A stretch of 64,000 bases of DNA, taken from Spirosoma aureum. Its GTDB lineage: Bacteria > Bacteroidota > Bacteroidia > Cytophagales > Spirosomataceae. Both the position numbers and the translations under genes were made by a program. Below, in pieces: positions 1 to 64,000 of the stretch. Position 1 is the first letter of the stretch. Each line of letters begins with the position of its first letter. The notes below the pieces were generated by a model. It made no database searches and was not told where the DNA came from. It saw only the letters and a list, made by a program, of their open reading frames with translations. Location of the stretch: the NCBI RefSeq assembly GCF_011604685.1, contig NZ_CP050063.1:3494501-3558500 (forward strand). The letters run 5' to 3'.

Positions 1-2
1 CG

Positions 3-383
3 TCATTGCCCAATAACAATTCAGGAACCGATGCCGTAACGCTCAGCGATGGTCGGCAGGTGCTGGTCTACAATCACGTGCTACCGCCGGGCGATCTGGC
101 CAAAGGGCCGCGAACACCGCTGAATCTGGCCGTGTCGAACGATGGTAAAAACTGGTCGGCAGCGGTAATTCTGGAAGATTCACCCATCAGTCAGTATTCG
201 TATCCATCCGTGATTCAAACGAGCGATGGGTTGATTCATGTGATCTATACATGGCGTCGGCAAAAGATCAAACACGCGGTCATTGATCCGAAGAAACTGA
301 AATTGAAACCCATTGAAAACGGCGTTTGGCCCACTCTGGCAGGCTATACGGCACCCATAGCAAAAGAAATAACGAAGGATTGA
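3..383 (+). CDS. Sialidase-fold (BNR) glycosidase, C-terminal part
   Basis: The 5' end lies outside the window; the frame is open from base 3. The visible 126 residues are the last blades of a sialidase-type beta-propeller: an SDGRQVLVYN strand, an Asp-box-like SNDGKNW strand, then YSYPSVIQTSDGLIHVIYTW and a closing KHAVID strand. The family (BNR_2, GH33-like) removes alpha-linked 2-keto-3-deoxy sugars such as sialic acid or Kdo, but related propellers include other pectin-active enzymes, so the substrate is not fixed by what can be seen. The next genes encode a NanA-like aldolase, an acid-sugar kinase and a symporter, so I infer release of a 2-keto-3-deoxy sugar from RG-II (Dha or Kdo). The catalytic Arg triad, Tyr/Glu pair and signal peptide would be upstream of the window. 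Confidence 0.75.
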   Translation, partial: SLPNNNSGTDAVTLSDGRQVLVYNHVLPPGDLAKGPRTPLNLAVSNDGKNWSAAVILEDSPISQYSYPSVIQTSDGLIHVIYTWRRQKIKHAVIDPKKLKLKPIENGVWPTLAGYTAPIAKEITKD

Positions 384-452
384 AACGGTTTTTTGTCATG
401 CAGTCGCTCCGGCGGCCAGGCTACATCAGCAGGACAAAAACACTTTAGAACG

Positions 453-1601
453 ATGACTCAGGCTTTAAAAATACATTTTCCCGGCAAACTGGTTTTTGGT
501 AAAGGCTCTCTGGGGAGCTTAGCCGATGAAATCGGTCTACTGTTGCCCCAGCGGGTACTACTCATAACAATTAGCCCGCTTCTGGGTCAGTTGAAAAGCC
601 TGATCGATAGGCTTGAAAGCAATGGAATTGCGGTTAAGGTTGACACCAGTATTGTTCAGGAACCAACCTTCGATGATTTCGACGCATTACTGCAAGCTGT
701 CGCTCCGTTTAATCCCGACCTCGTGGCAGGCATTGGCGGAGGAAGCGTGCTGGATATTGCCAAACTGGTAGCGGCCCAACTCGACAATGACCAGTCTCTC
801 GCTGAAATCGTTGGCATTGGAAACCTGATCGGAAGGCGTAAAAAACTTATTTGTGTGCCTGCTACATCGGGAACGGGCAGTGAAGCGTCACCGAACGCCA
901 TTTTAGTCGATACGGCCGATAACCAGAAGAAAGGGATCATCAGTCCGTTTCTGGTACCCGACATCGTTTATGTCGATCCGTTGTTGACCATGAGTGTTCC
1001 TCCGGCCATTACCGCAGCTACTGGCATTGATGCACTAACGCATTGCCTGGAGGCTTACACCAACAAATTTGCCCAACCGTTCATCGACATGTACGCCTTT
1101 GAAGGCATGCGTCTGATTGCGGCCAATATCGTGCAGGCCGTTCGGGATGGATCGGACGAAGAAGCGCGTACACAGGTCGCAATGGGTAGTCTGCTGGGTG
1201 GGTTTTGTCTGGGGCCTGTCAACACGGCCGGTGTACATGCCCTGTCATATCCACTGGGCAGTATGTTTCATCTGGCTCACGGACTCTCCAATGCTTTATT
1301 GCTCCCATATGTGATGGAATTCAACGCGTCGGCATCGCTTTGCCGACATGCGCAGGTGGCCGTTGCGCTGGGGTGCGAGCGGGGTAGCACTGATGCCGAA
1401 ACGGCAGCCCGCGGAGTAGCGAAAATCAATGAACTGATTCGCGATTGTGGCATCCCGTCCCGCCTGCGCGATGTAAATATTCCCAGAGAAGCCATTCCAC
1501 AAATGGCAGATGATGCTATGAAGATTACTCGGTTACTGAAAAATAATCCTCGTGAAATTACCCGTGAGGATGCTATTGCCATTTATACAGCCGCCTACTA
1601 A
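453..1601 (+). CDS. Iron-dependent alcohol dehydrogenase family protein
   Basis: A 382-residue group III (Fe-ADH) dehydrogenase with the NAD-binding GIGGGSVLDIAK loop near residue 95 and PATSGTGSE near 140. The four metal ligands are visible as D193, H197, H262 and H276, the same spacing as in E. coli FucO (D196, H200, H263, H277). I chose ATG 453 because the protein then begins just before the usual FPGKLVFGKGS strand; a TTG at 393 would add 20 unrelated residues. It sits 2 bp before an aldolase gene, followed by pdxA2-like and DUF1537 genes. Family members interconvert aldehydes and alcohols with NAD(P)H. In this setting I infer reduction of the aldehyde made by the aldolase. A lactaldehyde reductase role in rhamnose breakdown is the main alternative. 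Confidence 0.88.
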   Translation: MTQALKIHFPGKLVFGKGSLGSLADEIGLLLPQRVLLITISPLLGQLKSLIDRLESNGIAVKVDTSIVQEPTFDDFDALLQAVAPFNPDLVAGIGGGSVLDIAKLVAAQLDNDQSLAEIVGIGNLIGRRKKLICVPATSGTGSEASPNAILVDTADNQKKGIISPFLVPDIVYVDPLLTMSVPPAITAATGIDALTHCLEAYTNKFAQPFIDMYAFEGMRLIAANIVQAVRDGSDEEARTQVAMGSLLGGFCLGPVNTAGVHALSYPLGSMFHLAHGLSNALLLPYVMEFNASASLCRHAQVAVALGCERGSTDAETAARGVAKINELIRDCGIPSRLRDVNIPREAIPQMADDAMKITRLLKNNPREITREDAIAIYTAAY

Positions 1602-1603
1602 TT

Positions 1604-2524
1604 ATGAACCTAAAAAAGAAGTATCAGGGTGTTGTCGTTCCGCTTGTTACGCCCCTGACCGAAGCATACCAATTGGATAGGCCAGCGGTTGAGAAGATAG
1701 TGAGCAATCTTCAGGCGAATGAGGCTATGCCGTTTATTTTAGGAACAACAGGAGAATCGGCTTCGCTTCCTACACCGATAAAAAAGGATTATGTGCAGGA
1801 GGTGGTGCGGCTAAAATCGGCCGATATGATGATATACGCCGGTATTTCGTCAAACTGTCTGGAAGAAACGATCGATTTTGCGAACTACTGTTTCGACTCG
1901 GGTATCGATGCGGTTGCCGCTACACTGCCTTCCTACTACAGCCTCTCAGAAAGTCAGATGAAACGGTATTTCGAACAACTGGCTAATCAGTTGAACGGAC
2001 CGCTAATCATCTATAACATCTTCGCTACCACCCACATGTCGATTCCGCTGGCGGTAATTGACGAATTAAGTTACCACCCCAATATCGTTGGTACGAAGGA
2101 CTCGGAGCGAAGCAGTGAACGACTGAACGAATCCCTGTCTTTATGGGCAAATCGTGCTGATTTTAGCCATTTTATGGGATGGGCAGCAAAGTCGGCACAG
2201 GCGCTTTTGTATGGGTCCGATGGGCTGGTTCCCAGTACCGGCAATCTGTTTCCGGGTATCTACCGGGACATGATGAAGGCGGTTCGGGCTGGCGATGCCG
2301 ATAAAGCCTATGGGTACCAAAACCAATCGGATGTATTTGGCCAGTTGTACCAATCGGGTCGGACACTGGGCGAATCATTATGGGCACTGAAAGTGTTGAT
2401 GCAGGAATATGGCCTTTGTGATCCAACGATGATGCCTCCCCTGCAATCGCTTTCTGAGCGTGAGGCCACCGAACTGAAAACGACCCTGGCCGAACTGGTC
2501 GAAAAAGAAGAAATACAACTGTAA
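1604..2524 (+). CDS. DapA/NanA-family 2-keto-3-deoxy acid aldolase
   Basis: A 306-residue class I aldolase of the dihydrodipicolinate synthase/N-acetylneuraminate lyase family. The Schiff-base lysine is K165 in VGTKDSE and the catalytic tyrosine is Y137 in IIYNIF, the same numbers as in E. coli NanA. The pyruvate-carboxylate loop is GTTGES near residue 47. Family members split 2-keto-3-deoxy sugar acids into pyruvate and an aldehyde. Start ATG is 2 bp after the Fe-ADH stop, and the PdxA2-like gene follows by 8 bp, so the three are almost certainly one transcript. No nanE, nanK or nagB gene is near, which argues against sialic acid as substrate. Dha, Kdo or 2-keto-3-deoxy-rhamnonate are candidates; I favour Dha from the neighbouring kinase and dehydrogenase. 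Confidence 0.87.
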   Translation: MNLKKKYQGVVVPLVTPLTEAYQLDRPAVEKIVSNLQANEAMPFILGTTGESASLPTPIKKDYVQEVVRLKSADMMIYAGISSNCLEETIDFANYCFDSGIDAVAATLPSYYSLSESQMKRYFEQLANQLNGPLIIYNIFATTHMSIPLAVIDELSYHPNIVGTKDSERSSERLNESLSLWANRADFSHFMGWAAKSAQALLYGSDGLVPSTGNLFPGIYRDMMKAVRAGDADKAYGYQNQSDVFGQLYQSGRTLGESLWALKVLMQEYGLCDPTMMPPLQSLSEREATELKTTLAELVEKEEIQL

Positions 2525-2532
2525 GCGAGCAG

Positions 2533-3591
2533 ATGATGTATAAGGATGATAAACCAATTGTTGGAATCACGATGGGTGATCCGGCAAGCATTGGCCCCGA
2601 AATAGCGGTTAAAGCACTGCTCAATCCGGCCATCTATGAACTGTGTAAACCTATTCTGGTGGGCGATGCGCATGTTTTTGCCGATATTGTTGCCCGGCTG
2701 AATCTGAACGCAGTGATCAGGCCGGTCAAATCAGTTCAGGACGCACAATATCAATTGGGGACAATTGATGTGTATGACCTCAACAATGTAGACATTGATC
2801 AGTTACGGTTTGGTGAAATATCGGCAATGGCCGGAGAAGCCGCTTTTGCAGCCGTAAAGACGGTGATCGAGCTGGCCCTGGCCGACGAGATTGACGCTAC
2901 AGTGACCGGCCCGATCAACAAGAAATCGATTAATGAAGCGGGTCATCATTTCGCAGGACACACCGAAATCTACGCCCATTATACCAATACCAAAAAGTAC
3001 GGTATGTTGCTGGTTGAAGATCAGATGAAGGTCATTCATGTATCGACGCATGTGTCGCTTCGGCAGGCCTGCGATCTGGTCAAGAAAGACCGGATTCTGG
3101 AAGTGATTGAACTGCTGCATAATGGCCTGATTTCTCTGGGAGAAACCAATCTGAAAATTGGGGTGGCGGGCCTGAATCCGCACGCGGGCGATTCCGGGCT
3201 GTTTGGCACCGAAGACGATCAGGAAATTTTGCCCGCTGTTGACGAGGCTAAACGGCGGGGTTTCGACGTTGAAGGACCAGTACCGGCCGACACACTATTT
3301 GCGAAAGCGGCTACGGGCTATTACGGAGGTATTGTGGCGATGTATCACGATCAGGGACACATTCCGTTTAAGCTGACCGGTTTTAAATGGAATGCTGAAA
3401 AGAAACAGATGGATAGTGTGAAGGGCGTGAACATTACTATGGGCCTGCCAATCATTCGCACGTCTGTTGACCACGGAACAGCCTTTGAAATTGCGGGTAA
3501 AGGGGTTGCCAGCGCCGACGCGATGGTATTGGCGATTGAGTCGGCAGTCCAGTTGGCGAAATACAGGCGGAAAAGCTTGCTGACAGTGTAA
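2533..3591 (+). CDS. pdxA2: PdxA2-like 4-phospho-threonate dehydrogenase
   Basis: A 352-residue member of the PdxA family of metal- and NAD-dependent beta-decarboxylating dehydrogenases. The start GITMGDPASIGPE is typical, and all three metal-binding histidines are present: H143 in AGHTE, H173 in STHVS and H272 in YHDQGH. Two pathways use this fold: PdxA in pyridoxal phosphate synthesis, and PdxA2, which oxidises 4-phospho-D-threonate (or erythronate) and yields dihydroxyacetone phosphate and CO2. The neighbour at 3696 is a DUF1537 acid-sugar kinase, the known partner of PdxA2, and no pdxJ or other vitamin B6 gene is near, so I assign the catabolic form. The gene follows the aldolase by 8 bp. 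ATG 2533 and ATG 2536 are equally possible starts. Confidence 0.85.
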   Translation: MMYKDDKPIVGITMGDPASIGPEIAVKALLNPAIYELCKPILVGDAHVFADIVARLNLNAVIRPVKSVQDAQYQLGTIDVYDLNNVDIDQLRFGEISAMAGEAAFAAVKTVIELALADEIDATVTGPINKKSINEAGHHFAGHTEIYAHYTNTKKYGMLLVEDQMKVIHVSTHVSLRQACDLVKKDRILEVIELLHNGLISLGETNLKIGVAGLNPHAGDSGLFGTEDDQEILPAVDEAKRRGFDVEGPVPADTLFAKAATGYYGGIVAMYHDQGHIPFKLTGFKWNAEKKQMDSVKGVNITMGLPIIRTSVDHGTAFEIAGKGVASADAMVLAIESAVQLAKYRRKSLLTV

Positions 3592-3604
3592 ATGAATGGT
3601 TAAT

Positions 3605-3683
3605 CAACTTCCTAAAGCGGGCCCGTCCGGCGTTGCAGTTTTGAACCACCCCTCCGCGGATGCGGTTCAACTCTTTCGGGAAG
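3605..3683. repeat. Hairpin-rich leader ahead of the DUF1537 gene
   Basis: The 104-bp gap between the PdxA2-like gene and the kinase is the only long gap in this operon. It holds a 7-bp inverted repeat (ttgaacc 3641-3647 with ggttcaa 3664-3670) around the palindrome tccgcgga (3653-3660). The flanks, aacttcctaaag at 3605 and ctttcgggaag at 3673, resemble the two arms of the cttcccgaaag hairpins seen in other gaps of this window. It could be an mRNA processing or attenuation site, or a decayed copy of that repeat. There is no T-run, so it is not a standard terminator. Confidence 0.4.
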
Positions 3684-3695
3684 CTATAGAACGAA

Positions 3696-4847
3696 ATGAT
3701 CGCGGTTATTGCAGACGATTTAACGGGAGCCGCTGAGCTTGGAGGCATTGGCCTAACGTATGGGCTTCGGGTCGAAATTGCCATGTCGGTCAATCCACAA
3801 TCTACCGCCGATTTGCTGGTAATCGCTACCGATGCCCGGTCGGTTTCGGAGCCGGAAGCTGTGCAGGAAATGACCTGTGCCAGCAAAGCGTTACTTCAGA
3901 TGAAGCCGCGATTGATTTTCAAGAAAGTCGATTCGGTGCTGCGAGGGCATGTTATTGCTGAAACACAGGCACAACAGGCAGTTTTTGGAGTAGAAAAAGC
4001 CCTGATTGTTCCGGCGAATCCGGCGCTGGGCAGAACATTGATCAACGGTACGTATTACGTAAATGGCCAACCGATTGCCCAGACGCATTTTTCCGAAGAT
4101 CCGGAATTTCCGATAACCGATTCGGATGTATTAAGACGGCTCAGCGTTAATTTTGTCCAATTAACCGTGCAGTCGCATACCACAGCGTTACCGAAGCAGG
4201 GAATCGTTATCGGTGAAGTTGCAACAACGGACGATTTACGGGCATGGGCAAAACGGATCAATACGCAGACCCTGATTGGGGGAGGTTCCGGATTTTTTAC
4301 GGCCATACTCGATTCATTGCAACTGCCAGAGTTAGTTGGCAAAGAGCCTGCGAAATTGGGTGAAGTCAGACTTTATGTATGTGGAAGTGCATTTGGTGAG
4401 CGAGTCGCGTTGGTAAAGAAAGCGGCCGATGCTGGCCAGGCCGTGAGTTATATGCCGAACGCGCTGACGCACGTTTTCCGATTTAATGAGTCCGATCTGG
4501 ATGGTTGGGTGGCCGAAATCGTCGGCTGTTTTCAGCACCACAGTCAGGTCATTATCGCTATTGAGCCAGGCCTGATTGATGACGATAAGCAGGCGGCTGT
4601 TCACCTGCGAACGGTAATGGCAATGGCCGTGAGCCGGGTGCTGTCACAAACAAAAACCGATGAGCTGATTATTGAAGGAGGGTCAACCGCTTCGGCTGTG
4701 CTTCGGGCCATTGGTGTCACGCGGCTGGTTCCGGTTCAGGAATTGGGGCCCGGCGTCGTCAGGAGCGATGCCATTGAAAAAGACAGCCTGCATATCACTG
4801 TGAAACCGGGAAGCTATCGATGGCCAGCGGACTTATGGACATGTTGA
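3696..4847 (+). CDS. dtnK: Four-carbon acid sugar kinase (DUF1537), D-threonate kinase-like
   Basis: A 383-residue kinase of the DUF1537 family (N-terminal SBD_N and C-terminal NBD_C domains). The N-terminal signature IADDLTGAAE starts at residue 5 and carries the two Asp that mark the acid-sugar site. FKKVDSVLRGH near residue 75 is the second conserved block, and the nucleotide-binding end is GGSTASAVLRAIG with PGVVRSD downstream. The family phosphorylates C4 acids such as D-threonate and D- or L-erythronate, and also 3-oxo-isoapionate. The PdxA2-like gene just upstream makes D-threonate or erythronate the likely substrate; the phosphorylated acid would then go to dihydroxyacetone phosphate. 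The protein is somewhat shorter than typical members of about 420 residues. The symbol is by analogy and the exact substrate is unproven. Confidence 0.8.
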   Translation: MIAVIADDLTGAAELGGIGLTYGLRVEIAMSVNPQSTADLLVIATDARSVSEPEAVQEMTCASKALLQMKPRLIFKKVDSVLRGHVIAETQAQQAVFGVEKALIVPANPALGRTLINGTYYVNGQPIAQTHFSEDPEFPITDSDVLRRLSVNFVQLTVQSHTTALPKQGIVIGEVATTDDLRAWAKRINTQTLIGGGSGFFTAILDSLQLPELVGKEPAKLGEVRLYVCGSAFGERVALVKKAADAGQAVSYMPNALTHVFRFNESDLDGWVAEIVGCFQHHSQVIIAIEPGLIDDDKQAAVHLRTVMAMAVSRVLSQTKTDELIIEGGSTASAVLRAIGVTRLVPVQELGPGVVRSDAIEKDSLHITVKPGSYRWPADLWTC

Positions 4848-4863
4848 ATAATTTCTAAACCTA

Positions 4864-6468
4864 ATGCCAAACCCAACCCTGAGCGTACTCGATTACCTGA
4901 TAATTGGTACGGTTTTATTCATCAACCTGTATTTTGGGTTGCGGTACGCCCGAAAACAGCAAACCACAGAATTATATTTTGCCGCTAAAGGTCGGGTACC
5001 TGCCTGGGCCATCGGCATGTCATTACTGGCGACACTAATCAGTAGCGTTACCTTTTTAGGGTATCCAAGTGAAGGGTATTCTTCGAACTGGATTTTGCTG
5101 GTACAGGGTTTAATGGTACCCATTATTTTGCTGGGAACGATCTGGTTTATCGTCCCGCTGTACCGCAAAGTAATTGGCCTGAGTACCTACGAATATTTTG
5201 AAAAACGCTTTGGCCGCTTTGCCCGCTATTATAGCTCAATCGCGTTCGTTCTCCGGCAATTTTCGTCCATGGGAACTGTCTTTTTCCTGCTGGCGGTGGC
5301 ATTGACCAACATGACGGGCGCTGATACCTTCTACATCATTGTTATCGTTGGACTGATCATCATCACGGTCAACCTGTTAGGGGGTATTGAAGCTGTTATC
5401 TGGTTAGATGTTTTTCAGGGATTCATGCTGTTTGCCAGTGGCATTCTCTGCGTTACGGTCATCATTTTTTCGGTTAAGGGTGGTCTGCCGGAGATCCTGG
5501 ACATTGCTTCTGCCAATGGTCGAACCGGATTTGGCCCATATGACCTGGATTTTACCAAACTTACGTTCATTGTGATGGTCATCAATGGGGCATTCTACGC
5601 CATTCAGAAATATGGTACCGACCAGACCGTTGTGCAGCGTTATCTGACCGCCAAAACAGATAAAGCAGCTATCAAAGCCTCAATTCTGGGCATCTCGCTA
5701 ACGGTGCCGGTATGGGCACTATTCATGTTTATTGGTACGGCCCTGTTTGTCTACTACAAACAACAGCCTTTACCGCCAACACTACGGCCGGATGCGGTTT
5801 TCCCGTATTTCATCATGACCCGATTCCCAACGGGCGTTGTTGGATTCATTCTGGCAGCCATGATCTCGGCGGCTATCTGTAGCCTGAGCGCCGATCTGAA
5901 CTCGCTGGCTGCTGTGGGTTTAGAAGATTTCTACAAAAAAGCGCGCCCGGCAAGAACCGATAAAGAATACCTGACCGTCAGTAAACTGATTGTTGTTTTT
6001 TCAGGTGTTATTGCCATCCTGATTGGAGCCATCTACCTCCAGGCAGGAAATGAAGGGGTTTTAGGAATCGTATTCACTTTATACGCCATTTTTTCGGGTG
6101 GGATTGTCGGAATTTTTCTGTTGGGTATTTTCAGTGCCCGAGCCAATAAAGAAGGGGTAAATATTGCCATTGTAGTCTGTATTCTGTTTACGGCCTATGC
6201 GTTTCTGACGTCTACCAAAATCGGGTACGGCGATAACAAAAGGCTGCTGCTGGACATGGGCATCTACAATTTCACCCACCACAAGCTGATGCTTGGCGTG
6301 TATAGCCACCTGATCGTTATTGGCGTCGGCTACATAGCCAGCCTGTTCTTCCCAAAACCGGTGCTGGATACCAATCTGTTGTACAGCGGGTGGCGAAATG
6401 CATCCAGATCATCGTCCAAAGAGGAAACATCCACTTCCCGGAAATTCGATGCAATGGGGAAATTATAA
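4864..6468 (+). CDS. Sodium:solute symporter (SSS family), operon 1
   Basis: A 534-residue inner-membrane protein with about 13 hydrophobic segments and the SSS-family layout: TELYFAAKGRVPAWAIGMS after the first helix, GYPSEGY, YEYFEKRFGR in the loop after the third helix, and GGIEAVIWLDVFQG near residue 172. Family members carry sugars, sialic acid, inositol or iodide with Na+. The gene follows the DUF1537 kinase by 16 bp and closes the catabolic operon, so I infer that it imports the sugar acid split by the aldolase at 1604. A strong 36-bp inverted repeat starts 11 bp after its stop and separates it from the glycosidase genes. Substrate cannot be read from sequence. Confidence 0.85.
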   Translation: MPNPTLSVLDYLIIGTVLFINLYFGLRYARKQQTTELYFAAKGRVPAWAIGMSLLATLISSVTFLGYPSEGYSSNWILLVQGLMVPIILLGTIWFIVPLYRKVIGLSTYEYFEKRFGRFARYYSSIAFVLRQFSSMGTVFFLLAVALTNMTGADTFYIIVIVGLIIITVNLLGGIEAVIWLDVFQGFMLFASGILCVTVIIFSVKGGLPEILDIASANGRTGFGPYDLDFTKLTFIVMVINGAFYAIQKYGTDQTVVQRYLTAKTDKAAIKASILGISLTVPVWALFMFIGTALFVYYKQQPLPPTLRPDAVFPYFIMTRFPTGVVGFILAAMISAAICSLSADLNSLAAVGLEDFYKKARPARTDKEYLTVSKLIVVFSGVIAILIGAIYLQAGNEGVLGIVFTLYAIFSGGIVGIFLLGIFSARANKEGVNIAIVVCILFTAYAFLTSTKIGYGDNKRLLLDMGIYNFTHHKLMLGVYSHLIVIGVGYIASLFFPKPVLDTNLLYSGWRNASRSSSKEETSTSRKFDAMGKL

Positions 6469-6479
6469 TATGATTGACT

Positions 6480-6567
6480 CGCTCAATGCAGTCGGTTAGA
6501 GCCGTGCCACGGTTATGCCAAGTAGAATCAGTAACCGTGGCACGGCTCTAACCGACTGCATTGAGCG
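6480..6567. repeat. Perfect 36-bp inverted repeat, 16-nt loop
   Basis: Arms 6480-6515 and 6532-6567 are exact reverse complements over all 36 positions, with a 16-nt loop at 6516-6531. The arm contains the core gccgtgccacgg. No T-run follows on either strand, so a simple intrinsic terminator is unlikely. It lies between the symporter stop and the GH78 start. A strong RNA hairpin here could protect the upstream mRNA 3' end or uncouple the catabolic operon from the glycosidase genes. Other gaps, at 26491 and 29424, carry hairpins with the same GTGCCAC core. Confidence 0.9.
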
Positions 6568-6587
6568 AAACCTGTTTCCTGGCTCAG

Positions 6588-9380
6588 ATGAATACGAGAT
6601 ACTGTTACATTCTTTTCATTCTACTCATTTCGGCAACGGGATTTTCGCAGGCGCTGACGGTTACGAACCTGCGATGTGAATACCGTTCCAATCCACTGGG
6701 TGTAAAGACCGCGAAGCCCGCCTTGAGCTGGCAGCTGGTTGCTCAGCAGCGTAATGCGCTTCAGAAATCCTATCAGATTCTGGTTGCCGATTCGCCCGGA
6801 GCACTTGGTCAGAACAAAGGCAACATCTGGAATTCAGGCAGAGTTAATTCCGATTCCTCTATTCAGGTCAGCTATCAGGGTAAAGGGCTGGAGCCGACCA
6901 AATCCTATTACTGGAAAATAAAAGTCTGGGATACAAAAAATAACGAGTCGCCCTGGAGCCCGGTCGCCTTCTGGCAAATGGGTTTATTGACCAAAGCCGA
7001 CTGGAAAGGTGCCAACTGGGTTGGCTGCGAAGAGCTGCCCGATTCATTGGTCAATACGCTGCCGACCGATGGAAAAAAAGATAAAGTGCAGGGTGGTAAT
7101 GTGTTGCCATTACTTCGAAAGAGCCTGACGATCACAAAATCGGTGCAGCAGGCTACCCTGTTTATATCGGGCCTTGGTCAATTCGATGCCCATCTGAATG
7201 GGCAAAAAATAGGCGACCATTTTCTCGACCCCGGCTGGACCAAGTACGACAAACAGGCGCAATACGTCACCTTCGATTTGACGGATAAACTAAAGCCGGG
7301 TGAAAATGTCGTCGGCATAATGCTGGGTAATGGCTTTTATTACGTGCCACCCGTTAAGGAGCGATACCGTAAACTGAAAGTCATGTTTGGCTATCCGAAG
7401 ATGATTTGCCGGTTAGCTATTACCTATACCGACGGCTCAACGGATAATATTGTCAGTGACGCATCCTGGAAAACGGCCCCTTCTCCAATTACGTTTTCGA
7501 GCATTTACGGGGGTGAAAATTACAACGCTACCCGCGAACAACCGGGTTGGGACAACCCACATTTTACGGACAAAGTCTGGAAAAATGCACTGGTTGTCGA
7601 TGGTCCGCCCGTTTTAACGTCGCAAATGCAGGAGCCACTGAAGGTGTTTGATACGTTTTCGCCGATCAGCAAAAAACGACTCGATTCGGGCGATTGGGTG
7701 TATGATTTAGGGCAAAATGCGTCGGGGATAATTAGCCTGACTGTAACCGGAAAGAAGGGCGATACCATTCGGGTTTACCCGGCAGAATTGCTTAAGGCTG
7801 ATGGATCGGTAAATCAGAAGGCATCCGGAAGTCCGTTTTATTTTGAATATGTTCTGAAGGGAGGTGGAGTCGAAACCTGGCAACCCCGGTTCACGTATTA
7901 TGGTTTCCGCTATCTGCAGCTAAAAGGTGGGATGCCTCAGGGTGAACAAAATCCAGCCCAAAAGCCACAGGTCATTGACCTGAAGGGCCTTCACACGCGC
8001 AATGCGGCTGCAGGTGCTGGCCAGTTTTCGTGCTCGAATGAACTGTTCAATAAGGCGAGTACACTCATCGACTGGGGAATCAAAAGCAACATGGCGAGTG
8101 TGTTCACCGACTGTCCGCACCGCGAAAAGCTCGGATGGCTGGAAGAGTTGCACCTGATGGGTGGTTCTGTTCGCTACCAGTACGATGTAGCCAGTCTGCT
8201 CAAAAAAGTAATTCAGGATATGAAAGACTCGCAACTCGACGATCAATCTGCCGATGCGGGACTGGTTCCTGAGATTGCACCTGAATACGTGAAATTTGAC
8301 TGGGGAGGAGGTATCTTTCGTGATTCGCCCGAGTGGGGGAGTAGTGCGATTATTGTGCCCTGGTATCTGTATCAATGGTATGGCGAGAAAGAGGAACTGG
8401 CCAATAGTTACCCCATGATGCAGCGTTATATTACTTATCTGGGGACAAAAGCAAAGAACCATATCCTGGCGCAGGGCCTGGGCGATTGGTATGATTTGGG
8501 GCCGAAACCGCCGGGCGTATCGCAGTTGACGCCGATGGGCGTTACGGGTACGGCAATGTATTACTATGACCTGACCATTTTGGCAAAAATTGCCCGGATG
8601 CTAAACAAGTCTGATGACGCCTTGCGTTACGATAAACTCGCTGGTGAAGTCAAAGTCGCTTTTAATCAGGTGTTTTTCAACCAGCAAACAAAGCAATACG
8701 CGACCAATAGCCAGACTGCCAATGCCATGGCGCTCTACATGAATTTGGTCGAACCGCAATACCGGGAAGCCGTTGTCGAGAACATCGTTCAGGATATTCG
8801 CAGCCGGAACAACAGCCTGACCGCCGGTGATATTGGGTATCGGTATCTGCTTCGGGCGTTGGAAGATGCAGGACGGTCGGATGTGATTTTTGATATGAAT
8901 AGCCGCTCCGACGTGCCGGGTTATGGTTACCAACTGGCGAAAGGGGCGACGGCCCTGACTGAATCGTGGCAGGCGTTGCCATCGGTGTCGAACAACCATT
9001 TCATGCTGGGGCATTTGCTTGAGTGGCTTTATGCGGGTCTGGCGGGTATCAAGCAGGCCGACACGTCAATTGCGTTCCGGAACAGCCTCATTTACCCGCA
9101 ACCCGTTGGCGATGTTACGCAGGCAAAAGCTTCTTACACTTCGCCCTACGGCCTGATTTCGAGTGATTGGAAAAAGATAGGAACCCGTTTTGACTTAACC
9201 GTTCAGATTCCCGCGAATACGTCGTCGGAGATCTACCTGCCTGCGTCGAAAAGCAGCCAGATTACCGAAAGAGGGCAGTCAATCGGTAAGAACAAAGCAA
9301 TAAAAGTGCTTGGTTTTGAGAAGGATAGAGTCCGGATTCTGGTTGGCTCAGGAACATATCGATTTACGGTACAGTACTAG
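6588..9380 (+). CDS. GH78 alpha-L-rhamnosidase, secreted
   Basis: A 930-residue protein with a signal peptide (hydrophobic residues 6-21 ending near SATGFSQA). Domains run in the GH78 order: an Ig-like domain beginning at LRCEYRSNPLGV, a beta-sandwich with FISGLGQFDAHLNGQKIGD, a second sandwich with YDLGQNASGIISLTV, then the (alpha/alpha)6 barrel with the conserved DCPHREKLGWLEE block that holds acidic active-site residues, and a C-terminal beta-domain. It hydrolyses terminal alpha-L-rhamnose from pectin side chains. I chose ATG 6588 because the signal peptide follows directly; the frame upstream runs into the inverted repeat from TTG 6561. It is the first of a long run of glycosidases on this strand. 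Rhamnosidase activity is confident at family level; the linkage is not. Confidence 0.92.
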   Translation: MNTRYCYILFILLISATGFSQALTVTNLRCEYRSNPLGVKTAKPALSWQLVAQQRNALQKSYQILVADSPGALGQNKGNIWNSGRVNSDSSIQVSYQGKGLEPTKSYYWKIKVWDTKNNESPWSPVAFWQMGLLTKADWKGANWVGCEELPDSLVNTLPTDGKKDKVQGGNVLPLLRKSLTITKSVQQATLFISGLGQFDAHLNGQKIGDHFLDPGWTKYDKQAQYVTFDLTDKLKPGENVVGIMLGNGFYYVPPVKERYRKLKVMFGYPKMICRLAITYTDGSTDNIVSDASWKTAPSPITFSSIYGGENYNATREQPGWDNPHFTDKVWKNALVVDGPPVLTSQMQEPLKVFDTFSPISKKRLDSGDWVYDLGQNASGIISLTVTGKKGDTIRVYPAELLKADGSVNQKASGSPFYFEYVLKGGGVETWQPRFTYYGFRYLQLKGGMPQGEQNPAQKPQVIDLKGLHTRNAAAGAGQFSCSNELFNKASTLIDWGIKSNMASVFTDCPHREKLGWLEELHLMGGSVRYQYDVASLLKKVIQDMKDSQLDDQSADAGLVPEIAPEYVKFDWGGGIFRDSPEWGSSAIIVPWYLYQWYGEKEELANSYPMMQRYITYLGTKAKNHILAQGLGDWYDLGPKPPGVSQLTPMGVTGTAMYYYDLTILAKIARMLNKSDDALRYDKLAGEVKVAFNQVFFNQQTKQYATNSQTANAMALYMNLVEPQYREAVVENIVQDIRSRNNSLTAGDIGYRYLLRALEDAGRSDVIFDMNSRSDVPGYGYQLAKGATALTESWQALPSVSNNHFMLGHLLEWLYAGLAGIKQADTSIAFRNSLIYPQPVGDVTQAKASYTSPYGLISSDWKKIGTRFDLTVQIPANTSSEIYLPASKSSQITERGQSIGKNKAIKVLGFEKDRVRILVGSGTYRFTVQY

Positions 9381-9446
9381 ATGTTCCATTCTGGTCAGCT
9401 TCTGGCGAAATCTTCAGGATACTGAGGTCGGGAAGCTATTTCGGCC

Positions 9447-9532
9447 ATCTATCCGTGATAAATGGCTCACGCTAACATCATACAAACTTTAGGAAAAATA
9501 ATAGATAGGCATAGGCTTTATCACGGATAGAT
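9447..9532. repeat. Perfect 16-bp inverted repeat, 54-nt spacer
   Basis: Arms atctatccgtgataaa (9447-9462) and its exact complement (9517-9532) frame a 54-nt AT-rich spacer in the 192-bp gap between the GH78 and propeller genes. The right arm ends 41 bp before the next ATG. It may be a structured 5' leader or an operator pair. No T-run is present. Confidence 0.75.
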
Positions 9533-9572
9533 TTGCACTCTATGTTTCCAGATGCATTAATTAACCCGTGTA

Positions 9573-10682
9573 ATGATTTCCCCGATCGTTCGAATTGTAT
9601 TCTTTTGTCTTCTGGTTTCACCCCTCTTTGCTCAATCCGTCCGTGTTTCTGACGCACGGATGAATCAGATTTATGAGGAAGTGAAAACGCCTTTTAAGTA
9701 TGGTCTGGTCATAACGCCGGCTGATAACTCGCAGAAGCTGGACTGCCCGACCGTGTTTCGGAAAGGCAAAAAATGGTACATGACCTACATCATGTATGGT
9801 GGCCGGGGCTACGAAACCTGGCTGGCCAATAGCAATGATTTGTTGCACTGGGAAACGCAGGGTCGCATTATGTCCTTCTCTGATACAACACAGTGGGATG
9901 GCAATCAGAAAGCGGGCTATAATGCTTTGCAGGATTTTCAGTGGGGTGGGGGTTATGAACTGAAAAAATATCAGAATAAGTACTGGATGTCGTATATCGG
10001 CGGGGCTGCTCGTGGCTACGAAGCCGGTGATCTATCGATTGGCATTGCTTTTTCGGCACAGAACCCCACGAACGTGCACGAATGGCAACGTAAAGCAACG
10101 CCCGTGCTAACGGCCGGAGACGCCGATACCCGATGGTGGGAAAATCGAAAGCTTTTTAAAAGCTCGGTCATCCACGACCCGAAAAAATTAACCGGTCATC
10201 CGTTTGTGATGTACTACAATGCCAATGGCGATACGACGGGCGTGAATAAGACACGTTGGTTCGAGCGGATTGGCATGGCGGTGTCAGACGATATGCTGAA
10301 CTGGAAGCGCTTTGGAAAAGAGCCGATTCTGCAACATCCGGTTGGCATTACGGGCGACGCCGTGGTTCAGAAAATAGGCGACACCTGGGTGATGTTCTAT
10401 TTTGGTGCTTTCTGGCAGGATCGAAAAGGGGCCTTCAATCGATTTGCCGCATCGACCGATCTGGTCAACTGGACCGACTGGACAGGCGAAAACCTGATCG
10501 AACCATCGGAGCCATACGATGAACTGTATGCGCATAAATCATTCGTTGTCAAGCATAAAGGAGTCGTTTACCACTTCTATTGCGCCGTTAATAAGCAGGA
10601 TCAACGGGGGATTGCGGTGGCTACGTCGGTCGATTTAGGAAAAAGTAAGAAGAATTTTGTCGCCATCAGCAAGAAGCAATGA
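9573..10682 (+). CDS. Five-bladed beta-propeller glycosidase (GH43/GH117-like)
   Basis: A 369-residue secreted protein (signal peptide ending near SPLFAQ). Repeated blade motifs include KWYMTYIMYGGRGYETWLA, NDLLHWETQG, KYWMSYIGGAARGYEAG, DDMLNWKRFG, DTWVMFYFGAF and TDLVNWTDWTG, the pattern of the GH32/43/62/117 superfamily. An Asp at LDCPTV, one at TGDAVV and a Glu at PYDELYAHKSF are candidate active-site acids. I cannot name the CAZy family or substrate from sequence. Its stop overlaps the next start (ATGA at 10679), so it is translationally coupled to the GH2 gene and probably acts on the same oligosaccharide. In an RG-II setting it is a candidate for an arabinosyl, xylosyl or galactosyl linkage. 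Confidence 0.75.
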   Translation: MISPIVRIVFFCLLVSPLFAQSVRVSDARMNQIYEEVKTPFKYGLVITPADNSQKLDCPTVFRKGKKWYMTYIMYGGRGYETWLANSNDLLHWETQGRIMSFSDTTQWDGNQKAGYNALQDFQWGGGYELKKYQNKYWMSYIGGAARGYEAGDLSIGIAFSAQNPTNVHEWQRKATPVLTAGDADTRWWENRKLFKSSVIHDPKKLTGHPFVMYYNANGDTTGVNKTRWFERIGMAVSDDMLNWKRFGKEPILQHPVGITGDAVVQKIGDTWVMFYFGAFWQDRKGAFNRFAASTDLVNWTDWTGENLIEPSEPYDELYAHKSFVVKHKGVVYHFYCAVNKQDQRGIAVATSVDLGKSKKNFVAISKKQ

Positions 10683-13114
10683 GGAGTATATGTAAGTACA
10701 TCAGCTTGCTGCTGGCAGTAGTAGCCTCGCCCATTTTCGCGCAAAATGAACCGCGAACAACAGCTGATTTTAACCACAACTGGAAATTCTTTCAGGGCGA
10801 TGAACCGACGGCAAAAGACCCCGATTTTGCTGATGCCGACTGGCGAACACTCAATTTGCCGCACGACTGGAGCATTGAAGGGCAGTTTAGTGAACAGCAC
10901 TTAAGTACAACCCAGGAGGGGGCCTTGCCTACCGGAATTGGCTGGTATCGCAAAGCATTCCTGATCCCGGTTTCATCAAAAACTAAACGTGTTTTTATTG
11001 AATTCGATGGTGTTTATCGAAACAGCGAAGTCTGGATCAACGGCCACCGGCTGGGTATTCGGCCGTATGGATATAGTTCGTTTCGGTATGAACTTACAGG
11101 GCATCTGAAGTTCGGGAGTGAAAAAAATAACATTGCCGTACGAGTCGATAATGCGGCCCAGCCCAATTCGCGCTGGTATACGGGATCGGGTATTTATCGG
11201 AATGTACGGTTAGTAACGACGTCAAAACTGGCGGTCGCCCAATGGGGCACTTTCGTGACGACACCCACTATAACGAACCAGAAAGCGCAGGTTTTAGCCC
11301 AGATAAGCATCCAGAATGCACCAGGTCGGCGCTCCGATGGCAAACCGGAAACAGTCGATGTGATCAGTACGATCCTGGATGCGGCTGGAAATAAAGTAGC
11401 CACGCAAACGTCATCGTCGGTCCGATTAACGGATACACTGACTACGATCGCTCAGCAATTCGATCTTCAGAACCCAATACTCTGGTCGATTGAAAAACCC
11501 TACCTCTATAAAATTGTAACCCGGATTTACAGCCAGAACCATCTGGAAGACAGCTATGAAACGCCACTGGGTGTCCGCAATTTTAAGTTCGATCCTGCCA
11601 CTGGATTCTCGCTGAATGGGCAGCCGATGAAGATTCTCGGGGTTTGTCTGCACCACGATCTGGGTGCTTTAGGCGCTTCCGTCAACAGACGGGCCATGCA
11701 GCGTCAGCTTGAACTGCTGAAGGCCATGGGTTGTAACGCAATCCGTACGGCCCACAACCCGCCCGCTCCTGAATTTCTGGACTTGTGCGACGAGATGGGT
11801 TTCATCGTAATGGATGAAGCGTTCGACATGTGGAAAAAAAAGAAGACGAAGCAGGATTACGGCCTCAACTGGGATGCCTGGCACAAAACCGACCTTGAAG
11901 ACATGGTTCGTCGCGACCGGAATCACCCGTCCATTTTTATGTGGAGCATCGGCAATGAAATTCGCGAACAGTTTGATTCAACGGGAATTACGATCACAAA
12001 AGAGTTAGCCGCTATCGTTAAAAAACTGGATTCAACACGGCCTGTTACCTCGGCACTCACCGAGAATATTCCGGAGAAAAACTTCATCTATCGGTCGGGT
12101 GCTCTGGATTTATTAGGGTTCAATTATAAACACGAAGCGTATTCCGATTTTCCCAAAACGTTCCCGAATCAGTCCGTGATTGCCTCCGAAACAGGCTCGT
12201 CACTGCAAACACGCGGGCATTATGACATGCCTTCTGACTCGGTGCGGATGTGGGGCAAAGGTGGGCCTGCCAAATTCAGGGATGGCAACCCCGACTGGAC
12301 TGCTTCGGCCTATGACAATGAAGCCGCTTATTGGGGTTCAACGCACGAACAGACCTGGAAAGTTATCAGGAAATACCCGCATATGGCAGGGCTGTTTATC
12401 TGGACGGGTTTCGACTATCTTGGTGAACCCCATCCTTATCCGTGGCCTGCCCGAAGCTCTTATTTTGGCATTCTCGATCTGGCCGGTTTCCCGAAAGATG
12501 TGTATTATCTGTATCAGTCCGAGTGGACAGACAAGCCCGTGCTACATCTGTTCCCGCACTGGAACTGGCTCCAGGGAAAAACCGTCGATGTTTGGGCCTA
12601 TTACAGCCAGGCCGATGAAGTTGAGCTGTTTCTGAACGATAAATCGCTGGGAATCCGCCGGAAAAACGGCGATGATCTGCACGTGATGTGGCGCGTCAGT
12701 TACGAACCCGGTACGCTCAGGATAGTATCCCGAAAGGGAAGTAAATCAGTACTTACCCGCTCCGTTTCGACGGCAGGTAAACCTGCTAAAATTCAACTGA
12801 TCGCAGATAGAAGCACGCTAAAGGCAGATGGAACGGATCTGTCTTTTGTAACGGTAAATGTGCTGGATGAACAGGGAAATCAGGTACCCGACGCTAATCA
12901 TCTGATCACGTTTAGTTTGACAGGCCCCGGAACGCTGGCCGGTGTTGATAATGGCTATCAGGCTAGCCTTGAGCCGTTTAAAGCCAATTACCGAAAGGCG
13001 TATAATGGAAAATGCCTGGCCATTATTCAGACCACAAACAAAGCCGGGACGATTAGCCTGAAAGCTACTGCTGAAGGGTTGCAAAGTGCTGTTGTTGAGT
13101 TGATTAGCAAATAA
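10679..13114 (+). CDS. GH2 beta-galactosidase-type glycosidase
   Basis: An 811-residue secreted GH2 enzyme (signal peptide of about 21 residues ending IFAQ). It has the sugar-binding sandwich domain (VFIEFDGVYRNSEVWINGHR), an Ig-like domain, and a TIM barrel with the HHDLGALGASVN and RTAHNPPAPE blocks. The acid/base is E427 in SIGNE and the nucleophile is E504 in IASETGSS. The C-terminus has a DUF4982-type domain and a further Ig-like domain beginning near ADGTDLSFVTVNV. The start ATG overlaps the stop of the propeller gene. GH2 enzymes of this layout cleave beta-galactosides, beta-glucuronides or related links; RG-II has both beta-GlcA and galactose, so the activity is open. Confidence 0.9.
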   Translation: MRSICKYISLLLAVVASPIFAQNEPRTTADFNHNWKFFQGDEPTAKDPDFADADWRTLNLPHDWSIEGQFSEQHLSTTQEGALPTGIGWYRKAFLIPVSSKTKRVFIEFDGVYRNSEVWINGHRLGIRPYGYSSFRYELTGHLKFGSEKNNIAVRVDNAAQPNSRWYTGSGIYRNVRLVTTSKLAVAQWGTFVTTPTITNQKAQVLAQISIQNAPGRRSDGKPETVDVISTILDAAGNKVATQTSSSVRLTDTLTTIAQQFDLQNPILWSIEKPYLYKIVTRIYSQNHLEDSYETPLGVRNFKFDPATGFSLNGQPMKILGVCLHHDLGALGASVNRRAMQRQLELLKAMGCNAIRTAHNPPAPEFLDLCDEMGFIVMDEAFDMWKKKKTKQDYGLNWDAWHKTDLEDMVRRDRNHPSIFMWSIGNEIREQFDSTGITITKELAAIVKKLDSTRPVTSALTENIPEKNFIYRSGALDLLGFNYKHEAYSDFPKTFPNQSVIASETGSSLQTRGHYDMPSDSVRMWGKGGPAKFRDGNPDWTASAYDNEAAYWGSTHEQTWKVIRKYPHMAGLFIWTGFDYLGEPHPYPWPARSSYFGILDLAGFPKDVYYLYQSEWTDKPVLHLFPHWNWLQGKTVDVWAYYSQADEVELFLNDKSLGIRRKNGDDLHVMWRVSYEPGTLRIVSRKGSKSVLTRSVSTAGKPAKIQLIADRSTLKADGTDLSFVTVNVLDEQGNQVPDANHLITFSLTGPGTLAGVDNGYQASLEPFKANYRKAYNGKCLAIIQTTNKAGTISLKATAEGLQSAVVELISK

Positions 13115-13175
13115 ATTGAGGTCTATCTATAACTCGTCGCTCCGCGATACATAACCTGCGTACTCCGGTTTGGGC

Positions 13176-16100
13176 ATGATAAACGCTAACTATTGCTTAC
13201 GATTTTTTGCTTTCTTCATTTCACTTTCTCTATGGCTGGCTGATGGAAAATCATTGGCTCAGTTGCCGGGTGGATTGGCAAAGATCGTTCCTCCGGCTAA
13301 ACAGTCGGCTAATGCCAAACCATGGGTATTCTGGTACTGGATGCAGGGTGGCGTCTCGAAAGAAGGCATCACGGCCGATCTGGAAGCGATGAAAGAGACT
13401 GGTATCGGTGGCGCTTACCTGATGCCCATAAAGGGTGTAACAGACCCGCCACTATATACGCCCGCAACCGCGCAACTTAGCCCGCGTTGGTGGGACATGG
13501 TGCGATTTACGATGCAGGAGGCTAAACGGCTGGGGCTGGAGATGGGCATGCACGTGAGCGATGGCTTCGCGCTGGCTGGTGGTCCCTGGATAACGCCCGC
13601 CTTATCGATGCAGAAAGTAGTGTATGCATCGATGCAGGTTCAGGGTAATCAAGCCATTTCGGTTAAGCTCCCGCAACCACCGGCTAATGAAGGCTATTAC
13701 AAAGACATTGCCGTACTGGCATTCCCATCGTTTAGGGGGTCGCCCGATGGCTCGAACGAAAGCGTTCAACCCAAAATCACATCCAGCAAACCTGGCGTAA
13801 ATCCGCAGTTTTTGATTGATCGGACCAGTAAGGAAAGCTTTAAAAGTGACACTGCCTGCTGGATTCAATATGCGTTTGATCAGCCATTTACCTGCCGTTC
13901 AGTTCTCATCCGGACGGGGGGTAATAACTACCAGGCGCAGCGATTACAGATCGAGGTCAGCAATGATGGCAAAACCTTTCGGCCGATTGAGCGCCTTGAA
14001 CCACCCCGGCATGGCTGGCAGGATACCGATGCCGATGTCACTCACGCCATTACACCAACTACGGCCCGCTATTTCCGATTTGTGTATGATAAAGCCGGAT
14101 CAGAACCGGGAGCCGAAGATCTGGATGCCGCCAAGTGGAAACCGGGGCTGAAACTCATCGGTCTGGAACTCTCGGCTGAACCCCGAATTAATCAGTTTGA
14201 AGGAAAATCGGCGATTGTCTGGCGGGTCGGTAAACGAGCGATTCCTGCTGTGAACGACCCTAAGCAGGGCGACCCCGCGAATTTGGCAGATCAAAGCATT
14301 GATAAGCTAGCCATTCCCCTCAGCAAAGTGATCAATCTGACTGACAAACTGACGGCAGACGGCCACCTGAACTGGAATGCGCCCGCTGGCTCATGGACCA
14401 TCATGCGCATCGGTCATACCTCTACGGGACACACAAATGCAACGGCCGGGGCGGGTAAAGGACTGGAATGCGACAAGTTTAACTCTGAAGCCATATCCCT
14501 TCAGTTTACAAGCTGGTTTGGTGAAGCGCAGCGACAAATCGGCCCCGAACTGAGCAAAAACGTCCTGAAAGTCTTCCATGTCGACAGTTGGGAGTGTGGT
14601 AGTCAGAACTGGTCATCCAACTTTGCCAGCGAATTCAAAAAACGGCGGGGCTATGAATTAACACCTTATCTGCCGGTTATAGCGGGTATTCCCATCGAGA
14701 GCGTTGAGGTATCGGAACAGGTGTTATATGATATTCGCCGAACGGTGGCCGATCTGATTGTCGATGTATTTTATAAAACACTGGCGGATTTGGCTCATGA
14801 AAACGGAGTTACGTTTACCGCCGAAAGTGTAGCCCCAACCATGACCAGCGATGGACTGGCGCATTACAAACGGGTCGATGTGCCGATGGGTGAATTCTGG
14901 CTGAACAGCCCAACGCACGACAAACCAAACGACATGCTCGATGCGGTGTCGGCGGCTCATATCTACGGGAAAAATATCGTACAGGCCGAGGGATTTACCA
15001 CCGTTCGGATGGCCTGGGACGAGCATCCGGGTATGTTGAAAACGCTTCAGGATCGTAACTACGCGTTGGGCATAAACAAGTTAGTGTATCATGTTTTCAC
15101 CCATAACCCCTGGCTCGACCGAAAACCGGGCATGACACTCGACGGTGTTGGACTTTATTTTCAACGGGATCAGACCTGGTGGAAATCGGTCAGCGCCTGG
15201 GTCGATTATGCCCGTCGATGTCAGACCCTTCTGCAAATCGGAAAGCCAGTAGCGGATATTGCCGTTTTTACGGGCGAAGACATTCCCCGACGGGCTGTTC
15301 TACCGGATCGGCTGGTTTCGACTCTGCCCGGTATTTTCGGCAAAGAAGTAGTTAAAAAAGAGGCAAAGCGACTGGCCAATGCAGGTGAACCGTTGCGGCA
15401 GAAGCCAGCAGGCGTAACGCATTCGGCTAACATGGCCGATCCTGAAAATTGGGTAGATCCGCTACGAGGGTATGCCTATGATTCATTCAGCCCTGATGCG
15501 CTGAACACGCTGGCGAATATGCAAGGGGGCAGGGTGTCATTTGCACCGGGCACGGCCTATTCGTTGCTCGTGTTACCAGATAAGCACCCGCTAAACATGA
15601 ATAACCGGTTCATGACTCCCGAAACGGCCGCCAGGTTTCTCAAACTGGTCAATGAAGGAGCTATGGTTCTGGTTGGTGAAAAGCCCATTTTCTCGGCGGG
15701 TAAAGGCGCTGATAAGCAAATTACTACGCTGACCGATCAGCTGTGGGGCGGGTCATTTGACCAGGTATCTGACGGGGAGACTTCCTTCCGGATGAAGCGC
15801 CTTGGGAAAGGTAGGGTTATTCAAACACCTTATCAGGTTGGTTCCTTTGAAAAGCTTGGCCTTTCACGGGATGTAGATTTCACCGAAACGACTGGCGAGT
15901 ACGCCCGCAACATTGCCTGGACACATCGGACAGATGGGCAGATGGATCTTTATTTCATTGCCAATCAGGAGGCCATCCAACGCGACATTACAGTTTCGTT
16001 TCGGCAAATGGGAAGAGCACCAGAGCTTTACAACGCCGTTACGGATGAATTAACCGAAGCGAAACAGTGGAGCAATCAACAGGGCCGAACGCAATTATCG

Positions 16101-16700
16101 GTACGGTTAGAACCCAACTCATCGCTATTCGTACTCTTTCGCAAACCGGCTCAACTAACTGCCTATTCGGGTAAGAATTGGACCGATTTTCGGCCAGTAA
16201 AAACGCTGGAAGGTTCGTGGGAAGTGCAGTTTGATACGGCATATGGCGGCCCCAAACAACCCCAAACCTTTGCTCAACTCACCGACTGGAGCCAATCAGC
16301 TGACTCGTCCATTCGTTATTATTCAGGTACGGCAACGTACTCGAAAATCGTTAACTGGGCTCCTCCATCCGCTACTTCGCCACAGCGTTTCTGGCTCGAT
16401 TTAGGCAACATCGCCAACATCGCCGATGTCAAACTAAATGGCGTTTCCTGTGGTGTTGCATGGACGGCTCCGTATCGGATTGAGATCACGCACGTACTCA
16501 AAACCGGCGAAAACCGGCTAACCATCGACGTTAGCAATACCTGGGCCAATCGCCTGATTGGCGATCAGTTGCGGCCCGAATCCAGGCGCATCACCCGAAC
16601 TACGGCGCCGTTCCGATTACAGGGGAAACCACTACTGAAAGCGGGCTTGCTGGGGCCAGTTCAGATTTTAGTGGACGCTCCTGATCAATCCCATAAATAG
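13176..16700 (+). CDS. GH106 alpha-L-rhamnosidase, secreted
   Basis: A 1174-residue protein with a signal peptide ending near SLAQ. The start is a GH106 hallmark: WVFWYWMQGGVSKEGITADL followed by ETGIGGAYLMP. A discoidin-like insert (around residues 215-330, SNDGKTFRPIERL) precedes the barrel region with HVDSWECGSQNWS, EFWLNSPTHDKPN and QAEGFTTVRMAWDEHPG, which hold candidate catalytic Glu residues. The C-terminus is a GH2-type sugar-binding sandwich (FWLDLGNIANIADVKLNG). GH106 includes BT0986, the rhamnosidase acting on RG-II. I use ATG 13176; the TTG at 13170 would add two residues. It lies 61 bp after the GH2 gene, in the same direction as the rest of the run. Confidence 0.92.
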   Translation: MINANYCLRFFAFFISLSLWLADGKSLAQLPGGLAKIVPPAKQSANAKPWVFWYWMQGGVSKEGITADLEAMKETGIGGAYLMPIKGVTDPPLYTPATAQLSPRWWDMVRFTMQEAKRLGLEMGMHVSDGFALAGGPWITPALSMQKVVYASMQVQGNQAISVKLPQPPANEGYYKDIAVLAFPSFRGSPDGSNESVQPKITSSKPGVNPQFLIDRTSKESFKSDTACWIQYAFDQPFTCRSVLIRTGGNNYQAQRLQIEVSNDGKTFRPIERLEPPRHGWQDTDADVTHAITPTTARYFRFVYDKAGSEPGAEDLDAAKWKPGLKLIGLELSAEPRINQFEGKSAIVWRVGKRAIPAVNDPKQGDPANLADQSIDKLAIPLSKVINLTDKLTADGHLNWNAPAGSWTIMRIGHTSTGHTNATAGAGKGLECDKFNSEAISLQFTSWFGEAQRQIGPELSKNVLKVFHVDSWECGSQNWSSNFASEFKKRRGYELTPYLPVIAGIPIESVEVSEQVLYDIRRTVADLIVDVFYKTLADLAHENGVTFTAESVAPTMTSDGLAHYKRVDVPMGEFWLNSPTHDKPNDMLDAVSAAHIYGKNIVQAEGFTTVRMAWDEHPGMLKTLQDRNYALGINKLVYHVFTHNPWLDRKPGMTLDGVGLYFQRDQTWWKSVSAWVDYARRCQTLLQIGKPVADIAVFTGEDIPRRAVLPDRLVSTLPGIFGKEVVKKEAKRLANAGEPLRQKPAGVTHSANMADPENWVDPLRGYAYDSFSPDALNTLANMQGGRVSFAPGTAYSLLVLPDKHPLNMNNRFMTPETAARFLKLVNEGAMVLVGEKPIFSAGKGADKQITTLTDQLWGGSFDQVSDGETSFRMKRLGKGRVIQTPYQVGSFEKLGLSRDVDFTETTGEYARNIAWTHRTDGQMDLYFIANQEAIQRDITVSFRQMGRAPELYNAVTDELTEAKQWSNQQGRTQLSVRLEPNSSLFVLFRKPAQLTAYSGKNWTDFRPVKTLEGSWEVQFDTAYGGPKQPQTFAQLTDWSQSADSSIRYYSGTATYSKIVNWAPPSATSPQRFWLDLGNIANIADVKLNGVSCGVAWTAPYRIEITHVLKTGENRLTIDVSNTWANRLIGDQLRPESRRITRTTAPFRLQGKPLLKAGLLGPVQILVDAPDQSHK

Positions 16701-16778
16701 GCTAAGATCCTACAATGGCTTGGGAAAATAGCATATTTTGTAGCGGTTTATTGCTATTAATTTTGAGCTTTCCGTTGA

Positions 16779-20141
<3,363 letters not shown>

Positions 20142-20149
20142 TAGGCCCA

Positions 20150-22189
20150 ATGAACCTGAAAAGAAAATTTCTGATAAACGCATGCGTGGGGCTGACTTCA
20201 ATGCTCGGCAGTCTGACCGTCTGCGCTCAACCCAAGGGATTGGTGAATACATCGCAGAGTAAGTTTGCCCGGTTGCAGGGGGTGAACATGAGCGATGTGA
20301 CCTGGACAACAGGCTTTTGGGCGGATCGTTTTAAGGTTTGTCGTGACTCGATGGTGCCGCATCTGTGGCAAACCTATACCGATCCGAATCTTAGTCATTC
20401 GTTCGAGAACTTTAAAGTAGCGGCTGGCCTTAGCGCGGGAAATTTTAAAGGACCGTCGTTTCACGATGGCGATTTTTATAAAACACTGGAATCGCTGGCG
20501 GGCATGTATGCCCTGACCCGAGACAAAAAACTCGATGCGATGATGGACGAGGCCATTGCCGTTATCGGTAAGGCACAAACGCCCGATGGCTACATTTATA
20601 CAAAAGCCATTATCCAGCAAAAGAAAACGGGCGAGAAAAAGATGTTCGATGATAAGCTTAGTTTCGAAGCCTATAATTTCGGCCATCTGATGACAGCCGC
20701 CTGTGTTCACTACCGGGCAACGGGTAAAACGTCATTGCTGGATATTGCCAAGAAGGCAACGAATTTTCTGATTGGCTTTTACAACAATGCAAGCCCTGAG
20801 CAGGCTCGGAATGCGATTTGTCCGTCACACTACATGGGCGTTATTGAAATGTATCGCACCACCCGCGATCCCGCTTACCTGGCGCTGGCTCAAAAGCTGA
20901 TCGATATTCGTGGACTTTCGGAAGGTACCGATGATAATTCCGACCGGGTGCCATTCCGTAAAATGACAAAAGTGATCGGTCACGCGGTTCGGGCAAATTA
21001 CCTATTTGCGGGCGCTGCCGATGTGTTTGCCGAAACGGGTGATAGTACGCTGCTGTCTACGCTCGATCTGATGTGGGACGATGTGGTCAATCACAAAATG
21101 TACGTAACAGGCGGATGCGGTGCTTTGTACGATGGCGTTTCGCCGGAAGGCACTTCGTATAAACCCGATACCGTGCAGAAAATTCACCAGGCTTATGGTA
21201 AAGCCTATCAGCTGCCGAATCACTCGGCCCATAACGAAACCTGTGCCAACATTGGCAATCTGCTCTGGAATTACCGGATGTTGCAAATTACCGGCAATGC
21301 CAAATACGCTGACGTGATGGAGTTGGCGCTCTACAACAGCATTTTGTCGGGTATAAGCCTGGATGGGAACAAGTTCTTCTATACCAATCCATTGAGTGCA
21401 TCGGACGATTATCCGTACCATATGCGCTGGATGGGAGGGCGGCAGAAATACATCCGATTGTCGAACTGTTGTCCGCCCAACACCGTGCGTACCCTTGCCG
21501 AAGTGAGCAACTATGCCTACAGCGTGTCGGACAAGGGACTATGGCTGAATTTATTCGGTGCTAACCAGTTGTCTACTACCCTCGAAGATGGTTCACCCAT
21601 TCGGTTGACGCAGGAAACGGCTTACCCCTGGGATGGAGCCATTAAACTCAGTCTGGAGCAAGTACCCGCTAAATCGTTTTCGCTGTTTGTTCGTATACCG
21701 GGCTGGTGTCAGGGCGCAACAATAAAAATAAATGGTTCGCCAGTAGCAGCAGTGATCAAATCGGGCGACTATGCTGAGCTTAACCGGAGCTGGAAGGCAG
21801 GCGATAAAGTAGAAATCAACCTGCCGATGCCAGTAAAACTGATCGAAGCGAATCCACTGGTCGAAGAGACCCGCAATCAGGTGGCGGTCAAACGGGGGCC
21901 GGTTGTGTATTGCCTGGAATCGATCGACAATCAGAATAAAAAGATAACCGGGCTTGCTTTGTCGCCCAGAAACAAGTTGAAGCCAACCCGCATCGTGATC
22001 GAAAATAGTGAGGTGATGGCGCTGGAAGGCGAAGCCCAGCAGGTCGAGAATGGAACCTGGTCGAACCAGCTTTACCGCGAAGTATCGGACAAAACGCCGG
22101 CTTCAACGAACGTTCGGCTGATTCCATATTATGCCTGGAGTAATCGTGGGCGCTCCGAAATGTCGGTCTGGATTCCGTTGATTCGGTAG
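20150..22189 (+). CDS. GH127 beta-L-arabinofuranosidase, secreted
   Basis: A 679-residue DUF1680/GH127 enzyme with an N-terminal signal peptide ending near TVCAQ. The (alpha/alpha)6 barrel contains FHDGDFYKTLESLAGMYAL, the zinc and catalytic cluster E363-x-C365 in HNETCANIGN, and the paired cysteines C440-C441 in LSNCCPPNTVR. These match the Glu/Cys cluster of HypBA1 (E338, C340, C417, C418). A beta-sandwich domain follows (LFVRIPGWCQGATIKINGSPV). The enzyme removes terminal beta-L-arabinofuranose, a sugar at the end of an RG-II side chain. It is 8 bp after the LacZ-type gene and shares its transcript. Confidence 0.92.
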   Translation: MNLKRKFLINACVGLTSMLGSLTVCAQPKGLVNTSQSKFARLQGVNMSDVTWTTGFWADRFKVCRDSMVPHLWQTYTDPNLSHSFENFKVAAGLSAGNFKGPSFHDGDFYKTLESLAGMYALTRDKKLDAMMDEAIAVIGKAQTPDGYIYTKAIIQQKKTGEKKMFDDKLSFEAYNFGHLMTAACVHYRATGKTSLLDIAKKATNFLIGFYNNASPEQARNAICPSHYMGVIEMYRTTRDPAYLALAQKLIDIRGLSEGTDDNSDRVPFRKMTKVIGHAVRANYLFAGAADVFAETGDSTLLSTLDLMWDDVVNHKMYVTGGCGALYDGVSPEGTSYKPDTVQKIHQAYGKAYQLPNHSAHNETCANIGNLLWNYRMLQITGNAKYADVMELALYNSILSGISLDGNKFFYTNPLSASDDYPYHMRWMGGRQKYIRLSNCCPPNTVRTLAEVSNYAYSVSDKGLWLNLFGANQLSTTLEDGSPIRLTQETAYPWDGAIKLSLEQVPAKSFSLFVRIPGWCQGATIKINGSPVAAVIKSGDYAELNRSWKAGDKVEINLPMPVKLIEANPLVEETRNQVAVKRGPVVYCLESIDNQNKKITGLALSPRNKLKPTRIVIENSEVMALEGEAQQVENGTWSNQLYREVSDKTPASTNVRLIPYYAWSNRGRSEMSVWIPLIR

Positions 22190-22228
22190 GGAGTTTATGG
22201 GTTAATTTCCAATTTAGCATTAATCAGC

Positions 22229-22267
22229 TTCCCGAAACGACCGCCAATGGCTTGTTGATTTCGGGAA
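22229..22267. repeat. Intergenic inverted repeat, ttcccgaaa type
   Basis: Arms ttcccgaaa (22229-22237) and tttcgggaa (22259-22267) are exact complements separated by 21 nt, ending 13 bp before the next start codon. The same arm sequence recurs in hairpins at 48095, and close variants occur at 35703, 59000 and 62467. Here it sits inside a run of co-directional genes. Confidence 0.6.
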
Positions 22268-22280
22268 CTTACAGTCACCA

Positions 22281-23837
22281 ATGAAGTCAATTCAGCATTA
22301 TATAGTCATCCTGACCCTATGCCTCCTGCAAACAACCCGTTGCCGGGCACAGTCGGCCAATGTGCTGTCTACTGATAAACTCAGGCAATACGTAAGCCTG
22401 TTTAACACCATCGATCAGGAAGAAGCCGTCAAAAACTACGTGCCTAATGACCAGTCATTTGAGTGGCTTGCCAAAAATATCCCGCTGTTCGACTGCCCCG
22501 ATTCGGCCTTGCGGGAGATCTACTACTACCGTTGGTGGGCTTTTCGGAAGCATCTGAAAGAAACGCCGGAGGGGTATATCTTTACGGAATTTATTACGAA
22601 AATGAACCATGCGGGAAAATACAATGCTATCAGCAGCGCATTGGGTCATCACATTTATGAAGGTCGCTGGCTACACAATCCGCAGTATATCGACGACTAC
22701 ATTTCATTCTGGCTCTATGTCGATCCGAAACATACGGTCCAGAGATTTCATGCGTTCAGCAGCTGGGTAGACGATGCAGTCTATAACCGTTACCTCGTCA
22801 ATCTGGACAAACCGTTTATTCAGAAAAACCTGCTGGCTTTAGATGCCGACTACCGCAAGTGGCAGCAGGAAAAACAACTACCTGATGGCCTGTTCTGGCA
22901 ATTTGACGTCCGCGATGCGATGGAAGAGTCCATCAGCGGATCGCGGAAAGAGAAAAACCGCCGGCCTACCATTAACAGCTACATGTACGGCAATGCAAAA
23001 GCGTTAGCGGAAATGGCTGCGTTGGTAAAGAACGATACGCTTCAACGGCTGTATCAACGGCAGGCTGCTGAACTGAAAAAGCTGACACTCGATAGTTTGT
23101 GGAACAAGGACGACCTCTTTTTTGAGGTAAAGCATGAAAATGGGAGCTTTGCCAAAGCCCGCGAAGCCATTGGATTTATTCCCTGGTATTTTAACCTTCC
23201 CGACGACAAAGCGGAGTATGCCCGTCAATGGGATCAACTGACCGATACCACGGGTTTCGACGCTCCCTGGGGTATCACGACGGCCGAACGAAGGCACCCG
23301 CTTTTCCGTACGCATGGATCTGGGCATGGGTGCGAGTGGGATGGGCCTGTCTGGCCGTTTGCCACCACGCAAACCCTGAAAGGACTGGCTAACCTGCTCA
23401 CGGATTACAAAAACCAGGGCCGCATGACGAAGACCGTTTTTTACGATGAGTTGCAGAAATACGCCCGGTCACATACCATGAACGGCCAGTTGTATCTGGG
23501 CGAATATCAGGACGAAAAAACGGGCGAATGGCTCAAAGGCGATAACCCAAGGAGTAAATTTTACAATCATTCGGGCTTTGCCGATTTAATTATCAGTGAC
23601 CTGATCGGCCTTAAACCACACGCCGACAATACGCTGGAAATCCATCCACTAATTCCTGAGGGTAAATGGGATTGGTTTTGCCTCGACAATGTTCTGTATC
23701 ACGGAAAAATTCTAACCGTTCTGTTCGATAAAACCGGGACCCATTACGGAAAAGGGAAGGGCTTCATAGTCTTTTCTGATGGGAAACCAGTACTAAAGAG
23801 AGAAAAGCCAGCGCCAGTAACGATTCGAAAGTTCTAG
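22281..23837 (+). CDS. MGH1-like six-hairpin glycosidase of unknown substrate
   Basis: A 518-residue secreted protein (signal peptide ending near CRAQ) with the helical-barrel pattern of the trehalase/GH37-GH63/MGH1 group. Visible blocks are IYYYRWWAFRKHL, FWQFDVRDAMEESISGSR (candidate Asp/Glu acids), RRPTINSYMYGNAKALAEM, GSGHGCEWDGPVWPFATTQT and YNHSGFADLIISDLIGL. I do not recognise a characterised family with the same active site, and RG-II has no alpha-glucose or mannose for a trehalase or GH63 enzyme. Its place between the GH127 enzyme and a symporter suggests hydrolysis of an oligosaccharide whose product is then imported. It is a good candidate for an unassigned side-chain linkage. Confidence 0.75.
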   Translation: MKSIQHYIVILTLCLLQTTRCRAQSANVLSTDKLRQYVSLFNTIDQEEAVKNYVPNDQSFEWLAKNIPLFDCPDSALREIYYYRWWAFRKHLKETPEGYIFTEFITKMNHAGKYNAISSALGHHIYEGRWLHNPQYIDDYISFWLYVDPKHTVQRFHAFSSWVDDAVYNRYLVNLDKPFIQKNLLALDADYRKWQQEKQLPDGLFWQFDVRDAMEESISGSRKEKNRRPTINSYMYGNAKALAEMAALVKNDTLQRLYQRQAAELKKLTLDSLWNKDDLFFEVKHENGSFAKAREAIGFIPWYFNLPDDKAEYARQWDQLTDTTGFDAPWGITTAERRHPLFRTHGSGHGCEWDGPVWPFATTQTLKGLANLLTDYKNQGRMTKTVFYDELQKYARSHTMNGQLYLGEYQDEKTGEWLKGDNPRSKFYNHSGFADLIISDLIGLKPHADNTLEIHPLIPEGKWDWFCLDNVLYHGKILTVLFDKTGTHYGKGKGFIVFSDGKPVLKREKPAPVTIRKF

Positions 23838-23900
23838 AGAACGCCCGTGCGTTTGCCATTCGACCCCGTGTCCTGATTGGAATGGTAAAAAAATAAACCC

Positions 23901-25490
23901 ATGAAAAACCTGCCCTTATTTGATCTTGCCATTATTGCCGCTTACCTCGTAGCGATGGTTTTAGTTGGGCTTTATTTCGCCCGGAAAAACCATAGTGCCG
24001 CTCAATTCACAAAAGCATCGGGCCTGATTCCGGGTTGGGCGACGGGCCTGTCCATCTATGCTACGTTCCTGAGCAGCAATACGTTTCTTGGCGTTCCGGG
24101 CAAAGCATTTGGTGGCAACTGGAATTCTTTTGTCTTTAGTTTATCGATGCCATTGGCCGCATACATGGCCGCCCGCTTTTTTGTGCCGTTCTATCGTCGT
24201 ACCGGCGAAATTTCGGCCTATACACACCTTGAACATCGGTTTGGTCCCTGGGCCAGAACCTACGCCGTTGTTTGTTTCCTGCTCACCCAACTGGCCCGGA
24301 TGGGGTCGATTTTTCTGGGAATTGCCCTGAGTTTACAGGCCCTGACGGGTTATTCGATGCAAATGATCATGATCGTGATGGGCGTTTGTATTATCTTCTA
24401 CACCGTTTTAGGCGGCATGGAAGCCGTGATCTGGACGGAGGTTGTGCAGGCGGTCATTAAAACCTTTGGCGCCCTCCTGATCCTTTACCTGATTGTTGAG
24501 GAAATGCCGGGAGGTGTATCTGAGATCGTAACCATCGGCAAAGCCAACGACAAATTCAGCCTGGGTAGTTATTCCCTCGATTTTACCCAATCGACGTTCT
24601 GGGTCGTGTTGCTCTATGGCTTCTTCATCAACCTGAATAATTTTGGTATGGATCAGAATTATATCCAGCGTTATCATACAACGGCTTCCGAGAAAGAAGC
24701 ATCGAAGTCGCTGTGGCTCTGCGTGTGGTTGTATGTACCGGCCTCGTTGCTGTTTTTTGTGATTGGCTCCTGTCTGTTTGCCTATTACCAGCTGCACCCC
24801 GAATTTATTGAAGCCATTAAGCAAAAAGTCGCGCTGGATCGCTTGCCCGCAACGGCGTCGGCGGCCGAAGTTTCCCGATTGATAGCGACCTTACAACCCG
24901 CTGATTATGGCGATAAAGTGATGCCTCATTTTATGGTGACCAAAGTTCCACCGGGCCTGATGGGACTGATCGTGTCGGCAATTCTGTCGGCAGCCATGAG
25001 CACGATCAGCTCGGGAATGAACGCATCAGCCACTGTATTTACCGAAGATATTTACAAGCGGTACGTCAATGCTCACGTATCGGATCGGAAACTGCTCACC
25101 CTGTTGCACCTGACAACGGTAGTGGTTGGTCTACTGGGCCTGGGAACGGGCTTGGCCATGATCGGTGTCAAAAGCATTCTGGACGCCTGGTGGACCTTAT
25201 CCGGCATTTTTGCGGCTGGTATGCTTGGCCTCTTTTTGCTGGGGCTGATCAGCCGACAAACCAAAAGTCATGAAGCCCTGACGGCCACCGCTATTGGCGT
25301 TCTGGTGATTCTCTGGATGACCTTTTCGAGTAATCTCCCCGATGAATACAGCTACCTCCGCAATCCGCTTCACAGTAATATGATTATTGTGGTGGGTACG
25401 CTTACCATATTTCTGACGGGATTAGTATTGACAAAACGTAAAGGCCATCGGCCCGAATCAACCCGCAAAATTTCGTCTGTAACCCAATGA
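23901..25490 (+). CDS. Sodium:solute symporter (SSS family), paired with aldolase 2
   Basis: A 529-residue membrane protein with about 13 predicted helices and SSS hallmarks: SAAQFTKASGLIPGWATGLS, FLGVPGKAFGGNW, YTHLEHRFGPWARTYAV and GGMEAVIWTEVVQAVIK. It is the same subfamily as the symporter at 4864 but clearly not a recent copy. Its stop overlaps the start of the second NanA-like aldolase (ATGA at 25487), so the two are translationally coupled. I infer that the symporter brings in the substrate of that aldolase, probably a 2-keto-3-deoxy sugar. Kdo is a candidate if the first pair handles Dha. Confidence 0.87.
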   Translation: MKNLPLFDLAIIAAYLVAMVLVGLYFARKNHSAAQFTKASGLIPGWATGLSIYATFLSSNTFLGVPGKAFGGNWNSFVFSLSMPLAAYMAARFFVPFYRRTGEISAYTHLEHRFGPWARTYAVVCFLLTQLARMGSIFLGIALSLQALTGYSMQMIMIVMGVCIIFYTVLGGMEAVIWTEVVQAVIKTFGALLILYLIVEEMPGGVSEIVTIGKANDKFSLGSYSLDFTQSTFWVVLLYGFFINLNNFGMDQNYIQRYHTTASEKEASKSLWLCVWLYVPASLLFFVIGSCLFAYYQLHPEFIEAIKQKVALDRLPATASAAEVSRLIATLQPADYGDKVMPHFMVTKVPPGLMGLIVSAILSAAMSTISSGMNASATVFTEDIYKRYVNAHVSDRKLLTLLHLTTVVVGLLGLGTGLAMIGVKSILDAWWTLSGIFAAGMLGLFLLGLISRQTKSHEALTATAIGVLVILWMTFSSNLPDEYSYLRNPLHSNMIIVVGTLTIFLTGLVLTKRKGHRPESTRKISSVTQ

Positions 25491-26431
25491 CCAATACCAT
25501 CGTGAAAACAACTTCGAAAGGCTTTATTCCTGTTATGCTTACGCCATTTACCGACAGTGGCGCTATTGATTTCGATACACTTACCCGGCTGACTGAGTTT
25601 TATCTGGAAGCGGGGGCGGCTGGGCTTTTTGCCAATTGCCTGTCGAGCGAAATGTTTGAATTGACCGAAGCCGAGCGGCTGGCGATCATTGCTCATGTAA
25701 TAAAAACCACGAATGGCGCGGTGCCCGTTGTGGCTACGGGCACTTTCGGTGGACCGATTCAGCAACAGGCTGATTTTGTGAAACGGGTAAACGATAAGGG
25801 TACTGACGCGGTCATTCTGATCACGGGCCTGCTGGCCGATGAAACCGATTCCGACGACGTATTCAATGAGCGGGTTTATCAGCTATTGGACCAGACTGAC
25901 AGCATTCCGGTTGGTTTTTATGAATGCCCCGTTCCCTACAAGCGCCTGCTTTCACCCCGGCAGCTTCAGCAATTTGTGGCGACCGGACGTGTAATTTACC
26001 ATAAGGATACCTGTCTGGACCTACAACAGATCAGGGAGAAACTGCGACTGGCATCGGGCCCCGGTTTCGGGCTTTATGATGCGTATATGGTTCATGCTGT
26101 CGAATCACTTAAAGCGGGTTCGGCTGGCCTTTCCTGCATTCAGGGTAATTACTTTCCGGAACTCATCGTCTGGATCTGTCAAAACTACGATAATGCCGAT
26201 CAGCAGGAGGAAGTCGCTATGGTTCAGCAGTTTCTGGTCGATCATATGGATGTCATGCACAATGTCTATCCGATTGTTTCAAAATACTTTTTGCAACTCC
26301 GGGGATTCGATATTTCGACTTTTACCCGGCGGAATGTGGGCACGTTTACGCCGGATATAGCCAAACAGGTCGACGGCTTATTTGCGGCTTATACGCGCTT
26401 GCAGGAGCAACTGGCGTTGCGGGTTGCCTAG
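25487..26431 (+). CDS. DapA/NanA-family aldolase 2
   Basis: A 314-residue class I aldolase of the DapA/NanA family. The Schiff-base lysine is K173 in IYHKDTCLD and the catalytic tyrosine is Y145 in GFYECP. The pyruvate-binding loop is changed: NCLSSEMFELTEAER replaces the usual GTTGE motif. It shares only family-level similarity with the aldolase at 1604, so the two probably act on different substrates. The start overlaps the stop of the symporter at 23901 by four bases. The reaction is expected to be cleavage of a 2-keto-3-deoxy acid to pyruvate and an aldehyde; with Kdo this would give D-arabinose. Dehydratase members of the same fold are an alternative. Confidence 0.83.
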   Translation: MTNTIVKTTSKGFIPVMLTPFTDSGAIDFDTLTRLTEFYLEAGAAGLFANCLSSEMFELTEAERLAIIAHVIKTTNGAVPVVATGTFGGPIQQQADFVKRVNDKGTDAVILITGLLADETDSDDVFNERVYQLLDQTDSIPVGFYECPVPYKRLLSPRQLQQFVATGRVIYHKDTCLDLQQIREKLRLASGPGFGLYDAYMVHAVESLKAGSAGLSCIQGNYFPELIVWICQNYDNADQQEEVAMVQQFLVDHMDVMHNVYPIVSKYFLQLRGFDISTFTRRNVGTFTPDIAKQVDGLFAAYTRLQEQLALRVA

Positions 26432-26490
26432 AATTGGGTTATGCATTCGTAAGCTGTTGGCTGTTGTCTCCAGCCTGGGCAGAATAGTGT

Positions 26491-26537
26491 CAGGCCGTTC
26501 GCCAAACTCCGTGCCACGAAATTTGGCGAACGGCCTG
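26491..26537. repeat. Perfect 16-bp hairpin with GTGCCAC loop
   Basis: Arms caggccgttcgccaaa (26491-26506) and its exact complement (26522-26537) flank a 15-nt loop that contains cgtgccacg. The same core is found in the arms of the hairpins at 6480 and 29424. It lies between the aldolase and a GH2 gene and ends 20 bp before the GH2 start codon. No T-run follows. Confidence 0.8.
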
Positions 26538-26557
26538 AGTTCCAGAATTTGAATACA

Positions 26558-29347
26558 ATGAAGTATAGATTTTTGACTGCATTCCTGTTGTTGGTTTTAC
26601 CTGCGCTACCCGTAGTAGCGCAGCAAACCGAAAAGCGCTATCTGTCGGGTACAGGAAATGACAACACTGTAAACTGGCAGTTTTACTGCACCGCAGGCCA
26701 GAATTCGGGCAAATGGACGACTATTCCGGTACCCTCGAACTGGGAATTACAGGGTTTTGGGAAATACAATTATGGCTTTGCTAAAGATAGCGCCCGAGGG
26801 AAAGAGCAGGGATTATACAAGCACGAATTTCAGGTTCCGGCGTCGTGGAAAGGCAAACGAATAAATCTTGTGTTTGAGGGGGCCATGACCGATACGGATG
26901 TCAAGATAAACGGCCAATCGGCAGGAGAAACACACCAGGGCTCGTACTACGCCTTCAAATACGACATTTCGGCTTTGCTCAAATACGGTTCGGGTAATTT
27001 GCTGGAAGCTACCGTATCGAAACATTCAGCGAATGCATCCGTAAATGAAGCCGAGCGTAAAGGTGATTTCTGGATTTTTGGCGGCATTTTTCGCCCTGTT
27101 TATCTGGAAATTCTCCCCGCTGAACATATTGCCCACATTGCAATTGATGCGAAAGCAAACGGTACGTTTTCGGCTCAGGTTCAGCTTAATACGAAGGTAA
27201 AAGCAACTAACGTTTTAGCGCAGATATATACCCTCTCCGGTCAAAAAGTTGGTGCGCCATTTACGGCAAAAACTGGGAACGAAAACCAGTTCGTTACATT
27301 GACGAAATCGATTCCGAACCCGTTGCTCTGGACGTCGGAAACACCCAATCGATACAAAGTAGAGTTCAGATTATTGCAGGCAGGGAAACCCGTTCATGTA
27401 CTAAGCCGGTATTTCGGTTTCCGAACCGTTGAGGTGAAACAACGGGATGGTATCTACGTCAATGGCACCAAGATTAAGCTCAAGGGCGTCAATCGTCATT
27501 CATTCTGGCCTTCATCGGGCCGGGCGCTCAGCAAAAAGCTAAGTGTGCTCGATGTGAACCTGATGAAAGACATGAACATGAATGCAGTTCGAATGTCGCA
27601 CTACCCGCCTGACGATCATTTTCTGGACGTCTGCGATTCGCTGGGACTGTATGTATTCGATGAACTGGCAGGCTGGCACGGCCACTACGATACGCCAACA
27701 GGCACTAAACGGCTTAAGGAACTCATCACGCACGACGTAAATCATCCGTCGGTCATTTTCTGGATCAATGGCAACGAGGGTGGTCATAACTACGACCTCG
27801 ACCCGCTGTTTGCCAAAGAAGACATTCAGAAACGACACGTGATTCATGCCTGGGAAGATTTCGGCGGTTTCGATACACAGCATTACCGGGAGTACAACTA
27901 CGGCATCGGCAACTACAATCACGGCCATTCGATGACACTGCCAACTGAATTCCTGCATGGTCTTTACGACGGCGGGCATGGTGCCGGTCTGGAAGATTAT
28001 TGGGAAGCCATGTGGCATGATCCACTGGCGGCAGGCGGCTTTCTGTGGGATTTCTCCGACGAAGGCGTGGTCCGTACGGATCGAAACGGGGCTATCGATA
28101 CCGATGGCAATCGCGGAGCCGATGGTATTGTAGGGCCATACCGCGAAAAGGAAGGGAGTTTTTTTACCGTCAAGGAAGTATGGTCGCCGATTAAGCTGGA
28201 ACGTCGCGAAATTACGCCAACCTTCGACGGAAATTTCCCGGTTGAAAACCGATATTATTTTACCAACACCGGCCAATGCTCTTTTACGGGAAAACTGACC
28301 CGAGTTAACGGACCCTATACCCTTGAAAAACCGCTCGAAAAGACGTTCACCGTGTCGGCACCGAATCTGAAACCGTTCGAAAAAGGGGCCTTGAAAGCAG
28401 CCCTCCCCGCCGATTGGAAAGACTACGATTTTCTGTACATCACGGCCACCGATCCGCATAAACGGGAGCTGTTTACGTGGAGTTTTCCGATTTCGTTACC
28501 AAACAAAATTGCGTCGTCGATCATCAAAACAGAGGGCGGCAATGAGGTAGTTTTAACCGAAGCCGATTCGCTCTATACCATAACGGCGAATAACATTCAC
28601 CTGTCATTCAACAAGCAAACCGGCATCTTAAAACAGGTCGCGAACAGCGCTGGAACAATTCCGTTTACGAATGGCCCCGTTTTACAGGAAGGTGTCAACA
28701 ATTTCAAAAACTTCACGCACCGTAAAGACGGTAAGGCTATCATCCTCGAATCGACCTTCGACCGAAAAACGAGCTATAATACATTGCAATGGACTATTTA
28801 TCCGTCGGGCTGGGTCAAGATGCGGGTTCGCTATTTCCCCGACGGTTATTTTACCATGATGGATGGCGTTAATTTTTCGTTTCCGGAAGCGAGTATGAAG
28901 GGCGTAAAATGGATGGGAAAAGGCCCGTATCGGGTCTGGAAAAACCGGATGAAAGGGGGCGCTTTAGGGGTTTGGAGCAAAGCCTATAACAACACAGAAA
29001 CGGGCGAGACTCCCTTTGTTTACCCCGAATTTAAAGGTTACCACGCCAACATGTACTGGTGCCGGTTTGAGGCAACAGGTAATCCGTTTGCCGTTGTAAC
29101 CGAAAATGAAGACGTTTTCTTTCGCCTGTTCACCCCCGCCTGGAAAACCGATCAGTGGCACAATTACGAACCAATTTTTCCATCCGGCGACATTTCCTTC
29201 ATGCAGGGAATCAGTAGTATTGGCACCAAAACGCAGCGCAACGAAACGACTGGCCCAATGGGCATGAAAAACATTTTTTACGACTATGAAAAAGAACCCG
29301 CTCGCGCCAAAGAGCTGACGTTGTTTTTTGATTTTTCGGGTCGATGA
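26558..29347 (+). CDS. GH2 glycosidase, divergent subgroup
   Basis: A 929-residue secreted GH2 enzyme (signal peptide ending near PVVAQ). It has the sugar-binding domain (IPVPSNWELQGFGKYNYGF, INLVFEGAMTDTDVKINGQS), an Ig domain, and a barrel with GVNRHSFWP and RMSHYPPDDHFLD. The acid/base is E407 in INGNEGG; E464 in LPTEFLHG is the likely nucleophile, only 57 residues later, closer than in the two other GH2 proteins here (77 and 95). The LacZ-type DEANLETHG motif is replaced by DELAGWHGH, and a long C-terminal sandwich has MGKGPYRVWKNRMKGG. These changes suggest an activity other than plain beta-galactosidase. ATG 26558 is used; TTG 26549 would add three residues. Confidence 0.88.
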   Translation: MKYRFLTAFLLLVLPALPVVAQQTEKRYLSGTGNDNTVNWQFYCTAGQNSGKWTTIPVPSNWELQGFGKYNYGFAKDSARGKEQGLYKHEFQVPASWKGKRINLVFEGAMTDTDVKINGQSAGETHQGSYYAFKYDISALLKYGSGNLLEATVSKHSANASVNEAERKGDFWIFGGIFRPVYLEILPAEHIAHIAIDAKANGTFSAQVQLNTKVKATNVLAQIYTLSGQKVGAPFTAKTGNENQFVTLTKSIPNPLLWTSETPNRYKVEFRLLQAGKPVHVLSRYFGFRTVEVKQRDGIYVNGTKIKLKGVNRHSFWPSSGRALSKKLSVLDVNLMKDMNMNAVRMSHYPPDDHFLDVCDSLGLYVFDELAGWHGHYDTPTGTKRLKELITHDVNHPSVIFWINGNEGGHNYDLDPLFAKEDIQKRHVIHAWEDFGGFDTQHYREYNYGIGNYNHGHSMTLPTEFLHGLYDGGHGAGLEDYWEAMWHDPLAAGGFLWDFSDEGVVRTDRNGAIDTDGNRGADGIVGPYREKEGSFFTVKEVWSPIKLERREITPTFDGNFPVENRYYFTNTGQCSFTGKLTRVNGPYTLEKPLEKTFTVSAPNLKPFEKGALKAALPADWKDYDFLYITATDPHKRELFTWSFPISLPNKIASSIIKTEGGNEVVLTEADSLYTITANNIHLSFNKQTGILKQVANSAGTIPFTNGPVLQEGVNNFKNFTHRKDGKAIILESTFDRKTSYNTLQWTIYPSGWVKMRVRYFPDGYFTMMDGVNFSFPEASMKGVKWMGKGPYRVWKNRMKGGALGVWSKAYNNTETGETPFVYPEFKGYHANMYWCRFEATGNPFAVVTENEDVFFRLFTPAWKTDQWHNYEPIFPSGDISFMQGISSIGTKTQRNETTGPMGMKNIFYDYEKEPARAKELTLFFDFSGR

Positions 29348-29423
29348 AGCCGTTTTTGATAGCTATCTTTTGGCAGGATGACAAAAATGTGCACAACTGC
29401 CACTAGTTAATGCAAACTTCTCA

Positions 29424-29494
29424 CCTGGAGTTGTGCCACCGTATGGCGGATCGCGGTTTCTATTTGTGGGCAGCAACCGTGGCACACCTCCAGG
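29424..29494. repeat. Imperfect 16-bp inverted repeat with GTGCCAC core
   Basis: Arms cctggagttgtgccac (29424-29439) and gtggcacacctccagg (29479-29494) pair at 15 of 16 positions across a 39-nt spacer. The GTGCCAC core is the one found in the repeats at 6480 and 26491. The right arm ends 26 bp before the start codon of the beta-helix gene, so it lies in its leader. Confidence 0.65.
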
Positions 29495-29520
29495 CGAAAA
29501 TCCTGACAAATAATTCCTGC

Positions 29521-32031
29521 ATGAATCGAGCCTTAATTACGTTTTTACTTTCCTGCCTGTCTCCACTCGTTTTCGCACAACAGACCGAAATCTGGGTTGC
29601 GCCGGATGGGTCGGATGCCAACGCCGGAACGAAAGAAAAGCCGCTGGCCAGTTTGCCGATGGCGCTTCGTAAGGTTCGTGAACTACGTCGGCTGGCCGAT
29701 CCGGGTATTGCGAATGGAGCGCATATCTATTTGAAAAACGGCCTGTATTCGCTGGTCGAGCCTGTTTTTGTTCGTCCGGAAGATTCTGGTACAACTGCTA
29801 GTCCTACGATCATTGAAGCCGCTCCGAATGAAACCCCAATTTTAAGTGGTGGAATACCAATTACTAACTGGCAGAAGGTTAAGGGTAACGTAACTGGTTT
29901 GCCGAAGGAGGCTGTTGGAAAGGTATGGGTAGCCGATGCGCCGAGGGTAGGAGGGCGATTGGTCGAATTCCGACAGCTCTGGGTAAACGGGGAGAAAGCA
30001 ACTCGGGCAAAAGACACACCTTACCCATTGATGAATCGCATCTTGTCATGGAACAAACAGGAGCAAACCTGCTGGATTCCGACTCCAAAATTTGGTGATT
30101 TGTCGAAAGCTTATGGCCTTGAAATGCTCATTCATCAATGGTGGGCAGTTGCCAATTTGCGCGTCAAACAAATTGATATACAGGGCGATAGTGCTAGGAT
30201 AAGCTTTCATCAGCCCGAAAGTCGCATTCAGTCCGAGCACCCCTGGCCCGCTCCCTGGATGTCGAAAGAAACCGGGAATTCGGCATTTTACCTTAGCAAT
30301 GCGATCCAGTTTCTGGATCAGGCGGGGGAGTGGTTTTTAGATACCAGAGCCGAAAAGGTTTACTATATTCCTCATCTGACCGACAACCTGGCTACTGCTC
30401 AGGTCATGGTGCCTGTACTCGAAACGCTGGTTCGTATCGCAGGAACGGTCGATAGTCCGGTATCAAATGTAATTTTTAAGGGAGTCTCATTTCAGCATAC
30501 GGGCTGGCTCAGGCCCTCGCAGCATGGGCACGTTCCGCACCAGGCAGGGTTGTATATGCTGGACGCCTACAAGCTGAAAATTCCGGGTACACCCGATAAA
30601 AAATCGCTGGAAAATCAAGCCTGGGTGGGCCGTCCGGCAGCGGCTGTGGAGGTGTCATTTGCCAACCATACCGGTTTCGACAATTGCCGGTTTGAGCATC
30701 TGGCGGCAACCGGACTGGATTACAATAAAGGCGTACAGGACAATACCATTCGTGGGAATCTGTTCAGAGACATTGGCGGCACTGGCATTATGGCCGGTGT
30801 TTTTGCCGACGAATCGACGGAGATCCATCTTCCTTATAATCCAGCTGATGAGCGGGAAGTGTGTAGCAATATGCTCATTAGCAACAACCTGATTACCAAT
30901 GTAACGAATGAAGACTGGGGTTGCGTCGGCATTGGAGCTGGCTATGTTCGGGGAATCTCTATCGAACATAACGAAATCAGTGATGTCTCTTACAGTGGCA
31001 TCAGCATGGGATGGGGGTGGACTAAAACCATTAATGCCATGCGGAATAATAAAGTGATAGGGAACAGAATTCATCACTTCGCCAAACACATGTACGATGC
31101 TGCGGCCATTTATACGTTGTCGGCGCAACCGGGTTCGACCATTGCAGAAAACTACATTGACAGTGTCTACAAAGCGCCCTATGCGCACCTTCCCGCCCAC
31201 TGGTTTTACCTGTATACCGACGAAGGTTCGTCGTATTTTACGATAAAGGATAACTGGACACCCTCCGAAAAATATCTGCAAAACGCCAATGGCCCGAACA
31301 ACGTCTGGGAGCACAATGGCCCGCAGGTAGCCGATAGCCTAAAGACAAAAGCGGGTATTCAGCCACTCTATCAGCACTTGCTAAAGGACAGGGTTAAGCC
31401 AGATTCGAAGTGGGGTATCAATAAGGAAAATCCGGTCATCGTTGAGTTGGTTGCCAACCCCGATAAGCCAATTGACAAACAACGGCTCAGAGAAGTGCTG
31501 ATTCGGGCTAAAGTAAATCCCAATGCGCTCTATCAGTGGGAGAACCACTATGTCATTTTCGATAAAGTGCAGGACGTTTTCGTATTGAGTGAACGGCTGA
31601 AGTCCGCCTTCCCAACCGCAAAGGTTAAGACCTATTATGATCTATTTTACGAATTCAACAGAAAACGTTGCGATGCTGGCCAGACAAAGGGTGATTGGGA
31701 GCATACGATATTAACCGCTAATCTGGTCGCTGACCCTGTGCTTCAGAACGATTACCTGGCCTATCATGAAAGCCAGTTTGATAAATGGCCTGAAGTTGCC
31801 AGAGGATTCTGCAATGCGCAGTTTCAACAAGTGTTGCTATACAGGAACGGGCGGCAATTGATGCTGGTGATCAGCCTTCCCAAAGGCGAACGTTTAGACA
31901 AACTCAACCCGAAAACCACCGAAAATAACCCCCGCGTCGAGGAGTGGAATGCCCGGATGAAAACGTATCAGGAAGGGATTTCGGGCACCAAGCCGGGCGA
32001 GGTATGGGTAGAATTGAAAGCGATTCGATAG
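29521..32031 (+). CDS. GH141-like beta-helix glycosidase fused to L-rhamnose mutarotase
   Basis: An 836-residue secreted protein (signal peptide ending LVFAQ). Residues about 22-625 form a right-handed parallel beta-helix: EIWVAPDGSDANAGTKEKPL at the start, then LISNNLITNVTNEDWGCVG and ISDVSYSGISMGWGWT rungs, the pattern of GH120/GH141. GH141 includes the RG-II alpha-L-fucosidase BT1002. Residues about 637-836 match the two-part L-rhamnose mutarotase proteins of Bacteroidota: a first segment starting NPVIVELVANPDKP, then a RhaM-like fold with YLAYHESQFDKWPEV and NPRVEEWNARMKTYQ. RhaM flips the anomeric carbon of L-rhamnose. The fusion may release and epimerise a deoxy sugar in the periplasm. 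The start is ATG 29521; the frame is open from 29410 but that part holds the inverted repeat. Confidence 0.82.
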   Translation: MNRALITFLLSCLSPLVFAQQTEIWVAPDGSDANAGTKEKPLASLPMALRKVRELRRLADPGIANGAHIYLKNGLYSLVEPVFVRPEDSGTTASPTIIEAAPNETPILSGGIPITNWQKVKGNVTGLPKEAVGKVWVADAPRVGGRLVEFRQLWVNGEKATRAKDTPYPLMNRILSWNKQEQTCWIPTPKFGDLSKAYGLEMLIHQWWAVANLRVKQIDIQGDSARISFHQPESRIQSEHPWPAPWMSKETGNSAFYLSNAIQFLDQAGEWFLDTRAEKVYYIPHLTDNLATAQVMVPVLETLVRIAGTVDSPVSNVIFKGVSFQHTGWLRPSQHGHVPHQAGLYMLDAYKLKIPGTPDKKSLENQAWVGRPAAAVEVSFANHTGFDNCRFEHLAATGLDYNKGVQDNTIRGNLFRDIGGTGIMAGVFADESTEIHLPYNPADEREVCSNMLISNNLITNVTNEDWGCVGIGAGYVRGISIEHNEISDVSYSGISMGWGWTKTINAMRNNKVIGNRIHHFAKHMYDAAAIYTLSAQPGSTIAENYIDSVYKAPYAHLPAHWFYLYTDEGSSYFTIKDNWTPSEKYLQNANGPNNVWEHNGPQVADSLKTKAGIQPLYQHLLKDRVKPDSKWGINKENPVIVELVANPDKPIDKQRLREVLIRAKVNPNALYQWENHYVIFDKVQDVFVLSERLKSAFPTAKVKTYYDLFYEFNRKRCDAGQTKGDWEHTILTANLVADPVLQNDYLAYHESQFDKWPEVARGFCNAQFQQVLLYRNGRQLMLVISLPKGERLDKLNPKTTENNPRVEEWNARMKTYQEGISGTKPGEVWVELKAIR

Positions 32032-32071
32032 TTGCTCCGATGCAGAAGTGATGACTAACCACGAACAAACC

Positions 32072-34909
32072 ATGCTACGAGTAAGCACCTTACTTTTAAT
32101 GACCATCCTGGCCGCTCAGGCCCAACCGCCAGTTCGTCAGTCGCTTACGCTCTGGTATTGGCAGCCTGCCCGTCAGTGGGTAGAAGCGCTTCCTATTGGC
32201 AATGGGAGACTAGGTGGTATGGTGTTTGGCGGTGTTGAAACGGACCATATTCAGTTCAATGAAGAAACGCTCTGGACGGGCGGACCGCGTGAATATCAGC
32301 GAGAAGGAGCGGCTCAATACCTGCCCCAGATTCGTCAGCTGCTGGCCGATGGCAGACAGGTTGAAGCAGAAAAACTAGCCCAGGAGCATTTTATGGGCAA
32401 ACAAAGCAACGAAGAAGGATACGAACAGAAGAAAACGGCCTGGCTGGCAAGCGTACGTAATCTGACCAGTGCCAGTGCGAATCCGGCGGCTACTGCTTTT
32501 GATGATCGTGCCTGGAAAACAATGCCCGTTCCAACGGCTGATGGTTGGGAAAAGGTCGGATTGGAAGGGCTGGACGGTGCTCTTTGGTTCCGGACTTCAT
32601 TTGACTTACCACAGGCCTGGGCAGGAAAAGATGTGGTATTGGATATGGGGCGTATCCGCGATCAGGATTTTACTTATCTCAACGGTGAACTGGTTGGCTC
32701 CGATGAAGGCATCGCCAAAAACCGACGTTACAAAATTCCGGCGGCTAAACTGCACGTTGGTAAAAATCAAGTGGCGATTCAGGTCATTAATCTGTTCGAT
32801 AAAGGGGGCTTTATTGGCGTCAAAACCAGCCAGCCGACATTTGTTGTTTATCCGGAAGGGCAACAACCGGCTGATGGTGTTCCGCTGGCGAAACCATTTA
32901 AATACTGGGTTCAGGATGAGACGCCCCCGGCTTCGCCCCGTTACCAGGCCGATTATCAGCCATTTGGTGATTTGTGGATCCAGTTTGGAAACACAGTACA
33001 AGCCACAAATTATCGTCGGGAACTGGACCTGACGACGGCGATTTCCCGTGTTACGTACGCTGTCAATGGAGTGAATTTCACCCGCGAATACCTGGTAAGT
33101 GCACCCGATCAGGTTATGGCTGTTCATCTGACGGCCAGCCAGCCGGGTAAAATCAGCTTCGACGCTACACTGAATAGTCCACACCGGGGAGCGTCCGTTC
33201 GGAAAATTGATGACCAAACCATTGCTCTGGCGGTTCAGGTACGCGACGGAGCCTTAAAAGGGGAAAGCTTACTTCATATCCGAACGAAGAAGGGCCAGAT
33301 AGCCGTGGTGGGCAATAAACTGACGGTGTCGGGCGCTGACGAAGCAACGCTGTACCTAACGGCAGGAACTAATTTCAAAAACTACAAAGACGTTTCAGGC
33401 GATCCCGCTACCCTGAGCCAGCGCCCGTTACAGGCCATCCGTTCTAAAGGTTTCGATGCGATCAAATCGGCTCATAGTCGGGAGTATCAGACATACTTCA
33501 ATACCCTGACACTCGATTTGGGCCACTCGGCCAACGAGCAGCTACCAACCGACGAACGGCTTCAGCGTTTCGAGAAATCATTGGACCCGGCACTGGCTGC
33601 ACTGTATCTTCAATACGGGCGGTACCTGCTGATTTCGAGTTCGAGGCCCGGCACGCGTCCGGCTAATTTGCAGGGTATCTGGAACGATCTGCTTACTCCG
33701 CCCTGGGGTAGTAAATATACCACCAACATCAACCTGGAGATGAACTACTGGCCCGCCGAAATGCTGAATCTATCGGCTTGCCATGAACCGATGTTTGCAG
33801 CCATCGAAGAACTGGCCGAAGCAGGGCGAAAAACAGCTAAAGCACACTACAATGCCCGTGGCTGGGTGCTGCATCACAATACCGATCTCTGGCGCGGTAC
33901 GGCTCCCATCAATGCATCGAATCACGGGATCTGGGTGAGCGGTGGAGCCTGGGTGTCGCATCATCTCTGGGAGCATTATCGCTACACGCAGGACCGAACC
34001 TTTCTGCATGATCGTGCCTACCCGATCATGAAAGAAGCCGCTCGTTTTTTCGTGGATTTTCTAGTTAAAGATCCCAAAACGGGCTGGCTCATCAGCACGC
34101 CTTCCAACTCACCGGAGCATGGTGGTTTGGTTGCCGGGCCGACGATGGATCATCAGCTAATCCGGGATCTGGTCAAAAACTGCATAGCGGCCAGTGAAGT
34201 TCTCAATACCGACGCTGCATTCCGCGATACTCTCCAGACAATGTATCGCCAGATTGCCCCAAACCAGATTGGTAAACGTGGTCAATTGCAGGAATGGTTA
34301 CAGGACGTCGATGATTCTAAAGATACCCATCGGCACGTTTCTCACCTTTGGGGTGTTCATCCAGGCACCGATATTACCTGGGATGATACGCCCGATCTGA
34401 TGAAAGCTGCCCGGCAGTCGCTTTTGGAGCGTGGCGATGAAGGGACGGGCTGGAGCCTGGCCTGGAAAATCAATTTCTGGGCACGTTTTCGCGATGGAAA
34501 TCACTCGTACAACATGCTCAAGTTGCTGTTTCGTCCCGCCATTTCGCCGGAAGGAACAACAGGTGGAGGGTCTTACCCCAATCTTTTCGATGCACATCCA
34601 CCCTTTCAGATCGATGGGAATTTTGGCGGTTCCAGCGGCATTGCTGAAATGCTGTTACAGAGTCAGGGGAAAACGATTGATCTGCTCCCGGCGCTTCCAA
34701 CGGCGCTCCCAACCGGATTTGTCAACGGTATTTGCGCTCAGGGTGGTTTTGTGTTGAACATCCGCTGGCAAAACGGGCGTTTGAGCGGGGTTGAGGTTAC
34801 CTCCAGAGCTGGGCAACCCTGCGTACTTCGCTACGGTGATAAGGAGGCTCGTTTTACGACTGAAAAAGGGAAAACGTACCGATTGAATCAGGATCTGACC
34901 GTATTATAA
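32072..34909 (+). CDS. GH95 alpha-L-fucosidase/alpha-L-galactosidase with inserted domain
   Basis: A 945-residue secreted GH95 enzyme. The N-terminal domain begins LWYWQPARQWVEALPIGNG and FNEETLWTGGPREY. The (alpha/alpha)6 barrel has N552 and N554 in TNINLEMNYWP, which match the catalytic asparagines of the Bifidobacterium enzyme (N421, N423), and D848 in FQIDGNFGG, the likely base. Between EHFMGK and YQPFGDLW, about residues 110-285, there is an extra jelly-roll domain (DGALWFRTSFDLP, FTYLNGELVGSDEGI) like the sugar-binding domains of GH2 or sialate esterases. GH95 acts on alpha-L-fucose or alpha-L-galactose, both found in RG-II. ATG 32072 starts the signal peptide directly; GTG 32048 and ATG 32051 are alternatives. 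It ends the long glycosidase run. Confidence 0.9.
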   Translation: MLRVSTLLLMTILAAQAQPPVRQSLTLWYWQPARQWVEALPIGNGRLGGMVFGGVETDHIQFNEETLWTGGPREYQREGAAQYLPQIRQLLADGRQVEAEKLAQEHFMGKQSNEEGYEQKKTAWLASVRNLTSASANPAATAFDDRAWKTMPVPTADGWEKVGLEGLDGALWFRTSFDLPQAWAGKDVVLDMGRIRDQDFTYLNGELVGSDEGIAKNRRYKIPAAKLHVGKNQVAIQVINLFDKGGFIGVKTSQPTFVVYPEGQQPADGVPLAKPFKYWVQDETPPASPRYQADYQPFGDLWIQFGNTVQATNYRRELDLTTAISRVTYAVNGVNFTREYLVSAPDQVMAVHLTASQPGKISFDATLNSPHRGASVRKIDDQTIALAVQVRDGALKGESLLHIRTKKGQIAVVGNKLTVSGADEATLYLTAGTNFKNYKDVSGDPATLSQRPLQAIRSKGFDAIKSAHSREYQTYFNTLTLDLGHSANEQLPTDERLQRFEKSLDPALAALYLQYGRYLLISSSRPGTRPANLQGIWNDLLTPPWGSKYTTNINLEMNYWPAEMLNLSACHEPMFAAIEELAEAGRKTAKAHYNARGWVLHHNTDLWRGTAPINASNHGIWVSGGAWVSHHLWEHYRYTQDRTFLHDRAYPIMKEAARFFVDFLVKDPKTGWLISTPSNSPEHGGLVAGPTMDHQLIRDLVKNCIAASEVLNTDAAFRDTLQTMYRQIAPNQIGKRGQLQEWLQDVDDSKDTHRHVSHLWGVHPGTDITWDDTPDLMKAARQSLLERGDEGTGWSLAWKINFWARFRDGNHSYNMLKLLFRPAISPEGTTGGGSYPNLFDAHPPFQIDGNFGGSSGIAEMLLQSQGKTIDLLPALPTALPTGFVNGICAQGGFVLNIRWQNGRLSGVEVTSRAGQPCVLRYGDKEARFTTEKGKTYRLNQDLTVL

Positions 34910-35225
34910 CGTTTCATTTAGTCGCGTCAATGTACGCCGATGGCAATGTTTTAATACGTTTCAATTTCTGGCGTAATAGCTCCGGTTTATCGGCGCAAGT
35001 GTGGCTGGTATCTCGTTTATCTTCTGCTGTTTTGCTCTGACAGAATACCAAATTCAGGTTGACGTTTGCCTGGCTTCTGGGGTCGATAATATACCCTGAA
35101 TCTGGCTATAAAATGGGTGGGAAATAATGTCGCAAATCACCCTTTTTTTGCCGGTTATACCCCCTGTTGAAGTCAGTTGTGGGTGGTAAATTTGTTCTGT
35201 TAATCAACGGAACAACAACTACAAA
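34910..35225. other. Intergenic region, 316 bp
   Basis: No convincing gene is present. I see no clear hairpin terminator after the GH95 stop. The right end holds a candidate promoter for the DoxX-like gene. Confidence 0.6.
35167..35194 (+). promoter_or_regulatory. Candidate Bacteroidota-type promoter of the DoxX-like gene
   Basis: The -7 element taaatttg (35187-35194) fits TAnnTTTG exactly. A ttg at 35167-35169 lies 17 bp upstream, a fair -33 element. Transcription would start near 35201, giving a leader of about 25 nt to ATG 35226. Confidence 0.45.
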
Positions 35226-35681
35226 ATGACACAACTCCATTCAGTAAACGCAACGCAAAAAACCATGAAAAAGACAAAAATCACGTACTGGGTATTGACA
35301 GGATTATTCGCTTTTGTTATGGCGGGCTCGGCCATTCCCAATATTATGGTTAATCCAATGTCGGTGCAGGGTTTTCAAGAAATGGGTTATCCGACCTATA
35401 TAATCCCGTTTCTGGGCTGGGCCAAACTTCTTGGTGTGGTGGCCATACTGGTTCCGGGTTTTCCGCGTATTAAAGAATGGGCGTATGCCGGACTCATTTT
35501 TGATTTGCTGGGTGCTACGTATTCCGTCGCGAATAGCGGTAAGACTCTCGGCGAATGGTCGCCTATTTTCATCTTTGTTGCGCTGGGTTTTGGTTCGTAT
35601 TTTTTCTATCATAAACGGTTGAAAGAATCCGCTTTGAGGAGCTCTGAAACCGTTCAGAATGACTTTCGGGTAGCTATGTAG
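35226..35681 (+). CDS. DoxX-like membrane protein
   Basis: A 151-residue protein with four predicted membrane helices, as in the DoxX_2 family: ITYWVLTGLFAFVMAGSAIP, then IIPFLGWAKLLGVVAILVPG, WAYAGLIFDLLGATYSVA and WSPIFIFVALGFGSYFFYH. The function of these small proteins is poorly defined; some affect membrane redox or stress response. It has its own promoter and a terminator, and no clear link to pectin use. ATG 35265 (MKKTKITYW) is an alternative start that would give 138 residues; upstream residues are polar and not conserved in type. Confidence 0.85.
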   Translation: MTQLHSVNATQKTMKKTKITYWVLTGLFAFVMAGSAIPNIMVNPMSVQGFQEMGYPTYIIPFLGWAKLLGVVAILVPGFPRIKEWAYAGLIFDLLGATYSVANSGKTLGEWSPIFIFVALGFGSYFFYHKRLKESALRSSETVQNDFRVAM

Positions 35682-35702
35682 GCTGAATCGAAAACGAAGA
35701 TT

Positions 35703-35735
35703 AACGTCCCGGAAGGTCAACCCTTTCGGGACGTT
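35703..35735. terminator. Bidirectional hairpin between convergent genes
   Basis: Arms aacgtcccggaagg (35703-35716) and cctttcgggacgtt (35722-35735) pair along 14 positions with one G-T, around a 5-nt loop. It lies between the DoxX-like stop and the GH28 stop and ends in ttt on the + strand. It fits a shared terminator. Confidence 0.7.
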
Positions 35736-35739
35736 TCTG

Positions 35740-37323
35740 TTAGGGCTGGTTCGGGTCAATTTTCAGACTTTCGAGCTTCTCCTCTTTCTGTACGGGCGTT
35801 TTTACGTGCCGAAAGTTGTTGCCATTTACCGTGATATTCTGGGTTTTCCCGCCGTTTAGTTTCAAAAATACATCGGTGCCCACTTTCGGAAAACAGCCGT
35901 AAATGAAAGCATCGTCTACATCGTTTAACTCCACTACAGGCGTGTTGGCGTGCGGGGTTCGGCTCGTTACGCCGTCGATTTCCAGATCATGCACCTCGGC
36001 CGCTTTGATAGACGGCCCACTCGCCGTATTGACCGTTACGTTATGAAACGCTACCTGCCGGGATTGATTGATCACAAATCCCGTTTTTGCCCGGAATTCC
36101 AGCCCGCTGAAACTGATGTTTTCGATGGGCATTTCGGCCAGGCCGTTCAGAAAACCAGCCTGATTGGTTTCGGCAGTGATGTTGCTGAAATGAATATTCC
36201 GAAAGGCCGGTGTCCGCTCTGAAACGGGTTCAGGTTTCGTCGCGGCATACTGCATATCGAGCACAATGGCCTGTTCACGGATGTTTTTCATGATGATGTT
36301 GTCCACCCGAATGTCCTCAACAACACCGCCCCGGCCACGTGCCGTTTTTATGCGAATTCCCCGGTCGGTACCGTCGAAAACACAATTCGAAATCACGATT
36401 TTTTTTACGCCCCCCGACATCTCACTACCAATCACTACGCCCCCGTGTCCGGCCAGCATGGTACAGTTCGTGATGGTGTAATTTTCAGCCGGTGCGTTCA
36501 TTTTTCGGCCCGCCCGATCTTTACCCGATTTGATAGTGATGCAATCGTCGCCCACGCTGATGTGACAGTTGGAAATATGCACGTACCGGCACGATTCGGG
36601 GTTAATGCCGTCGGTATTGGGCGAATGCGGGTTGTTGATGGTTACACCGGTCACGGTCACGTTTTCGCAGAACTCCGGATTGACCGTCCAGAAGGGCGAG
36701 TTGCGAATCGTAATGCCTTCGATCAGCACATTCTTGCAATGCATCGGCTGAATGAAGGGTGGCCGAAGAAATCCTTTTTCGACCCAGCCCGGCAAATCGG
36801 GACGCAGAATGTCTTTGTTCAGGCGATGGAATTCATCTTGCCACGTTGAACCGGGCGATGTCTTGACGGTAACTTCTGAATAACCCCACCATTTTTTGCC
36901 GTGTCCATCAATGACTCCACGCCCCCGAATGGCAATATTTTCGGCTTTGTAGGCATAAAACAAGGGCGAAAAATTCGTCACATCGGTTCCTTCCCAGCGT
37001 GAGGGAACCATCGGCAGGTAATCGTCGAAATTATCGCTAAAATGCAGTTCGGCACCCGCGTCGATCAGGATGGTAATGTTGCTTTTGAGGTGAATGGGGC
37101 CCGTCAGATACTTGCCCGGTGGGAAATAGATCGTTCCTCCGCCCACTTTCACGGCCGCATCAATGGCTTTTTTGATAGGCCCAGTTGCGATTTTGCTGCT
37201 ATCATTCTTTGCTCCATACTGCACGACATTGAAATAGAGAGATTGTTGTCCTGATGCACTGATCGTTCCAAAAACAGTCAGGCAAAATACAAGTAATAGC
37301 GAATAGATCGTGGTGGTTTTCAT
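35740..37323 (-). CDS. GH28 polygalacturonase, likely exo-acting
   Basis: A 527-residue secreted GH28 protein (signal peptide ending near TISASGQQ). All family motifs are present in order: HSPNTDGINPESC, VGDDCITIKSG (the catalytic Asp pair), AGHGGVVIGSEMSGG with the His, and RGIRIKTARGRGG with the RIK substrate-binding triad. The early FNVVQYGAKNDSS and GGTIYFPPGKYLTGPIHLKS match bacterial exo-polygalacturonases such as PehX. It should cut the galacturonan backbone of RG-II or homogalacturonan in the periplasm. I use ATG 37323, which starts the signal peptide and leaves 25 bp to the dehydrogenase gene; ATG 37356 would overlap it. It is the last gene of the SusC1 operon. Confidence 0.92.
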   Translation of the reverse strand: MKTTTIYSLLLVFCLTVFGTISASGQQSLYFNVVQYGAKNDSSKIATGPIKKAIDAAVKVGGGTIYFPPGKYLTGPIHLKSNITILIDAGAELHFSDNFDDYLPMVPSRWEGTDVTNFSPLFYAYKAENIAIRGRGVIDGHGKKWWGYSEVTVKTSPGSTWQDEFHRLNKDILRPDLPGWVEKGFLRPPFIQPMHCKNVLIEGITIRNSPFWTVNPEFCENVTVTGVTINNPHSPNTDGINPESCRYVHISNCHISVGDDCITIKSGKDRAGRKMNAPAENYTITNCTMLAGHGGVVIGSEMSGGVKKIVISNCVFDGTDRGIRIKTARGRGGVVEDIRVDNIIMKNIREQAIVLDMQYAATKPEPVSERTPAFRNIHFSNITAETNQAGFLNGLAEMPIENISFSGLEFRAKTGFVINQSRQVAFHNVTVNTASGPSIKAAEVHDLEIDGVTSRTPHANTPVVELNDVDDAFIYGCFPKVGTDVFLKLNGGKTQNITVNGNNFRHVKTPVQKEEKLESLKIDPNQP

Positions 37324-37348
37324 GCGGTTGCTTCGTTGAGTATAGCAA

Positions 37349-38365
37349 TCAGTCAAGTTCTACCATGGCTTTAATAACGCCGGTAGTTGGATTGAGCCAG
37401 GTTTCGAAACTGTCTTTCACCTGACCAAAATCAACGCGATGCGTAATGTACGTTGTGGGATTAACCAGCCCTTTTTGCATACAGGAAATTACGTGTTCGA
37501 AGTCGGCGCGGGTTGCATTCCGGCTGCTCATGAGTGTTGCTTCACGCTTGTGAAACTCTGGATGGCTGAAGGAGATATCACCTTTCTGGAGGCCGACCAG
37601 CACATAACGTGCCCCATGTGCCATAAACCGAAAGGAATTATTGATCGCATGTCGGCTCCCCGTCGCATCAATAACCACAGTCGGCATATCACCGTTTGTG
37701 ATGGCATGAAGTTGTTCAGCAACCGAGTCCGAACTGGCATTAACGGTATAGTTAATGTGGAGTTTATCCCGGCAAAAAGCGAGCCTGGAGCCGTTGATAT
37801 CCATGGCAATAACCCGACCACCCGCGATTTGGGCAAACTCCATAATGCCTAAACCGATGGGGCCAGCTCCGATCACCAGCACGAATTCGCCGGGTTCAAT
37901 ACCTGCTCGCCAAACACCGTGGGCACCAATGGCCAGTGGCTCTACCAAAGCCAGTTCATCGAAAGTCAAGCCCTGACCATGCACCAGTGAATAAGACGGA
38001 ACAGACAGGTATTCGGCCATGCCACCGTCGATATGAACACCGCTGACCTTCATCTGCGTGCAGCAATTCGGTTTGCCGGATCGACAGGCAATGCAACGGC
38101 CACAGTGAAAATAAGGAATGATTGTAACCCGCTCGCCCGGCCGGAAACCCGGAGCATCATCGGCCTCAACAAGTTCGCCCGCCAGCTCGTGGCCCAAAAT
38201 TCGTGGATACGCAAAAAACGGCTGTGTACCCTCGTAAGCGTGTAGATCCGTGCCGCATATCCCGATTCGCCGGATATCAATGATGGCTCTTCCGGGAGCC
38301 GGTTTAGGTTTTACACCCTGTTGGTAGTCCAGTTGACCGGGAGTGGTACAAACTAACGTTTTCAT
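37349..38365 (-). CDS. Zinc alcohol dehydrogenase, L-galactonate dehydrogenase-like
   Basis: A 338-residue MDR dehydrogenase. The catalytic zinc site is C37 in GICGTD with H59-E60 in LGHE, and the structural zinc cysteines are C88, C91, C94 and C102. The NAD-binding turn is VIGAGPIGLG. Several stretches follow E. coli LgoD (YjjN) closely: ICGTDLHAYEGTQPFFAYPR, SGVHIDGGMAEYLSVP and the C-terminal SHPEFHKREATLMSSRNAT. LgoD oxidises L-galactonate to D-tagaturonate. RG-II contains L-galactose and a GH95 enzyme is close by, so L-galactose use is a fair inference; other aldonates or polyols cannot be excluded. The start is ATG 38365. It is cytoplasmic and lies between susD and GH28 genes in one operon. 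Confidence 0.84.
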   Translation of the reverse strand: MKTLVCTTPGQLDYQQGVKPKPAPGRAIIDIRRIGICGTDLHAYEGTQPFFAYPRILGHELAGELVEADDAPGFRPGERVTIIPYFHCGRCIACRSGKPNCCTQMKVSGVHIDGGMAEYLSVPSYSLVHGQGLTFDELALVEPLAIGAHGVWRAGIEPGEFVLVIGAGPIGLGIMEFAQIAGGRVIAMDINGSRLAFCRDKLHINYTVNASSDSVAEQLHAITNGDMPTVVIDATGSRHAINNSFRFMAHGARYVLVGLQKGDISFSHPEFHKREATLMSSRNATRADFEHVISCMQKGLVNPTTYITHRVDFGQVKDSFETWLNPTTGVIKAMVELD

Positions 38366-38438
38366 CGCGCGTATAAAAGAGGGTAGCACTGCCAACAGGC
38401 AATGCTACCGATTAGAAAACAAACCAACCTATTCTATT

Positions 38439-40214
38439 TTATTTCAGCGGATCGAATGCGCCACCCCAGGTAGTATTCTGAATTAATTTAGGGTTGTTAT
38501 CGATGGCGGATTGGGGTATTGCAAAGAAGTAGTATTCTGGTTTCCAGGCGATTGAATACTTCGTGTCGAGCTGTTTGAACGCCAGTGTAAAGTAGTTGGT
38601 GTAGGCTACATCCAGATTGACATTGTCGCGATTGGTCGCAAAATCAGACGGAACACCCGTTGTTTTCAGATTGATCGTAACGCCGGTTCTACGGGTTCCG
38701 TTCAACGTTTTTTCGATCAGCTTCCAGCGACGTAAATCCCAGAATCGTTTGCCTTCAAACGCAAATTCAATTTGCCGTTCGTACAGAATGGCATCGAAGA
38801 GTTCGGCACGGGACATGTTGGCTTTCAGACCGTATAAACCATCGGTACCTGCTTCAATTCCCGCCCGTTTGCGGACGGCTTTGAGTTGCGTATAAGCTTC
38901 GTCGAGTTTATTGATCCCAACAGCGCTTTCGGCCAGGTTTAGCAGCACTTCGGCAAAGCGAATCTCGATCCAGTCGGTTCCCGAATACTGAGCATCACCC
39001 GTGCTGACCGAAGGGTTTATGGCTTTACGGGTATAAAATCCGGTGTTGGACGCTTTCGATTCGATGGTTTTGCCGCCTACATAATAGGTCCAAACCTTAT
39101 AGGCCGTGTTGCCATTTAATGGCCAGTTTGCGCCGTTATAAGCGATCGTTTTATCAAATCGCGGATCACGGTTTTTATAGAACAATTGTTCGGAGTAGGT
39201 GTATTTCGTTGACTCACCCGGCTTTTTGCCATCCAGCATTGGAAACGCTTTGACCATTTCCCACGACGGCTGATTGGAGCCGCCAGCCGTTCCGGCATAC
39301 GATGGGCGTGTGCTGTTATCGTAGCCGTTGCTTTTGGCCGTTTGAGTGCCGGTTGCTGTATTATAGCCAGTCAGAAAAACAGCTTCCGGATTGTTGACTT
39401 CCTGAAACCATAGCTGATCGAACGACGCATGCAGACCATAGCCATTGGCGGTTAGCAGATCGTAAGCCTGCTTGTTGGCATCATAGGAGGCTTGCCATCG
39501 GGCCTGATCGTCGGTTGGGTTGAACTGTGGGCTGGCAGCATACAATAGTGCCCGGCCTTTCAAGGCAGCAGCAGTGCCCTTTGTAACCCGGCCCCAATCG
39601 TTGGCAGTGGTCCAGCGGCCCGGCACCGACGCTATGGTCGAATCCAGATCTTTAACAATCTGTGCAAACGTTTCGGCCGTGGTGTTTCTGGGCAAAAAAT
39701 CAAGCTGCTTGGCTTCGACACCAACGGCCGCCAGTGGCGTTAAGACCAATGGAACTCCACCGTATAAACGAACGAGATCGAAATAGCGCCATGCCCGAAA
39801 AAACTGCGCCTGCGCCCGAAGCTTATTCTTGGTGTATTGTGGTAGCGGCCCTGCTTTTACATCATTCAGGAACATGTTGATGACCCGAATCTTACCGTAG
39901 TTGTTATCGGCCTTGAGGGCAGTACCAAAATCGCCAATTTCATTGATCAGCAGGGTTCCCTGAAGGATTTTGCTTTCGCCATACGATTCGTCTGACAGAC
40001 CGCTAATCCCGAGTGGCTCCGGCCCCAAACTTCCGATTGGAGCGGGCAGATTTTGATCGTAGATGAAATCGAGGTTCATCTGGGTCAGCATCGAATCTTT
40101 AAAGATCAGTGACCCCTGTGTTGAACCCAGATCCGTTTTATCGAGCACGTCCATGCAGCTTGTCAGCAGGAGCGATGAACAGAAAGCGACGAGTAGTTTA
40201 TTGGAAAGTTTCAT
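38439..40214 (-). CDS. SusD-like outer-membrane glycan-binding lipoprotein 1
   Basis: A 591-residue SusD/RagB lipoprotein. The signal peptide ends in the lipobox LLTSC with the acylated Cys near residue 20. TPR-type helices and the C-terminal SusD domain are seen: AQAQFFRAWRYFDLVRLYGG, LKGRALLYAASPQFNP, WIEIRFAEVLLNLAESAVG and EGKRFWDLRRWKLIEK. It sits 15 bp downstream of its SusC partner and caps it at the cell surface to bind oligosaccharides. Substrate cannot be deduced from the protein alone; operon neighbours GH28 and the LgoD-like dehydrogenase point to pectin. Confidence 0.95.
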   Translation of the reverse strand: MKLSNKLLVAFCSSLLLTSCMDVLDKTDLGSTQGSLIFKDSMLTQMNLDFIYDQNLPAPIGSLGPEPLGISGLSDESYGESKILQGTLLINEIGDFGTALKADNNYGKIRVINMFLNDVKAGPLPQYTKNKLRAQAQFFRAWRYFDLVRLYGGVPLVLTPLAAVGVEAKQLDFLPRNTTAETFAQIVKDLDSTIASVPGRWTTANDWGRVTKGTAAALKGRALLYAASPQFNPTDDQARWQASYDANKQAYDLLTANGYGLHASFDQLWFQEVNNPEAVFLTGYNTATGTQTAKSNGYDNSTRPSYAGTAGGSNQPSWEMVKAFPMLDGKKPGESTKYTYSEQLFYKNRDPRFDKTIAYNGANWPLNGNTAYKVWTYYVGGKTIESKASNTGFYTRKAINPSVSTGDAQYSGTDWIEIRFAEVLLNLAESAVGINKLDEAYTQLKAVRKRAGIEAGTDGLYGLKANMSRAELFDAILYERQIEFAFEGKRFWDLRRWKLIEKTLNGTRRTGVTINLKTTGVPSDFATNRDNVNLDVAYTNYFTLAFKQLDTKYSIAWKPEYYFFAIPQSAIDNNPKLIQNTTWGGAFDPLK

Positions 40215-40229
40215 GATATCGGATGGGGT

Positions 40230-43200
40230 TTACAAACCAAGATTCAGGCCCAGTGAAAACGACCGCAGCATGGGATAGGAATCGAAATTGCCCGAGTAGG
40301 ATTTCCAGCTGTATGGATTATACAGATTAAGCGGGTTTGTCGCTACCAGATAAGCACGCACACTGCTTAGCTTTAGTTTGCTGGCCAGAGCAGCCGGCAG
40401 CCCATAGGAAAGGTTTAGATTTCGGACCGACAGTTGGGTAGAGCTGACGTACCAGAATTGCGAATCGACCGTGTAGGTGTCCTTATAATACGGGCTTGGG
40501 TAAGCCGCATTCGGATTCTCGGGTGTCCAGTGATCAGCCCAGAATACCGGACGATTCGACGTGAGTGTTCCTTGTGCCCGGGCGGTTCCTTCTACCATTG
40601 ACTGGCCGCCAAACGAACCGCCGATCACAGCTGCCAGCGAGAAGTTTTTATACGAAGCCGAGAAATTAAATCCAATGCTGTAGTGATTGTTGGCTTTTTT
40701 GGTCAGGTAGTCTAAATCGGCATCGGTAATTTTCCCATCCGGTGCGGTGAACTGCCCCGACGCATCTTTCGGCCCCCTGACATCCTGATAATAAAGCATG
40801 CCTGGTTTGGGAGCAGCACCAAAGAGGGTATAGCCCGGATTCTTTTCCAGATATTGATCAACATCCTGTTGCGTTCTGAACATACCCAGGTAATGGTAGC
40901 CCAGCACACCCATATCATTCGATTTTCCGGTTGGATCTAAGTACGTACCAATTTTGCCCCGATCAACATCGACCAGCACCTGCTTGTTGTCATTCCAGGT
41001 AAAGAAGGTATTGACTTTATAGGACCAGTCGCTCCCGATTTTATCATTCCAGCCCAGCGAAATCTCCGTTCCGAATCCATTTACAGTCGCGTAGTTTTCG
41101 GAGGGTAGGGTAGCGCCAACCAGTAAAGGCACTGACGAGCTTAACGTGGTCAGCATGTTGTAGCGGTGGTCATAGAAGGCATCAAGCGTAACCGACAGCC
41201 TATTTTTCAGGAATTGAGCGTCGATACCGACGTTGTATTTCGTATTGTCGTCCCAGCGAGCCTGACGGTTAGCCATCGAGTTGTTGGGTGTCACAACCAG
41301 TGGTCGGTCTGCATTGCCGCCAAATACGGCACCTTTCCCCTGCTGAATCGAGTAGCTGGTCAGCCAGTTATAGGCTTTTGTCGCATCACCGCCCAGAAAG
41401 CCCAGTGAACCACGCAGTTTCAGGAAGTCAATCCAGCGGACATTATCCCGAAAGAACCGCTCCTCCGATATAACCCATCCAAGCGAGAAGGATGGAAATA
41501 ATCCCCAGCGATATTCAGGGGCGAAGTTGGTCGAAGCATCGTAGCGAATGGCTGTTTCAAACAGGTATTTGTTGGCGTAGTTGTAGTTGACCCGACCGGC
41601 ATAAGACAGGAACCCTGTTTCCGACTCTGTTTCTGAGGTTGTTTGGGTACCAGTCGCGTACCGCATGTTGTCGAGGCCACCGATGATGACTCCCTCAGCC
41701 ATAGCCTGTACATTGTCGGCGTGGGTTTCGGCCTGCTCGAAGAAAGCGATAGCCGTTACCTGATGCTTGCCGAACTGACGATCGTAGTTCAGATAGCCGT
41801 TGAATTGGTAGGTATCAATATAGCCTGGATTGATTCGGACGCGGTCGCCATTGTTGAGCGACGTTGTTTTGATGACATCTCCCCCGTAAATGTGCTTATG
41901 GTCGCCCAGCATCGAGAAACTATACACGTTGTATTTAGTGCCATACTGCTTCCCAAAGCTATTATCGAACGTGCGGCTGTAGAGAACGCGGGCTTTCAGC
42001 CCTTTTACGAATGGAATTTCATAGTCCAGATTCGCGGTTACGTTCAGCCCCGTGCTTTTGGTCTGGGTATAGTTGTTTGAATTCTGAACCTCGAAGAAAT
42101 TAAAGGCATCGATGGTATTCGTGTTGCCGGAATTAGATAACAGAACCGGTAAGCCATTCACATAAGGTGGTGCAAACTGAGGGGTATAGAGAAGGCCCTT
42201 CATGTCGTTCTCCGAGTTTTCGCCACCCTGCTTCAGGTAGTACATGCGTTTGTTACCAATGTAGCTGCTCAATGAAAGAGCTGCTTTGAGGCCTTTCGTT
42301 ACCTGCATATCAGCACTTGCCCGGAATGTCCACTTGTTGGTATTGATGTTGTCAAAGTTAGCGTCCTGAGCGTTGTAGCTGGCCCCGGCAAAATAGGTTG
42401 CTTTATCGTTTCCTCCACTTACGTTGAGGGCATGACGCACAACGGTCGACTGCTGCCAGGCCTTACGTAACCAATCCGTATTGTTGTCCTTGAAATAAGC
42501 TAGTTCGTCGGGTGTGTAGATGAGCGGATCGGTCGCCGGTTTTCCGGCTGCGTAGTTCAGGTCATTCAGGTAGGTCGCCTGCTGAACCCCATTCATCATT
42601 TTGGGCAGCGTTGCATTGGAAATACCCGTTGAGCCACTATAACTGAATTTAGGCGTCCCGGCTTTCCCGCGTTTGGTTGTAACGACAACAACGCCCTGAT
42701 TAGAACGGGCTCCGTAAATAGCGGCAGCGGCATCTTTCAACACTGAAATCGCATCCACTTCCGATACATCGAGTGCATTGAAATCATCAGACGATCTGAC
42801 TACGTTATCGATGACATAGAGCGGTTGAAGCGTTCCGCCATCTTTGGAGAGGATAATTGGGTTACGAACCGTAATCTGGGCATTATCGCCGGGGCGACTC
42901 GTACCACCCGAAACACCAACGCCAGGTAACTGACCTGCCAGTACGGCTGATAGGTTATTGACCGGCAGATCCTGCACCGCTTTCATGTCGACCGATGCAA
43001 CGGCTCCTGTCAGGCTTACTTTTTTCTGTACGCCATAGCCGACAACAACGACTTCGCCCAAGGCAGCTGCATCTTCCTCTAACTGAACGGTAAACGTAGT
43101 CTGCCCACTTACCGGAACTTCCTGCGTTTTGAAACCGATATAGCTGAAAATTAAGGTTTCATTCCCTTTGGGCAGGTTCAGCCTGAATGTGCCTTTTATG

Positions 43201-43448
43201 TCGGTAACGGTACCGGTTTTGGTGCCTTTGATCAACACGTTGACGCCAGGTAAGGGATCGCCTTTCGCATCTTTAACGGTACCGGTAACATTTTCCAGGG
43301 GTGCTATCCATTCAGGCGAACCCATAAATAGACCCGCCCGGCCTTTTTCTGCGTAACAGACTTCTTCCGTAACCAATCCCAGCATTAGTGCACAAGCCAG
43401 TTTTAGGGTGCTGCTGAAGAGTTTTTGCGTTCGTAAAGCCAAAGTCAT
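40230..43448 (-). CDS. SusC-like TonB-dependent transporter 1
   Basis: A 1072-residue outer-membrane receptor of the SusC/RagA class. After the signal peptide there is a carboxypeptidase-D-like domain (VTGTVKDAKGDPLPGVNVLI), a TonB-box-like EVVVVGYGVQKK, the plug with LPVNNLSAVLAGQLPGVGV and VLKDAAAAIYGARSNQGVV, then the 22-strand barrel to a C-terminal aromatic-rich end. I use ATG 43448; the frame is open to 43574 but that extension overlaps the DUF3826 gene and has no signal-like start. With the SusD at 38439 it forms one glycan importer. The two SusC proteins here are quite different, so they probably take different oligosaccharides. Confidence 0.95.
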   Translation of the reverse strand: MTLALRTQKLFSSTLKLACALMLGLVTEEVCYAEKGRAGLFMGSPEWIAPLENVTGTVKDAKGDPLPGVNVLIKGTKTGTVTDIKGTFRLNLPKGNETLIFSYIGFKTQEVPVSGQTTFTVQLEEDAAALGEVVVVGYGVQKKVSLTGAVASVDMKAVQDLPVNNLSAVLAGQLPGVGVSGGTSRPGDNAQITVRNPIILSKDGGTLQPLYVIDNVVRSSDDFNALDVSEVDAISVLKDAAAAIYGARSNQGVVVVTTKRGKAGTPKFSYSGSTGISNATLPKMMNGVQQATYLNDLNYAAGKPATDPLIYTPDELAYFKDNNTDWLRKAWQQSTVVRHALNVSGGNDKATYFAGASYNAQDANFDNINTNKWTFRASADMQVTKGLKAALSLSSYIGNKRMYYLKQGGENSENDMKGLLYTPQFAPPYVNGLPVLLSNSGNTNTIDAFNFFEVQNSNNYTQTKSTGLNVTANLDYEIPFVKGLKARVLYSRTFDNSFGKQYGTKYNVYSFSMLGDHKHIYGGDVIKTTSLNNGDRVRINPGYIDTYQFNGYLNYDRQFGKHQVTAIAFFEQAETHADNVQAMAEGVIIGGLDNMRYATGTQTTSETESETGFLSYAGRVNYNYANKYLFETAIRYDASTNFAPEYRWGLFPSFSLGWVISEERFFRDNVRWIDFLKLRGSLGFLGGDATKAYNWLTSYSIQQGKGAVFGGNADRPLVVTPNNSMANRQARWDDNTKYNVGIDAQFLKNRLSVTLDAFYDHRYNMLTTLSSSVPLLVGATLPSENYATVNGFGTEISLGWNDKIGSDWSYKVNTFFTWNDNKQVLVDVDRGKIGTYLDPTGKSNDMGVLGYHYLGMFRTQQDVDQYLEKNPGYTLFGAAPKPGMLYYQDVRGPKDASGQFTAPDGKITDADLDYLTKKANNHYSIGFNFSASYKNFSLAAVIGGSFGGQSMVEGTARAQGTLTSNRPVFWADHWTPENPNAAYPSPYYKDTYTVDSQFWYVSSTQLSVRNLNLSYGLPAALASKLKLSSVRAYLVATNPLNLYNPYSWKSYSGNFDSYPMLRSFSLGLNLGL

Positions 43449-43536
43449 GGTGATTGGTTTAATTAAAAAGTTTAGGGAAAAGCAGGATAGTTGAGTAGGG
43501 GAAAAGTAAAAAAATACCCGAAAAATATAGCAAAAA

Positions 43537-44226
43537 TTACCCTTGTTTTTTCGGATTTTCAGCCTCTTTTGCAATGCGTTCTTCCCACTCTTTACTTGCT
43601 TTTTTCATGTCTATTCCAGCCGCTGATAAAAAGTTATTGATCCGGCCTTTATATTTTCCAAAAACGGCGTGTTTTTTCTCGGATGATTCGGCATCCATCG
43701 CCAGTTCACGGGCTTCGGTTAAATAAGCAAGTATTTGAGTTTTTTGGGTATCGGTTAAATCCGGTAACATCGACTGATACCCTTTATACGTCAGCGGCAA
43801 AACACCATAGGTCATTCCATCTTTTACTTTCTCGACCTGTGTCGGATTTAAATCGGCTGCCAGCTTCGATAAGTACGCATCATGTAATTTTTTTAGCTTA
43901 TCCATTGACTCCGCTTCAATTTTATTTTTTTCAGCTTCTGCGGTTTCTTTCTCCGTTATACTTTTGAGGGTATTGAGTGCCTCTTTCCGGCTTTCGTGAA
44001 TCGCATTAAGACTTCGATATTGCTGAGTAATTGTTTGTTGAACATGCGCCGAAGCCCGCTCGTCGGTGATGCCAAGACCTGCTACAATCTTAGCGGCCCG
44101 TTCGTTGATCACCCGTGTGTAGACTGCTTCTTTACTTTCGGGGGTCTGTTGCTGCCCCAACGCTGAACCTATAGCAACGATACAGGTAATAACCACAGTC
44201 AGGAAGCCCTTCAACGTGCTAGTCAT
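43537..44226 (-). CDS. DUF3826 secreted protein
   Basis: A 229-residue protein with a signal peptide ending near GSALGQQ, followed by a mostly helical, charged body (coiled-coil-like ESRKEALNTLKSITEKETAE) and the block MTYGVLPLTYKGYQSMLPDL typical of DUF3826. No enzyme motif is visible. DUF3826 genes are found beside pectin loci of Bacteroidota, but the function is unknown. It is the first gene upstream of the SusC1 gene, with an 88-bp gap, and is read in the same direction. A periplasmic accessory or sensor role is only a guess. Confidence 0.8.
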   Translation of the reverse strand: MTSTLKGFLTVVITCIVAIGSALGQQQTPESKEAVYTRVINERAAKIVAGLGITDERASAHVQQTITQQYRSLNAIHESRKEALNTLKSITEKETAEAEKNKIEAESMDKLKKLHDAYLSKLAADLNPTQVEKVKDGMTYGVLPLTYKGYQSMLPDLTDTQKTQILAYLTEARELAMDAESSEKKHAVFGKYKGRINNFLSAAGIDMKKASKEWEERIAKEAENPKKQG

Positions 44227-44592
44227 TTGTGCAAATTTAGAGTCAGAAACTACGTAAGTTAATTTGCCTTACCGGGCATAAGATCTGCCATTAATCGATC
44301 AGGTGTGCCTTACTAAATGCGCCTTAAAAACAGGAAAAACCTATATTAAACTATACTTTTCTATAATACAGTACAAAAATATAGTACATTATAGGGCTAC
44401 AACTGCATTTTTTTGTCAATTTATTGTAGGAAATTATCATAGAACAAATATGAATAATTCAGGTTCTTTCGTTTATATACTAATAGAAGGGTAACTTTCA
44501 GCTCAGACACGCTCTAATGAGGTTACTACGTTGAAACCAGACAGATAGTGAGCGACTTTGCCGGTGGTGATATTTACTTATTTCTGATCAAT

Positions 44593-44624
44593 AGCAGTTC
44601 AGTGAATAAGCCGGACGAACTGCT
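44593..44624. promoter_or_regulatory. 8-bp inverted repeat upstream of the AraC gene
   Basis: Arms agcagttc (44593-44600) and gaactgct (44617-44624) are exact complements across 16 nt. They lie just upstream of the candidate promoter of the AraC gene, a position suited to an operator for autoregulation. No binding data exist. Confidence 0.3.
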
Positions 44625-44642
44625 TCTATAATCGTAAGTAGC

Positions 44643-44673
44643 TTGTCCCGAAGGAAAGCCGGTTGTAGCTTTG
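44643..44673 (+). promoter_or_regulatory. Candidate promoter of the AraC-family gene
   Basis: The -7 element tagctttg (44666-44673) fits TAnnTTTG. A ttg at 44643-44645 lies 20 bp upstream as a -33 element. The start point would be near 44680, about 80 nt before the ATG. Confidence 0.4.
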
Positions 44674-44762
44674 AATTGTTTTTAGCGTTTATTTTGAATG
44701 ATTTATCAGTGAAAATCAACAGGAATAGCTGTCAACGGCACTGAATCTTATTTGTTACTAGT

Positions 44763-45653
44763 ATGAAGCCATTATTTCGAAAAGTGACCGTAAAACTGGA
44801 GAGCTCGTTTACGGTTCGACATGATACATTACCGCATTTTAAGAATATATGGCATTACCATCCTGAGCTTGAACTGCATTATATTGTCAAGGGGGAAGGC
44901 GTCCGATTTATTGGTGATAAAATCAGCAATTTCTCGCACGGTGAAATTGTATTGGTCGGTGAAAATTTGCCGCATACCTGGCGCAGTAATGAACAATATT
45001 TTCACAACGATCCGGATTTAGCAATTGAAGTTATCGTTATTCAATTTTTGCCGGATTGTTTAGGTGAACATTTGCTGAAATTACCGGAGGCTTATTTAAT
45101 TCCCAAGCTCTACGAAAAAGCCAAGAGCGGCATGGTTATTACCGGCAAAACAAATCAAAAACTTGTTGAGCTAATGCGCCAGGCCGTGCACGCCACTAAT
45201 CTTGATAAAATTATCATTCTGCTCTCAATTCTTAAGACGCTGGCTGAAACCGATGAATACGAGATGATTGTTAGCGGCCGGGCCGAATTTTATCAGTCCA
45301 ATGAAACCGATACACTCCGGCTGAATAAGGTTTGTAACTATACGCTAACAAATTATAAAAAAGATATCACACTGGAGGAAATTTCGGCTATCAGCAATTT
45401 AAGTGTTACGTCATTTTGCCGGTATTTTAAATTGATGACCAATAAGACGTATTATGACTTTTTGATTGAAATACGAATTAGTCATGCCTGCCGGGCTTTA
45501 ATTGAAGATAAAACGCCAACCGAAGTGATCTGTTTCGATTGCGGCTTCAATAACGTGTCGAATTTTTACCGCCACTTCAAAAAAGTGACGGGACTGACAC
45601 CGCTGGAATACAAGCGTAAATATTTGAATAAAGGCCGTGTTTTGGTCGCCTGA
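44763..45653 (+). CDS. AraC-family transcription regulator with cupin domain
   Basis: A 296-residue regulator. The N-terminal half is a sugar-sensing cupin (IWHYHPELELHYIVKGEGVR, VLVGENLPHTWRSN). The C-terminal 100 residues hold two helix-turn-helix motifs: ITLEEISAISNLSVTSFCRY and the second with EVICFDCGFNNVSNFYRHF, which is the classical AraC signature. It lies between the two SusCD operons and is divergent from the first, so it is the obvious candidate to control them in response to a pectin-derived sugar. No hybrid two-component sensor or sigma/anti-sigma pair is seen in the window. Confidence 0.93.
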   Translation: MKPLFRKVTVKLESSFTVRHDTLPHFKNIWHYHPELELHYIVKGEGVRFIGDKISNFSHGEIVLVGENLPHTWRSNEQYFHNDPDLAIEVIVIQFLPDCLGEHLLKLPEAYLIPKLYEKAKSGMVITGKTNQKLVELMRQAVHATNLDKIIILLSILKTLAETDEYEMIVSGRAEFYQSNETDTLRLNKVCNYTLTNYKKDITLEEISAISNLSVTSFCRYFKLMTNKTYYDFLIEIRISHACRALIEDKTPTEVICFDCGFNNVSNFYRHFKKVTGLTPLEYKRKYLNKGRVLVA

Positions 45654-45654
45654 G

Positions 45655-45693
45655 TCGATTGGTTGTCATTCAGTAGACATGACAACCAATCGA
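45655..45693. terminator. Bidirectional terminator, 15-bp stem
   Basis: A perfect 15-bp stem (45655-45669 with 45679-45693) and 9-nt loop lie between the convergent AraC and GH43-like genes. On the + strand it is followed by ttttattt, a good intrinsic terminator for the AraC gene. Confidence 0.85.
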
Positions 45694-45695
45694 TT

Positions 45696-46598
45696 TTATT
45701 TCAACAATGCCTTCAAAACACGCTTTTTTACCTTGAAAATGGTGCCATGCTTATGGCCTTCCGGAATTGACGTTTGGGTGGAAACGTCCGTGAAGGTTTT
45801 GAAATCAGCGGTTTTTACAGCACCATACTTTTTGTCCTGATACGAGTCAAAATAAATTAGCCAGTTGTTACCAACTTTAGCCACGGATGGGCCTTCGGTA
45901 AATTTCTTCGTGAACGGTTCCGATACATTGGTAAAGGGCCCGGTTGCGCTGTTGCCAAAGGCTACTTTCAGGTTCCGCTCCGGACGGGTATTGTCTTTCA
46001 GAACCAGGACATAATCGGCCGCTTTACGTTTTACAATTACCGCATCGATCACACTGAATTTAGGGTCGAGAAAGAGCTTGGTCGGCGCGAAGGTTTTGAA
46101 ATCTTTCGTGGTCGTGTAATACATGCGATGGTTATTCTTCTCGTCCTCAATACCCCGCTCAAACCGATTTGGGATCGTTGACGCCCAGATGATGACAAAC
46201 TGGTCAGCTTTGTAATCATAAAACAGTTCGGGCGCCCACACATTTACCGTTGTCGGCTCGTGTTCCATAACCGGTATGAACTGCTCTGCCGACCAGTGAA
46301 TCAGATCGTTTGAACTGGCGTAACCAAACCCTTTGTCGTCCTTCCAACTGCTCGTCCAGACCAGATGAAATGTCCCATCTTTCCCCTGCGCAATCGACGG
46401 GTCGCGCATGACTTTCTGATTACCAATTTCGGGCTTCAGATACGTGTGATTGAGGTCTGTCCATTTATAGCCATCATGACTGTAGAGCAATCGAAGCCCT
46501 TCGTTGGCTGGCTCATGAAACGAACTAAACAGATAGACGCTCTTCGAGCAGGAGCAGAAGAACAGGGTAATGAAGAGTAAACAGATGATCCGGTTCAT
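45696..46598 (-). CDS. GH43-like beta-propeller lipoprotein
   Basis: A 300-residue predicted lipoprotein (signal segment ending LFFCSC). The five-bladed propeller carries GH43-type acids: Asp in VMRDPSIAQ, a core Asp in VIDAVIV, Glu in TEGPSVAKVGNNWLIYFDSY, plus NVWAPELFYDYKADQFVIIW. Likely activity is removal of an arabinosyl or similar end sugar. The start ATG overlaps the stop of the GH140-type gene (ATGA at 46595-46598), which fixes the start and shows translational coupling. The pair probably works on consecutive linkages at the cell surface or in the periplasm. Confidence 0.82.
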   Translation of the reverse strand: MNRIICLLFITLFFCSCSKSVYLFSSFHEPANEGLRLLYSHDGYKWTDLNHTYLKPEIGNQKVMRDPSIAQGKDGTFHLVWTSSWKDDKGFGYASSNDLIHWSAEQFIPVMEHEPTTVNVWAPELFYDYKADQFVIIWASTIPNRFERGIEDEKNNHRMYYTTTKDFKTFAPTKLFLDPKFSVIDAVIVKRKAADYVLVLKDNTRPERNLKVAFGNSATGPFTNVSEPFTKKFTEGPSVAKVGNNWLIYFDSYQDKKYGAVKTADFKTFTDVSTQTSIPEGHKHGTIFKVKKRVLKALLK

Positions 46599-48001
46599 TT
46601 TTTCTGAATGACTAAGACCCAATCATTGCCTGCTTTGGGTTCGGCGGGTGGGTTAAATTCCTGAATACCATTGTTCGATACATCGCCGATTGAGACTGTT
46701 TTTCCATCTCGTGGATTGAACCATGAGGCAACTACTGTATCGCCCGGAAGTTTACCCATGCTTAGCCTGATGTTTCGACCCGTATAGGTGTAAACCAAGG
46801 CGTAATCCGGACCACGGCTGGCGACCAGATAGTCATACCGACTGCCCTGATTGGCGATCAGTGACTGGTCGGGAACACGGTCGAAAAAGGAGTAAGCGAG
46901 CAGCAGATTTTTCAGATGAATCATCTGTCCGGCTCCGGGGGCATCAATGGCTTTGTCCCAGGTTTCGAGGGGGCCAAACGAGGTATCCTTATCGCCCAGC
47001 TTATACATCTGCATCACCGAATTATGCCCATAGGTGTAGCCAAACGCCCCTGCCAGCACAGACCAGTAACCGTATCGGCGCACATCATCGGCCGTCCAGC
47101 GGGGGAGGTTAACATCGTGCAGTCCGTGCGGAATACCTTCATACGAGGGCTCACCATCGATAGTCGGTTTGAGTGGTTTCAGGGCTAGATCAGCCTGAAT
47201 GTACCGCCAGTTGTCTTCGCCGTAATGCAATGTTTCGTTTGCTGCCGTATCCTGGGCATACGTCTTATGGCCGGACTGGATCATGTTGAAATCCAGCCAG
47301 TCTTCGTTGTGGAACCACTCCGACGAGGACGATCGACCACGCGGATGAAACGTGATTAAATGTGTTGAATCGATCTGGTTGATGGTTCGGCCGATAGTTT
47401 TCCAGACATCCAGCGAATCGCTCCCTTTAATATCTCCGCCATTCAGCCAGATGATATTTGGTCGGTTTTTGTAGCGATTGGCTAAAAATTCAGCAAACGT
47501 TTTGGCTTGCGGCTGATTCACACCGCCTTTTTTTACATTGTTACCCCAAACGGGAACCAGTGCCATATAGATACCCTTTTCGGCCGCTTTATCAATGACA
47601 AAGTCGACATGGTCCCAGTAGTCATAGGCCAGGCTATCACTAAACGAATCACCTTCAGTAACCAATGGTGAGGCAACATTCCGATCGATCAATGCCGAGT
47701 CGCCATAGGCATTGGCGGCTGCAAGGGTATGCAATACCATTACCTGAATGACATTAAAGCCCTTTTGCTTTCTGTTTTCCAGATACGTCTCGACTTCTTC
47801 CCGCTTTAACCGGCTGAACAATAACCAGCCTGTATCACCCAGCCAGAAGAAGGGTTTGTTGTCACTGGTGGATAGGAATCGGCCATTCGATGTAACAAGA
47901 AGCCGACTTGCTTCCAACTCTTTTTCGGTTGGGCTACAGGCAACCAGTGTGGCTGCTACGAGAATAAAAAAGAAGGTTCGTTTGATTATTAAATTTAGCA
48001 T
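46595..48001 (-). CDS. GH140-type apiosidase (DUF4038), lipoprotein
   Basis: A 468-residue lipoprotein (lipobox LVAC near residue 22). The DUF4038 barrel begins PFFWLGDTGWLLFSRL and continues with FNVIQVMVLHTL and YMALVPVWGNN. Candidate acid/base is D190 in WLNGGDIKG and nucleophile E284 in TIDGEPSYEG; a small beta-domain ends the protein. GH140 was founded on BT1012, an enzyme that removes apiose-linked side chains from RG-II. Apiose is rare, so this gene is the most specific pointer to RG-II in the window. Not every DUF4038 protein is an apiosidase. It is coupled to the GH43-like gene and lies 196 bp after susD2, with a hairpin between. Confidence 0.82.
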   Translation of the reverse strand: MLNLIIKRTFFFILVAATLVACSPTEKELEASRLLVTSNGRFLSTSDNKPFFWLGDTGWLLFSRLKREEVETYLENRKQKGFNVIQVMVLHTLAAANAYGDSALIDRNVASPLVTEGDSFSDSLAYDYWDHVDFVIDKAAEKGIYMALVPVWGNNVKKGGVNQPQAKTFAEFLANRYKNRPNIIWLNGGDIKGSDSLDVWKTIGRTINQIDSTHLITFHPRGRSSSSEWFHNEDWLDFNMIQSGHKTYAQDTAANETLHYGEDNWRYIQADLALKPLKPTIDGEPSYEGIPHGLHDVNLPRWTADDVRRYGYWSVLAGAFGYTYGHNSVMQMYKLGDKDTSFGPLETWDKAIDAPGAGQMIHLKNLLLAYSFFDRVPDQSLIANQGSRYDYLVASRGPDYALVYTYTGRNIRLSMGKLPGDTVVASWFNPRDGKTVSIGDVSNNGIQEFNPPAEPKAGNDWVLVIQKK

Positions 48002-48094
48002 TTACAAAGAATGGGCTTTTTGAGGGCGGTAATGTGTATGATTTTTTCGGCGGTTTGTATGATTTTATCAATCCTGTATGGCCTAAAAATAGAA

Positions 48095-48123
48095 CTTCCC
48101 GAAAGTTTTAAACTTTCGGGAAG
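48095..48123 (-). terminator. Hairpin between susD2 and the GH140-type gene
   Basis: Arms cttcccgaaagttt (48095-48108) and its exact complement (48110-48123) form a 14-bp stem with almost no loop. Read on the minus strand it is followed by ttctattttt, so it can act as a terminator or attenuator after susD2, lowering expression of the two enzyme genes relative to SusCD. Confidence 0.65.
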
Positions 48124-48197
48124 CGAAGGGCTAGTAGCTGGTGAACGGGGGCTAACGCCAGTTCTCTACCGTTAATCAAAATTCCAATTGCCTACTG

Positions 48198-49613
48198 TCA
48201 ATACCCTGCATTCTGGGTTATGGCGTCATTTTGTGAGCGAACAATCTGCGGAATCGGCCATAATAGTTTATTCTGATTAATGGCTTTGCCTTTTCCCGTT
48301 AGCACCGGAATCGCCCGGTTTGTTCGCTTCAGATCGAACCAGCGGTTGAATTCAATGGCTAATTCCGTACGACGCTCGTGTTCGATGGCTAAATCAAGGG
48401 ACGCGTATTTTGCCGATGGATACGTTGCATCGCCGTATTTGGGCAGTTTGGCCCGTGTCCGTACCAGATTGAGGTAGGTTGCGTCGCCCGTTGCTTCGGT
48501 CAACAGCAACAGCACATCAGCATAACGTAAAACCATAAAGTTGTTGTTAGCCAGTGGGTTACCACCAACCTGAGTGGCTTTCGTGTCGGTCCATTTGATC
48601 GGGTATTTCTGATTAATGAACGTCCCGGAGTTGTTGTAGCCAAGCGCAATCGAAACATCCCGGCGGGTATCGCCCGTTTCGTATTCATTGTACAAATCGT
48701 CCGTAACCTGATTCATGCCCCCACCGTAAAAGCCCAGAAAATTGTTGTTGGGGTAAAACGTCTGGTAATACCGGCTAAAGGGTGCTGAAGCATTTCCGCC
48801 CAGATACTGAATCTCGAAAATAGATTCTTTCGTGTTTTTTACGTTCGGACCCCACAAATCGGCATAATTGGGCAGCAACGAATACTGGTTGCTGTTATAC
48901 ACTTCTTTCAGTACGGTTGCGGCTGAGGCTTTATCTCCTAGTGTCAAATACACTTTTCCAAGCAAGGTCTGCGCAGCTCCTTTTGAAACCCGGCCAGGAA
49001 TGGTGATAGCTGTAGCTAATGGCAGTTTTTCGGCCGCATAAATGAGGTCTTTTTTGATCTGATCATAAACGGCAGCTTGTGGAGAACGTAGCACTTTATA
49101 ACTGTCTTCGCCGGTGAGGGGTGTCGTTACGATGGGTACATCACCCCAAAGCTGGACCATGTTAAAATAGTACAATCCCCGTAAGAACATCATCTGGGCT
49201 TTGACCCCTTCTTTGTAGGGAGTGGCCAGATTCGCGCCTTCAATTTTGTCCAGGACAATGTTAGCGTTGAAAATGGCCTTGTAGTATTCCTGCCAGAACT
49301 GATAAACCATGGTGTTGGACGTGGCCAGGCTGTAATCTTTAAACTGCCACTTATCGGCCTGAATCCCTGAGATATTAAACACGATGGCATTATCGCTCAT
49401 TTGCTCGTTCGCATACGAGACCGATCCTTCAGGGTGGTAAACCGTGTAGAGTGAGGCATAAGCCGCATTGACTGCCAGTTCGAAATCATCCTGGGTTTTG
49501 AAATTATCGGCCGTAGGGTTGGAGATCGGCGTTAAATTCAGAAACGATTCCTTGCAGCCTGATGCCAGTAGCCAGATGCAGAAGAGGGTTAGAGTATGTT
49601 TTATCGCTTTCAT
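48198..49613 (-). CDS. SusD-like outer-membrane glycan-binding lipoprotein 2
   Basis: A 471-residue SusD/RagB lipoprotein with signal peptide and lipobox LASGC, then FLNLTPISNPTADNFKTQDD typical of mature SusD. Helical repeats include MMFLRGLYYFNMVQLWGDVP and AAQTLLGKVYLTLGDK; the end has VLRYADVLLLLTEATGD and EFNRWFDLKRTNRA. It lies 18 bp after its SusC partner. It is the shorter class of SusD and belongs with the GH140-type and GH43-like enzymes downstream. Confidence 0.95.
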   Translation of the reverse strand: MKAIKHTLTLFCIWLLASGCKESFLNLTPISNPTADNFKTQDDFELAVNAAYASLYTVYHPEGSVSYANEQMSDNAIVFNISGIQADKWQFKDYSLATSNTMVYQFWQEYYKAIFNANIVLDKIEGANLATPYKEGVKAQMMFLRGLYYFNMVQLWGDVPIVTTPLTGEDSYKVLRSPQAAVYDQIKKDLIYAAEKLPLATAITIPGRVSKGAAQTLLGKVYLTLGDKASAATVLKEVYNSNQYSLLPNYADLWGPNVKNTKESIFEIQYLGGNASAPFSRYYQTFYPNNNFLGFYGGGMNQVTDDLYNEYETGDTRRDVSIALGYNNSGTFINQKYPIKWTDTKATQVGGNPLANNNFMVLRYADVLLLLTEATGDATYLNLVRTRAKLPKYGDATYPSAKYASLDLAIEHERRTELAIEFNRWFDLKRTNRAIPVLTGKGKAINQNKLLWPIPQIVRSQNDAITQNAGY

Positions 49614-49631
49614 GAGTTCGCTTTTAACTAA

Positions 49632-52600
49632 CTAAAAATCAACCTTAAGCCCGACTGTAACAACGCGTGGTAATGGATACGACCCGTAATCAACTCCGAT
49701 AAAAGCACCGTTGGGCGCGTTTCCTGACGCATTCAGCCCGTTGCCGCCACTGGCGTAGTTGCTGGCTCCGTAGGTCGTGTTTTCAGGGTCGTAATTGGTG
49801 TATTTGCTCCACAGGTAAACGTTTTCTGCATTCACGTACAACCGGGTAACTTTAAACGGCGTTTTGCTGGTAAGCGACGCGGGCAGGGTGTATGAGATGC
49901 GGATGTTTTTCAGACGCGTGAACGATGCATCTTCAACCCAAAGACTATGGAACTGATCCTGCAAACCCGTCAGGCCGAGCGTTGCCCGAAAGTGCTTGCC
50001 ATCGCCCGGATCTGATTCTGACCGCCAGCGATTATCGACATTGGCGAACATGTTGCGACCATTGTTCCAGAACCCTAAATAGCGGAAGTTCTGATTCACA
50101 ATTTCACCCCCATACGAACCCTGGAGCATGAATGAAAAATCGAAGCCTTTGTAAGAGAACGTGTTTGTAAGACCAGCAATGAAGTCAGGCTGGTAGTTCC
50201 CTAAGGTAGTGCGGTCGTCCGGGGTAATTTTTCCGTCACCGTTCACGTCCCGAATAATCGGATCGCCGGGTTTTGTGGAGCTATAGTGCGGTGCCGCATC
50301 GACAGTTGCCTGGTTTTTAAAGACACCATCGACAACATAGCCGTAGAAATTCGAGATCGGCTGGCCAACTTCGGTTTTCACCGCTACGACGAAATCGGTG
50401 TAGATGATCGGTGCATTGCCAGGCCCTAATTGCAACACTTTGTTGCGGTTAATGCTGAAATTGAAATCTGTCGTCCATAGTAATTTGCCAGTTGTATTTT
50501 TGGTGTTCAGATTGAGTTCAATCCCCCGGTTCTGCATCCGGCCAATGTTGGTCAGCTGCGTCGAAAAGCCCGAAATGTCGGGTATCGGTACGTTCAGCAG
50601 CATATCGCGGGTAACCGAATTGTAAAATTCGGCCGAAACCCCTATGCGATCGTTCAGCATTCGCAGATCGATACCAATGTTCAACTGGTTGGTCCGTTCC
50701 CATTTCAGGTTCGTATTGGCGATGTTGCCAATGGTAAGGCCCGACGCTAACGCTGAGCCAGATACGTAGTTGGACGAACCGAGCAGGCTGATCGCGCCGT
50801 AGTTGGGAATCTGGTTGTTACCCGCTACACCATAGCTGGCGCGTAGTTTCAGGCTGGAAACGAATTTGATATTTTTCATAAACGTCTCGTCCGAAATCAG
50901 CCAGCCTGCCGATACGGATGGGAAGTAACCCCAACGCGTGTCAGCCCCAAATCGAGAGCTACCATCCCGCCGAATGGCTGCCGTAAAGAAATATTTATTC
51001 TGGTAGTTGTATTGAGCCCGTGCCAGATACGAAATCATTGACCATTCGGTCGCGGTACTGGAGCCGCTGGTTACGACACCGGCATTCAGCGTTTCGACCA
51101 GATCATTAGGAAAACTCCCCGAGGTAACTGTTGCAAACTCATCCCGCTGTTTCTGAACCGAATAACCGGCCAGCAGATTCAAGCTGTGATCGCCAAACAG
51201 CTTGTCATACGTCAGGGTGTTTTCCGACAGCCAGTTCAGCGAGTATGTGCTCTGGGTGTTCCCTTCAGCGGGGAGCAGGCCCGAATAACCATATCCCTGA
51301 TTTTTAACGCGATATGAATTCAACCGGGTATTGAACAGGTTACCGCTGATGCTCGTCCGAAACTTAAGGTCGTCGGTAATAAAATAATCGGCAAAGGCTG
51401 TTCCGAGCGTATTAAACGATTTGTTCTGCTTGTGGTAAAACCGGGTCAGCGAATACGGATGCCAGAGATTCAGGTCGTTGTAGGCGACATATTTATTCCA
51501 GACAGAATTTGGATCGCGATAACCCAGATTCCCATTTTCATTGTAAACCGGGAAAATAGGGTCACTTTGCTGTGCCAGGCTGATCACGTCACTTTTGCCT
51601 TGTGTACCTTCTGTTCGGTCAAAAATAGTGGTGGCTCCCAGGTTCAAACCAAGCGAAAACTTGTCAGAAACCTTGTGTTTGATGTTGGTGCGAATGGCCA
51701 GACGTTTGTAATAGTTCTGATCCAGAACTGCCTGCTGATCGAGATAAGCCCCTGAGAATAAAAATTGCGTTTTCTCGGTTCCGCCCGAAACCGACAACTG
51801 TGCGTTGTGCGACGGAGCCACCCGAAACATGACATCCTGCCAGTCGGTGCCGTTACCAAACTGCTGGGGATTGGTGATAAAATCGTCGGGGATGCGATAC
51901 GTTGACGGGCGAACGCTATTGGGGTCAGTCGCTTTATTGACGCCAGGATTCAAATCGACCCACGCATTATTGTGCGCGTCGATGTAATAACCAATCCACT
52001 GTTGGGCATTCATCAGCGGAACTTTCCGCGCTACCGTTTGGGTGCCATATTCATAACCCGCGCTGATGGTGGTTTTGCCTGGCTTTCCTAATTTAGTCGT
52101 GATAAGTATAACACCGCTGGCTCCTCTTGATCCATAAATAGCAGCCGACGACGCATCTTTCAACACATCGACCGATTCGATATCCTGCGGATTGATCAGG
52201 TTAAGATTAAAGTTTTCGAGCGGAACGCCATCCACCACGAATAAGGGGTTCGTGCCCGCTGTAATGGAACTAACACCCCGTATGCGGATAATCGGAGAAA
52301 CGCCCGGCGCCCCCTGCGACTGAGTAATGTTTACGCCCGCAATTTTGCCCGCCAGTGACTGAGTGACATTGCTGAACGAACGGTCTTTCAGTTCGTTGAA
52401 GCCAACTGATGCCACAGCTCCGGTTATAGCCCGTTTGCTCTGAGTTCCGTAACCGACCACAACAACCTCATTCAGCGTTTTATTCGATGGCAGCATGCCC
52501 ACATCGATGACCGAACGATTGCTGACGGCAATTTCCTGGGAGTCGAAACTAATGGAGCTAAACACCAGAATGGCATCTGCATCGGTAGCAATCGAGTAAA

Positions 52601-52805
52601 GACCGTCCTGGTTGGAGATCGTTCCGGTCTTTGCCGATTTTACCAGTACTGAAACGCCTGGTAATGGTTTTCCACTCTCATCCGTAATTTTACCTGTTAC
52701 AGTAACCGGCTTTACCTGTCCATTAGCTGGAAGGAAAATAAAACAAAGTAAAGTAAATAAGAGGCTGGCCAAAAGCGACCGCGGCAACGATAGGGTAGGG
52801 TTCAT
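49632..52805 (-). CDS. SusC-like TonB-dependent transporter 2
   Basis: A 1057-residue SusC/RagA receptor with signal peptide, carboxypeptidase-D-like domain (VTGKITDESGKPLPGVSVLV), a TonB-box-like EVVVVGYGTQSKR, the plug (LAGKIAGVNITQSQGAPG, VLKDASSAAIYGSRGASG) and the long barrel ending in VVTVGLKVDF. With the SusD at 48198 it should import oligosaccharides for the GH140-type and GH43-like enzymes. It differs strongly from the SusC at 40230 in the barrel loops. Confidence 0.95.
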   Translation of the reverse strand: MNPTLSLPRSLLASLLFTLLCFIFLPANGQVKPVTVTGKITDESGKPLPGVSVLVKSAKTGTISNQDGLYSIATDADAILVFSSISFDSQEIAVSNRSVIDVGMLPSNKTLNEVVVVGYGTQSKRAITGAVASVGFNELKDRSFSNVTQSLAGKIAGVNITQSQGAPGVSPIIRIRGVSSITAGTNPLFVVDGVPLENFNLNLINPQDIESVDVLKDASSAAIYGSRGASGVILITTKLGKPGKTTISAGYEYGTQTVARKVPLMNAQQWIGYYIDAHNNAWVDLNPGVNKATDPNSVRPSTYRIPDDFITNPQQFGNGTDWQDVMFRVAPSHNAQLSVSGGTEKTQFLFSGAYLDQQAVLDQNYYKRLAIRTNIKHKVSDKFSLGLNLGATTIFDRTEGTQGKSDVISLAQQSDPIFPVYNENGNLGYRDPNSVWNKYVAYNDLNLWHPYSLTRFYHKQNKSFNTLGTAFADYFITDDLKFRTSISGNLFNTRLNSYRVKNQGYGYSGLLPAEGNTQSTYSLNWLSENTLTYDKLFGDHSLNLLAGYSVQKQRDEFATVTSGSFPNDLVETLNAGVVTSGSSTATEWSMISYLARAQYNYQNKYFFTAAIRRDGSSRFGADTRWGYFPSVSAGWLISDETFMKNIKFVSSLKLRASYGVAGNNQIPNYGAISLLGSSNYVSGSALASGLTIGNIANTNLKWERTNQLNIGIDLRMLNDRIGVSAEFYNSVTRDMLLNVPIPDISGFSTQLTNIGRMQNRGIELNLNTKNTTGKLLWTTDFNFSINRNKVLQLGPGNAPIIYTDFVVAVKTEVGQPISNFYGYVVDGVFKNQATVDAAPHYSSTKPGDPIIRDVNGDGKITPDDRTTLGNYQPDFIAGLTNTFSYKGFDFSFMLQGSYGGEIVNQNFRYLGFWNNGRNMFANVDNRWRSESDPGDGKHFRATLGLTGLQDQFHSLWVEDASFTRLKNIRISYTLPASLTSKTPFKVTRLYVNAENVYLWSKYTNYDPENTTYGASNYASGGNGLNASGNAPNGAFIGVDYGSYPLPRVVTVGLKVDF

Positions 52806-53401
52806 TTCAATAGCGTTATCGGTAAATTAGCTAATCAAATCATGAAAAACTACTAAAAATAATACGTGAAGGTAAGCCGATGCAGGTACGCCACTCTCCT
52901 GTACTCTCCTGTTCTATCACTTAATTCGAAAGAAAACGAAAGTCTATATTTCCTCTTTTCAGCGGTAGATAGCGTCTTATTAAACTATAATCGAAAACCT
53001 TTAAATTAATGATGGACTAAGAAAAACTATAAATTATTGAGTAATTCAACTTAAATAATAGCCTAAGTGACGCTAAAAAGTCGTGGCTGAAACACAAACT
53101 GCTCATTTCAATCGATTAGTGATTGATTATGGAAGCCAATAGAATTTATTTCCTTTTGTTTCCTTTGTTTTTGTTTTTATCAGTAAAGGATGATTTTGTG
53201 TGAAGGTCAGTAAACTTTATTGAAACTACTGGTTAGGGATATGCCTGGGTACGCTTTATTTTTAGTAGCAGAGCCGCCCGTAATGTCAGGTAAGACAACA
53301 CCGTAGAAAAAACAGAACGTATAGAGAATAGGAAGCAGGATGCATCTTTTCTGATTTTTGATTGTCATTGATAGGATCAATATCACTTCCCGAAACAATC
53401 T
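52806..53401. other. Divergent intergenic region, 596 bp, AT-rich
   Basis: This region lies between the SusC2 operon and the acyltransferase gene. It is AT-rich and must hold the SusC2 promoter, but I find no exact TAnnTTTG box in the right place. A short tandem repeat (actctcctgt twice, about 52892-52911) and a lone cttcccgaaa arm (53386-53395) are present. A 63-codon frame at 53207-53398 on the minus strand has no family features. Confidence 0.6.
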
Positions 53402-54583
53402 ATGAGCAATGGTAACGCGCGAGCGATTTGGCTGGACTATTTACGTTCGTTTGTTACCCTGTTAGTCGTCGCTCATCATGCGGCCCTGGCTTATCCAACA
53501 TTCGCCCATTTTGACCCTGCTCATTATATCTACTCGACCGCACCGATTGTGGACGATAATCGGTGGAAGGGTATGGATTTTTTTATTGGCTTTAATGACC
53601 TGTTTTTTATGCCGTTGATGTTCCTGATTAGCGGTTTATTCGTCTACCGGGGTCTTGCCAGAAAAGGAGTAAATGCGTATTTAAGGGATCGATTCATGCG
53701 ATTGGGTGTTCCTTTTCTGATTGCTGAAGTGTTGCTAATTCCACTGGCCTATGCACCATCCTTCTATAAAGCGACGCATTCCATTGATGTTGTACCGTTT
53801 GTACGAGACTACATTAGTACCCAGCAATGGCCAGTCGGACCACCCTGGTTTATCTGGCTATTGTTAGCGTTTGATGGGATCGGAGGGCTTGTTTTTAGCT
53901 ATTGGCCTTCTTTTTTTCTGACCGTTGGCAACGGGCTCGCCGACCTGAGCAAACGCCCATTTCGCCTGTTTGCAGTAATTTATGCCCTCGTTGCCCTTAG
54001 CCTGATTCCCTTAAGCCTGTGGGTAGGCCAATATACATGGGTGGGGCACTGGGGGCCGTTTGATTTTCAGCTAAACCGGCTTTTGTTTTATTGGTTGTTC
54101 TTTCTGGTGGGCAGTTGTTTAGGGGCAACAGATTGGCAGAACTATCTTTTTAAACAGAATAAGCTCTTTGGTAAGGGCTGGCCGTTTTGGCTTGGGCTGA
54201 GCCTGATCTGTTATGTACTATTTGTCATGATCTCGCGGTTGGGAGAGGGTTGGGTTCGACAGGGAAAGTTATCTGCTACGGAAGGCTATTTTATGTATGA
54301 CCTATTCTTTGTTGCCAGTTGCCTGGCCAGTATTAGTGCCTGTTTGAGCTACTTTAAACAAACGATAACCCGGCCAAGTAAAGGCTGGTCCAGTTTATCC
54401 GCGAATGCATACGGCATCTATGTTGTGCATTATGGATTTGTTACCTGGCTACAGTTTGTCCTGTTAAGCATCGACTTACCCGTAATCGTAAAATTCCTTA
54501 TTGTCTTTTCAGGAGCCTTGATTCTGAGTTGGTTATGTAGTCGTTTAGCCCGACGAAGCTCATTTGTCGCCCAGATACTCTAA
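53402..54583 (+). CDS. Acyltransferase family 3 membrane protein
   Basis: A 393-residue integral membrane protein with about ten helices. It begins with the family signature WLDYLRSFVTLLVVAHHAAL, where the His is the catalytic type, followed by FFIGFNDLFFMPLMFLISGLFV and FMRLGVPFLIAEVLLIPL. Acyltransferase 3 proteins move acetyl or other acyl groups to sugars on the outer side of the inner membrane (OatA and NolX types). There is no linked polysaccharide-synthesis gene, so the acceptor is unknown. It stands alone, divergent from the SusC2 operon. Confidence 0.88.
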   Translation: MSNGNARAIWLDYLRSFVTLLVVAHHAALAYPTFAHFDPAHYIYSTAPIVDDNRWKGMDFFIGFNDLFFMPLMFLISGLFVYRGLARKGVNAYLRDRFMRLGVPFLIAEVLLIPLAYAPSFYKATHSIDVVPFVRDYISTQQWPVGPPWFIWLLLAFDGIGGLVFSYWPSFFLTVGNGLADLSKRPFRLFAVIYALVALSLIPLSLWVGQYTWVGHWGPFDFQLNRLLFYWLFFLVGSCLGATDWQNYLFKQNKLFGKGWPFWLGLSLICYVLFVMISRLGEGWVRQGKLSATEGYFMYDLFFVASCLASISACLSYFKQTITRPSKGWSSLSANAYGIYVVHYGFVTWLQFVLLSIDLPVIVKFLIVFSGALILSWLCSRLARRSSFVAQIL

Positions 54584-54755
54584 TCATTCTGAGTAGCCCC
54601 AGGTTATTATTACTGGCATATTGCTGGCTGAAATAGCCGCTGTCCTGTTAAGAAAATCCCACATAATCTCAACTTTCGCCGACTCTTACCAATGATAAGG
54701 CTGGATTATTTTTGATACCAGAATCCGGTGCGAAACTATAATCCCTGCTTTATAA

Positions 54756-55100
54756 ATGGACGACTATCAGAATCTGCTCAACCGAGCCTATGGGGCTTTC
54801 AATGACCGGGATATTGACGCTGTGTTAGCCTTAATGCACCCAAATGTTGATTGGCCAAATGGCTGGGAGGGAGGGTATGTACATGGGCACGACGAGGTAC
54901 GGGCCTATTGGGTACGACAATGGCAACAGCTTAACCCCAACGTAACTCCCATTGCATTTCAGGTCAAGCCAAACGGAGAAATCGGGGTAGAGGTCCATCA
55001 GGTTGTCCGCGATTTAGATGGCCAGGTGGTGGCAGATGATCAGGTTAGGCATATATATACGTTCGCAGAGGGAAAAATAATGAAAATGGTGATTGACTGA
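54756..55100 (+). CDS. SnoaL-like (NTF2 superfamily) protein
   Basis: A 114-residue single-domain protein of the NTF2/SnoaL fold: NRAYGAFNDRDIDAVLALMH in the first helices, PNVDWPNGWEGGYVHGHDEV, then strands ending in VADDQVRHIYTFAEGKIMKM. The fold is used by small isomerases, hydrolases and ligand-binding proteins, and no specific active site can be assigned. It stands as a single gene with 172 bp upstream and 187 bp downstream. Confidence 0.82.
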   Translation: MDDYQNLLNRAYGAFNDRDIDAVLALMHPNVDWPNGWEGGYVHGHDEVRAYWVRQWQQLNPNVTPIAFQVKPNGEIGVEVHQVVRDLDGQVVADDQVRHIYTFAEGKIMKMVID

Positions 55101-55287
55101 GTTGGCAGGATCGCTTATCGCTTTGGCACGGCATATGGTCCTGATGACTTACTAAACACGGAGTTGGCACGTCGCTGAAAAAACTGGTTCGACTTCCGTT
55201 TTCTATTGATTGGTTGTGTTTGCGAAGTATAGCAAAGGGAAAAAACTTTTCCTTACTTTTGGATACTTTAGAAACGAAACCAGAATT

Positions 55288-56052
55288 ATGCTGCCGAATC
55301 AACGTCGGGATAAAATACTCGAATTATTGAAAGAAGATGGATCCGCTAAGGTCATCGATCTGGCTAAAATCTTTAAGGTAACGGAAGTTACGATTCGTCA
55401 GGATCTGGAGAAGCTGGAAAAGGACGGATTAGTAACCAAGGAACATGGCGGAGCCTATCTGAAAAACGTTGAAGATCAGGTACGTACGTTTTCGCTGGGT
55501 AACCAGGAAAATATCGATAGGAAAGAGCGGATCGCTACCAAATGCCTGGAATTTATTGAAAGTGGCGATAGTATTATTCTGGATTCGGGTTCGACCACTA
55601 CCGAAATCGCCAAAAAACTGCGGGGCTACAAGAACCTGACGGTCATCACCAATGCCCTGAATATCGCGCTGATTCTGGGCGCGGAGCCGGGTATTGAAGT
55701 GATTATGACGGGCGGTGAGTTTAAGCCACCTACGCTATCGCTAACCGGTCAGAAAGCCGCCGATTTCTTCAGAGGGATCAATGTCCAGAAGTTGTTTCTG
55801 GCAACCGCCGGCATATCGCTCAAATCTGGCCTTACCTACCCGAGTATCAGCGACTTAGTTGTCAAAAAGGCAATGATCGATGCGGCCGACACAACCTATC
55901 TGGTCGCTGATTCAACCAAAATTGGCAAAAGCGCCTTTGCCAGTTTGGGTGCTTTATCTCTCATCGATTACATCATCACCGATGCCGGCATTGAAGAGAA
56001 GCATAAGCAGGTATTTCACGATAATGAAATCGAACTGATTATCGCGACCTGA
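55288..56052 (+). CDS. DeoR/GlpR-family transcription regulator
   Basis: A 254-residue repressor-type regulator. The N-terminal winged helix is QRRDKILELLKEDGSAKVID then VTEVTIRQDLEKLEKDGLV, ending in the family mark EHGGAYL. The C-terminal sugar-phosphate sensor domain has DSGSTTTEIAKKL, NALNIALILGAEPGIEVIM and VADSTKIGKSAFA. Members bind phosphorylated sugars. ATG 55288 is chosen because LPNQRRDKIL is the usual start; the frame is open from 55210. A TAnnTTTG box (tacttttg 55254-55261) lies about 27 bp before this ATG. It is convergent with the uronidase-like gene and could control local sugar genes. Confidence 0.92.
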   Translation: MLPNQRRDKILELLKEDGSAKVIDLAKIFKVTEVTIRQDLEKLEKDGLVTKEHGGAYLKNVEDQVRTFSLGNQENIDRKERIATKCLEFIESGDSIILDSGSTTTEIAKKLRGYKNLTVITNALNIALILGAEPGIEVIMTGGEFKPPTLSLTGQKAADFFRGINVQKLFLATAGISLKSGLTYPSISDLVVKKAMIDAADTTYLVADSTKIGKSAFASLGALSLIDYIITDAGIEEKHKQVFHDNEIELIIAT

Positions 56053-56065
56053 CTCATAGCATATA

Positions 56066-56086
56066 TTGTGGCCGGGCAAGCCACAA
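56066..56086. terminator. Short hairpin after the DeoR gene
   Basis: The stem ttgtggc/gccacaa (56066-56072 with 56080-56086) has a 7-nt loop and lies 14 bp after the DeoR stop. There is no T-run, so this is only a weak terminator candidate. Confidence 0.4.
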
Positions 56087-56214
56087 CCGATTCACGCTAT
56101 CGGATTGCGACTGACCTACAAAAGAAATTATTCTGTTTATCAATCTAGTAAAGAGATAGTTATCCGTTAGCGAAACCACACCGATGTCGGGAAAGGCCGG
56201 ATTGTTTGCGTTCG

Positions 56215-58971
56215 TTACTCAAACAACCAGTCTATATTTTTCTTGTTTCCTGCGAGGCCGGCATCGAAAATCGGGATCTCCTGATTGCCATCCATAAAGC
56301 CAAGCAGCAGGCAGGCTCCTTTTCCTAAGTTGAGCGTGTGTTGCCCAGCCTTGAACGAATACGCATGAACGTTCACGGGCGGTAATCCTCCAACCAGAAT
56401 GGCGTTCGAGATTTTGATTTCCGACTGGCCGTAATCGTTGGCACTGGCATCGGTTTCCAATTCGGGAGCAGGCAGGTATTTCGGATTCTTTTCGTTAAAA
56501 AAGCCGATCAGAAGTTTTACGGGCTGGGTTGCCGTAAAGGTCAGGCTGGTTCGTTCGGATTGCTGTTTTGCTTTAGAAAACTTTAGACCTTTCAACTGCT
56601 TGAGTTCAGGGGCTATCTCCGTAATGGCTACGGTTGTGTCGGCAAAAACGGGTTGCCCTTTTTCCAGAGAATAGGTTTCAACCTGCGGGCTTTGGAGCGT
56701 GACCGTTGCTGGTTTTAGTGCAATAGGCTGTTTGGCGACGGCATTGCTGGTCGATTTCAGCGAGTCGATCGCCTGTTTGAACCGATTCAGTTCTTTTTGA
56801 TAAACGGGTAGCATCTCCTCCCAGGTTATGTAGGTGCCATCGACGCCCCGCATGGGAATTTTGCGTTGTTTTGTCTGCATACTATTGGCATACAGATACG
56901 TATCTTTTGTCAGGTTCACCAGCTCAGCGTAGTGTTTGACACTGCTTTCCAGCAAGGGCACCGCTTTGTCGAGATCCCGAACGTCGCTGGAATACTTATA
57001 GCGTAGGACGGCTATTGCGGCACGGGCTTTCTGCGCGTAGAAATTGGCCAAAGCATTCTGGCAATACATGTCATTTTTCAAACGCGTGAATTCTTCTTTT
57101 TCTTTCGTGACCGAACTAGCAGCCTTCTCAATGGCTAGTACCGCTTTTTTGCCGTGCTCAACCACTTCGTCGGCAACCCGAACGGGGGTTTCGCCAATGT
57201 GTTTATCGTGTTTCCAGTCTCTCTCGGCGTAGTCGATAATCATCTCGCCTTCAGGAGCTTCCGACTCATATAGCAACGTGAGCAGGCCATACCGAAACGG
57301 ATTGATAAGCTGAGTCATCAGCATCCCCAGCGTCAGGGTCTGGCGATTGCCGTCAGTAATGCCGTACCGCCGTAATAGTTTCGGTTCAATTTCACCAGCC
57401 TGTTCATAGGCTTCCAGTATATCTTTGCTTTTGTCGGTCGACAACCCGTATTTATTGGCCAGTTGAGTCCCCCAATAGTTGATTTCGTCGGGGCGGTTGC
57501 GTTGCGAGTTCCAGGCGTAACGACCCCAGTTTTTATACCATATCCAGTCGCGGTCGAGCTGGAGAAGGCGAGGGGAGGTTTTATCCGCCGTATAGGGCCA
57601 GTCCCAGTAAGACGCCTGCGGATACAGATGCAGGCCATTCGCGCCGTACACGCTGTGCATTGCCTGTACTGATTTCTGGATAAAATCGGCAGAGCCATAG
57701 CGGAACGGTTCCAGATTGGCCAGAATGTGCACATTTTCAATCTGAACCGTACCAATGTTGCTTAGTGTTCGGTGTAAATCGGCCCATTTCCCGCGCGGAG
57801 TATAGGTAGTCAATGCCTCGCCATTGAACTTGGCTTCCGTATACAGATTTTTATACAGGGGCAGCGCTGCTTTCATGACACGAGGGGCATCCGTATCGTG
57901 GGCGCGAAGAACGAGAGGTGGTTCGGTGGTTTGCCCAAGTGCTTTCAGGCCATCTTTAACCCCCGGAATGATCGTTTTTGTGAACCAGTCCACATCGTCC
58001 TGCCCAACTCCCTCCATGGCTTCACCCAGCGCAATGAGCAATCCAACGTTCGGGTATTTCTGGACAAAAGCCGCAATCGACTTCCGGGTATAATCGGCAA
58101 TGAGTGGTATTATTGGGCGATTACGGTCCTGAGTTTTGATGTGATGGTGTTCGGCAAAAGGCTTGGAGACGATAATATTGTAGAACATCTGAATGACCCA
58201 GATGCCACGTTTGTCGGCTTCTTCAGTCAGAAAACGAAACATCTCCTCGTTCTTTTTAAACGTCGCGTCGTCAACTTCCACAGCGTAGGGATACTCTTTC
58301 AGCCGAACCAGCGAGGCAAATGGATGCCCGTTCCACAAGTACAATGAATTGTACCGGTTTTCAACCATCATATCCAGATACCGAATCCAGAGGGCTTTGT
58401 CATATAACCAGGGAAAGGTTTCGGGTGTATAGGGGTACTCATACACATCGCGGCCGGGTAAATAGGTAGGCTTCTGCACCCCTATGCACGTACCGCGAAG
58501 TACCATTTCTGGTTTATCGGTCAGATTGATCGTTTCGGGAAGCTTATTGGTTTTCGTTACCTGATCAGCCAGTTCCAGGCAACCATACAACACCCCGGAT
58601 GGATCGGCTCCAACGATCAGGATCGGTTTCTGGGGGTCTTTTCGAATCGAAAAGCCTTCTTTTCCTGGAACACTGGGAAGATTGTATAACGAAGCCGTTC
58701 GTTTGACTACATCGTCAGATGATAAGCCGATGATTAACTGTGAATTACTTTGCGTTACCTGATTGCCTGGTTTTATCTGAACCTGATAACCGGCTTTGGT
58801 AAGCGCCTGTTGTAATTTTTGCGCTCCGAATGTTACCCGAGCGTGGGCCGAAACGGGAATAATCAGTGTGAGGTTCTGCCCTTTCCCTGCTGATTGCTCT
58901 GCGCTCGAAGGTAGAAAGGTCAACAAAATAAGGAAAGATAGGAGGGAAAAGATCCCAGGATATCGCTTCAT
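56215..58971 (-). CDS. Large secreted glycosidase, alpha-uronidase-like (family unresolved)
   Basis: A 918-residue secreted protein (signal peptide near residues 5-25). The N-terminal domain (LTLIIPVSAHARVTFGAQKL, LIVGADPSGVLYGCLELADQ) is the small alpha/beta domain that precedes the barrel in alpha-glucuronidases and some hexosaminidases. The barrel follows with RYLDMMVENRYNSLYLWNGH, IWVIQMFYNIIVSKPF, LIALGEAMEGVGQDDVDWF and LYTEAKFNGEAL, giving several candidate Glu acids. A helical region and a C-terminal beta-domain (residues 800-918) complete it. GH67, GH115 and GH138 (an RG-II alpha-galacturonidase family) are all possible; I cannot decide between them. It stands alone, away from the SusCD operons. 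The start is ATG 58971. Confidence 0.72.
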   Translation of the reverse strand: MKRYPGIFSLLSFLILLTFLPSSAEQSAGKGQNLTLIIPVSAHARVTFGAQKLQQALTKAGYQVQIKPGNQVTQSNSQLIIGLSSDDVVKRTASLYNLPSVPGKEGFSIRKDPQKPILIVGADPSGVLYGCLELADQVTKTNKLPETINLTDKPEMVLRGTCIGVQKPTYLPGRDVYEYPYTPETFPWLYDKALWIRYLDMMVENRYNSLYLWNGHPFASLVRLKEYPYAVEVDDATFKKNEEMFRFLTEEADKRGIWVIQMFYNIIVSKPFAEHHHIKTQDRNRPIIPLIADYTRKSIAAFVQKYPNVGLLIALGEAMEGVGQDDVDWFTKTIIPGVKDGLKALGQTTEPPLVLRAHDTDAPRVMKAALPLYKNLYTEAKFNGEALTTYTPRGKWADLHRTLSNIGTVQIENVHILANLEPFRYGSADFIQKSVQAMHSVYGANGLHLYPQASYWDWPYTADKTSPRLLQLDRDWIWYKNWGRYAWNSQRNRPDEINYWGTQLANKYGLSTDKSKDILEAYEQAGEIEPKLLRRYGITDGNRQTLTLGMLMTQLINPFRYGLLTLLYESEAPEGEMIIDYAERDWKHDKHIGETPVRVADEVVEHGKKAVLAIEKAASSVTKEKEEFTRLKNDMYCQNALANFYAQKARAAIAVLRYKYSSDVRDLDKAVPLLESSVKHYAELVNLTKDTYLYANSMQTKQRKIPMRGVDGTYITWEEMLPVYQKELNRFKQAIDSLKSTSNAVAKQPIALKPATVTLQSPQVETYSLEKGQPVFADTTVAITEIAPELKQLKGLKFSKAKQQSERTSLTFTATQPVKLLIGFFNEKNPKYLPAPELETDASANDYGQSEIKISNAILVGGLPPVNVHAYSFKAGQHTLNLGKGACLLLGFMDGNQEIPIFDAGLAGNKKNIDWLFE

Positions 58972-58999
58972 ATAAGGTTCAGGGCTTTCCAGGTACAAA

Positions 59000-59029
59000 A
59001 CTTCCCGAAGGCCAGCGCCTTCAGGAAGT
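59000..59029. repeat. Hairpin of the cttcccgaag type
   Basis: Arms acttcccgaaggc (59000-59012) and gccttcaggaagt (59017-59029) pair at 12 of 13 positions around a 4-nt loop. It is in the leader of the uronidase-like gene on the minus strand, 29 bp from the start codon, not behind a gene, so termination of a neighbour is unlikely. Confidence 0.65.
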
Positions 59030-59258
59030 CGATATAAATGAAACTAACAGGATTTAACAAACCTACGAGATTATGTGAACATCAATCTCCACCATTTTCT
59101 CTGAAAATTGTACAATATTAGCGTAGTCTGTTTGAAGGCTACCTGATTGATTGGCGATTTTCAGAAATCCGCGTGAATTCGTAAAGCCTAATCGCATACA
59201 CGCTTCTGAGATAGATAGCTTCTATTCTTTTATCAGGTAAGCAGCCTCAGTTAAGCGG

Positions 59259-59297
59259 CTGTCCGTATGTGAACAGGATATGTCCAATTACGGACAG
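59259..59297. promoter_or_regulatory. 9-bp inverted repeat upstream of the PadR gene
   Basis: Arms ctgtccgta (59259-59267) and tacggacag (59289-59297) are exact complements across 21 nt that include tgtgaacaggatatgt. The place, about 120 bp before the PadR start, would suit an operator. Confidence 0.35.
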
Positions 59298-59415
59298 ATA
59301 AACCCCCAATTGTTACAGAAAAACCGCATTTAATCTTCTAGAGGGCGGTTTTGACGAGTTGGCCGTTTATTTGCTATACAAATGAGTAGGATAGCTAATG
59401 CGGTCAAATTCTATG

Positions 59416-59673
59416 ATGAAAAGCACTTCTTTCGGTGAATTTGATGAGTTAGTCTTACTAACCATTGCCCTACTCTATAACGATGCCTACTGCGTGGCAG
59501 CTATGGAAGAACTTAGTCCGCGGTTGAAACTGCCGATGAGCTTGGGAGCCGTTTACCGAACTATGCAACGACTCGAAGAGAAAGCATTGGAAATTTCTCG
59601 ATTCGGCAAAGCAACTGCCGAACGGGGAGGGCGCCGAAAACGGTTTTTTACCGTTACAACTATCGGCGAATAA
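59416..59673 (+). CDS. PadR-family regulator, truncated by an in-frame stop
   Basis: An 85-residue winged-helix protein of the PadR group that controls ABC permeases: FGEFDELVLLTIALLYNDAY, SLGAVYRTMQRLEEKALEIS, then the wing with KATAERGGRRKRFFTVTTIGE. The family normally continues for 15-25 residues in a last helix ending in a motif like RNxLW. After the TAA at 59671 the same frame goes on as TLKKFRRIRNELWV to a second stop at 59716, so the first stop seems to be a Gln codon changed to TAA. The DNA-binding part is intact but the dimer helix is lost. It is 75 bp ahead of the permease. Starts at 59398 or 59413 are also possible. Confidence 0.82.
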   Translation: MKSTSFGEFDELVLLTIALLYNDAYCVAAMEELSPRLKLPMSLGAVYRTMQRLEEKALEISRFGKATAERGGRRKRFFTVTTIGE

Positions 59674-59748
59674 ACCTTAAAGAAATTCCGTCGGATTCGC
59701 AATGAGCTATGGGTCTAACCCGGAAGCCGCTTTTGGAACTGGAATGGT

Positions 59749-62415
59749 ATGAATAAAAAATCGACAACCCCTCAACCTCCCCGATGGGCCCAGACCCTGC
59801 TGGAGCGAATTACAGCTGCTCATTTACGGGAGGAAATACAGGGCGATCTGGATGAATTGTTTCATAAGAGGGCTCTGCGCTATGGCTATTCCAGAGCCCG
59901 GTGGCTGTATCTGATCGATATTTTGCTTTTACTGCATCCCCGCCTGTGGCGCCCGAAAGCTGTTCCTGCTTTTAAATCCCGTTACAACACCTACCCCGAT
60001 GACTCTCAACCTGCTTTCTTAAGCCTTACTATGCTACGCAGCTATCTCAAAATTGCTTTCCGCAACCTCTGGAAACACAAGTCATTTTCATTCATCAATG
60101 TGATGGGCCTAAGTGTTGGCATGTCTGCCTGCTTTTTGATTGCCCTCTATGTTCATTTTGAGCTAACCTACGATGCTTTCCATAAAAAGGCCGATCGCAT
60201 TTACCGGCTCGCTACGGACATCAAAACGACGTCTGAAACCATTCATTATGGCATCAGTTCGTGGGCCTTCGCGCCTAATCTCAAAAAAGAATTTCCCGAG
60301 GTCGAAAACTTTGTCCGGGTTAGTGTCAAGGAGCGTCTGGTGCGAAAGGGCGATCTGAAATTTCAGGAAAACAAAACAGTTTTTGCGGATTCCTCGCTTT
60401 TCAGCGTTTTCGATTTCAAGCTGCTCAAAGGTGATCTCCAAACGGCGCTGAAAGAACCTATGAGCGTGGTCGTTCCTGAAAAAACGGCAAGAAAATACTT
60501 TGGCAATGCCGATCCAATTGGCCAAACATTGCTTCTGGGTGATGAAGGGGTTCCGGCAAAGGTCACCGGGGTCATGCAGGATATCCCCGAAAATTCGCAG
60601 ATCAAAGGCGATCTGTTCGTTTCGATGGTGTCGTATACCCAGCATTTCAATAAAGGTATTGATGAGGATTGGGGGAGTTTTGGCACCTATTCCTACCTGC
60701 TACTCAAACCCGGCGTAAATCCTGATGCGCTTGCCCAGAAATTCCCTTCGTTTCTGGAAAACCATGCCGGTAAGATGATGCGTGAACAGCAAATGTTCCT
60801 GACAATGGTTATGGAGCCATTACGGAACGTTTATCTATATTCAACACGGCCCGGAGAGGAATCTGGAAGTATGACCAATGTGTCTATTTTTTCAGCCATC
60901 GGCCTGTTCATTTTGCTGATTGCGTGCATCAATTTTATTAACCTGACCACAGCACGATCGGTCGACAGGGCAAAAGAAGTGGGTATTCGCAAGGCAATCG
61001 GAGCTGCCAAATGGCTGCTGGCCCAACAATTCATTGGCGAATCGGTGCTAATCTGTCTGATCGCTTTTGGTTGTTCACTAGTGCTTTCCACAGTCTCGAT
61101 CCCCTGGTTTAACACGCTTTCCGGAAAGATGATAAGCCCAGGAATTCTGAACAATCTGCCGTTTGTAGGAGGCTTGTTTGTTGCTTCATTGATCATTGGT
61201 TGCCTGGCTGGCGCATATCCTGCGCTGATGCTCTCTTCATTCGAACCTGTTATCGTCTTAAAAGGACGCTTCAGGGGAAATGCAAGCAGTGTTTTAGTTC
61301 GGAAAGGCCTGGTAACAGCGCAATTTGTCATATCGACAGCTTTGATCATATCGACAATCGTTATCTATACGCAGGTGGATTTCATGCGTAGCCGCGATCT
61401 GGGTTTTTCTAAAGACCAAATGCTGGTTATTAAGACGCAGACAGGGTCGAAACGGGATGCATTCAGTGCTGCCATCCGAGGATTAAATGGTGTCAAATCA
61501 ACCGCGGCCTCATCGAGTATACCGGGCGGCTGGAACCCGCAAGCTCACACCATGATCGAAAATAAAAATGGTGATATGCAGATTGGCAATCTGGACGTGT
61601 ACCGGGTCGATTTCGATTTTATCCCGCAATTCGATCTCAAAATTGTGGCTGGCAGGGCTTTTTCTGCGAACTTCAGGTCAGATAGCACCCAGGCATTGAT
61701 CATCAACGAAGCCATGACAAAGGCTTTGGGATACAGTACCCCGCAGGAAGCCATCGGCAAAAAATTTGACCAATGGGATCGTAAAGGTACGATCATAGGT
61801 GTCCTGAAAGATTTCCATTACAAGTCGTTGCAGGAAACAATTAAACCCCTAACGTTCCGCGCGATCGACTGGTGGAATGGTGATCTTTTATCGGTCAAAA
61901 TGGCTGGTCGTCAGGTCAAAGAAACCCTCGTTGCGATCGAAACCCAATGGAAGCAGAAAAATCCCGACCGGCCTTTTGATTATTACTTTATGGACGAGTT
62001 TTTCGATCGCCAGTACCGTAGTGATGAACGCTTTCAAACGCTTTTTCTGAATTTTGCCATACTGGCGATTTTCATTTCCTGTCTGGGATTGCTGGGCCTG
62101 GCCTCGTATGCTACGGTGCAGCGTACCAAAGAAATCGGTGTACGTAAGGTGCTGGGTGCGTCGACGGGAAGTATTGTCGGACTTTTATCTAAAGACTTCC
62201 TGAAACTGGTACTGCTTGCATTTCTGATAGCTTCTCCCATAGCCTGGTATGGCATGCACCGGTGGCTACAGAATTTTGCTTACCAAGCCGATATTCAGTG
62301 GTGGGTGTTCGTGCTAGCTGCTACTCTTTCCATAACAGTCGCCTTCGTAACCATCAGTTTTCAAAGTATCCGGGCGGCTTTGATGAATCCGGTAACGAGT
62401 TTACGGAGCGAATGA
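59749..62415 (+). CDS. MacB/FtsX-type ABC transporter permease
   Basis: An 888-residue permease. It begins with the permease prefix domain common in Cytophagales (PRWAQTLLERITAAHLREEI, GYSRARWLYLIDILLL). Then come a first membrane helix (FINVMGLSVGMSACFLIALY), the large periplasmic MacB-type domain, three FtsX helices (residues about 380-510), a second periplasmic domain and three final helices with TKEIGVRKVLGASTGSIVGLL. There is no ATPase gene next to it, as is usual for this expanded family. The truncated PadR gene upstream is its likely regulator. Substrate unknown; drugs, peptides or lipoproteins are typical for the class. Confidence 0.92.
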   Translation: MNKKSTTPQPPRWAQTLLERITAAHLREEIQGDLDELFHKRALRYGYSRARWLYLIDILLLLHPRLWRPKAVPAFKSRYNTYPDDSQPAFLSLTMLRSYLKIAFRNLWKHKSFSFINVMGLSVGMSACFLIALYVHFELTYDAFHKKADRIYRLATDIKTTSETIHYGISSWAFAPNLKKEFPEVENFVRVSVKERLVRKGDLKFQENKTVFADSSLFSVFDFKLLKGDLQTALKEPMSVVVPEKTARKYFGNADPIGQTLLLGDEGVPAKVTGVMQDIPENSQIKGDLFVSMVSYTQHFNKGIDEDWGSFGTYSYLLLKPGVNPDALAQKFPSFLENHAGKMMREQQMFLTMVMEPLRNVYLYSTRPGEESGSMTNVSIFSAIGLFILLIACINFINLTTARSVDRAKEVGIRKAIGAAKWLLAQQFIGESVLICLIAFGCSLVLSTVSIPWFNTLSGKMISPGILNNLPFVGGLFVASLIIGCLAGAYPALMLSSFEPVIVLKGRFRGNASSVLVRKGLVTAQFVISTALIISTIVIYTQVDFMRSRDLGFSKDQMLVIKTQTGSKRDAFSAAIRGLNGVKSTAASSSIPGGWNPQAHTMIENKNGDMQIGNLDVYRVDFDFIPQFDLKIVAGRAFSANFRSDSTQALIINEAMTKALGYSTPQEAIGKKFDQWDRKGTIIGVLKDFHYKSLQETIKPLTFRAIDWWNGDLLSVKMAGRQVKETLVAIETQWKQKNPDRPFDYYFMDEFFDRQYRSDERFQTLFLNFAILAIFISCLGLLGLASYATVQRTKEIGVRKVLGASTGSIVGLLSKDFLKLVLLAFLIASPIAWYGMHRWLQNFAYQADIQWWVFVLAATLSITVAFVTISFQSIRAALMNPVTSLRSE

Positions 62416-62466
62416 GACAGCTCCGTGTTTTTAGGTTACAGGTGGTCGCAAGGCACTCAAAAAAAA

Positions 62467-62493
62467 CGTCCGAAAGCTTAAAACTTTCGGACG
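62467..62493 (-). terminator. Intrinsic terminator for the right-edge susD
   Basis: Arms cgtccgaaag (62467-62476) and ctttcggacg (62484-62493) form a perfect 10-bp stem with a 7-nt loop. On the minus strand the stem is followed by tttttt, so it ends the transcript of the SusD gene at 62521. It may also stop read-through from the permease. Confidence 0.8.
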
Positions 62494-62520
62494 GTTGAAG
62501 CTTAGTCTGTTGGTAATCTA

Positions 62521-63999
62521 TCAATAGCCCGCGTTTTGTTTGAAATCACCTTTGTTCGTCACCGCATCTATTTCGCTCTGCGGGATGGGCCGGAGTACAT
62601 GAAATGGCTGGATGCTCGGAGCCGCATCGGGATTGTATTTTTTGACCCGCTCAACCAGTTTGTTCGTCCGTTTTAAATCAAACCAGCGAACCTGCTCACC
62701 GGCTAATTCGCGGGCACGTTCGTCCAGAATGAAGTCGAGCGTTACGTCGGCGGCTGCTACACGCATGTTTGCCTGGCGGCCCGGTACGGCAGCCCGCGTC
62801 CGGATTTCGTTCACGTAATAAGCCGCCGAATCTTTCTTGCCGAGGTTAAACTGCGCTTCAGCCGCGATCAGATACATCTCACCGAGTCGCAGAATATAGG
62901 CATCTCGCGCACTTTGGGTCTCGGCATCTGTCGCCCGAGTTGGATCATCAAATTTCTGAAGTGAAACGTAGTGAAAACGATCGCTGGGCGTACCGTCGGC
63001 TTTGTACATATCATTTACGTCATAAATCTTGTACTTTTTCGACTGTCGGAAAGCGGCTGTTACCGGGTATTTTGTTGTAAAAACGGCCGTATCGCCCACA
63101 TTCATCCCCGCCGGGCGTTTGGTTGCGTCGGTTTCGTTGGCTTTCCAGGCCGACTTGAACGATGCATTATACCGGGAATCATTTTGCTCGTTGAACAGAT
63201 TGAGCAGGAACAGCGTCGGCATGTAGCGAACGTTTGGAAAACCATTGGCTACGTCGCGTTTCATACCCGGTTGGGTGTTGTACTCCATCAGGAACAGCGT
63301 ATGATTCAGGTTACTACCCGCATTGAATGCCAGATTGGTCGAGTAATTTACGGACCACAGCACTTCTGTATTTTGCTGACCCGTTATCGACCATAAACTA
63401 GCGTATGTAGGCAACAGCTTATACGAGTAGCCTGTAATTACCTTTTTGGCGTAATTGCTCGCTTCCTGATTTTTTCCCCTCGTCAGATACACCTTTGCCA
63501 GAAAGGCTTCGGAAGCCGGGCGGGTGATCCGTCCATAGTCTGTGGTTGTGAGCGGAATGGCCGTAACAGCAAACTGAAGATCCTGGAAAATCTGCTCATA
63601 AACCGCATCAACGGGCGTGCGGGTAGCGGTTGTCAGAATGGTTTCTGTAGGCTCTAACTGAAGCGGAACCGGGCCAAAACTTTCGACCAGATGCCAGTAA
63701 TACCAGGCCCGGAGAAACCGCGATTCACCTTCCAGTTCTTTCTGACGAGCGGCAGGAACGCCAGCGCTGGGAAGGTATTTTAGTACGTTATTCGCCAGAT
63801 TGATGGCTGCGTAGCATTGTTGCCACATCCGGGTTTTTACCCAGACATTGTCTGTTGTCAGCCCCTGATACGTCATCAGCGGAGGCTGTGGGAAAAGGCC
63901 ATTCGTACCGGTATTGCCGTTATTGGCGGCATTCGTCCAGATGTCGGAGCCCATTTCCATGAGCGCCTGCCCTTCTTCTTTTCCGTAGAAATAGCGATT
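62521..63999 (-). CDS. SusD-like lipoprotein 3, N-terminus outside the window
   Basis: A 492-residue part of a SusD/RagB protein; the reading frame is open to the right edge, where NRYFYGKEEGQALMEMGSD continues upstream of the first Met. Helical repeats (LEGESRFLRAWYYWHLVESF, PASEAFLAKVYLTRGKN) and the C-terminal region (LRLGEMYLIAAEAQFNLGKK, EQVRWFDLKRTNKLVERV) are clear, and the end IDAVTNKGDFKQNAGY is typical. The signal peptide and lipobox are missing because of the edge. Its SusC partner should lie to the right of the window. It belongs to another glycan-uptake locus. Confidence 0.93.
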   Translation of the reverse strand, partial: NRYFYGKEEGQALMEMGSDIWTNAANNGNTGTNGLFPQPPLMTYQGLTTDNVWVKTRMWQQCYAAINLANNVLKYLPSAGVPAARQKELEGESRFLRAWYYWHLVESFGPVPLQLEPTETILTTATRTPVDAVYEQIFQDLQFAVTAIPLTTTDYGRITRPASEAFLAKVYLTRGKNQEASNYAKKVITGYSYKLLPTYASLWSITGQQNTEVLWSVNYSTNLAFNAGSNLNHTLFLMEYNTQPGMKRDVANGFPNVRYMPTLFLLNLFNEQNDSRYNASFKSAWKANETDATKRPAGMNVGDTAVFTTKYPVTAAFRQSKKYKIYDVNDMYKADGTPSDRFHYVSLQKFDDPTRATDAETQSARDAYILRLGEMYLIAAEAQFNLGKKDSAAYYVNEIRTRAAVPGRQANMRVAAADVTLDFILDERARELAGEQVRWFDLKRTNKLVERVKKYNPDAAPSIQPFHVLRPIPQSEIDAVTNKGDFKQNAGY

Positions 64000-64000
64000 G

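Follow-up and report, generated by a model that had tools for sequence, protein, structure and literature searches.

A Five-Gene Module Proposed to Carry Dha From RG-II Into Central Metabolism in Spirosoma aureum

The Proposed Route

Five genes at positions 453–6468 of a stretch of Spirosoma aureum DNA (64,000 nucleotides, here called the window) probably form the intracellular half of a utilisation system for chain D of RG-II, with a route that leads from Dha (3-deoxy-D-lyxo-2-heptulosaric acid) to pyruvate, dihydroxyacetone phosphate (DHAP) and CO2. Few plant polysaccharides are as complex as RG-II; its depolymerisation has been described, while a described fate of Dha was not found. Outside the cytoplasm, a GH142-type enzyme would strip off arabinofuranose and a GH143-type enzyme would free Dha from the galacturonan backbone. 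Following uptake by the SSS (sodium:solute) symporter, Dha would be cut between C3 and C4 by the NanA-fold lyase, giving pyruvate and 2,3-dihydroxy-4-oxobutanoate (tartaric semialdehyde), and the latter would be reduced to D-threonate by the Fe-containing alcohol dehydrogenase (Fe-ADH). The DUF1537 kinase would then form 4-phospho-D-threonate, which the PdxA paralogue would oxidise and decarboxylate to DHAP. We infer all substrates of this route, including the specificities for Dha and D-threonate, as well as the cellular locations of its steps. The stereochemical fit is established directly: a sequence-only reading of the window had stated that removal of pyruvate from Dha followed by reduction yields D-threonate, and a check of the configuration proved this correct, while Kdo cleaved in the same way would give D-arabinose. 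That reading had also proposed a route covering every step from release to central metabolism. Stereochemistry and gene neighbourhoods both support the route itself, but the releasing step had implicitly been given to a sialidase-fold protein, and it belongs more probably to GH143 and GH142 enzymes. As had been supposed, no description of such a route was found, the literature covered being that under open licence.

The Genes of the Module

Gene content, order and families were observed directly. All six genes that had been read as one co-directional run are present on the plus strand in the order given, namely the gene of the sialidase-fold protein followed by those of Fe-ADH (453–1601; Pfam Fe-ADH/ADH_Fe_C), a class I lyase of NanA/DapA fold (1604–2524; DHDPS), the PdxA paralogue (2533–3591; PdxA), the DUF1537 kinase (3696–4847; SBD_N and NBD_C, both over the gathering score) and the SSS symporter (4864–6468; SSF). 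The last five are the proposed C4 semialdehyde reductase, Dha aldolase, 4-phospho-D-threonate dehydrogenase, D-threonate kinase and Dha importer, respectively. The gaps of 2 bp (Fe-ADH/lyase), 8 bp (lyase/PdxA) and 16 bp (kinase/SSS) agree exactly with those first read, and the fourth, between PdxA and kinase, measures 104 bp. The open reading frame of Fe-ADH extends over 393–1601 and opens with TTG, but the ATG that lies in frame at 453 is the likelier start; the nearest solved structures are 1,3-propanediol oxidoreductase and lactaldehyde reductase.

The module lyase carries the hallmarks of class I enzymes, the Schiff-base lysine K165 and Tyr137; both residues had been named before and were confirmed by alignment. 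Together with E168, R173 and R184 they are conserved in 79 of 79 aligned sequences, a set in which L013 and L014 duplicate L067 and L068. The structural model (pLDDT 95.5) matches N-acetylneuraminate lyase best (TM 0.89), and with respect to named members such as DapA, neuraminate lyase and KDG aldolase all seven NCBIfam matches lie under their cut-offs. R169 (73/79), R173 and R184 (79/79 each) and R/K253 (76/79) are candidates for holding the C7 carboxylate of Dha.

The best NCBIfam match of the kinase is D-threonate kinase, at 123 bits against a cut-off of 450 and with residues 2–152 only as the best stretch, so that the protein is not filed as DtnK; the best solved match is 4xfm. The protein is no more than a remote relative of the characterised D-threonate kinases, and its phosphorylation of D-threonate is putative. 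Remote kinase matches were also seen in L016, L017 and, within the same genome, L002/L005. The PdxA paralogue reaches 272 bits to 2hi1 (PdxA 2) and 267 bits to 6e85 (D-threonate 4-phosphate dehydrogenase), compared with 186 bits to the PdxA 1ps6, and a second PdxA of the genome (C1:7203499–7204497, 37% identical) scores likewise, with 205 and 214 against 183 bits to the same three structures. Since the module protein passes the general PdxA cut-off (TIGR00557, 332 vs 290 bits) and misses that for D-threonate-4-phosphate dehydrogenase (NF002891, 309 bits under an equivalog cut-off of 583), the name PdxA2 depends on relative scores. It is a paralogue beside a DUF1537 kinase, and the other PdxA remains for a putative role in vitamin B6 synthesis. 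Such a role for the module protein is disfavoured because of this other PdxA; one paper, in which PdxA2 is able to catalyse the PdxA reaction, counts the other way (PMC9997740).

The RG-II Locus and the Release of Dha

The window together with a GH143 homologue just upstream of it is an RG-II utilisation locus, as it holds homologues of both halves of BT1020, an aceric acid hydrolase and an apiosidase-like protein. The GH143 homologue lies three genes upstream of the sialidase-fold gene, in the same direction and just outside the window, and aligns with 783 bits to residues 24–614 of 5mqr (which we take to be BT1020), that is, to the Dha-hydrolase half. The C-terminal half has its homologue in a GH142-type protein (22281–23837, plus strand; 538 bits to 5mqr residues 621–1091), which by homology would take off the arabinofuranose capping Dha in chain D. 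Three further genes serve as RG-II markers, encoding a GH127 aceric acid hydrolase (20150–22189, plus strand; NF049879, 1182 bits, cut-off 950), a β-L-arabinofuranosidase-like protein (9573–10682, plus strand; presumably GH137; 529 bits to the N-terminal part of NF049877, positions 5–362 of 1400) and the apiosidase-like protein (46595–48001, minus strand; presumably GH140; Pfam Apiosidase, 393 bits). A GH106 rhamnosidase-like protein (13170–16700; Glyco_hydro_106) and a GH141-like protein (29410–32031; GH141_M) are encoded on the plus strand.

The GH143 homologue, acting with the GH142-type protein at 22281–23837, is probably what releases Dha. The sialidase-fold (BNR_2) protein, of which the window contains the C-terminal part (3–383, plus strand; the remainder lies to the left), had been taken for the releasing enzyme. 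It was rejected as the Dha hydrolase, since the GH143 homologue in the same gene run is the better candidate and a fold search led to general sialidases only. The whole open reading frame has 402 amino acids (L004:3175–4383), and an AlphaFold model of the orthologue from L026 (mean pLDDT 82.6) resembles sialidases with a TM of 0.65 by query length. The protein is probably exported, as its N-terminus looks signal-like by eye; a role as a second hydrolase of ulosonic acids is more likely for it, with Kdo as a guess at the substrate. According to one study, the BT1020-type enzyme has a two-site activity with one half being the Dha hydrolase, and GH143 has a catalytic Tyr/Glu pair (PMC6811678).

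Recurrence of the Module and Linkage to GH143

Relatives of the kinase were collected by an alignment-based scan of 84,980 species genomes, with search patterns derived from this clade, which gave 231 relatives, the best 80 of which were kept and analysed; a scan of genome contigs with the single sequence returned none. In 65 of these 80 loci Fe-ADH, lyase, PdxA, kinase and SSS symporter follow in identical order on one strand (recognised reading frames, with unrecognised ones in between skipped), four further loci have the first four genes in order, and of the other 11 loci two (L033 and L043) prove by tblastn to have all five genes. Neighbours were named by their best blastp match to the proteins of the S. 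aureum locus and not by curated family assignment, and for each unlabelled neighbour cluster one representative was scanned with Pfam. A relative of the symporter is present in 76 of the 80 loci. The grouping of the five genes is far beyond chance. The 80 loci are concentrated in a few Bacteroidota families and are thus not 80 independent cases. Beyond Bacteroidota, the set also occurs in metagenome bins of two more NCBI phyla, and its surroundings vary. In 15 loci Fe-ADH has a divergent fructose-1,6-bisphosphatase-type gene upstream, two of these loci having an AraC-type gene interposed. A bisphosphatase as neighbour fits a route that ends in trioses, and most of these loci belong to Mucilaginibacter or close kin, so that they may go back to a single event.

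The linkage to GH143 across species was likewise observed directly. A GH143-type propeller is over the cut-off in 75 of the 80 kinase genomes (including G421, at 41 bits, and G467, which have partial domain matches only), compared with 22 of 395 genomes in a Bacteroidota sample; the two counts overlap, since the contigs of G436 and G437 recur in the sample as G176 and G031, with identical contig number, length and match coordinates. The distance to the kinase is at most 25 kb in 37 genomes, 25–50 kb in 19 and larger in one, while GH143 is on another contig in 18 and absent from five, a count that omits 11 short PF24067 matches (about 20–33 bits), each from a genome that has a strong one as well. 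GH143 is also near the kinase in metagenome bins of Ignavibacteriota and Planctomycetota, its position is upstream in Spirosoma and Larkinella and downstream in Prolixibacteraceae and Melioribacteraceae, and loci with GH143 nearby occur on both sides of the kinase tree (which omits L013 and L014 and the kinases of L043 and L075, whose reading frames were missed in calling). The neighbourhood check suggested alongside the sequence-only reading, which would have spoken against the route had the set occurred mainly away from RG-II enzymes, came out in its favour: the set is mainly in genomes and at loci that carry RG-II enzymes, above all GH143. The linkage has exceptions: in G033 the module is 645 kb from GH143 and has sugar-kinase and ABC-transporter-like genes (named by eye) as neighbours, and nine of the 61 loci of at least 20 kb have no RG-II-type family, although GH143 lies 24 kb away in L040 and 46 kb away in L058, both among these nine. 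In the other direction, 19 of the 22 GH143 genomes of the Bacteroidota sample (n = 395) have no kinase, and 18 of the 21 searched have no close lyase (the 22nd, G297, has only a short GH143 match of 20.4 bits, or 27.7 with neighbours), indicating that GH143 does not require the module.

Alternative Substrates

Since the window holds a second lyase–symporter pair, formed by an SSS symporter (23901–25490, plus strand; SSF) and a NanA/DapA-fold lyase (25487–26431, plus strand; DHDPS) that is 17% identical to the first, this pair might be the Dha aldolase system and the module might serve something else. Orthologues of the second lyase (at least 43% identity, itself counted) occur in seven of the 21 GH143 genomes and lie about 9–20 kb from GH143 in four of them (G166, G080, G138 and G150), which favours this idea. 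However, none of these four genomes has a kinase match, the 20 kb surrounding GH143, fetched for three of them (G166, G080 and G150), showed no recognised module gene, and the lyase alone would leave a C4 semialdehyde without the proposed downstream enzymes, so that we regard the idea as very improbable; as a guess, the second lyase is a candidate Kdo aldolase. Its presence also speaks against the reading in which the module is linked to RG-II but handles Kdo, with the sialidase-fold protein freeing Kdo and the module lyase splitting it into pyruvate and D-arabinose. That reading would agree with the occurrence of the sialidase-fold gene in 21 of the 80 loci (directly upstream of Fe-ADH in 17), and Kdo is the RG-II ulosonic acid besides Dha. 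Yet D-arabinose is neither an acid nor a C4 compound, which would leave kinase and PdxA idle, and the second pair is available for Kdo, six of the seven genomes that have its lyase being without the kinase. Kdo was rejected as the module substrate because cleaving it yields no C4 acid, and the reading as a whole is quite unlikely.

It is somewhat less unlikely, though still improbable, that the module is linked to RG-II through another acid, such as one formed from aceric acid or apiose; the substrate of the lyase would then be a keto-deoxy intermediate produced elsewhere. Aceric acid hydrolase is over the cut-off in 67 of the 80 kinase genomes, and kinases for different C4 acids exist, a 3-oxo-tetronate kinase among them; 3-oxo-tetronate kinase and a 3-oxo-isoapionate kinase belong to DUF1537. 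On the other hand, two Melioribacteraceae bins (G437 and G449) have the module and a GH143-like gene within 10 kb and no match to the aceric acid hydrolase profile, and we know of no apionate route that uses PdxA, for which reason 3-oxo-isoapionate was rejected as the substrate. That the module is a general route for soil tetronates, free D-threonate among them, and owes its link with pectin loci to lineage history alone, has very little probability. A LacI-type gene (one representative scanned with Pfam) is found in 14 loci, directly upstream of Fe-ADH in 11, several of these loci showing no RG-II family nearby, and the first four genes are present at L063, L067 and L075, whose genomes are without GH143, as such a route would allow. 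Against it, lyase and Fe-ADH would be superfluous for D-threonate, and the linkage to GH143 repeats with differing gene orders and in distant bacteria. A wider proposal, which we hold to be possible and put slightly short of an even chance, is that of a dedicated five-gene Dha pathway spread over at least three phyla (NCBI naming), present also in feeders on other Dha glycans such as green algal scales and accompanied by a sister lyase–symporter pair for Kdo.

Comparison With Known Systems

If correct, the Dha route would provide a testable set of enzymes for Dha and a genomic marker of its users, as well as a physiological source of D-threonate inside the cell, and with it a reason for enzymes of the DtnK/PdxA2 type. 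It would also be the first enzymatic handle on Dha, standards of which are described as lacking in one source (PMC12168206). In the wider proposal, which has slightly less than an even chance, the Dha module and the Kdo pair together would supply the last missing link from the depolymerisation of RG-II to central metabolism.

The locus shares with the RG-II utilisation loci of Bacteroides thetaiotaomicron both halves of BT1020, the aceric acid hydrolase, GH137-, GH140- and GH141-like proteins, GH106, GH78 and SusC/SusD. These loci, with BT1020 as a GH143-GH142 protein, were reportedly described by Ndeh et al. in 2017; the two halves are fused there, whereas they are separate genes in Spirosoma. 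For the intracellular fate of Dha in the B. thetaiotaomicron system, no description was found in the literature excerpts consulted. Catabolism of D-threonate by DtnK (a DUF1537 protein) and PdxA2 is said to have been reported by Zhang et al. in 2016. The module resembles that system in having a DUF1537 kinase next to a PdxA-family dehydrogenase and DHAP as the proposed product, but its kinase is distant from DtnK, and it adds a lyase and an Fe-ADH, by which D-threonate would be made from Dha within the cell. Sialic acid is used by means of a neuraminate lyase and an SSS transporter, and the module is similar in that an ulosonic acid would be imported by an SSS protein and split by a NanA-fold lyase into pyruvate and a shorter aldehyde. 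In contrast to the steps that follow for ManNAc, however, the aldehyde would here be a C4 semialdehyde acid requiring reduction, phosphorylation and decarboxylation.

The module and its RG-II surroundings

The six genes described by the sequence-only reading were all recovered by ORF and domain search of the window: a first gene encoding a sialidase-fold (BNR_2) protein and cut by the window's left edge, and a module of five genes (window 453-6468) encoding an Fe-ADH, a NanA-fold lyase (the first lyase), a PdxA, a DUF1537 kinase and an SSS symporter (SSS1). The gaps of 2, 8 and 16 bp that it had named were measured as such, with a further one of 104 bp (gaps 2, 8, 104 and 16 bp). The Fe-ADH gene has an in-frame ATG at window position 453, which puts its start 69 bp after the preceding gene. 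The source contig is a single-contig genome of 8.9 Mb, in which the complete first gene is a 402-codon ORF with an N-terminus that appears signal-like by eye, and the co-directional gene run extends to the left beyond the window with genes for a DUF3826 protein, a SASA-type esterase, a 673-aa protein and a DUF6298 protein.

The 673-aa protein, whose domain is BT_1020-like according to Pfam, aligns with residues 24-614 of PDB 5mqr at 783 bits, and a homologue of the other half (538 bits to residues 621-1091) is encoded at window 22281-23837. We take PDB 5mqr to be BT1020, the two halves of which are of the GH143 (PF24067) and GH142 types. By its gene content the locus is an RG-II locus, because both 5mqr halves are accompanied in the window by an aceric acid hydrolase (1182 bits, cut-off 950), GH137-like, GH106, GH78, GH141-like, GH95 and apiosidase-like proteins, and two SusC/SusD-type pairs. 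The GH143 family was founded for a Bacteroides thetaiotaomicron enzyme with two sites acting on RG-II chain D, the first of which takes off arabinofuranose, after which Dha is cleaved at the other (PMC6811678). The module almost certainly belongs to the use of RG-II, or of a Dha-bearing glycan, in this genome.

Linkage of the module to GH143

Among 395 genomes drawn across the phylum the kinase is rare, with matches in seven, five of them close (at least 38% identity, the window's own included), and PF24067 was over cut-off in 22. Three of the five close-kinase genomes have both, with a chance of 0.0014 (hypergeometric, kinship ignored). When an alignment of five kinases was run against 84,980 species genomes, it returned 231 relatives, of which the best 80 were analysed; the closest named ones among these are from Spirosoma and other Spirosomataceae. 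The five module genes stand in order and on one strand among the recognised ORFs at 65 of these 80 loci, and the first four at 4 more; of the other 11 fetched loci, two (L033, L043) show the full set of five in a tblastn search, eight lie on contigs shorter than 13 kb and the last is L032. PF24067 was over cut-off in 75 of the same 80 genomes (45/50 and 30/30), two being partial matches. GH143 lies within 25 kb of the kinase in 37, at 25-50 kb in 19, far away in one and on another contig in 18, with five lacking it; about 2% would be expected by chance at up to 50 kb in a 5 Mb genome. The sequence-only reading had proposed a search for the four-gene set next to RG-II loci. Counting GH143, aceric acid hydrolase type, GH137, GH140, GH141 and GH142 as RG-II-type families (assigned by best hit), 43 of the 61 fetched loci of at least 20 kb contain one or more of them, nine have only broader pectin-locus families and nine have none.

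The arrangement varies between lineages, with GH143 upstream of the module in Spirosoma and Larkinella, and downstream in Prolixibacteraceae (L093, L102) and a further Bacteroidia locus (L090). The Melioribacteraceae loci L068 and L080 also have a GH143-like gene (41-44% identity) downstream; the genome database used counts this family within the window's own phylum. In a Phycisphaerae bin (L095, L121; Planctomycetota), one contig carries the module together with GH78-like proteins, an aceric acid hydrolase and a GH143-GH142 fusion. All representatives of Ignavibacteriota and Planctomycetota are metagenome bins. GH143-near members are located on either side of the midpoint root of the kinase tree (81 rows), the rooting serving for drawing only.

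Incomplete sets and other glycans

Some results count against the Dha route. In the phylum sample, 19 of the 22 GH143 genomes have no kinase match, and only 3 of the 21 GH143 genomes searched contain a close relative of the first lyase. Such bacteria must either not use Dha or degrade it by a different route. The module in turn may have more than one use: the genomes of L063, L067 and L075, which carry its first four genes, gave no GH143 match, and in genome G033 the module is 645 kb from GH143. No PF24067 match was found in the genome of L032 either; the locus keeps PdxA and kinase, followed by the second symporter-lyase pair described below (L032:8874-13986), and tblastn of the locus recognised neither Fe-ADH nor the first lyase nor a close SSS1. 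This natural case fits the Dha route.

In favour of Dha over another RG-II sugar, the aceric acid hydrolase accompanies the kinase somewhat less often than GH143 does, being over cut-off in 67 of the 80 kinase genomes (best 80 of 231) versus 75 for GH143. Two Melioribacteraceae bins (G437, G449) gave no aceric acid hydrolase match at all in a profile search of the genomes, and have a GH143-like gene and the module at most 10 kb apart. At the Melioribacteraceae loci L068, L080 and L120, in genomes without such a match, module and GH143-like gene lie by a sulfatase, identified by domain scan in L068 (further neighbours judged by eye). These three loci possibly act on a Dha-bearing glycan other than RG-II, e.g. 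algal scales. The green alga Mesostigma is reported to have Dha in its scales (PMC1413533), which suggests these scales as a possible place where such bacteria meet Dha.

A second pair of SSS symporter (SSS2) and NanA-fold lyase is encoded at window 23901-26431. It directly precedes the module in L076, L083 and L084, with one short ORF between them in L099, and orthologues of the second lyase occur in 7 of 21 genomes with GH143, among them the genome of the window. Going by the list of RG-II sugars, in which Kdo is the other ulosonic acid, our guess is a Kdo importer and a Kdo aldolase, respectively.

Further observations at the loci

A fructose-1,6-bisphosphatase-type gene lies divergently upstream of Fe-ADH at 15 loci (L042, L046, L049, L051-L053, L055, L062, L085, L086, L091, L096, L097, L100 and L104; one representative domain-scanned), with an AraC-type gene between the two at loci L042 and L049; this placement looks as though the route fed gluconeogenesis. 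Several loci encode, after the symporter, an exported-looking protein of ~460 aa and a separate xylose-isomerase-like TIM-barrel protein (L070:12772-15054 and equivalents; TIM-barrel cluster in 18 of 84 loci). DUF6298 (L003:11784-14936), DUF3826 (L003:18480-19178; cluster in 24 of 84) and DUF5703 (L066:1886-4207; cluster in 13 of 84) are also recurrent. At L119:1450-3012 (minus strand) the genome's other PdxA reads as a 520-codon ORF with ~170 N/Q/R-rich residues ahead of the PdxA domain. Genome G286 has a 27% identical NanA-fold lyase (C11:119320-120222) 18 kb from GH143 (C11:100945) with two in-frame TAG codons, either a decayed gene or a case of recoding.

Chemistry of the proposed route and known systems

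The earlier derivation of D-threonate from Dha is borne out by bookkeeping of the Fischer centres, in which the reduced C4 fragment is D-threonate; the same procedure gives D-arabinose for the Kdo fragment. A C7 keto-deoxy diacid would be the ulosonic acid whose cleavage requires exactly the module's enzymes. In the alignment, Y137 and K165 of the first lyase are present in 79 of 79 family sequences and E168, R173 and R184 are likewise invariant, while the second-type lyases (n = 7) differ at the latter three positions. The predicted structure of the first lyase (pLDDT 95.5) has neuraminate lyases as its nearest match. The PdxA of the module resembles 2hi1 and 6e85 more than 1ps6, but the genome's second PdxA shares this leaning more weakly and the comparison is therefore not decisive. 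Kinase and PdxA both score under the D-threonate equivalog cut-offs.

A DUF1537 kinase beside a PdxA paralogue is reportedly the signature of D-threonate use (Zhang et al. 2016). Two papers describe DtnK as a D-threonate kinase of the DUF1537 type and PdxA2 as a PdxA paralogue in organic-acid catabolism (PMC10971088, PMC9997740). Among the matches listed from openly licensed PMC literature, which is weak evidence of absence, none linked threonate catabolism, PdxA or DUF1537 in bacteria to Dha or to RG-II, and papers pairing RG-II and threonate appear, by title and start of abstract, to be plant-related. The Dha route is quite probably a new catabolic pathway, a well-supported prediction built from known enzyme families.
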